Of a DNA stretch of 35,884 nt, positions 1 through 35,884 are shown one piece after another. Source of the stretch: Chromera velia (Eukaryota > Sar > Chromeraceae). Every line of letters begins with the position of its first letter. Positions within the stretch are counted from its first letter, which is position 1. The notes under the pieces are model-generated. The model had not been told where the DNA came from. It was given only the letters and a program-made list of their open reading frames with translations, and ran no database searches. The position numbers and the translations under genes are program-made. The DNA is taken from contig JAHBMJ010001074.1 of assembly GCA_018398765.1 (NCBI GenBank), positions 1 through 35,884 on the forward strand, given 5' to 3'.

Positions 1-339
1 AGAAGCACCGGAGGAGGAGCAACGCATGAGGGAGCGCAAACAGGTAAACAGAGGGGGGGAGGGGGGCAGCAGCACACTGTGCAGGCTCCCGTGCAACACG
101 GACAGCAACAACACTCACATTCCTCGCTTTCCTCTTGTGGGGGCTCTTCCTCGGGGGGAGGGGTGGGGGGGGGAGGAGGTTCCTCGGGTGGGGGGGGTGG
201 GGGTTTTGGTTTGGATATTTCTTGTGGTTTTGGCATTTCCATTCGCTTTCTGCAACACGGTCTGACTCGTGGTGACCTTGGCGGTGATCCCCTTGAGGTC
301 CTCCAATTGAACCAGGGCTCTCTCTTGAAGGGGAAATGA
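1..339 (+). CDS. Possible 3' end of a Gly/Gln-rich protein (partial, strand uncertain)
   Basis: A plus-strand reading gives a short open exon from the left edge to base 43 (EAPEEEQRMRERKQ), followed by a GTAAAC donor. A second open stretch after an AG at 83-84 is rich in Gln, His, Ser and Gly and ends at a stop at 337-339. The implied intron (44-84) is only 41 bases, which is unusually short, and the same DNA can be read as an exon on the minus strand. No domain is recognisable. The glycine run comes from G-rich DNA that could equally be non-coding. Confidence 0.25.
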   Translation, partial: RSTGGGATHEGAQTGKQRGGGGQQHTVQAPVQHGQQQHSHSSLSSCGGSSSGGGVGGGGGSSGGGGGGFGLDISCGFGISIRFLQHGLTRGDLGGDPLEVLQLNQGSLLKGK

Positions 340-428
340 GAACAGAGCTCCTTGGTGGTTTTGGGCCTCTCGGGCTCCTCTTCTTCTCTTCCCCCTGTGT
401 TCCTGAAGCTGCCCTCCCATACAGACTT
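119..428 (-). CDS. Possible minus-strand exon, unrecognised (alternative to the plus-strand reading)
   Basis: The minus strand has a CTGCAG acceptor ending at 429 and a strong GTGAGT donor at 113-118 that bound a 310-base open segment. One frame contains the helix-like stretch QERALVQLEDLKGITAKV and then TTSQTVLQKANGNAK, with strong G/C preference at third positions. The end is Pro/Arg/Ser-rich. It lies downstream of the EF-hand gene in the same orientation and could be a further exon of that gene or of a gene continuing off the left edge. I do not recognise the product. Confidence 0.3.
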
Positions 429-429
429 C

Positions 430-770
430 TGCAGACACGCAGACCGATAGATTAGATGACAGACTAGCTCACTGACTTAGCGAATGAAGAGAAAATATGA
501 GATTTTACTGACAAGGTCAATCTAAATCAGGGGAAAGCCGGGCACAGATGATGCTAGGACTGTAGTGAAGAGAAAGTGAGCGAAGAGAAGTTTCGCGAGT
601 TGACGAAAACCACGTCACGGAGACCCTGTGCACACCACCTGAGCGCATGAAGACCACTGGGACAACCAGGTGATGCAACTAGGAGGGAGTGTCAAAGAAA
701 GTCAATTGATTGTGTGTGCACTTTGCAAAGCCATTACTGACTGTTTTTTGATCAGAAGAGGAAACGTAAT
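430..770. other. No gene seen
   Basis: About 340 bases with short frames only. I see no splice-bounded open stretch, repeat or RNA gene here. Confidence 0.4.
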
Positions 771-3063
771 TTAAAAAGGGAAGAAGACCATGTAGGGATC
801 AAACAAACTAACCACGCGAGTCGAGAGAGGGGAGTCATCTCTGAAGTTTTCCGTCTCCATGCCCCTTCCTTTTCCATCCGTTGCTTTCCCTGTAGCTCCT
901 TTCTGGGGTCTCTTTGTTGACGAGGGAGAGGAAGGAGAGAAATCCTGGGAGTAAGAGGGAGAGGATTCCTCCTCCCCTGCTGTCTGTTTTTGAGGCTTCA
1001 GAGGAATGTCACTGCACAAGCATAAGCAGGTGTGTAAGTGTACAGAGAGGATAATGAAAACCGCCGTGGCTTCCAAACCTGTGTTGCTGCATAGTGCCAG
1101 TCTGTCGGAAGAAGAGTGCAGGAAGTGAAGCACACAAAAGGAGAAAACGAACGACACCAGCGATAGACGCCGACAAAAGAATGGAACGAAGAAATGAATG
1201 GACAGGCGGTCGTGAGACCAAAGAGAGGAGAAGGACAGAGTCCGAGAGAAGACGAAATACTTATTCACCTTTGGCAGATGGACGAATGTACGATGCATTC
1301 ATTCATTCAGCCTTTCCTCGGCGCATTCTGGAATTCAGTGCATTCACTCACCTGTACTGTTGTCTCCTCATCCCTTCATGCGTCTTGCACTCCTCAAACT
1401 TCGCAGCTTTCCTCTCCTTCTTGACGGTTGCCCTCTCGTCTGCCTTCCGTGCGGCCTCCTGGGGGTCCTCTTCCAACGGTAAGATGGCTCGGGCAAAGTC
1501 AGTCAGAGTTACGCGGCGGTCGCGCGGTCTCCTCCCCTCGTGATCCCTTCTGCGATCGAACCTGCGAATGAATGTTCATACAGACAGACAGTCAAGCAGT
1601 TTATCATCTTGACAAGGAGCCCCGGAGACAGAAAAGGTCGGAGATGCGTATGAGAAGAAATCAAAATGAAAGAAGACACACTGCGGTACACATGTAAAGA
1701 GAAAATAGATAGATGCAGGGCGGGAGGGAGGGAGGGAGGGAGGCGGGAGGAAAAACGCGAGGAAGGGAGAGGTAGGGTCTTTTGAATGATCGAGGGACAC
1801 GCGCGAAACTCACTCACCTTCTGAAGAGCCCCTTCACGTCGAGGTATGTCACTTCTGAGATTGCGACTCTGTTGAGGATCTCGAGGAGCCCCCCGGGAGT
1901 CACACATCCTTCGCTTCTGCGCGAAGGAAGTTCAGAAAAAACAATAAGTGAAATAAGGCAAAGGGTTCCATGGCAGGGAAAGAAAAGGAGCTCGGGCAGG
2001 CACTGCAGCATCAAAACATCGCAGGAGAACTTGCAGAACCAGAACGCGAAGAGCACACACAATCTCCCAAACGAATTGGACAGAGAAAAACAAAATACTC
2101 CTTTCAGCGACCCACCTGCAGTCCAGAAAGTCGAATGCCTTCCATATCTGTGCAGCCCCCCCCAGGATCTCCATAAGCTCTTCCCTTTTGGTCTCTATGC
2201 GTCTCTCTGTGAGGATCTCGGCTGTCAGAACTGCTGCAAGGGCTTCTTCCTCAGGGAGAGCTGGACACACACACGTGGCATCATACCTGCAATTAAACGC
2301 AGTCAGCGTGCAGGCGGGAAGGAAGGATGGATGGAACCAATAAACAAAAACATTCAAAGACGGGGTCTAGAGACCTGTGTGCTCTTTTGGAGCAATTTGA
2401 GACGGAACGGTGTTTTGCGTTCTCCTTTCCTGTTGCAAAGCCACTCTCCCTGATCAAAAATAATTTCCCGTCCCCCGTTCTACAGAAGAAGACTGTAGTT
2501 CACCTTCACTGGTTATCTGTATACGGGATCTGTCAATCCCTGGCTGTCTGACTGACTGACTTTTTTCGTCGCTCCACGAGATGGCTGAGTGTGTTGCTCT
2601 GCATTTTTGGTCACATGATTGAATGAATGAATGAATGAATGTGGCCGGCATCGTGAAGTCATGAAAACACGCCACTCACTGTGGGAAGGTAGGACCGAGA
2701 GTGCATTTTTCATGTTAAGGAAATTTCCTCCCAATTTTGATAATCAGTGTGGAGTGAAGAAAGACCAAAGAAGAAGGGACATTTCATTTTCTTTTTTCGT
2801 GAGAAGTGTCTTGTTTCAGCACACACACAAAGTCAGACAGGCAGATAGGCTGGCGTGCGTGCGAAAACAAGCAATCCAAGCTGAGAGAGCATCAGAGAAG
2901 AAAAGCAATCCAAGCTGAGAGAGCATCAGAGAAGAAAAGCAATCCAAGCTGAGAGAGCATCAGAGAAGATCTGCGCGCTTCCCGGTCAAGAGGCGAGAAC
3001 TCCGACAAAAATGTCTCGCAGACTCACGTTACACACAAGGAAGTCAACCCATCTGCACACACA

Positions 3064-3111
<48 letters not shown>

Positions 3112-4172
3112 AATCTCGGACCTCGGAATGCAGATCCTGTGCTCCCAAATCGCGTAGCCATCATTCATTTTCACTCAAATTGGAACCATGAATGCCGAGT
3201 CGACCATAGTTGATTCAGATTCAGGCGGACTCGCGAAGCAAAAGAATAGGCCAGAGAGACCGAATGAAACAAAGATTGGGGCGAGATGCAACGTATGCGG
3301 AGAAACGGGAACACACGAAGTTGCAGGGTGCATAAAAAAACCGTACACATGCAGAGACGGACACGAATTTTGAGTGACAAAGGAGTCACCCCATGAGAAA
3401 AAAAAAGAGGGGGGACTCCAAGAAGGAAAAAAAGAAAGGGCGAAAGAGTGGTATCACTCACTGACTCGTCTGCATTCAGATCTGACGCCTTGCCCCCCTC
3501 CTCTCCCTCTTCTCCAGGTTCAAATGTGCGAATTCTCTCGCACAGTCTCCGCACTTCCTCCTCTCCAATGTGGTGGGAGAACTTCTCGACGAACTCGTAG
3601 ACATCCTCCGCTGCACACGTGCATCATTCGATCGATCGATCGATCTGGTTACAGTGGACAAATCTCTTTGCACACACTCATACACAGACACACGTAGACG
3701 TATAGGCATGCACACACACTCACAGGCACAGAAAGGGTAGGAGAAAGAGAATTATATAGAGGGGGGGGGAGAGGGGGAGAAGGATGGGAAGGGGGACAAG
3801 AGAAGAAAAAGCGTGCAGGTATGCAGAAGGAGAGACACAGAGAAAGCAAAAAAGAAGAACGAACAGAGACCTTGCTGCAACAAAACTAGGGGAGGAAGCA
3901 AAGGGTAAGCTAGAGTCTGAAAGAACACATGCACCGATCGACCAAGAGACTGCCACTGCCAGGACAAGCATCGAGAGACCAATTGATCGAATGCTTCATT
4001 CAAGTTCGCTCGCTTTTTCCCCTTCTTGCTCCTTCCCTCCCTCCCTCCTTCCCTTCTCCACTTTCTCGGACTCACCAGAAAGGAACCCCTTGTCACCCTT
4101 GTCCAGTGCGAAGAAGTGTTGCAGGGGGTCGAATGACTCCTGACCGCAGAGTTTGATCCGATACGCTTCGAT

Positions 4173-4227
<55 letters not shown>

Positions 4228-4980
4228 AAATACATGCGTGCATGCAGACTTGCGCCTTCCTTCGGTTCCGTGAGGGCCACGCGTCTCCAAATGCACGGGC
4301 CTCACACAAACACGATGTCCCTTCAGGTCGTATGACAACAGCACATGAGGGGAAAAAACTCATTGCCGGTGTTCCTCAGTGGAAACAAAATCGACCACAG
4401 ATTTATGGACGGACGATGCAGGCCTTGCATTAGCCACAAGTGGATTAGATGCCTCGCGTCCTTACCTGTGCCTCCTCGTCTGCCACAAGAGCGATGAAAC
4501 TTCTGAGGCATCTCTTCCAGTCTCTCTCTACAGGAACGTTCCCACTCGTGTTCGCCTTGCTGAGTTTGTCGTTCACGGGACTCGGGGATCGAGTCTGACC
4601 GCGTGTTTTGGGCTCTGCAGGTACAGAGGAGGCAGACGCGTTCGGAATGCAAGAGAAGGAAGAGCCCCAAACACAGCGACAGAAATGCAAAGGTCAGACA
4701 AAAGTTTGCATGCAAAAAGGTGTTGCATACATGATAAGGTCCATGTGGTTTGACTGACTTCCCCTGCCTTTCGGGGACCTTCCCGTCGAGGCTCCCTTCG
4801 AAGAATTTCTTCTTGAGTGCATCAGAATGGGACACAGGGAGAGCCTGGCTCGGAAAAGGATGCTGTCGTGCAGTTTCGCGAAGTCCTGTCCATCCGTGGG
4901 AGAAACCTCGAACGCGTGACCCTACGGGGGAATGGATCTTGCTCCCTGTCGTCCGCACTTCTCCGTTACTTTTGAAGAAC
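771..4980 (-). CDS. EF-hand-like protein, multi-exon, Ca-binding loops largely degenerate
   Basis: Exons in transcription order: about 4,980-4,756 (junction unresolved), 4614-4466, 4172-4076, 3610-3462, 3052-3028, 2598-2561, 2286-2116, 1916-1818, 1561-1352, 1011-771 (stop). Phases agree from 4614 to 3462 and from 3052 to the stop. The 3462/3052 junction is out of phase and needs a missed micro-exon or an error. The protein alternates helical linkers with EF-hand-like loops: FFALDKGDKGFLSAEDVYEF, then WVDFLVCN, then AFDFLDCRSEGCVTPGGL, then LFRRFDRRRDHEGRRPRD followed by RRVTLTDFARAILP. This spacing resembles long EF-hand proteins I associate with alveolates. Loops keep position-1 Asp and the central Gly, but positions 3, 5 and 12 are mostly not acidic, so calcium binding is doubtful. 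The C-terminal tail is Ser/Pro/Lys-rich. The start codon is not located; an ATG near 5177 is one candidate. Role unknown. Confidence 0.65.
1722..1746. repeat. GGGA tetranucleotide run
   Basis: A short purine tandem run (GGGAGGGA...) in the intron between the exons at 1352-1561 and 1818-1916 of the EF-hand-like gene. Confidence 0.85.
2871..2968. repeat. 34-bp tandem repeat, three copies, each with a minus-strand splice-acceptor-like motif
   Basis: Copies at 2871-2904, 2905-2938 and 2939-2968 (last one truncated) are essentially identical, each starting GCAATCCAAG. Read on the minus strand, the sense of the surrounding EF-hand gene, each contains a pyrimidine-rich stretch ending in GCTCTCTCAG. 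It lies in the intron between the exons at 3052-3028 and 2598-2561. Confidence 0.9.
3056..3109. repeat. Compound (CA)n(GA)n microsatellite
   Basis: A CA run passes directly into a GA run. On the minus strand this forms the pyrimidine/TG tract just before the acceptor of the 25-base exon at 3028-3052. Confidence 0.95.
4174..4228. repeat. Compound (CA)n(TA)n microsatellite
   Basis: A CA run of about 18 units is followed by a TA run. On the minus strand it abuts the acceptor of the exon at 4076-4172. Confidence 0.95.
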
Positions 4981-5199
4981 CTCAGAGAGAAAATTCGCTA
5001 CCTGTTAGAGCGTCCCTGCAGCCGTTTGGATCGGCGGAGTACCCAAAGTGCACGTCGGAATATGACCTGCATGCAGTCTTCACACCTTACAGCAGCGCAT
5101 GCAGCGCATCAAATGCAGCACCCGCGTCGGGCCCGGCCGCCCGCGCGATTTGGCGGGGCGCGCGCGCGGGGTGCACATGAACGGGGTCTCCTCCCCCAC

Positions 5200-5600
5200 A
5201 CAGCTTAACGCAAGTGACCTCATACTGTCCCTCAACACCTCTCAAGTTGCATTTGTATGTGTTTTTACAATAGCTTATTAATATATATTTGCATTGGTTT
5301 TTTGTCAGGAAGAAGTAGCTAGATGTAGCTAGATGTTAATTTTGATACTGTTTTATAGAGAATTATTTTTTAAATAATTAAAAACCTATGGTATGAATTC
5401 ACATGTTTCCACCTAATTTGTCACTAATGAAAAGAAGAAAAGTTTTAAAATCAAACACAAAACTTTTTTGCAGATCGATAGTTCGCTTCATTTTATATTT
5501 TTTTTTTTTCTTTTTGATGGCTTTTTCATGAACATAGTTCTAAATTGTATTTTGTGAAAACACTATTCAAACCAACCTTACATGCGCTTCTACACAAAGT
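5200..5600. other. AT-rich intergenic block
   Basis: About 400 bases with much lower GC than either flank, containing poly-T and short AT runs and a local duplication of TAGCTAGATG near 5320. It separates the GC-rich 5' side of the EF-hand gene (CpG-dense around 5120-5175) from the 3' end of the nucleoside hydrolase gene. No gene is seen. It may be 3' untranslated sequence or an old insertion. Confidence 0.5.
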
Positions 5601-7985
5601 TTAAGCAACTGAAGGAGTTGTTAGGGCCTCAGTCAACCTTCGATAGAACTCTGCCTCTCTTCCATCCGCCCAGCTCAATGCCGCAGTCAACCAAACCCCA
5701 GGGGTTTTGCCGGAAGTGTCCGATGAGACAGAGGATAGAAATCGCGCATTGCTGAAAACACTTCCTGCGCGACCGTCTTTATGAACCACAGGGAGGCCTT
5801 CTCTTTGCATGTTTACATTATGAACATCTCCAATCAAGCTTACAACTTCAGAATCGGCCTCCACTAGCTCAACAGACCCAGAGTGAAAATGGCCACTCTG
5901 ACTCCTCCCCCCCACTAATCCTGATTGCCCACCCCTCTTCGAGTAGCCCTCATGTTCGATTTCTTCAGCCAAGTTGAAACGGCCACCCCTCAGGCTGGCT
6001 GCTGCAACACGACGAAGCGGCCACATCCATGGAGATCCTCTTCCTCTCTTCTGCCACTGACGTCGGCCTTTGGGACCAACGGACCAGGGGAAACGAGCTG
6101 CAGACGGGGAATTGTTTGATTTGTCTTCCTCTTCCTCCTGCGTTTCATCTCCTCCCTCTTTCCCCCCCTCCTCCTGTCCCCCTGTCTCTACCACCCTTGT
6201 GAGCCCCTCCTCCGACACCTCCACCCTGATTGTCTCTATCCGGAACGTGGACTCCACTCGAGACTCCACGAAAGCGAGGAGGAGCTCCACCGCACCCACG
6301 TCAAAGAGACGGGAACTCTTCAACTCAGGAGAGAAGGGAGATCCTTCGGCGTCACGTCCGGGACACCACTTGGGCACTCGTGCACATCCCCGAGAGAACC
6401 AATAGTCGTAGTGCTCCATCAACGTACCTGCAAGTCGATGAAGCAAATAAGAGCAGGCAAAACTAATGTCATCCACACACAAACGACCTAGCTCTGGCTG
6501 GCACATGCTAAGAAGACTGCTTTCGGGACTTAACAACCGGGCTGGCACGGCAGAATGGACCCGACTCGGAAAAGCCTGTAGCAGAGCGAAGAAGCACGTT
6601 GTGGTTTTGGAAAGCCAGGCAATTGGTGCAAGCATGTAAGTATGATCCTCATTCAAACTTTTAGTATCCAAGAGCTGAAAGAACGGCTCTTCGCATCTGT
6701 TTTGCCTCTCTCTTTTCTTCTCAACTGTTTCATCTTTCTTACTTCTATCAGATGTTTCTTTCACCTCAGTCAGCCTTTCGCCTCTCTTATTGTCGCTTAC
6801 ACACTCTTATCACCACTCCATTTTCCTTCCCCCTTTGTAGCTCGGTCACTCGCTTTCATCGTTTTGATTTCTAGCTCTCGTGCGTGACAACTCTTTTCTC
6901 CCTTTTTCAACTCTGTCGTCCCTTCTCAGGCTTTTCGCTTCGCTTCTCCCTTTCTCACGCTGCTCACCTCTTTTCACATTCTCTTACCCCTGTTACCATC
7001 TAGAAGTCTTCTTTATTTCACAACCGGTCCGCTTTCTTGCTGTGCCTCCATTTTCCACTCTCTAATGGGAAGGGAAAAAGTATTTGACAAATGTACCACC
7101 TAGCTTATGAATTGACCGACTCGCTATTGCTGAAGTCCCAGCCGATGCCGTCTCTCTGAGCACTCCATAAAGATCTCCCTCCAACACAATGTCCTGTGTG
7201 GAGTCGAGAGGGGCCAGAAGGATCTCCTTCCACCCTCCCTCTGTGAACACCCTCTGTGCGCTCTGAACGTCACTCCGGATGTTATACTCTGCAGAAGGCG
7301 GCCCTCCTCCATACCCTGTGTATATGCTCCCTCCCATAATCACCACTGTCATCTGTCTTGCCGTTTCCGGGTGTCTCTCCTGGAAGGCAGCCAGATTTGT
7401 CAGAGGCCCCAAAGCAAGAACCAGACGGGTGCCTTGATCAAACGCTCTCAGCATTGCTGACACAAAATCTTCGGACGCAACCCCCCCCTCTCCCTCCCCC
7501 TCCCCTTCCATCCAACCCCACAGAGGCCCAACAAAGAAACCAGAACGGCAGGCTTCCAGAGTGTCCGTCTCACAGGTCAACGTCCCATTGCAACACGGAC
7601 CCCCGTACTGTTCAAAGTCCAGGGGGGGACTTGTCGCCTGACCAGACACGACTGGGATTCCCCTCTCCCCTGTCCCTTCCTCTTCTGTGCCCTTTCTGTT
7701 GAGCGATCTTTCAATGAATCTCTCAGTTAACAGAGCCTTTCCTGTGGTGCATCTGGACGAAGTGACCACAAGAGAAAGTTCAAACACATCCTGCAGAGCA
7801 AAGAGGTAAGAGAGGGCCCAGCTGTCGTCGACGTCCTGTCCGATGTCGGTGTCAACAACCACAGGAACTCTCCCACCTCCAAAGGGAGGCGGCACAGATG
7901 GCGACTCCACCTGATCCCTCTCTTCGCCCCTCCCAGCACACAAAAGTGCAGACACAAAGAGGGGCAGCGAACGTCTCGACCACAT
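5601..7985 (-). CDS. Inosine-uridine-preferring nucleoside hydrolase, predicted secreted, two exons
   Basis: Exon 1 is 7985-7100 and exon 2 is 6427-5601; the intron (6428-7099) joins CTA-G to GT-ACG in phase, giving about 570 residues. The family hydrolyses the N-glycosidic bond of ribonucleosides for salvage. The family Ca/ribose motif is visible as VVVDTDIGQDVDDSWAL. Further family blocks are VIMGGSI, then AEYNIRSDVQSAQRVF, then APLDST in exon 1, and HYDYW with SSRLFDVGAVELLL in exon 2, ending in TAALSWADGREAEFYRRL. The N-terminus MWSRRSLPLFVSALLCAG looks like a signal peptide. The Met at 7985 is the first after an in-frame TAG. An unusual insert of roughly 140 residues, acidic and then Arg/Gly-rich, separates the last two conserved blocks. 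The protein is longer than the usual 300-350 residues. Substrate preference cannot be read from sequence. Confidence 0.9.
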
Positions 7986-8916
7986 TGCCCGTCTCTACCT
8001 TCCCTTCTCGACTACTTCTGAGGATACTCTGTAGGCAACGCCTCTTGTGCCTGGCTGGCTCCCTCTACAAGAACCTCGTCTCTTCAAACTGGAGGGGCAC
8101 AAGTCAGCCACCCGCAAATCCCGCTGAGATTGGAGCACGAAACGAATGGAAATCCGACCTCTTAACAAGATCTAATGCGCGCATGCGGAGCTCGGAAAGA
8201 GCCGAAGAGCTTAAAGAAAAGCACCATGCTCCCGCAACGACGAATCTACTGCCAGCTGAGCTGCTGCACGATGCACCCCTTTGGAAAACTTTCAATTCAC
8301 TCTACTGGGGAGATCTGGGAAGTAACAGTACTAAGGAAGATGGTGCCTTGCGAGGCTCGAACTGCCGTCTCCATGCAAGCTCGCCGAGCTATATATCGCG
8401 ATCCGTCTCTTCCATGCCGTCTCCATGCAAATGCTTCATCTCCAAACCAAACACCAGGTTCAACTATTCAATCTCAGCCCACCTCCCAAGCGAATCACAG
8501 AGCTGGTCACTTATCCCTATGGACGGCACTGTCACGGCAGGACGTGACGTTATCAGTATTTGTCTGAAAAGTTCACGTGGCAAATTCTGTCTCGGCGACA
8601 CTGTTAGTTGGCTCCGGAGAGTTCGATCCGGTGAGTCTTCCTGATCTGACTCCAACGCACACTCGGGCCCTGATTACAACAGACAAAAAGTGCACAGGGC
8701 GTGTTCTCACTGTCGATACGGAAAGGAAAACCAAAATTCCCCGCGACAAGCCTCAGTGGAACAATCACCAGTAGCGGACGGGAGAGTACAAGTTATCTTC
8801 TGCTCACTGTCTCCTTCCAGAAGGTTGCGTTCATTGTTGCGAAAACGCCCTTTGTGATTTTGTCATCAATCTTTCGATTTTCCTGAGAATATCGTGCTGG
8901 GCTTTGTGCAGTCTGC
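7986..8916. other. Intergenic region between divergent genes
   Basis: About 930 bases separate the start of the minus-strand nucleoside hydrolase from the start of the plus-strand DnaJ gene, so it probably holds both promoters. A 248-codon plus-strand frame spans much of it, but it overlaps the hydrolase start and has no recognisable domain. I treat that frame as chance. No TATA element or repeat stands out. Confidence 0.45.
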
Positions 8917-9503
8917 ATGCTTCTTCACTTGGCCGAACACGGCCGAAGGGCCTTCCGGGGCCTGCCTGTCTCCGCCTTTGCCCCCTACCAGTTCCCGTCT
9001 CCTGGGGTTCGTGCCACCCCCTCATCCCACGGGAGATCCCGGACGATCACCACAAGCACCGCCCGACTGCAGCAGAAAGAGGAGGACCTCTACCAGCGAC
9101 TTGGAGTGTCTAAGGGTGCATCTCAAGACGAGATCAAAAAGGCGTACAGGAGAATGGCAATGAAGTGGCATCCGGACCGAAATCCTGACAAGTAAGTTGG
9201 GGTGTGTGTGGGGGGGGGGAGTTAATAGTCAGATATATAAAAACTGCTCTGAAAGTTTCAGTCAGTGTGCAGACGAAAACTCCGGGAGACGCCTGAAGAT
9301 TCACAAAAGAAGAGGGCCTTTGACTTTCTTTTCCATCCTGATGGAAACTTTGAGAAAGAAGATTCAGTTGGTGGGGGGTTGAAGACGAAGCCTTGGAGGA
9401 AGGATCAATTGAATGCAGGCAGGCAGATAAATAGATAGATGGGTGAATGGGCGAGATGGATTGCTTGATCGATCGATTGATTGATTGATTGATTGATTGG
9501 TTC

Positions 9504-9549
<46 letters not shown>

Positions 9550-9631
9550 CGATTGATTGATTGATTGGTTCATTGATTGATTGATTGATTGATTGATTGA
9601 TCGATTGATTGATTGATTGATTGATTGGTTC

Positions 9632-9665
<34 letters not shown>

Positions 9666-9687
9666 CGATTGATTGATTGATTGGTTC

Positions 9688-9729
<42 letters not shown>

Positions 9730-11905
9730 CGATTGATTGATTGATTGGTTGATCGATTGATTGATTGGTTGGTTTCTCGACTGATTGATGGATGCATACA
9801 TATGTACGTACGTACATGAGCAGACAAACAGACACGCAGAGTGACAGACTCACAGATACACATGCATGCATCAGCATGCCACTCTGAGAGGCAGAGAGAG
9901 AGTCAGTCGTTTCAGTCTTGCATCAACGAAAGAAAGGCAGAAGAGGACACAAGAGACGGCTTCGTCTGAAAAAGGGCAGGTCCCTGTGTATTTCAGACAG
10001 ACAGAGAACGCAAAGAAAAACTTGAAGGACAGTAAGAGCCGGAGCACGGACATACCCCAAGGCTCCCAGAACAGCCTTCACATTGTGACAAGCATGCAAC
10101 AGAAAAAACATGAAGGGAAAAACAAGAGAAGGGGAGAAGAGAGGAGAGCTGAGAAAGGAAAAAGAGGAGAGAACAGGAAGAAACACGAGAAAAAAAGAAG
10201 GTAGACAAGAAAACGGAAGAGCAAAAAAGTGAAGGAGAGGAGAGAAGATGAGAGGTGAGGCGAGCATCCTGTATATGTGTCCACGCTTGATCATCCTCGC
10301 AGTTCTGTGGCACTTTTTCGTCTTCCTTTCTCTTTCTCTGTGTCGCATTTTCGCCTCTCTCCCCGTCTTCCTCCCTCCCGTGCAGCCGTTCGGAGTCCGA
10401 AAAAAAGTTCAGAGAGGTAGCCGAGGCCTACGAAACACTCTCCGATCCGCAGAAACGACAAAGCTATGACATGTACGGATCGGGGGGCGGAGAGGGGGGG
10501 GGTCCTTTTCCAGGAGGAGGCCCTTTTCCCTCTGGAAGTCCTGGAGGGTTTCCCCGAGGGGGGGGTTTCCGAGGGGCAGGGCCTCCTCCCGGGGGCGGTA
10601 TGGGCATGGGTGGTATGCCTGGAGGAGCACGGTTCCATCGGATGTCTGATGCGGAGGCTGAGCAGCTGTTCAAACAATTCTTTGGATCTATTCGGATGGA
10701 GGATGTGGTCTCAGGCATGATGAGGGAGTCTATGCGGAGGGGGGGGGGNNNNNNNNNNNNNNNNNNNNNNNNNNNNNNGGGGGGGGGGGATGAGAGGAGG
10801 AGGGGTAAGTGAGAAGAGTCGGTTTGATCGTTTTGAAAAACACCGTTAAAGGCATGTTCGGCTAGATGGATGGATAGATCATTAATTGTAGTGGTCGGGA
10901 GTGAAAGGAATCTTCTCCTTTCTCTCTCTCTCGCTTTGTGACCAGCCAGCGCCCCCGTAGGGAGGCGAGGAAGGGCTTCCCTCCCTTCCTGCCCCGGTTT
11001 TGCTGCGGACTGCTTTTTTCAAATGTTTTAGCCTGTGGGAAAGGGTCATTCCTTTCCCTCTCTTTTGCACTCACTCTGCGGCCGTTTTGCTTTTCTTTCT
11101 TGCGTAGGTCATGTGTTGCTTAGCATTTTTTCGCGTCACGAATAAATGTCTGCATTTGTTGATCTCATTCCGCTGCGTGAAGGGTCCGTTTCCCGACCCG
11201 CGCATGCAGAGAGGGCCCTTCCCTCCTGGTGGGGGTTGGCAGGCTGTAGACCTCGATGAGCTCCTCCGTAACTTGGAGAGAGGACCTATGCAGACAGGGA
11301 GGGACAGTAAAGCAGGCAGAAGCAGCAGAGAGAGGCAGCAGAGGGAGGGAGGAAGTGGAGGGTCTCCTTTTCCTTTCCCCCCCAATTCCAATTATGGCTC
11401 CTCCTTTTCCTCCACTTTCTCTTCCTCGTCCTCTACTGGAGACGGGGCTTTTGGGGGCAGGTCTCGAGGGAGGTTTGTGAGGGGACAGCAGAGAAGGGTT
11501 GAATATGTACAGGAGGGGTCGAGGATGGTGGAGAGAAGCACGACGGTTTTGCACTACTCAGACGGCTCCGTTGAACGGCAGGTCAGTGAGAGAGACTTGG
11601 GCCAGGTGGCCGGACCCTTAGGACCTGAGGGGCCGTCTCCTTTTCAATCGCAGACGGGGGGAAGGGCAGGAGACGGGAGGGAGAAGGAAGATGGTCCTCC
11701 AGGAGAAAGGGGGCAAATTCAAGGGGAGGGAATCATGAAATGGATAGGAGATCTTTGGAGCTCCTCTGAGCCTGCACGTCGAGGGGTCCAAGCAGGATTC
11801 TTAGTCATGGCGCAGAGGTTTGTTCGTCGGTTTTTGACTCGGTTTTTCCGACAGGTGTTTCACAGACTTGGGGATATTCTTGTCCGGGCCCTCACGCGGA
11901 GATAG
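8917..11905 (+). CDS. J-domain (DnaJ/Hsp40) co-chaperone, probably mitochondrial; contains an assembly gap
   Basis: Exon 1 is 8917-9191 and exon 2 starts at 10386, joined as GAC-AA|C. Exon 2 runs into 30 Ns (10749-10778) and probably ends at a GTAAGT donor at 10805. Exon 3 starts near 11183 or 11210 and stops at 11903-11905. J domains stimulate Hsp70 ATPase. The domain begins at about residue 55 ([20 protein letters not shown]), has the HPD signature in [11 protein letters not shown], and ends at [18 protein letters not shown] Gly/Pro/Phe-rich linker follows. No CxxCxGxG zinc-finger motifs are seen, so it is not type I. The first 50 residues are rich in Arg, Ser and Thr with few acids, which suggests a mitochondrial presequence. 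The start follows an in-frame TGA at 8884. The basic amphipathic C-terminus ([20 protein letters not shown]) may contact membrane. The frame across the gap is unknown. Confidence 0.88.
9465..9790. repeat. TGAT tetranucleotide array with higher-order structure, in the DnaJ intron
   Basis: About 325 bases of TGAT/TTGA repeats in the 1,194-base first intron (9192-10385). The array is interrupted by a recurring variant GGTTCATTG at 9499, 9567, 9627 and 9683, and by TGATCGATTG variants. This gives larger units of roughly 56-68 bases. Long frames across it (SINQ repeats on the minus strand) are artefacts of the repeat. Confidence 0.95.
10749..10778. other. Assembly gap (30 Ns) within poly-G coding sequence
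   Basis: A run of 30 Ns is flanked on both sides by G homopolymers, inside the Gly-rich linker of the DnaJ gene. Its true length is probably unknown. Confidence 0.99.
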
Positions 11906-12355
11906 ACTCCGACCTACTCTGGCCGGCGACCAATGTGGGTGGCAGAGATCATACAATTCGATCAACCGCCTCACTGTAGCCTCGATCAGTCATGCTAGAA
12001 TTAAGCCTAATAAGCCATAATCCGGTCCATGATTCCCATGAATCGCCCACGATCCAAGTTTATCTAAGAAATAGTGTGAATGACATTGAAAGTTTACAGG
12101 TGTAGGATTATCAAGAATTTTCAAGTTACGAGGAACTTTACTTTCGATACTGTTTACTCCATTCATTAATTGATATAGAGACAAGTCAATGCTACTAACA
12201 GTTTGACACAAGTTAGTTCAATCTAGTATCGACCTCAACCACCTATGAGCTTATTTATGAGCTTTCCATGTCTTCCTACGATCTTGCCTTATCCGTTAGG
12301 AGCGGTTGATCGTCACTCCGTCTATCCGAGTGCTGCCGCTGCTAGGCTCGGATTC

Positions 12356-12356
12356 A

Positions 12357-12400
<44 letters not shown>
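12356..12400. repeat. (TA)n microsatellite
   Basis: A run of alternating T and A of about 40 bases, followed by further AT-rich sequence containing TAATATAATA repeats. Confidence 0.95.
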
Positions 12401-12401
<1 letters not shown>

Positions 12402-12639
12402 GGCTTTCCCTAATATAATAATATAAATATAATATTGTTCTGTCGTTTTCCCAAGGCACCGACTAGCCTAAGAAGTCACAGAATCGTTGAAGGACTTATG
12501 CGCAAGACTAACTGGATTCAGTTGCATATAGAAGAGTAGAATAGAATATTTCTTTCCTGTTTGATTGCTAGTAGTCAGTTCTAAGCTAGATTGGGAAGCT
12601 AGATAAGCTAAGAGGCTGATGATCGAGTTTAAGTGAGAT

Positions 12640-12945
12640 TACAGATTTTGTAATCACAAATTATAGAATTTGTAATTCGGTTAAAAGTTCAGAATTCTGC
12701 GTTGCATTCTTAGGTTTTTCGATCCAACACAATCCTTTGATTTTGTTTTTTTGAATGGTTTTCGTCGATTTCTGAGATTTTTTCCCAAAATTACATTTTT
12801 GTCGAATTACAAATATTTTGTAATTCCTATTTTTTATAATTTAATGCAGATTAGATAATTTGTAATTCAATCTGAGTTCCTGATTTACACAATCTGTAAT
12901 TCAGTTTAAATTCTGAAATTACACAATCTGTAATTCCGAATTACG
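12640..12945. repeat. Cluster of short TGTAATTC-type motifs
   Basis: Within about 300 bases the motif TTTGTAATTC or TCTGTAATTC recurs at least five times, for instance near 12669, 12824, 12857, 12894 and 12928. It is often preceded at 8-15 bases by a partner such as ATTACA, forming imperfect inverted repeats. The spacing is irregular, so this is not a simple tandem satellite. Confidence 0.7.
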
Positions 12946-14025
12946 TACCCCCAAGAAGCCTTCCTATGACTCTATGGTCTATCAATCAAATTTTGGGCTT
13001 TGGCAGGCTGGCGCTTTCGGTGCTAGGGCTTTGGTGATTCTTTCTAGTATGCAATACAGCTCCAGCTCATAGTAGCTTAAAAATGTTATAACTACCCCCT
13101 TGACGTTTCACTCCTTTTCTAGATAAGGCTTTTCAAGACACCAAGATCCGTTCTGGAATGTCTTCAAACTACTGATGTGTGCGCAAAGATAACAGACTAG
13201 AATTGGATCACTTTAGATTAGACAGTGGGAAAGGGCTGCATTAAAGTTACTGATCACCTTCTATGACTTCGAAAGATAAGAAATGATAGAGAGAGATGAT
13301 GAAGATGGAATGTGCAAATCCGGAGAAGTACATGGTGACTGAGAGAGGAGAAGACTATTTGGCACGGTTGCAGCTTGCTGTATAAAAGGTGTCTACCAGA
13401 TCGATTTGTGGCTTGTGCGGTGTGACAAAGAAAAAGTGGTAGTCGGTGTTTGACAGAAAATATAATTAGGTGAGGTTTGATTAAAATTGTTTTTATGACC
13501 TGTGTTAGAGATACAAGGCCGTAACAAGGGTCCCACTCAGTATATATAATCATATACAATAAACAATTTTTTAAAATTTTATAAGACTTAAATACTTTGT
13601 AGTTTTGTTTCTTTATGTAATAATAAGGATCGTTGCACACCCTAGGCGACAAAATTATTAAATAAAATTTTAGAATTTGGCGAAATTTCATTTTTGGGGA
13701 CGGTATTGGATCAAGCTTTCCCGTTTGAGAGTTTGGGGGCTAGTGTACTTATTACTATGATTTTAGGGTTATATTGGGTCATCTTTGCCTATACAATCAC
13801 TATCAAACTCAGGTGGGTCATTTGGTACCCTTAGGGTCATTCACGATATGCAAAAAACACATTTTTTAAAAGTCAGTAAGAAATAGGTATAGAGTCTTAT
13901 CAATAGACCAATAAGAAAAAACATCTTTAGATACAGTTTCACTAAAAGCATTTCTTTTACTTTTCAGCTAGTTTTTTGGATTAATTTCTTTGACATGAAG
14001 TTTATTCAATTTTCAATTTTGTCGT

Positions 14026-14310
14026 CTAGGGTAGTAAATATATTGGGATCATGCCTAGTTCATAAGTGACGGAGCCAGCTGTGCATTCTTGGCCACCCCT
14101 TATGACTACCTTTAATAAGGTATATTTCCTGCTAGTTGTTTCCCACAATGGATTGAACATTGGATTCAGCAACGCGGCATGCATGTAGCCGTATAGATCA
14201 GCCTCAATTGATGCAAGGTCATTGATCGAAGGAAAATTTGAGAGTGACTCTCCAGGCAACTTTCTTTCACGATCAGTTCGATCACTTTCTTTCACGATCA
14301 GTCCGATCAC
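14026..14310 (-). other. Minus-strand open frame, unrecognised
   Basis: A 94-codon frame containing IEADLYGYMHAALLNPMF. It has no domain I know, and its first codons come from the 25-bp repeat next door. It could be a relic of a mobile-element protein or chance. Confidence 0.2.
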
Positions 14311-14342
14311 TTTCTTTCACAATCAGTCCGATCACTTTCTTT
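14257..14342. repeat. 25-bp tandem repeat, about 3.4 copies
   Basis: Units at 14257-14280 (first base missing), 14281-14305, 14306-14330 and a partial 14331-14342 share the core CTTTCTTTCACGATCAGTCC with one or two substitutions each. Confidence 0.9.
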
Positions 14343-14639
14343 CCACCTGCGTCTTGTCAGCAAGACTACTTATATAAGCAGGAAGATCAATATCCACCAC
14401 CTGTCCTTCCAAGGTTTCGATTTTTAGTGTGAAAGAAGAACACATCCGGTCCGTCACTTTTGCCGGGCAAGATCAGGGTTGGGAAAAGACAGTACACTGT
14501 TTTTTCAAATTCTGGCTTTTTTCGTAAAAGATCAAGAAGTTACGATTATACTTTTTTTATCAGTATTGTGACTATCTTTGTCACTTCTGAGCAAGATCGG
14601 TGACGCAAAAAAAAATGTTGGGCATTATCGAAACAAAGA

Positions 14640-14756
14640 ATAGGACTGTTGACGACGTACGACTCCATCTCCTCCTTCAGTACCTCTTTGATCAGCTCCT
14701 ACCTCTTGTTGGGGTGGAGGCCCTCAAACTTGGGACTCTCAATCTCAACCCTGCAC
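14640..14756 (-). pseudogene. Possible BolA-like fragment with an in-frame TAG
   Basis: After a GTGTGCAG acceptor the minus strand reads VEIESPKFEGLHPNKR, then TAG, then ELIKEVLKEEMESYVVN in the same frame. Third positions are strongly G/C on both sides of the stop, so both halves look as if they were coding. The S..F.G.....R..L....L.EE pattern resembles BolA-family proteins, which work with glutaredoxins in iron-sulfur homeostasis. A GTAGGA donor overlapping the stop is an alternative explanation (exon ending at AACAAGAG). A further short open segment with a GTACGT donor at 16250-16300 on the same strand (LKEGIVPSTVKLIDV) could belong to it, but the phases do not join directly. The assignment is tentative. 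Confidence 0.35.
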
Positions 14757-15259
14757 ACGCACGTGAATGTATGCATGCATCCAGCAGCAAGCCGGCGAAC
14801 CAGAGTGCTTGCGTTTTAATACATACGTCAAGACGAAGACAGTGCGAAGTACGTGTGTGCTTGTATGTACGTACATATCATAAGTACCTGCGAACTAATC
14901 AGCAGGGGCTGTTTCCCCTCCCATACAAATTCTCTCCCCGTCAGCGATCTGTTTCTCCCTTTTTTCCCGCCGTTCGCTTCTTTGCCCCTGCCCCTCTCGA
15001 CTGGCAAGCGAGCGTGCACTGACAGACAAACAAAAAAAAAAAAAGAACGAACCAAAAAAAAGTCTCCTTTCCGGAACCCGTCTGGTCCGCGGACTCTGCG
15101 GACTGCATGCAGTCAGGCAATCAATACGTCATGCAGTCAGATCATCGTTCTGTCTGAATTATCTTCCTCCATATTTATGTAGCATGCAAGTGAATGCAGG
15201 CATGAGTCAATAAATAGACATGCGCGAAGATTCATGAACAGAGATGATTTGCGCAGTCT

Positions 15260-15303
15260 TGAGGCTGCATTCATTGATTCATTCATTCATTCATTCATTC
15301 ACT
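15260..15303. repeat. (ATTC)n microsatellite
   Basis: A short tetranucleotide run, ATTCATTC repeated, with one TGATTC variant at its start. Confidence 0.9.
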
Positions 15304-15539
15304 CAATCTTGTCTACGGATGCCAACAGACCATACAAAATGCAGAATGTCCTCACGAAATACGTGAGTATGTTGCTGGTAGGTTATTTCCTGCTGCCAAA
15401 CGGAACTTTTCGTGTGTGTGAACTTCCACGCAGACCAACGACCCGCAGATTCTTGAATTCTCCTTCGAAATGCAGGCGTGCGCGCGTGTTCGTATGGCTT
15501 GCACGTGTGAGTCTGTGCGCGTATGTGTGAGTCTGCTTT

Positions 15540-15635
15540 GTGTGTGTGCGTGAGAGAGAAAGAGAGCGCGCGCGCGCGCGCGTGTGTGTATGTGTGTCTA
15601 TCTGTCTGTCTGCCTGCCTGTCTGTTTGTGTGCTT
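15540..15635. repeat. Compound GT/GA/CG/CTGT low-complexity tract
   Basis: TG and GAGA runs surround an alternating CG run at about 15567-15581, followed by CTGT and CCTG repeats. The CG run is notable because such DNA can adopt the Z form. Confidence 0.9.
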
Positions 15636-15859
15636 CTGTGAGGGTTTGTATGCATGAGATCGATCGAGCGAATTTCTTTCATTTCTTTCCAACCACATGC
15701 ATGTATGCAGAGAGAGAGAGAATGTCTGTCAAGGACTCTGACATACCCAACAGATGTTTATACAAATAACTGAGCAGTCTGTCGGGTTCCCTCTCAAACT
15801 GTCCATCCATCCCTTGAGCTCTCTCTATCACCTGGCATGCATGCATGCATCTAGGGTTT

Positions 15860-16157
15860 ACATCACTCTCTCTCTCTCGCTCTCTCTCTCTTTCTCACGC
15901 ACGACATACACACATATCATATACTCATACGCATACACCCCCACATACACACACACACATACACACACATATACACACACATACACATACACATACACAC
16001 ACATACACACGCACGCACACACACACACGCACGCACGCACGCATGCATGCACGCACATATACACACACACATACACACACACATACACACACATGCACAT
16101 ACACACACACACATACACACACACATACACACACACGCACGCACGTACGCACGCATA

Positions 16158-16207
<50 letters not shown>

Positions 16208-16225
16208 CCCGCACGCACGCATGCA
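15860..16225. repeat. Long CT then CA-rich microsatellite (about 365 bp)
   Basis: A CT run (15865-15895) is followed by more than 300 bases of CA/CATA/CACG repeats, with pure CA at about 16163-16205. The His/Thr-rich and Cys/Val-rich frames across it are repeat artefacts. Confidence 0.97.
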
Positions 16226-16309
16226 CACTGACTGTCAATGCAGACGTACCACGTCAATGAGTTTCACTGTTGAAGGAACGATGCCCTCCTTCAACTGCAA
16301 CACATGCAC

Positions 16310-17300
16310 CCAGGAAGGAAGGAATGATGGAGGGAGGTTTCATCAACCCATCAACCAGTCAATCAACCGATCAATCACATGTCGATACGTTTATGAAAGC
16401 TTAGTGGAACGGAAACGATCTCCATAGAATGAATACAATAATCATAAAAGAAGGCCCAAGGACAGAACGGGACGGGCATTACTGAAACGTGCGGAACGTG
16501 AAAAATCTATTCGTTAGCCTTTCTGTGAACCTGATCACACCCCTAAAAGGCAAACAGAGACAGAACAATATTACACAGAAAGCCAGACAGCCAGACAGAG
16601 GGATAGAAAGACGACCTGCGTGTTATTCTTTCTGGTCTTTTTCCTTTTCATTTTCTCCAGACAGAAAGACAGCCAGGCGGGCAGTCTCTTTGCTCTTTAA
16701 GCTTGAAAGTCTGCGCTGCAGACGTGGATCATTTATGGTGTCTTGAAAGCCAAAGCCGCATATCTGGACGGTGTCTTAACCATCTACGCCGCAGGCATGG
16801 ACGGTCTCTTAAAAAAAGATACCGTAGATAGAGATGATCTTGATTATATTTTTTTAAGTGGCACTTAGGTTCAGGGAGGTTAGGTGTTTCACATGGAGGA
16901 CATAACAGAAGAACAGACCGTAGCTCAAAAGAACCGCCGCAGAATATTCAGACAGGCAATTCATGCTTGTGTCCCTCACCATCATGATGAGGCAGAAGAT
17001 TCCGAGCTTGTCTGGGAGGTGCCAATATAAGTAAACAAAAAGTAACACATGGAACTTTGCATTGTTTATAAACTTATCGCAGAGTAGAAATTTACTCTGG
17101 AAAATTATTCAGAAAATTTGATTTAATTCTTTTCTATAAAATAATATTTAGAATTATATAAAAATTTTGATTTATTGATTCAATTTAAAGCATTGTAAAT
17201 GAATTTTTAAAGTTGCATTCAGATACTAAATCCTAGAATAAAGGCATTTTTAAACTTTTTTCAACGTTTTTTACGCTATAGAGAGAATGCAGAAAGATCC
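16310..17300. other. Mixed intergenic sequence becoming AT-rich
   Basis: No gene is recognisable. From about 17040 the sequence is strongly AT-rich. At 16700-16815 two or three imperfect copies of a motif of the type GCCGCN...TGGACGGTNTCTTA occur. They resemble the GC-rich units at 17522-17690, so the two clusters may be parts of one element. Confidence 0.4.
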
Positions 17301-17320
17301 CTTGACTGCTTGGGGTGCCG

Positions 17321-17394
17321 CAGGCGGTCCGTAAGGACCGCTTGGGGAAGGTCATACATAAGACCCCAGGCGGCCCATCAAGGCCGCCTGGGGT
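17321..17394. repeat. Two adjacent GC-rich hairpins
   Basis: Hairpin one has stem CAGGCGGTCC (17321-17330), loop GTAA, and stem GGACCGCTTG (17335-17344) with one G-T pair. Hairpin two is a perfect 13-bp inverted repeat, ACCCCAGGCGGCC (17363-17375) with GGCCGCCTGGGGT (17382-17394), around the loop CATCAA. Both sit at the edge of a very AT-rich block. Confidence 0.9.
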
Positions 17395-17521
17395 CAGCGC
17401 AGGCAGTCATTCTGAAGGTTTAGACAGCATGAGAAGAACTCCTACCAAACACGCTGCATCAATAATTGAGAAAAAGAACCCCCCTGACACTCCAGTCTGT
17501 CTTGAAATAGTTTTTTCAATG

Positions 17522-17690
17522 TTGGCCGCACCTGCGGCATGGTTCTTTCAAAACTGTCTGCACCTTCTGCAAAACATTTCAAGTGTACTTAATTATGGCC
17601 GCGCCTTTGGCGTGGTCCTTTCAAGTTAAACCACACCTGCGGCGCAGGTGTTTCAAGTCTGGCCGCGCTTATGGTACGGCGTTTCAAGTT
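17522..17690. repeat. Five degenerate ~31-nt palindromic units
   Basis: Units start near 17522, 17552, 17594, 17628 and 17660. Each has a GC-rich core of the type GGCCGCRCCTGYGGC followed by a G/T-rich stretch and TTTCAAGT. The second copy is strongly eroded. The core is itself a small hairpin. Confidence 0.75.
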
Positions 17691-17901
17691 TAGTGGAGTG
17701 TGAGGAGAGTTAGAAGAAGAATGGATCAAGTCAGTCAGCACAACCTCCTCTAGCTCTAAGAGGAGGGTGCATTGCCAGGCAGTCTTCAACTCTTAAGGCT
17801 TGAACGAAATCTCCCTCTCCGCCTCCAGTCATGCTCTCTCACTCCAGCCCAGTGTATTAGGCCAATACACCCAACCCCCTACTCCTTAACAGACAAGAAC
17901 A

Positions 17902-18014
17902 TTATGCACAAGGGATGAAAAGATATGCACCCTTGACAGTGAGAGCATCCGCTGCCTCGTTACCAGGCTCTTTATTGTGCGCCTTCACCCATTGGATGTG
18001 TGACGGTAAACATT
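17902..18014 (-). pseudogene. RNase H C-terminal fragment (LINE/cellular type)
   Basis: The minus strand between an in-frame TAA and the stop at 17902-17904 reads HIQWVKAHNKEPGNEAADAL and ends shortly after. W-V-x-x-H with GNExAD is the hallmark of the C-terminal part of RNase HI domains as found in non-LTR retrotransposons. The fragment is about 36 residues and lacks the rest of the domain, so it is a relic. It differs in type from the copia-like RNase H at 18535-18957. Confidence 0.6.
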
Positions 18015-18534
18015 ACCTAGAATAGACTACAACAGTCAGGGTAATGAGAACGGTAACGCCTAAACAGCTAAACGGGAAGTCTAACCTACCGGGTCGCAGT
18101 TCTCAGTTATCCTCAGTCCAAACTGGAAAATCTATTCAGCAACAACAAAGAAATTCAAAGAGACGTCAATCTAGAATTCACTCAAACGAAGACCGCACAT
18201 TCGATCTAATACACGGGACCTCGACGCTCTAAACACGGCATACAGACTGATCAGACTGCGGCCATCTGAGAATGCTCTCTATCATCAACTGACTGAGCAG
18301 ACCAAGCCTTCGTACAGCCTCACTGTTCGATCAAGGAGTTAGATGCTAATGTACTCAAACATGCGATTACGCCGCTCGCAACACTTTTCACTCACGCGGA
18401 TAGCTGGCGTACTCGCAAAACGCTCGGCACCCACCTAACACACGCTTAGATGCATGCGTTTACTCTCATAAATCACCCCCTGTCTGAACTGAATACATTG
18501 TCAAACAGGAAGACACACTAAAAGAGAGAAACGC
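18015..18534. other. No gene recognised, probably retroelement-derived
   Basis: About 500 bases between two RNase H relics on the same strand. It has only short frames and no identified motif. Confidence 0.35.
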
Positions 18535-18957
18535 TTAACTGCAATGAAGGAACTTGGTCTGTCTGTCTGTACGCATTGACCTAGTTTTGATGTAACAAAC
18601 CTTTGCTCCTAACTCCATCAAGTTTTCCAAAACGTACTCCAACTCCCCCTGCATTCTTGGTTTGCTTTTGTACTGTTTGGAACCAATCTGATGTATCAGC
18701 GGCTGAGAGTCAGTCACCACTACAACCGGAGGCATCTCACTCCACAACTTTCGAACAAAATGAACGAACAACCAGGACATCTTCACTACGTCTCTCATTG
18801 CAAGAAGCTCTGCAAAAGTCGTAGACCCTAGTTTTCTTCCTATCTTCCTGCTCAGCCAATACACAGTATTGTGCTTACTGATCTTATCAAGATTGGTAAG
18901 CTCTCCTTCATTAACTAACTGCATCTCGACGCCCAGTCTACCCTCTTTTTTATGCAA
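18535..18957 (-). pseudogene. copia-type retrotransposon RNase H fragment
   Basis: A 140-codon minus-strand frame has the order typical of the C-terminal RNase H of Ty1/copia polyproteins: NTVYWLSRKIGRKLGSTTFA, ELLAM, VVVVTDSQPLIHQI, then a helix-rich stretch and KVCYIKTRSMRTDRQTK in the place of the usual ADxLTK ending. The E of AELLA and the D of VTDSQ are retained. It lies 3' of reverse transcriptase remnants on the same strand, as expected for one element. The upstream frame is broken. Confidence 0.75.
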
Positions 18958-19299
18958 TTAATAAGACGTATCCCCCCATACCAATAGAACTAGAAGGGAC
19001 AGAATAAAATGAAGAGACAAAGGATGGGAAGTCTTGAATGTATGTCAGAGAGCCTTCTCATTCGCAAGAACGGACTCACGAGATGGACGGGAATTGAAGC
19101 AGGAAAGGTAGGAAAACAGAAAGGAAACTTTAAAAGAATGTTAAGTCTTATTAATAGCGATTAACAGCCCATCCCAAACACCCCACATTCTTCTGCTACT
19201 GTTCTTGCAGGGATATATCAGTCTCTGCAGTCTCAAGCAACAGGAGATCTTTCTTAGTCAAGGGTTTCTTTGCCTCTTCACTTAGAGACACTCACTCCC

Positions 19300-19562
19300 T
19301 TTACCATTCCCTCAATATACGTGGACTGGTCAAACAACATCTCACCAGGACGCATCCGAATGGATATGCCCACATGAGAATGAAGCTCTCCATTGTCTAT
19401 TCTTTCTGGCTAGTCTGTGTCAAAAAGCTCCTGAATTTGCTTCACATCTTCGTCAACAGAAGGAGAAAAAATGAAGAGATCATTAACATGCATAACAAGC
19501 AAAGCAACGATCTCACCCTTCTTGTTCTTTCTGACCAAAATCGACTCAGCAATCTCAGTCTC
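19300..19562 (-). pseudogene. copia-type reverse transcriptase, second half, broken
   Basis: The minus strand reads ETEIAESILVRKNKKGEIVA then LLVMHVNDLFIFSPS. The catalytic box of copia reverse transcriptases is normally YVDD; here the equivalent position (19479-19490) reads HVND, so one catalytic aspartate is lost. A TAG follows at 19410-19412. Beyond it, frame-retained sequence includes FDQSTYIEGMV, matching the family's Q..Y...ML region, after which stops accumulate. Inactive relic. Confidence 0.75.
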
Positions 19563-19572
19563 TAGTCTCAGT

Positions 19573-19863
19573 CTACCCCAGACTGCTCACCCTCTTCTTG
19601 AAGTAACTTGTGTAGACCTTTGGGGCATCCTTCAGGCCGTAAACAGCCCTCAGAATGCGAACGAAGACGCCGGCACGGAGACCGGGATAGACCTCTACAG
19701 GGAGGTCGGACGGAAGGCGCAGCCACACTGCGTCTTTCATAGGCGCCTGTAGGAACGCAGTTAACACGTCCATTTTGGTTGTCTGCAGACCTTTTGAGAC
19801 GGCCCAGAGGAAGGCAACTCTAGTCAAACTTGCGTCTGCTATGCCAGAGTAGGTTTCAAGCAC
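19573..19863 (-). pseudogene. copia-type reverse transcriptase, first half, truncated
   Basis: A 96-codon frame reads SLTRVAFLWAVSKGLQTTKM, DVLTAFLQAPMKDAVWLRLP and RAVYGLKDAPKVYTSYFKK, closely matching copia reverse transcriptase (KMDVKTAFL and YGLKQ.PR.W in the family). It ends at a TAG and continues in another frame at 19562, so a frameshift separates the halves. Upstream (above 19866) the similarity stops abruptly at AT-rich DNA. Integrase and gag are not seen, so the element is 5'-truncated. Confidence 0.8.
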
Positions 19864-19869
19864 CGACTA

Positions 19870-20560
19870 ATCACGAGAGTCTTAGAACCAAATAAAAGTC
19901 TATCAAAAGGAATACACTTTCACAATTGATGTACTTTCATAATTAACAAACTTTGTAGGGAGTACTGTAGACTCGAGTACGTATGAAATGCAACTTTGTA
20001 GAAAAAGAAAAGAAAGAATCGATTGGAAACTTTATGCCGTCTTCACCTCGGATTGACAGAATTAAATCCCAAATCGAATTGACTTACCTTCTCAAAGAAT
20101 TGACTTGAAGTGACTTAAACCAACCTTCACTAACTTAAAACTTCAACAATATTGATTGAATACTCAATTGATATATTCGGCTCTCATTTTAATTCTACTA
20201 TTCTTCCGTTTCGACTTTTTCGGACCTCAGGCTACTAAATCCGGAGGAGCACGGAACACTAGTGTTCTTTCTTTCAACATAATTAATGATCAACTTTTGA
20301 ATGATCATAATATTGATCTAAATATTCGTAATATTTAATTCTTACATCATATAAATCATGTATTATATCAGTAAAGTACCGATATAATGATGACAAACCT
20401 AGCCTAATTAACGGTATATAACGGTGTTCTTGCTCCAGATTGTACACATGGTTTTGCTTTTAAAAAGCAGTATTCATACCTTCAGCTACTGACAGTGCAA
20501 AGAACTTTTGATCATCATCCTAATTGAGCATTCACCCTTCTTCCTTTTGAGCACCTCCAG
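19870..20560. other. AT-rich region without gene
   Basis: AT-rich sequence with short frames only. It borders the truncated end of the reverse transcriptase relic. No repeat or domain recognised. Confidence 0.45.
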
Positions 20561-21411
20561 GATCTCTCGTCCGTTTCACCCCTGATGCACTTCTGCTGGG
20601 TACCTGCAGAGGCGCTTCTGCAGAGGCTTGCTGGACAATTGGGAGCGCTGGTGGGATTCTGTCAGCCGTAGGGTGGGTATGGGAGCCGAGCTGCGATTGC
20701 GCAGTCTGTGCTCCCTTTCTATCTGCTTGCTGAACAGGTGTTTCTCGACCGTTCCCTCCCGCTACTCCTGGTTGCGGTGTCTTCTGCGTTGTGTTTCTCT
20801 TCTTTCTGTGAACCTTCGATGTCAGATGTTGGGCCCATTCGCACGGTCCGTTGCATTCTTTCTTGCACCGCTCGCACCAATATCTGCATCATGCATCGTT
20901 GTATGCACACACCATTCGGAAATAGGCTGTGATCAGAAGAGATTCGACTGACAGCAGAATCTTCCCAAGCGAAAAGTAACCGGAAGGGTGCCGGAAAACG
21001 AACACTCCGCACTCAAATGACACACAAACTTTTCCCAAATGTCCAGATTTCCATGACCTCTTTCCCGCCTCCCTGCCGAAAGTCCATCTCTCTCTTAGAC
21101 TACTTACTTTTGCCAGGGTCTGCTTTCTGCTTCTCGTCTGAGGGCCTCCTCTCTCTGTCTTCTTCCACTCGGTACTCTCCCCGAGTCGTCCCGTGTCGCT
21201 GTGGTGTGGTTGTCGTTTTTCGTTCGTGTTTGCAAACAGAGACGCAGAAAGAAGAAAAATCGGATCCATGCAGCAATCAATGAACGGCAGTCGAGAAAAA
21301 CAGAAGGGAAGAAAATACGTGGGGATGGATCCATTCGGCCGTGCAGAGAATGTAGAGATGCGTAACAGTCTCCCTGCCTCCTCCCTTCTTCCCCTTGTCT
21401 CCTCTTCCCTT
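20561..21411. other. GC-normal region with open segments, gene unresolved
   Basis: Codon usage recovers here. A minus-strand stretch at about 20580-20750 (KHLFSKQIEREHRLRNRSS and onward to a stop) has good third-position G/C. The plus strand is also open over 20628-20951. Neither shows a known domain. It may hold a terminal exon of the neighbouring tRNA-modification gene or of another gene. Confidence 0.25.
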
Positions 21412-21582
21412 TCAGAGAAACGCTTGCAGTTTTTGGCGTAGGTGCAACCATTCTGACATCAATTCCTAGACAGAAACAGACACAGATTCACAGGAAGGGA
21501 AATTCAACATTTCATCCTTCCATCAATGATCCGAGCGGACAAAAAGGCACCTCTCATATACATGCAAGACATACGCACAAGT

Positions 21583-21622
<40 letters not shown>

Positions 21623-24606
21623 GGGGGGGGGGGAGAAAAACATGCACGCATGTCCCTGGAGAAAGCCCAAACGACTGACCGAATGAACAGCACAGCCAGG
21701 GACCTCCAACTGCTGCTGCAGCTTCAGGACCCTCCTTGAAGAATGCTGCAGGCAGCAGAGGGAGCATCAATCACCACCGAAGCACGAACTTAAAAAAAAA
21801 CATCACGCTTGATCATGGTGCTAAAAATGTAAATGTAAAAGAATTCACACAGAAAGAACTCCAGCTGCAGTTGCAGCCCCGGCCAGACTTGTCCAAAGAG
21901 TGTTCTGATAAAGGCAGGGAGTAGCAGGTCAGTAACATGCCTTGTTGACCAAACAGGGGAAAGAGATTCAAACAAAGCGCGTCAAACTCCAAGCGTACAA
22001 AAAAAAAGAAAAAGATGTTGATTATTTTGCTTGCTTGCGTAAACCATTTCTGTTGTGAACAGGAAACATTTCCTTCCTGAGCCTACGACCCCGTTTCTAT
22101 ATGTTTGCGGTATTACTGCTCTTCTCAGGCCTCTTTTCTGTCCTGTCCATCTGTGTGACTGTGCCTGGAGGTCACGTGGACTCACCGATGGCGCATGACA
22201 CTGCGGGATTCGCAACCCTCTGCTTCCACCTCTTCTCTTTCTTCTCCTTCTCACGCTTTCTCGACTCCTTTTCTGTGTCTTTTTCGTCTCCACTCCTGCA
22301 GCTACCCTTTGACGTCTCAACACTGTGTGCAGCTCCATTCTCTTCGTTTTGCGTATGACCCCCCGGATCCACTTCCGCCCCTTCTTCTGCTGCGTCATCT
22401 TCTTGTTCGATCACTGCATGCATCCGTACAGGCAAGAAAAAAAGGAATCTTCCAATGGTTCCCTCACGCGAGCAAAACAAAAGAGCAAGGGTCTGTACAG
22501 TCAAAAGCTGCTCAGCCATTCCTTGAGTGACTGAAAGTGGCAGGACAACCACAAAGAAGCGAGCCGATGGAAGCACAGATGGAAGAACACGGACGCGGAA
22601 GAGCGAAAGAGACGTCAAAGCGGAAAGGAAACAACACAAAACACAAATTGGTGAAGCGACAACGCACAGAAAGGCACACGCACCTCCTGAGTCAAACCGG
22701 AAAGCCACTCCAACGGCAGTTGTGGTAGAGGAAGAGGAAGAGGAGGAAGATCCCCCAGAAGTCTCGTGAGAACTCGCCGCTGCAGCCGCGCGGCATCCAT
22801 CTGATGGATTTTCTTTCTCTCCCCCTTCTCCTGCTCCCCCCCCGTTTGCATTCTGTCTAACGCCACCTTCTGTCATTCCTTCCAACTGCCCTCCTTCCCC
22901 CCTCTGCTCCCCTTCTAATTCCACTTCTTTTCCTTTTCCCGGCACGAACAGAGGCACAAGTTTTGAGAGCACGAAGGCCCTCTGGCGCTTTGCGTACTCG
23001 ACACTTGCTCTCGTGACCTCCTCGACGCATCTTCTCTCATCGACACCGTCTGCTCAGAGGAAGCAGAGAAAGCAGATTCAGTTCAGAAGCAGAATTCGGG
23101 GTTGGTTGACTTCTGGACCGACACTAAAGACGGGAAGGATGTAAACCTCCGCACCCGTCCAGGAAATGGAACTCAAAGTGTGACAAAGGGAGGTAGAAGG
23201 TTCAACGTCTCTTCTCTCTTCGGTTTCTTCTTGTTCACATCTCTAAAGGGGCCCATCCCACTCAATCACCCGATGCACGTAGAGCGAATTCCGTTTGAAA
23301 TGAGCGCTTTCATGAAGACCCCGGGACAGTCTTCACGGGATTGTATACAGCATTGCCCGGATTCATGGCATGAAAGAAAAGGGGAGATGGAAACACTCAC
23401 AAAAGGGCAACGACGACACGTGCACAAGGACTGAGAGTCACAAACGCTGCAAACCTTCATCAAACGGAAGAGGTGCGAGTTGTTGCAGTCTCTTCTCTCC
23501 CCCATCCCCCCCTTTCCCTGCAGCCCCGCATTCCCTCATCACGTCTCCCTCAGCATCCACCATCTCCTCGTCTTCTCCCTCCTCCCACCGTCCTCTCTTA
23601 GCGACTCCTTGCTCGCCCCCCTCAAGGCTCTCGGCTCTTTTCTTCAAAAGCGGCAGGAACTCTTTATATCCTGCAACACGGAAGGCTCTTTTCTTCAGAA
23701 GCGGCAGAAACTCTTTGTATCCTGCAACATGGAAGGCTCTTTTCTTCAAAAGCGGCAGGAACTCTTTGTATCCTGCAACGGAAGGCTCTTTTCTTCAAAA
23801 GCGGCAGGAACTCTTTGTATCCTCCAACATGGAAGGCTCTTTTCTTCAAAAGCGGCAGGAACTCTTTGTATCCTGCAACATGGAAGGCTCTTTTCTTCAA
23901 AAGCGGCAGGAACTCTTTGTATCCTGCAACACATCCGAAGCAGAACTCTGGGCAAAGTTGAGATAGAGGCAGGGGGACAGAGAGAGCAGGAGAGCCAAGC
24001 CAAGCTCTTACAAACATCGAGGAGACTTCTCTCCCAAGGGGAAAAGAACAAATGACAGCAGTACCCAATCGAGGTATTCTGCTCAGGATCGGTCAGTTGA
24101 GAGTCTTCTTTTCGGATCCCAAAAGGCTGCACAGCAGCATGCAAATAACAGCCTCGCAAAGAAGTACCAAAGAGAGAAAATAGATACAAAGAAAGAGAGC
24201 ATGAAGACTGCATGCCCGACCGATGCCCTGAAGGATTCCTCTTCCCTCCACCACATTCCCCTTTGTCCACAGACGTTCCAACAAAGCGATCTCTTCCAGC
24301 AACCCTTCCTGCACAATATCCGCGCACGTGCAAACACTTCTAAGAGCATGTCTGTGAAAAGAGAGTCACGATGAGATGAGAGAATTCGAGTGGAGTGGAA
24401 GCAAAAAGACAAAGGGCGCAGAAAGTGATCGGACGAGAGAGACTCATCGAATTAATGCGAAAAGAACGAAAAAGGAGAGCAGAACAAAAGATCCGAAAGC
24501 AAGGCCTGGATCTTTGATCTCTTCGCTCAATGCGATCACAGAGAGCTTCCTTCCTTCCTTCCTTCCTTCAAAATTTCGTCTAGTCCTCCCGAGAAAACAC
24601 AGACGC

Positions 24607-24649
<43 letters not shown>

Positions 24650-26141
24650 CCTTCATCATCCCCTCGGCCCTCCCCCTCAGTCTTCTGTTCAAAATCTGAG
24701 AGCCGCAGTCTAACCAGAAGAGACAGCTCTGGTATCTGCACGAAGAATTAGGGGAGGAGAGAAGGGGGGAAGGACAACAAGGAATGACGGCGAGTCCTTA
24801 CTGCTGCCTTCACCTGCCTCTCAACTGAAAGGGAATATTTCCGCTTTCCTTCAATGGGCCTACGCGTCTTCGGACTGAGTCAGGGCAGCACTTTCCGCTC
24901 TATGGGCCCAGAAAGACATTTTGAGATAGATAGAGAGACAGATAGATAGATTGATAGATAAAGCTAGAGAGATAAATAGAGAGAGAGAGAGAGAGAAAGG
25001 GAGAGAGGTAAATAGATAGATAAATGGGAGGAAGAAAGGATGCACAAAGACGGTTCTCAGTTTCTCACAGAGCTGGACTCACTTCAAGTTTCCTTTTTTG
25101 AGTCCCTCCTTCCGTCGCTTCTCGGCATCAGTCACGCTCTCCCCAGTCTCGTTCAACACCTGTGCAAGCAAGTGCAATGCAGTCACTCACATCGAATTCA
25201 CAGAGCAGCCCCACCATTCAAACGGGAAAGCAAAGACAAGAGCACGCGACATCAAAACCATTTTGCTCTTTCTGCATCAACGCAGAATCACACGGAGTGT
25301 CAGACAGACAGAGAAACAGACACACACACAAAAAGACAAAAACCCGCATCAGAATGGCCAGCCGTCCAAGAGAAAAACAAGTCAGCCGTCCACCAGCCGA
25401 TACGCACGCAACCCAAACAGAAGTAGATGACCGAGGACCCCCCAAAAGGACCAACTCGCAGACACACGAAGAAAACAACTTCACAGGACCAAAGATAGAA
25501 ACATCTAGGAGAAACACTGAAGGATATAGAACGAAACCAAGACCCCCCAAAACAGACACGCACACACCTGGAGGGATCTGATCAATCTTCTGCAGAAAGA
25601 AGTCGAAGCGTCAAAGCACAGAGTGGACATGTGTACGAGAGAGCAATCAAAGTGTACAAGAGAAAAGGAAGTAGTCACTACTATGCTTAAGAGAAATGCC
25701 TGTAATCTGCATAATTTCTGGAAAAACATGTCCAAGAAGGAAACAGAACAGCCGAGACAAAGAGCAAACGTTGGCAACAGAGATCGCTGGTGGGGTGGAA
25801 GCGACGCAGAGAGCAAGAACGAATGGAAACAGAAAGTTGTGTATGCGAGAACATGACAGCGCACACGCGCACGTACGTGAGTTTGTGTGTTTGCACTACG
25901 ATGGTGTCTGTCATCTGATGGATAGAACGGATTCGCGTACCTTCGATCATTCGGATGAAGCTTTGCCGCCTGCAGGCCAGGAAGGACCGACGCACAACGC
26001 AGAACAAAGAAAGAGGAAGAAAGAAAGACTTCAATCACAGGGGAGATCGAAATTTCCCCTCCTCTGTCTGGCCTTCCCATTGCATGGCGTCACACCACAT
26101 GTGGGGAGCTGAGTAGAGAGACAGCTTTCCGTGTCACTCTT

Positions 26142-26175
<34 letters not shown>

Positions 26176-26859
26176 TGTATCGTTGCTGCGAGTGTCCCAA
26201 ACTTTGCTTTGAGGCATTCATCCCAAACTTTGCTTTGAGGCATTCATCCCAAACTTTGCTTTGAGGCATTCATCCCAAACTTTGCTTTGAGGCATTCATC
26301 ATCCGTCCGTCCGTCCGTCCGTCCATCCGTCCGTCGACTTGTTCATGCATTGTTCCTCTTTTCGCCACATTCACGGAAGATCCCTCGTTTCTTTCCTGTT
26401 TCTTGTCGACTGACGTACCTACTCACCCTCTGGGGGTCTCTCTCCTTCAACATCTCCAGAAGAGCAGCGTCATCGAGGGCCTCAAGATCCAGATCCCCCC
26501 CCAGCCATGCACAGCCAGGCGAGGGCCCCATAATCGAATTGCAGAAGGAGGAAGAAGACGAAGAAGAGGAAGACGAGGAAGAGGAAGAGGGGAAGGATTC
26601 GTCACCCTTTTCTTCGTCTTCTTCTTCCTCTCCTTCGTGCCCTTGCTCTTCCCCTTCCAGCTGCATCCCCCCTCATGCAGCACACAAACAGCAGGCCGGA
26701 AGGAAACATGACCTCAGCAAGAGCAGAAAAGGTCAAGAATGAGGCCAACAGAGCGTCTGACCGCAATAATTCAACTTCGCACGACTGTTCTGGGAAAGAA
26801 GGAAACGAAGAGCTACGAAAACAACTGAAATTTCTTTGCCGAATGCACACACACACTTT

Positions 26860-26915
<56 letters not shown>

Positions 26916-28139
26916 GAGAGAGAGGGAGGGAGGGAACGAGGGTGGGTGAGGGAGACAGAAGAGAAGCACAGATGCCAACGAAGATGCAAAAACAAAAAAA
27001 AGCAGGTGACAGACAGACCGAAAGACAGGGGGGCAGAGGGAAAGAGAGATGAGAGACGGAGGAGGACACAGAAAAGGAAAGGAAGCAAATGGACAGAAAG
27101 AAAGAAAGAAGGACAAGCAAGCCCACCAGAGTAATCAGAGAGAGCATCCACATCACGGTTCCCCCAACGACAACAGGACAGACGCCCTTGCCGTGGAGCT
27201 CCTTGATCTGTTCAGGAGAGAGAGTCCAGCGCAGGGGATTTGTGACACCTAGTTTCTTCATGCGAATCAAACATCTTCATTTTGCAAAGGCGTCTTACAA
27301 GACTAGAAAAAAACGGTTCTTCCTGATCTTCATCCATCCATTTCACAAAGGCGAATCGGTGCCGTGTCTTCCCCGTTTCGTTCTTCCCATCGTAGTCGTC
27401 TGTCTTGTCGAGTGTGTCGATATATCGACTGATGAAAATTCTTCCCTTCCCATGCATTCGCTTCCCTTCGCTTTCCACTGCAATTGTGGAATCCTGAAAC
27501 CTTCCAACGAAAACAAAGAGAGCGCATCGTCTTCCTGCCAGTCCGAATGTTCGTCGAACAAAGTCTGAAGGGCTTGAAGCAGGAGAAGAATTCCTTCTTT
27601 GGGGAATTCATCCGCTTTTATGCATATGTTCAGATATGTATAAGTACACATATGAAAACCAACCTTTGCTTGTGCCTCTTCGAGGAACCTCTTCAGATTG
27701 TAAGCATCTTCTGGCTGACAGATGTCCAACAGATGGTGCGTTGCTCTCCGTCTCTCCTCCTCGTTTGCTTTTGCACTCCCCACAGAAAAGGAAGAGTACA
27801 CCTTCACAACGATAGACAAAAGGATACTATGAGAAAAGATCCAGTCTGAGAGGAAAGGGAAGAAAACATGGAGAGCTGAAGCAATCTGGAGGGAATGGGG
27901 GGGGTTCCTTTCGTGGGGGGGAATCGTTGGACAGAACAATCAATGCTGTCATACATGCATGCATGCATGCATCCGGGCAATCACAACCGTTTGCTCACTC
28001 AACGAAAAAGAGTTACAGCTCTAAAAATGACGGATCAATTGGTTTTCAATAATTCTTGGTAGAGCGACGAGAGTAAGCCAACCCTGACCACCCGCGAACC
28101 CCGAGGCATGCACCCACGCATCAACAGGCGCGCGCGCAT

Positions 28140-28177
<38 letters not shown>

Positions 28178-28812
28178 TCATAGACGCACAGGCAGAAGGG
28201 AGAACAGACAGACGGACAAACCTGCATGGAGTCCCCGTTAATGACTTCCATTTTCAGACCGGCAGCTGCCACGGCCCCAGACTCACATAGGTCGACTGAG
28301 AGCTTTGTTTTCCCAGTGCCTGCATGTTGACGCAGATACGAGAGTGTTCAGCATCTTTTTCTGCCTCTCATTCACACGCAGGCTTTGCTTTTTTGCGTGG
28401 GACACGCAGAGAGACTTAGTAACTATGCGTAATTCCATGTACGTAATTTTCTGCTGTCTTTTCAAATTCCAGGAAATCTGCCGGTCCAGACTGTCTCTTT
28501 TCAGCAAACAAATCTTATGAGATCGATCCTGAACGCGCATGTCAAGGGGGGGAAATGCTCTCAAGCATCCGGACTCACAGAGAAGAAAACAGCTGGACAG
28601 GCGGACAGGCCGCAAGCAACGAGAAAAAGGGATGGACAGATGAACAGGCAGACCGACGGACCTGTGGCCCCAATAATGAAGAGCACTTTCAAGCGTTCTC
28701 GCTCAGTCTGCCCGTCTCCGTCTCCCTTGCGAAGACGACCTTGATCACCCAGTTCGCATCCCCCCAGCGCACCCTGTCCACCCCACCCAGGCCCGCCTTC
28801 GTCGTGCATCAT
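21412..28812 (-). CDS. TRIT1: tRNA dimethylallyltransferase (isopentenyl transferase), 15 exons
   Basis: The enzyme adds a dimethylallyl group to A37 of certain tRNAs. Exons: 28812-28662, 28319-28222, 27801-27664, 27207-27127, 26660-26427, 25969-25941, 25589-25568, 25159-25083, 24735-24651, 24308-24221, 23670-23455, 23049-22684, 22413-22186, 21745-21704, 21452-21412. All junctions are GT..AG and in phase, giving about 631 residues. Family motifs in order: P-loop VLFIIGATGTGKTKLSVDL (split by intron 1), EVINGDSMQVYSSFSVGSAK, THHLLDICQPEDAYNLKRF, CPVVVGGTVMWM, LHPNDRRRLIRSLQ, WLDC, EGLLEEIALLERLW, RGILQGIGYKEFLP, and CVEEVTRASVEYAKRQ. It exceeds typical lengths (about 300 bacterial, 400-470 eukaryotic) through an acidic/Ser-rich insert in exon 5 and a long charged C-terminal part. 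No organelle presequence is evident. The Met at 28812 is the first after an in-frame TGA. The last two short exons are phase-consistent but weakly supported. Confidence 0.9.
21581..21632. repeat. (CA)n followed by poly-G
   Basis: About 20 CA units followed by AGA and a run of G, in an intron near the 3' end of the tRNA dimethylallyltransferase gene. Confidence 0.95.
23629..23932 (-). repeat. Six tandem 51-bp copies of an exon start including its splice acceptor
   Basis: On the minus strand (gene sense) each unit begins at TTGCAG|GA and encodes GYKEFLPLLKKRAFHVA. Acceptor-defined exon starts fall at 23923, 23872, 23821, 23772, 23721 and 23670. Spacing is 51 bases everywhere except 49 between 23821 and 23772, caused by a missing AT at about 23779. 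Starting at 23670, 23721 or 23772 leaves the downstream frame open into the conserved exon 12. Starting at the other three gives a frameshift and a stop. One unit (23821) has TTGGAG instead of TTGCAG. GYKEF is the family's conserved IGYKEF motif. Confidence 0.92.
24546..24569. repeat. (TTCC)n run
   Basis: A short tetranucleotide run, CTTCCTTCC..., within an intron of the tRNA dimethylallyltransferase gene. Confidence 0.85.
24602..24650. repeat. (CA)n microsatellite abutting an exon
   Basis: A CA run that on the minus strand begins exactly at the donor of the exon at 24651-24735, so the intron starts with GTGTGTGCGTG. Confidence 0.95.
24922..25025. repeat. GATA/GAGA low-complexity tract
   Basis: About 100 bases of GATA and GA repeats in an intron of the tRNA dimethylallyltransferase gene. 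Confidence 0.9.
26139..26176. repeat. (CT)n(CG)n microsatellite
   Basis: A CT run followed by an alternating CG run, in the intron between the exons at 26427-26660 and 25941-25969. Confidence 0.95.
26196..26335. repeat. 26-bp tandem repeat, four identical copies, then (CCGT)n
   Basis: Perfect copies at 26196-26221, 26222-26247, 26248-26273 and 26274-26299 each begin CCCAAACTTTGCTTTGAGGC. They are followed by a CCGT tetranucleotide run with one CCAT variant. They are intronic in the tRNA dimethylallyltransferase gene. Unlike the other minisatellites here, the unit has no splice-acceptor-like motif in the gene sense. Confidence 0.95.
26862..26940. repeat. (CT)n(CA)n(GA)n compound microsatellite
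   Basis: Three dinucleotide runs in succession, passing into GGGA repeats, in an intron of the tRNA dimethylallyltransferase gene. Confidence 0.95.
28141..28177. repeat. (CA)n microsatellite
   Basis: A CA run in the second intron of the tRNA dimethylallyltransferase gene. Confidence 0.95.
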
Positions 28813-29762
28813 GACCGAAGTCTGTCAGCTCCTGTACCAAGGTCGCAGCACTTCACACACATGCGTCACAACTCGGAGACGGGAGGGCAGCAAAGTCAGT
28901 CAGATCTCGCGTGCACGGGAAGATCTGTCCAGGTTGCGCAATTGAATCATCGTCATGTGCGTACCGATTTGTATGTGCATCTCTTAATGAGGTCGTTGAC
29001 TGCACTAGCTGTGATCGCGAGTCTGCTCTCTGCTATAAGTGTCAGCCTGTATTTGATATTATTTGATCGATCGACAGCTCAGTGTCAGACAGAATGCATG
29101 CATGGAAGGCGAAGCCTAGCTTGCGGGGTGAAGCCGGGCGTTCAAACGACGGAAATCACGATCCGACGGGAAATATAGTCCTGGCCCCGGCGCGGCCTTT
29201 ACGGCACCAACGCGCCGAGCCGGGAACGTTAAATCCATCCCGCGCGGGTGAGAAAAAATAGTGGTCGCGGTTTTATCCGCCGCGCGCTCAGAAACGCTCA
29301 GAAAAATGCGTGAGTCAGAAAAGATATGTTGAGTAGTTGAAGAGGAGTTAAACGAAGGAGAAAAGACGATAGTCCGTTCTGACAGTTCCGTCGAACGAAC
29401 CGGAAGAAGACGTTTCCGGTTCGAATCTAAGCGCACTCGTAAGAGCCCCCCAACCGAAAAGGTGGGGAGGTCTCAAGTTGAAAGACGGCAGTCATAAGAC
29501 CCCCAAAATTAGACGGAACACAACAGCCAAAAGAGGCTGCAGCATTCTCTCGTCAGTCCCCTCTTGAAAAAGCCTCCTCCTAGAGAGGTAAAAGAAGGGA
29601 CTAGGCAGAGGAGCAACTGGGCCGGGAAGCCTCTTCCAGTCGGCACAAAGGCAGAGGGATGCCACCTTAAGGTGAGCACCCTCTTCGCAATATAGCTACT
29701 GGATCTACAACAAGTGTTGCTCTTATATACTCCCTCGCTTCTCTTCCCTTGCTTATGTACAG
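28813..29762. other. Intergenic region, probably with divergent promoters
   Basis: It lies between the start of the minus-strand tRNA dimethylallyltransferase and the first recognised exon of a plus-strand gene. Around 29170-29290 it is CpG-rich (GGCGCGGCC, CGCGCCGAG, CCGCCGCGCGC). No open frame with a domain is seen. A weak GTGAGC donor near 29674 suggests an upstream exon of the plus-strand gene, but the phase does not fit. Confidence 0.4.
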
Positions 29763-30122
29763 GGTGGCATGAGGACAAGGAGCCCAATGAGCGTCGATTC
29801 GGCGTGTTGAAGACCGTTATAAAGGTCAGTAACCATGTTGGACATAAAATGATCCAACTCATGGAAGTCGGCGTCTCCTCACGTCTCGATCCTTAAAGTC
29901 GCCCTCACAATTTCTCACGCAGAGAGGGTCGACCACAGGATTGCGAACCTCTCACATTTTCCACCCATGCTACGTGCTTTGGTAGAAGGGGTGACAGTGA
30001 ATCACTGTGCATCCTTGTCTTCTGCCTGACTGCAGAGCGTCAGGAGATCCCGGGAAAGCGCTCCCCGCCCGTCCATGAGAGGGCAGCCCAGCTTCGGTAC
30101 ACGGGCCCCCACAAAAGGCAAG
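29763..30122 (+). CDS. Three short exons of an unrecognised plus-strand gene (partial)
   Basis: Exon A is 29763-29824, after a strong pyrimidine tract and TACAG, encoding WHEDKEPNERRFGVLKTVIK and followed by GTCAGT. Exon B is 29925-29981 (or to 29990), RVDHRIANLSHFPPMLRAL, ending at GTAGAA or GTGACA. Exon C is 30038-30122, RQEIPGKRSPPVHERAAQLR and onward to a GTGAGG donor. With the AG-AG acceptors chosen, all three join in phase 0. Third positions favour G/C, which supports coding. No domain is recognised. The next intron enters the 48-bp array, so the remainder of the gene is either within or beyond it. Start and end are not seen. Confidence 0.45.
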
Positions 30123-30198
30123 GTGAGGTGGCATTTCCCCCCCCTAAAATGTGTTAACCGTCCACATCAACTAATGCAGCCGCAGTTTTGCATTCCTC

Positions 30199-33100
30199 CT
30201 TTCCTCTTTGCAGACAAAGAAGGGCAGAAACCTCTCTCTCTATACATCTTTCCATTCTCAACAGGTAGAGAACGGTAAAGATCCCTCTCTCTGTGCGTCT
30301 TCACTCTTTGCAGACAAAGCAGGACAGAGACCCCTCTCTCTGTACATCTTTCTTCTTTGCAGACAGAGAAGGGCAGGTCCTGGACCCGTCTCTCTGTACA
30401 TCTTTCTTCTTTGCAGACAGAGAAGGGCAGGACCCCTCTCTCTGTATATCTTCATTCTTTGCAGACAGAGAAGGCCAGAGACCCCTCTCTCTGTATATCT
30501 TCTTCTTTGCAGACAGAGAAGGGAAAAAAACCCTCTCTCTGTACATCTTTATTCCTTGCAGACAGAGCTTGAAGGCTAAAGATCCCTCTCTCTGTACATC
30601 TTTTCATTCTTTGCAGACAGAGAAGGGCAGGACCCCTCTCTCTGTACATCTTTCTTCTTTGCAGACAAAGAAGGCAGGAGACCCCTCTCTCTATACATCT
30701 TCATTCTTTGCAGACGGAGAAGGGCAGAGACCCCTCTGTCTGTACATCTGTATTCTTTGCAGACAGAGAAGGGCAGGACCCCTCTCTCTGCACATCTTCA
30801 TTCTTTGCAGACAGAGAAGGGCAGGACCCCTCTCTCTGTACATCTTCTTCTTTGCAGACAAAGAAGGAAGGAGACCCTCTCTCTGTAAACCTTTCTTCCC
30901 TGCAGACAGAGAAGGGCAGGACCGTCTCTCTGTACATCTTTCTTCTTTGCAGACAAAGAAGGCAGGAGACCCCTCTCTCTGTACATCTTCATTCTTTGCA
31001 GACAGAGAAGGGCAGAGACCCCTCTGTCTGTATATCTGTATTCTTTGCAGACAGAGAAGGGCAGGACCCCTCTCTCTGTACATCTTTCTTCTTTGCAGAC
31101 AGAGAAGGCCAGAGACCTCTCTCTCTGTACATCTTTCTTCTTTGCAGACAGAGAAGGCCAGAGACCCCTCTCTCTGTACATCTTTCTTCTTTGCAGACAG
31201 AGAAGGCCGGAGACCCCTCTCTCTGTACATCTGTCTTCTTTGCAGACAGAGAAGGGAAAAAAACCCTCTCTCTGCATATCTTTCTTCTTTGCAAACAGAA
31301 AAGGGCAGGACTCCTCTCTCTGTACATCTTTCTTCTTTGCAGACAGAGACGGGCAGGACCCTCTCTCTGTACATCTTTCTTCTTTGCAGACAGAGAAGGG
31401 CAGGACCCCTCTCTCTGTACATTTTGCTTCTTCGCAGACAGAGAAGGGCAGAGAACCATCTCTCTGTGCATCTTCTTCTTTGCGGGCAGAGAAGGGCAGG
31501 ACCCTCTCTCTATACATCTTTCTTCTTTGCAGACAAAGAAAGGCAGGACCCTCTCTCTGTACATCTTTCTTCTTTGCAGACAGAGGAGGGCAGGACCCTC
31601 TCTCTGTACATCTTTCTTCTTTGCAGACAGAGAAGGGCAGAGACCCATCTCTTTGTACATCTTCTTCTTTGCAGACAGAGAAGGGCAGGACCCTTCTCTC
31701 TGTACATCTTCCTTCTTTGCAGACAGAGAAGGGCAGGACCCTCTCTCTGTACATCTTTCTTCTTTGCAGACAGAGAAGAGCAGGACCTTCGCTCTATACA
31801 TCTTTCTTCTGTGCAGACAGAGAAGGGCAAGACCCCTCTCTCTGTACATCTTTCTTCTGTGCAGACAGAGAAGGGCAGGACCCCTCTCTTGGTACATCTT
31901 TCTTCTTTGCAGACAGAGAAGGGCAGGACCCCTCTCTCTGTACATCTTTCTTCTGTGCAGACAGAGAAGGGCAGGACTCCTCTCTCTGTACATCTTCATT
32001 CTTTGCAGACAGAGAAGGGCAGGACCCCTCTCTCTGTACATCCTTCTTCTTTGCAGACAGGAAAGGGCAGGACCATCTCTCTGTACATCTTCATTCTTTG
32101 CAGACGGAGAAGGGCAGGACCCCTCTCTCTGTACATCTTTCTTCTTTGTAGACAGAGAAGGGCAGGACCCCTCTCTCTGTACATCTTTCTTCTTTACAGA
32201 CAGAGAAGGGCAGGACCCCTCTCTTGGTACATGTTTCTTCTTTGCAGATAGAGAAGGGCAGGACCGCTCTCTCTGTACACCTTTCTTCTTTGCAGACAGA
32301 GAAGGGCAGGACCCTTTCTCTGTATATCTTTCTTCTTGCAGACAGAGAAGGGCAAGACCTTCTCTCTGTACATTTTTCTTCTTTGTAGACAGAGAAAGGC
32401 AGGACCCCTCTCTCTGTACATCTTTCTTCTTTGCAGACAGAGAAGGGTAAGAGACCCATCTCTCTGTACATCTTTCTTCTTTGCAGACAGAGAAGGGTAG
32501 GACCCCTCTCTCTGTACATCTTTCTTCTTTGCAGACAGAGAAGGGCAGGACCCTCTCTCTGTACATCTTCATTCTTTGCAGACAGAGAAGGGCAGGACCC
32601 CTCTCTCTATATATCTTTCTTCTTTGCAGACAGAGAAGGGCAGGACCCTCTCTCTGTACATCTTCATTCATTGTAGACAGAGAAGGGCGGAGACCCTTCT
32701 CTCTATACATCTTTCTTTTGTGCAGACAGAGAAGGGTAGGACCCCTCTCTCTGTACATCTTTCTTCTTTGTAGACAGAGAAGGGCAGGACCCCTCTCTCT
32801 GTACATCTTTCTTCTGTGTAGACAGAGAAGGGCAGGACCCCACTCTCGGTACATCTTTCTTCTTTGCAGACGGAGAAGGGCAGGACCTTCTCTCTGTACA
32901 TCTTTCTTCTGTGCAGACAGAGAAGGGCAGGACCCCTCTTTCTGTACATCTTCATTCTTTACAGACAGAAAAGGGCAGGACCCCTCTCCCTGTACATCCT
33001 TCTTCTGTGCAGACAGGGAAGTGTAGGACCATCTCTCTGTACATCTTCATTCTTTGCAGACGGAGAAGGGCAGGACCCCTCTCTCTGTACATCTTTCTTC

Positions 33101-35884
33101 TTTGCAGACAGAGAAGGGCAGGACCCCTCTCTGTACATCTTTCTTCTTTACAGACAGAGAAAGGTGGCACCCCTCTCTCTGTACATCTTTCTTTTTTGCA
33201 GACAGAGAAGGGCAGAGACCCATCTCTCTGTACATCTTTCTTCTTTGCAGACAGAGAAGGGCAGGGACCCATCTCTCTGTACATCTTTCTTCTTTGCAGA
33301 CAGAGAAGGGCAGGACCCTCTCTCTGTATATCTTCATTCTTTGCAGACAGAGAAGGGCAGGATCCCTCTCTCTGTACATCTTTCTTCTTTGCAGACAGAG
33401 AAGGGCAAGACCCTCTCTCTGTACATCTTCATTCATTGTAGACAGAGAAGGGCAGGACCCCTCTCTCTGTACATCTTTCTTCTTTGCAAATAGAGAGGGG
33501 CAGGACCCTCTCTCTGCACATCTGTATTCTTTGCAGACAGAGAAGGGCAGGACTCCTCTCTCTGTACATCTCTCTTCTTTACAGATAGAGAAGGCAGGAC
33601 CCCTCTCTCGGTACATCTTTCTGCTTTGCAGACAGAGAAGGGCAGGACCCATCTCTCTGTACATCTTCTTCTTTGCAGACAGAGAAGGGCAGAGACCCCT
33701 CTCTCTGTACATCTTTCTTCTTTGCAGACAGAGAAGGGCAGGACCCCTCTCTCTGTACATCTTTCTTCTTTGCAGACAGAGAAGGGCAGAGACCCATCTC
33801 TTTGCTACATCTTTCTTCTGTGTAGACAGGGAAGGGCAGGACTCCACTCTCTGTACATCTTTCTTCTTTGCAGACAGAGAAGGGCAGGACCTCTCTCTCG
33901 GTACATCCTTCTTTGCAGACAGAGAAGGGCAGGACCTTCTCTCTGTACATCTTTCTTCTTGCAGACAGAGAAGGGCAGGACCCTCTCTCTGTACATCTTT
34001 CTTCTTTGCAGACAGAGAAGGGCAGGACCCATCTCTCTATACATCTTTATTCTTTGCAGACAGAGAAGGGCAGAGACCCCTCTCTCTGCACATCTTCATT
34101 CTTTGCAGATAGAGAAGGGCAGGACCCCTCTCTCTGTACATCTTTCTTCTTTGCAGATAAAGAAGGGCAGAGACCCCTCTCTCTGTACATCCTTCTTCAT
34201 TACAGACAGAGAAAGGCAGAGACCCCTCTCTCTATACATCTTTCTTCTGTGCAGACAGGGAAGGGCAGGACCCCTCTCTCTGTACATCTTTCCTCTTTGC
34301 AGACAGAGAAGGACAGGACCTCTCTCTTGGTACATCCTTCTTTGCAGACAGAGAAGGGCAGGACCTTCTCTCTGTACATCTTTCTTCTTGCAGACAGAGA
34401 AGGGCAGGAACCTCTCCCTGTACATCTTTCTTCTTTGCAGACAGAGAAGGGCAGGACCCCTCTCTCTGTACATCTTTCTTCTTTGCAGACAGAGAAGGGC
34501 AGGACCCTCTCTCTATACATCTTTCTTCTTTGCAGACAAAGAAGGGCAGGATCCCTCCCTCTGTAAATCCTTCTTCTTTGCAGACAGAGAAGGGCAGGAC
34601 CCTCTCTCTGCATATCTTCATTCTTTGCAGACAGAGAAGGGCAGAAACCTCTCCCTGTACATCTTTCTTCTTTGCAGACAGAAACGGGCAGGACCCCTCT
34701 CTCTGTACATCTTTCTTCTTTACAGACAGAGAAGGGCAGGACCCCTCTCTCTGTATATCTTTATTCTTTGTAGACAGAGAAGGGCAGGACCCCTCTCTCT
34801 GTACATCCTTCTTCTGTGCAGATAGAGAAAGGCAGGACCCTCTCTCTGCACATCTTTCTTCTTTGCAGACAGAGAAGGGCAGAACCCTCTCTCTGTACAT
34901 CCTTCTTCTTTGCAGACAGAGAAGGGCAGGACCCATCTCTCTATACATCTTTATTCTTTGCAGACAGAGAAGGGCAGGACCCCTCTCTCTGCACATCTTC
35001 ATTCTTTGCAGATAGAGAAGGGCAGGACCCCACTCTCTGTACATCTTTCTTCTTTGCAGATAAAGAAGGGCAGAGACCCCTCTCTCTATACATCCTTCTT
35101 CTTTACAGACAGAGAAAGGCAGAGATCCCTCTCTCTATACATCTTTCTTCTGTGCAGACAGCGAAGGGCAGGACCCCTCTCTCTGTACATCTTTCTTCTT
35201 TGCAGACAGAGAGAACAGGATCCTTCTCTCTGTAAATCCTTCTTCTTTGCAGACAGAGAAGGGCAGGACCCTCTCTCTGTACTTCTTCGCAGACAGAGAA
35301 GGGCAGGACCCTCTCTCTGTATATCTTCATTCTTTGCAGACAGAGAAGGGCAGGACCCCTCTCTCTGTACATCTTTCTTCTTTGCAGACAGAGAAGGGCA
35401 GGACCCTCTCTCTGTACATCTTTCTTCTTTGCAGACAGAGAAGGGCAGGACCCCTCTCTCTGTACATCTTTCTTCTTTGCAGACAGAGAAGGGCAGGACC
35501 CTCTCTCTGTACATCTTTCTTCTTTGCAGACAGAGAAGGGCAGGACCCTCTCTCTGTACTTCTTCGCAGACAGAGAAGGGCAGGACCCTCTGGACCCTTC
35601 TCTCTGTACATCTTTCTTCTGTGCAGACAGAGAAGGGCAGGACCCCTCTCTCTGTACGTCTTTCTTCTTTGCAGACAGAGAAGGGCAGGACCCCTCTCTC
35701 TGTACATCTTTCTTCTTTGCAGACAGAGAAGGGCAGGACCCCTCTCTCTGTACATCTTTCTTCTTTGCAGACAGAGAAGGGCAGGACCCTCTCTCTGTAC
35801 ATCTTTCTTCTTTGCAGACAGAGAAGGGTAGGACCCCTCATTCTGTACATCTTTCTTCTTTGCAGATAGAGAAGGGCAGGACCC
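30199..35884. repeat. 48-bp tandem minisatellite, about 118 copies, continuing past the right edge
   Basis: The unit, starting at TTTGCAGACAGAGAAGGGCA and continuing through GGACCCCTCTCTCTGTACAT and CTTTCTTC, repeats with 47-, 48- and occasional 49-bp variants, chiefly from CCC versus CCCC after GGA. The leftmost few copies (30207-30340) are the most diverged, and copies near the right edge are nearly identical. Higher-order blocks recur: for example a set that includes truncated TACATCCTTCTTTGCAG copies appears near 33,890 and again near 34,325. Each unit carries CTTTCTTCTTTGCAG, a good plus-strand splice acceptor. The consensus has no stop codon in any of six frames, so the long frames on both strands are artefacts. 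Confidence 0.97.

Follow-up and report, generated by a model that had tools for sequence, protein, structure and literature searches.

When the end of an intron has been copied several times in tandem, which copy is used in splicing, and does the choice matter for the protein? The question is raised by a gene of Chromera velia in which a minisatellite extends from the 3' end of intron 10 into exon 11. The window analysed here, which is the entire contig, is 35,884 bases long.

The identity of the gene, read from sequence alone as a tRNA dimethylallyltransferase, is supported by family models. Four single open reading frames (ORFs) around the gene matched 0 Pfam families, and the gene was therefore modelled exon by exon. 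When spliced with the exon-proximal acceptor (A6, see below), the model scores 182.5 bits for TIGR00174 (miaA equivalog, cut-off 148.65) and 179.9 bits for PF01715 (cut-off 23.6), i.e. it passes both cut-offs as a MiaA/TRIT1-type enzyme. The P-loop, DSMQVY and IGxKE motifs are all present in the spliced protein, as seen in the sequence and the alignment, and the gene is apparently intact. PF01715 matches the genome at one place, 27664-27801 of this contig, in an exon-wise six-frame search with E up to 10, by which other exons or a diverged second gene may be missed. For exon 5, a start at 26784 was rejected, as it breaks the frame, and 26660 was taken instead. The gene model is as follows:

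28812-28662 (-): exon 1 (model; start codon guessed)
28319-28222 (-): exon 2 (model)
27801-27664 (-): exon 3 (model)
27207-27127 (-): exon 4 (model)
26660-26427 (-): exon 5 (model)
25969-25941 (-): exon 6 (model)
25589-25568 (-): exon 7 (model)
25159-25083 (-): exon 8 (model)
24735-24651 (-): exon 9 (model)
24651..28812 (-): span of exons 1-9 (TIGR00174, PF01715)
24221..24308 (-): exon 10, ends GGC-ATC-G, encodes ...GILQGI (alignment)
23924..24220 (-): intron 10 up to acceptor A1, 297 nt
23455..23670 (-): exon 11 with acceptor A6, 216 nt, phase 1 at both ends
22684..23049 (-): exon 12, frame fixed by the conserved YAKRQ stretch (homology)
22186..22413 (-): possible exon 13, a tail of low complexity (placed by splice signals and an open frame; no homology)
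20535..20888 (-): ORF with a C-terminal-type zinc finger (zf-met, 24.2 bits, cut-off 21.2)

A C-terminal zinc finger is present in some eukaryotic MiaA/TRIT1 members. The ORF at 20535-20888 is probably the last exon of the gene, with phases that do not match those of exon 13. Intron 5 of the modelled gene holds a separate array (26195-26300; 26 bp, 4.1 copies, 100% matches).

Two homologue searches were made. In the first one the best matches are metagenome proteins, and the named homologues among the best 20 come from Eimeria, Neospora and Cyclospora, and also from insects, mammals and one bacterium; in the second one the best match is from Eimeria. Across ten aligned proteins IGYKE always keeps its I, G, K and E, and the segment just after it is of variable length. 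The structure PDB 3eph, which we take to be yeast Mod5, has IGFKEFLPWL at the position of IGYKEF. The pattern [IV]G[YF][KR][EQ] was searched in 173 homologues (the best 120 of 390 matches and all 53 matches of the second search): it occurs once in 123 of them and is absent in that form in 50.

The array itself was delimited by TRF at 23633-23932 on the minus strand, with a period of 51, 5.9 copies, 94% matches and a score of 537. It is made of six head-to-tail copies of a 51-bp unit that joins the 3' end of intron 10 to the first 38 nt of exon 11. Counted from just after each AG, a copy consists of a 38-nt coding core, a spacer of 13 nt (11 in copy 3) and the next AG; the successive lengths are 51, 51, 49, 51 and 51 bp, and the last copy is the 38-nt core followed by the rest of the exon. 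On the minus strand the first exon bases after the six AGs are 23923, 23872, 23821, 23772, 23721 and 23670 (A1 to A6). The coding part of the unit corresponds to the conserved IGYKEF motif of the dimethylallyltransferase family. The copy listing, the TRF result and the boundary placed by homology agree with the initial description of a unit spanning the acceptor and the start of exon 11. That description had counted six TTGCAG acceptors. The six AGs are indeed there, and TTGCAG precedes five of the six copies, but the third (A3, 23821) reads TTGGAG, and upstream of A1 there is another AG (CCCAG, before 23947). Between the coding cores there are three differences, every one of them synonymous; the spacers have a one-base change in two copies and have lost 2 bases in a third, changes that are not synonymous. 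With lengths of 49-51 bases and so few differences between them, the six copies cannot be due to chance. In the 177.8-Mb assembly (4040 contigs) the array DNA is matched once. Its elements are:

23633..23932 (-): minisatellite, end of intron 10 and start of exon 11, six copies (TRF and copy listing)
23670..23671 (-): acceptor A6, TTGCAG then GATATAAAG, exon-proximal, in frame, one motif copy (frames; matrix score 7.5)
23721..23722 (-): acceptor A5, in frame, two motif copies (frames, matrix)
23772..23773 (-): acceptor A4, in frame, three motif copies (frames, matrix)
23773..23821 (-): copy 3, 49 bp, 2 bases short, shifting A1-A3 out of frame; the acceptor of this copy (A3) is TTGGAG
23872..23923 (-): acceptors A1 (23923) and A2 (23872), both out of frame, with a stop in the last copy (frames)

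The reading frames limit which of these acceptors can be productive. Exon 10 ends with GGC-ATC-G, as had been proposed, at 24221 (phase 1) and just before a GT; exon 11 ends at 23455, also before a GT, and exon 12, placed by homology, continues in phase 1 with CVEEVTRASVEYAKRQ. Exon 11 measures 216, 267 or 318 nt from A6, A5 or A4, and each of these versions reads without a stop through exon 12; the corresponding junctions give one, two and three motif copies, in agreement with the sequence-only reading. Its claim that a 2-base deletion shifts the three distal acceptors is also borne out: copy 3 is 49 bp long, and the A1, A2 and A3 junctions, like that of CCCAG (23947), run into a stop in the last copy. 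Skipping of exon 11 keeps the frame and loses the motif. With exons 10 and 12 as modelled, an mRNA can be productive only through A4, A5 or A6, or by leaving exon 11 out. Homology fixes the frame on either side, in exon 10 and in exon 12, and A4-A6 are the only acceptors that connect the two; this result counts in favour of exon-proximal splicing.

The strength of the acceptors was estimated with a matrix built from 11 other acceptors of the same gene, at sites that we assigned ourselves; it is too weak to decide. The scores are 7.5 for A6, the highest of the six, 7.0 for A5 and A2, 4.4 for A4, 3.9 for A1 and 2.5 for A3. By the same matrix, the 11 training acceptors range from -1.2 to 11.5 when each is left out in turn, and 196 decoy AGs have a median of -1.6 and a 90th percentile of 3.7. 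Two AGs within intron 10, at 24126 (10.4) and 24078 (8.6), outscore all six array acceptors, so the acceptor cannot be chosen on this basis. The pyrimidine share between -40 and -5 is 0.81 for CCCAG, 0.64 for A1 and 0.56-0.58 for A2-A6, the richest run being located upstream of A1, outside the units. The first AG downstream is usually favoured (first-AG rule), and together with this run the rule would favour A1 or CCCAG, both out of frame. A CTGAA lies about 24 nt before the AG of A6 and, by eye, of no other array acceptor; judged against the branch-site consensus, it would make a plausible branch site.

How common such arrays are was estimated on a sample of the genome, counting arrays with a period of 15-200 and at least 2.5 copies (TRF). 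Twenty stretches of 10 kb, chosen arbitrarily (contigs C5-C955, positions 10,001-20,000), contain 24 arrays, which make up 1.7% of the sequence (193,910 unmasked bases), and five further stretches contain 4 arrays, tallied by hand, in 42,081 unmasked bases. This amounts to 28 arrays in 235,991 unmasked bases over 25 stretches, or about 119 per Mb, a density at which some arrays must fall on exon ends. Straddling of an exon end could be established by homology for one of the 28; of the other 27, 15 were inspected as ORFs and 12 as TRF rows. In one stretch (L003, 4084-4947) a potassium-channel-like pore (VGYGDVVP, by eye) is followed in the same open frame by an array of three 138-bp copies.

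The straddling array (stretch L013, contig C505, 9716-9880; 41 bp, 4 copies, 98%) is built of an exon's final 30 coding bases plus the donor, AACAG/gtgggcc. The three joined exons score 117.4 bits for TIGR01814 (kynureninase) over positions 4-148 of 400, where the cut-off for the full length is 246.4, and the 194 joined residues matched 0 Pfam families. The stretch used to complete this kynureninase-like gene (L023) was excluded from the array count. Introns could start at 9746, 9787, 9828 or 9869; the first of these donors (9746) is the only one in frame with the next exon, the other three reaching one shared stop. Its array DNA also has one match in the genome. This second case looks like the tolerance of a mutational by-product.

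Several known systems were compared with the Chromera array. NAGNAG tandem acceptors, in which competing AGs lie 3 nt apart, likewise place several competing AGs at one intron end; they were rejected as a model, the spacing here being 49-51 nt and due to duplication. An array of mutually exclusive exons was also rejected: no GT ends the 38-nt coding core in any copy, other GTs inside the unit having been looked at by eye. Intron gain by tandem duplication (e.g. PMC2891723 and PMC4974935) also copies splice signals; unlike in that process, no new intron is seen here and no unit has a GT at the close of its coding core. The closest counterparts are the amphioxus mirages, described in PMC3087553 as minisatellite-like duplications of intron-exon boundaries whose copies could serve as cryptic splice sites, with RT-PCR and Adh3 data that suggest intact regular splicing. 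The same paper reports that mirages are unstable in length, somatically too at Adh3. PMC3902484 adds troponin C and PGBD5 to the mirage genes and states that the duplication of splice sites in Adh and troponin C yields no aberrant mRNAs.

The Chromera array is a mirage. Every structural feature tested was found: a tandem minisatellite that spans an exon boundary, a repeated splice signal, and a second gene of this kind in the genome, the kynureninase-like one. As in the amphioxus cases (Adh3, BflGb6, BflGb9, troponin C and PGBD5), AG or GT is present in many copies, donor as well as acceptor sides are concerned and several genes of one genome are affected. In contrast, the unit is 51 bp or 41 bp here, compared with 10-72 bp (Adh3) and about 150-160 bp (globins) in the same accounts; the host is a distant eukaryote and three acceptors are in frame. 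Internal tandem repeats of human segmental duplications (PMC2812944) are boundary minisatellites that similarly alter exon/intron structure: introns differ between paralogues, and 66% of the changes also have a repeat-retaining transcript. That study compared recent paralogues and their transcripts, whereas the Chromera array has a single match and is known from DNA alone. By analogy, variation of the repeat number at the Chromera array would be plausible.

We lean, with some reserve, towards a mirage in which A6 is mainly used and the upstream copies are tolerated with no regulatory role. Slippage or unequal exchange would have built the array; the spliceosome would mainly take the exon-proximal A6, giving a protein collinear with the family, and the upstream copies would be carried as near-neutral, unstable intron sequence. 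If A5 or A4 were used occasionally, the extra 17-residue units would fall where the length already varies in the family. This explanation draws on the rank of A6 among the six acceptors together with the CTGAA found only before it, on the lancelet boundary repeats reported to leave splicing undisturbed, on the kynureninase-like array where only the exon-proximal donor is open, and on the abundance of arrays of this class. Against it, a unit of 51 divisible by three and core changes that are all synonymous mean that several copies could be translated, and the human intron changes made by repeats often come with an alternative transcript.

The strongest rival takes these last points further: A4, A5 and A6 would all be used, giving enzymes that carry the motif three times, twice or once and that differ in the loop after it. 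All three acceptors are in frame, A5 nearly equals A6 (7.0 and 7.5), and what follows the motif is of variable length in the ten aligned proteins. The synonymous core changes hint that the last copies may be translated; three out of three would arise by chance with a probability of 0.011 if any substitution is allowed and 0.057 for transitions, which makes this a weak test. The alternative transcripts of human boundary repeats (PMC2812944) point the same way. On the other side, a second motif copy of the pattern used above occurs in 0 of the 173 homologues (best 120 of 390 matches plus 53), and aberrant mRNAs are denied for lancelet mirages in PMC3902484. We regard translation from all three acceptors as rather unlikely.

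Less probable still is an artefact of assembly or allele, in which the sequence errs in the 2-base difference or in the number of copies, the true structure being one coding exon starting at A1, or an array of another length. The array contains one exact 71-base repeat, at 23930 and 23779, 151 apart. A Chromera assembly described in PMC4501334 used k=71; if it is the present one, as we presume, the number of turns round the 151-bp loop is not fixed by k-mers. The count of six copies is accordingly uncertain. The divisibility of the unit by three fits a continuous coding exon, and one lancelet mirage was misassembled in a draft genome, according to PMC3087553. However, there is no other exact repeat of at least 71 bases in 23600-23990: the next longest are 56 and 55, and the changes that distinguish the copies, the 49-bp one included, thus sit in unique 71-mers. 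The kynureninase-like array shows moreover that such structures recur. A control by unproductive splicing, in which A1-A3 would lead to a stop and decay and the choice of acceptor would set the enzyme level, has in its favour the stops that A1-A3 and CCCAG all reach in the last copy and the best pyrimidine run upstream of A1, but the similar geometry at the kynureninase-like donor points to a mutational process, and we think it very improbable. A tuning of the protein form or a shut-off of the enzyme through acceptor choice, as the sequence-only reading had suggested, is conceivable but drew no support from the tests made here.

Other elements of the window were recorded. From 30199 to 35884 a 48-bp minisatellite of about 118 copies, each with an acceptor-like TTTCTTCTTTGCAG, reaches the contig end; a 301-base piece of it matches the genome at 448 sites or more, spread over many contigs (with 24 of 47 candidates scored), which identifies it as a dispersed satellite. 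Long 4-base repeats of GATT and CACA type lie at 9455-9793 and 15942-16205. The neighbouring ORFs carry an inosine-uridine nucleoside hydrolase domain (7065-7994, minus strand) and a DnaJ domain (10291-10809, plus strand).

Within a partial coverage of the literature, the recognised reports of splice-boundary arrays concern lancelets and human paralogues (PMC2812944) only, and none on Chromera minisatellites was found. It is highly doubtful that boundary minisatellites are a genome-wide, ongoing habit of this organism, some of them, such as the present one with its three in-frame acceptors and its frameshifted upstream copies, having become copy-number-tunable splicing elements that set isoform or mRNA level. 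With two cases in one protist genome, one of them from an arbitrary sample, the process seems not to be confined to lancelets. Arrays of this sort offer a natural way to test how a spliceosome picks one acceptor or donor out of several that are nearly identical, and they may open a route to new introns or longer exons.
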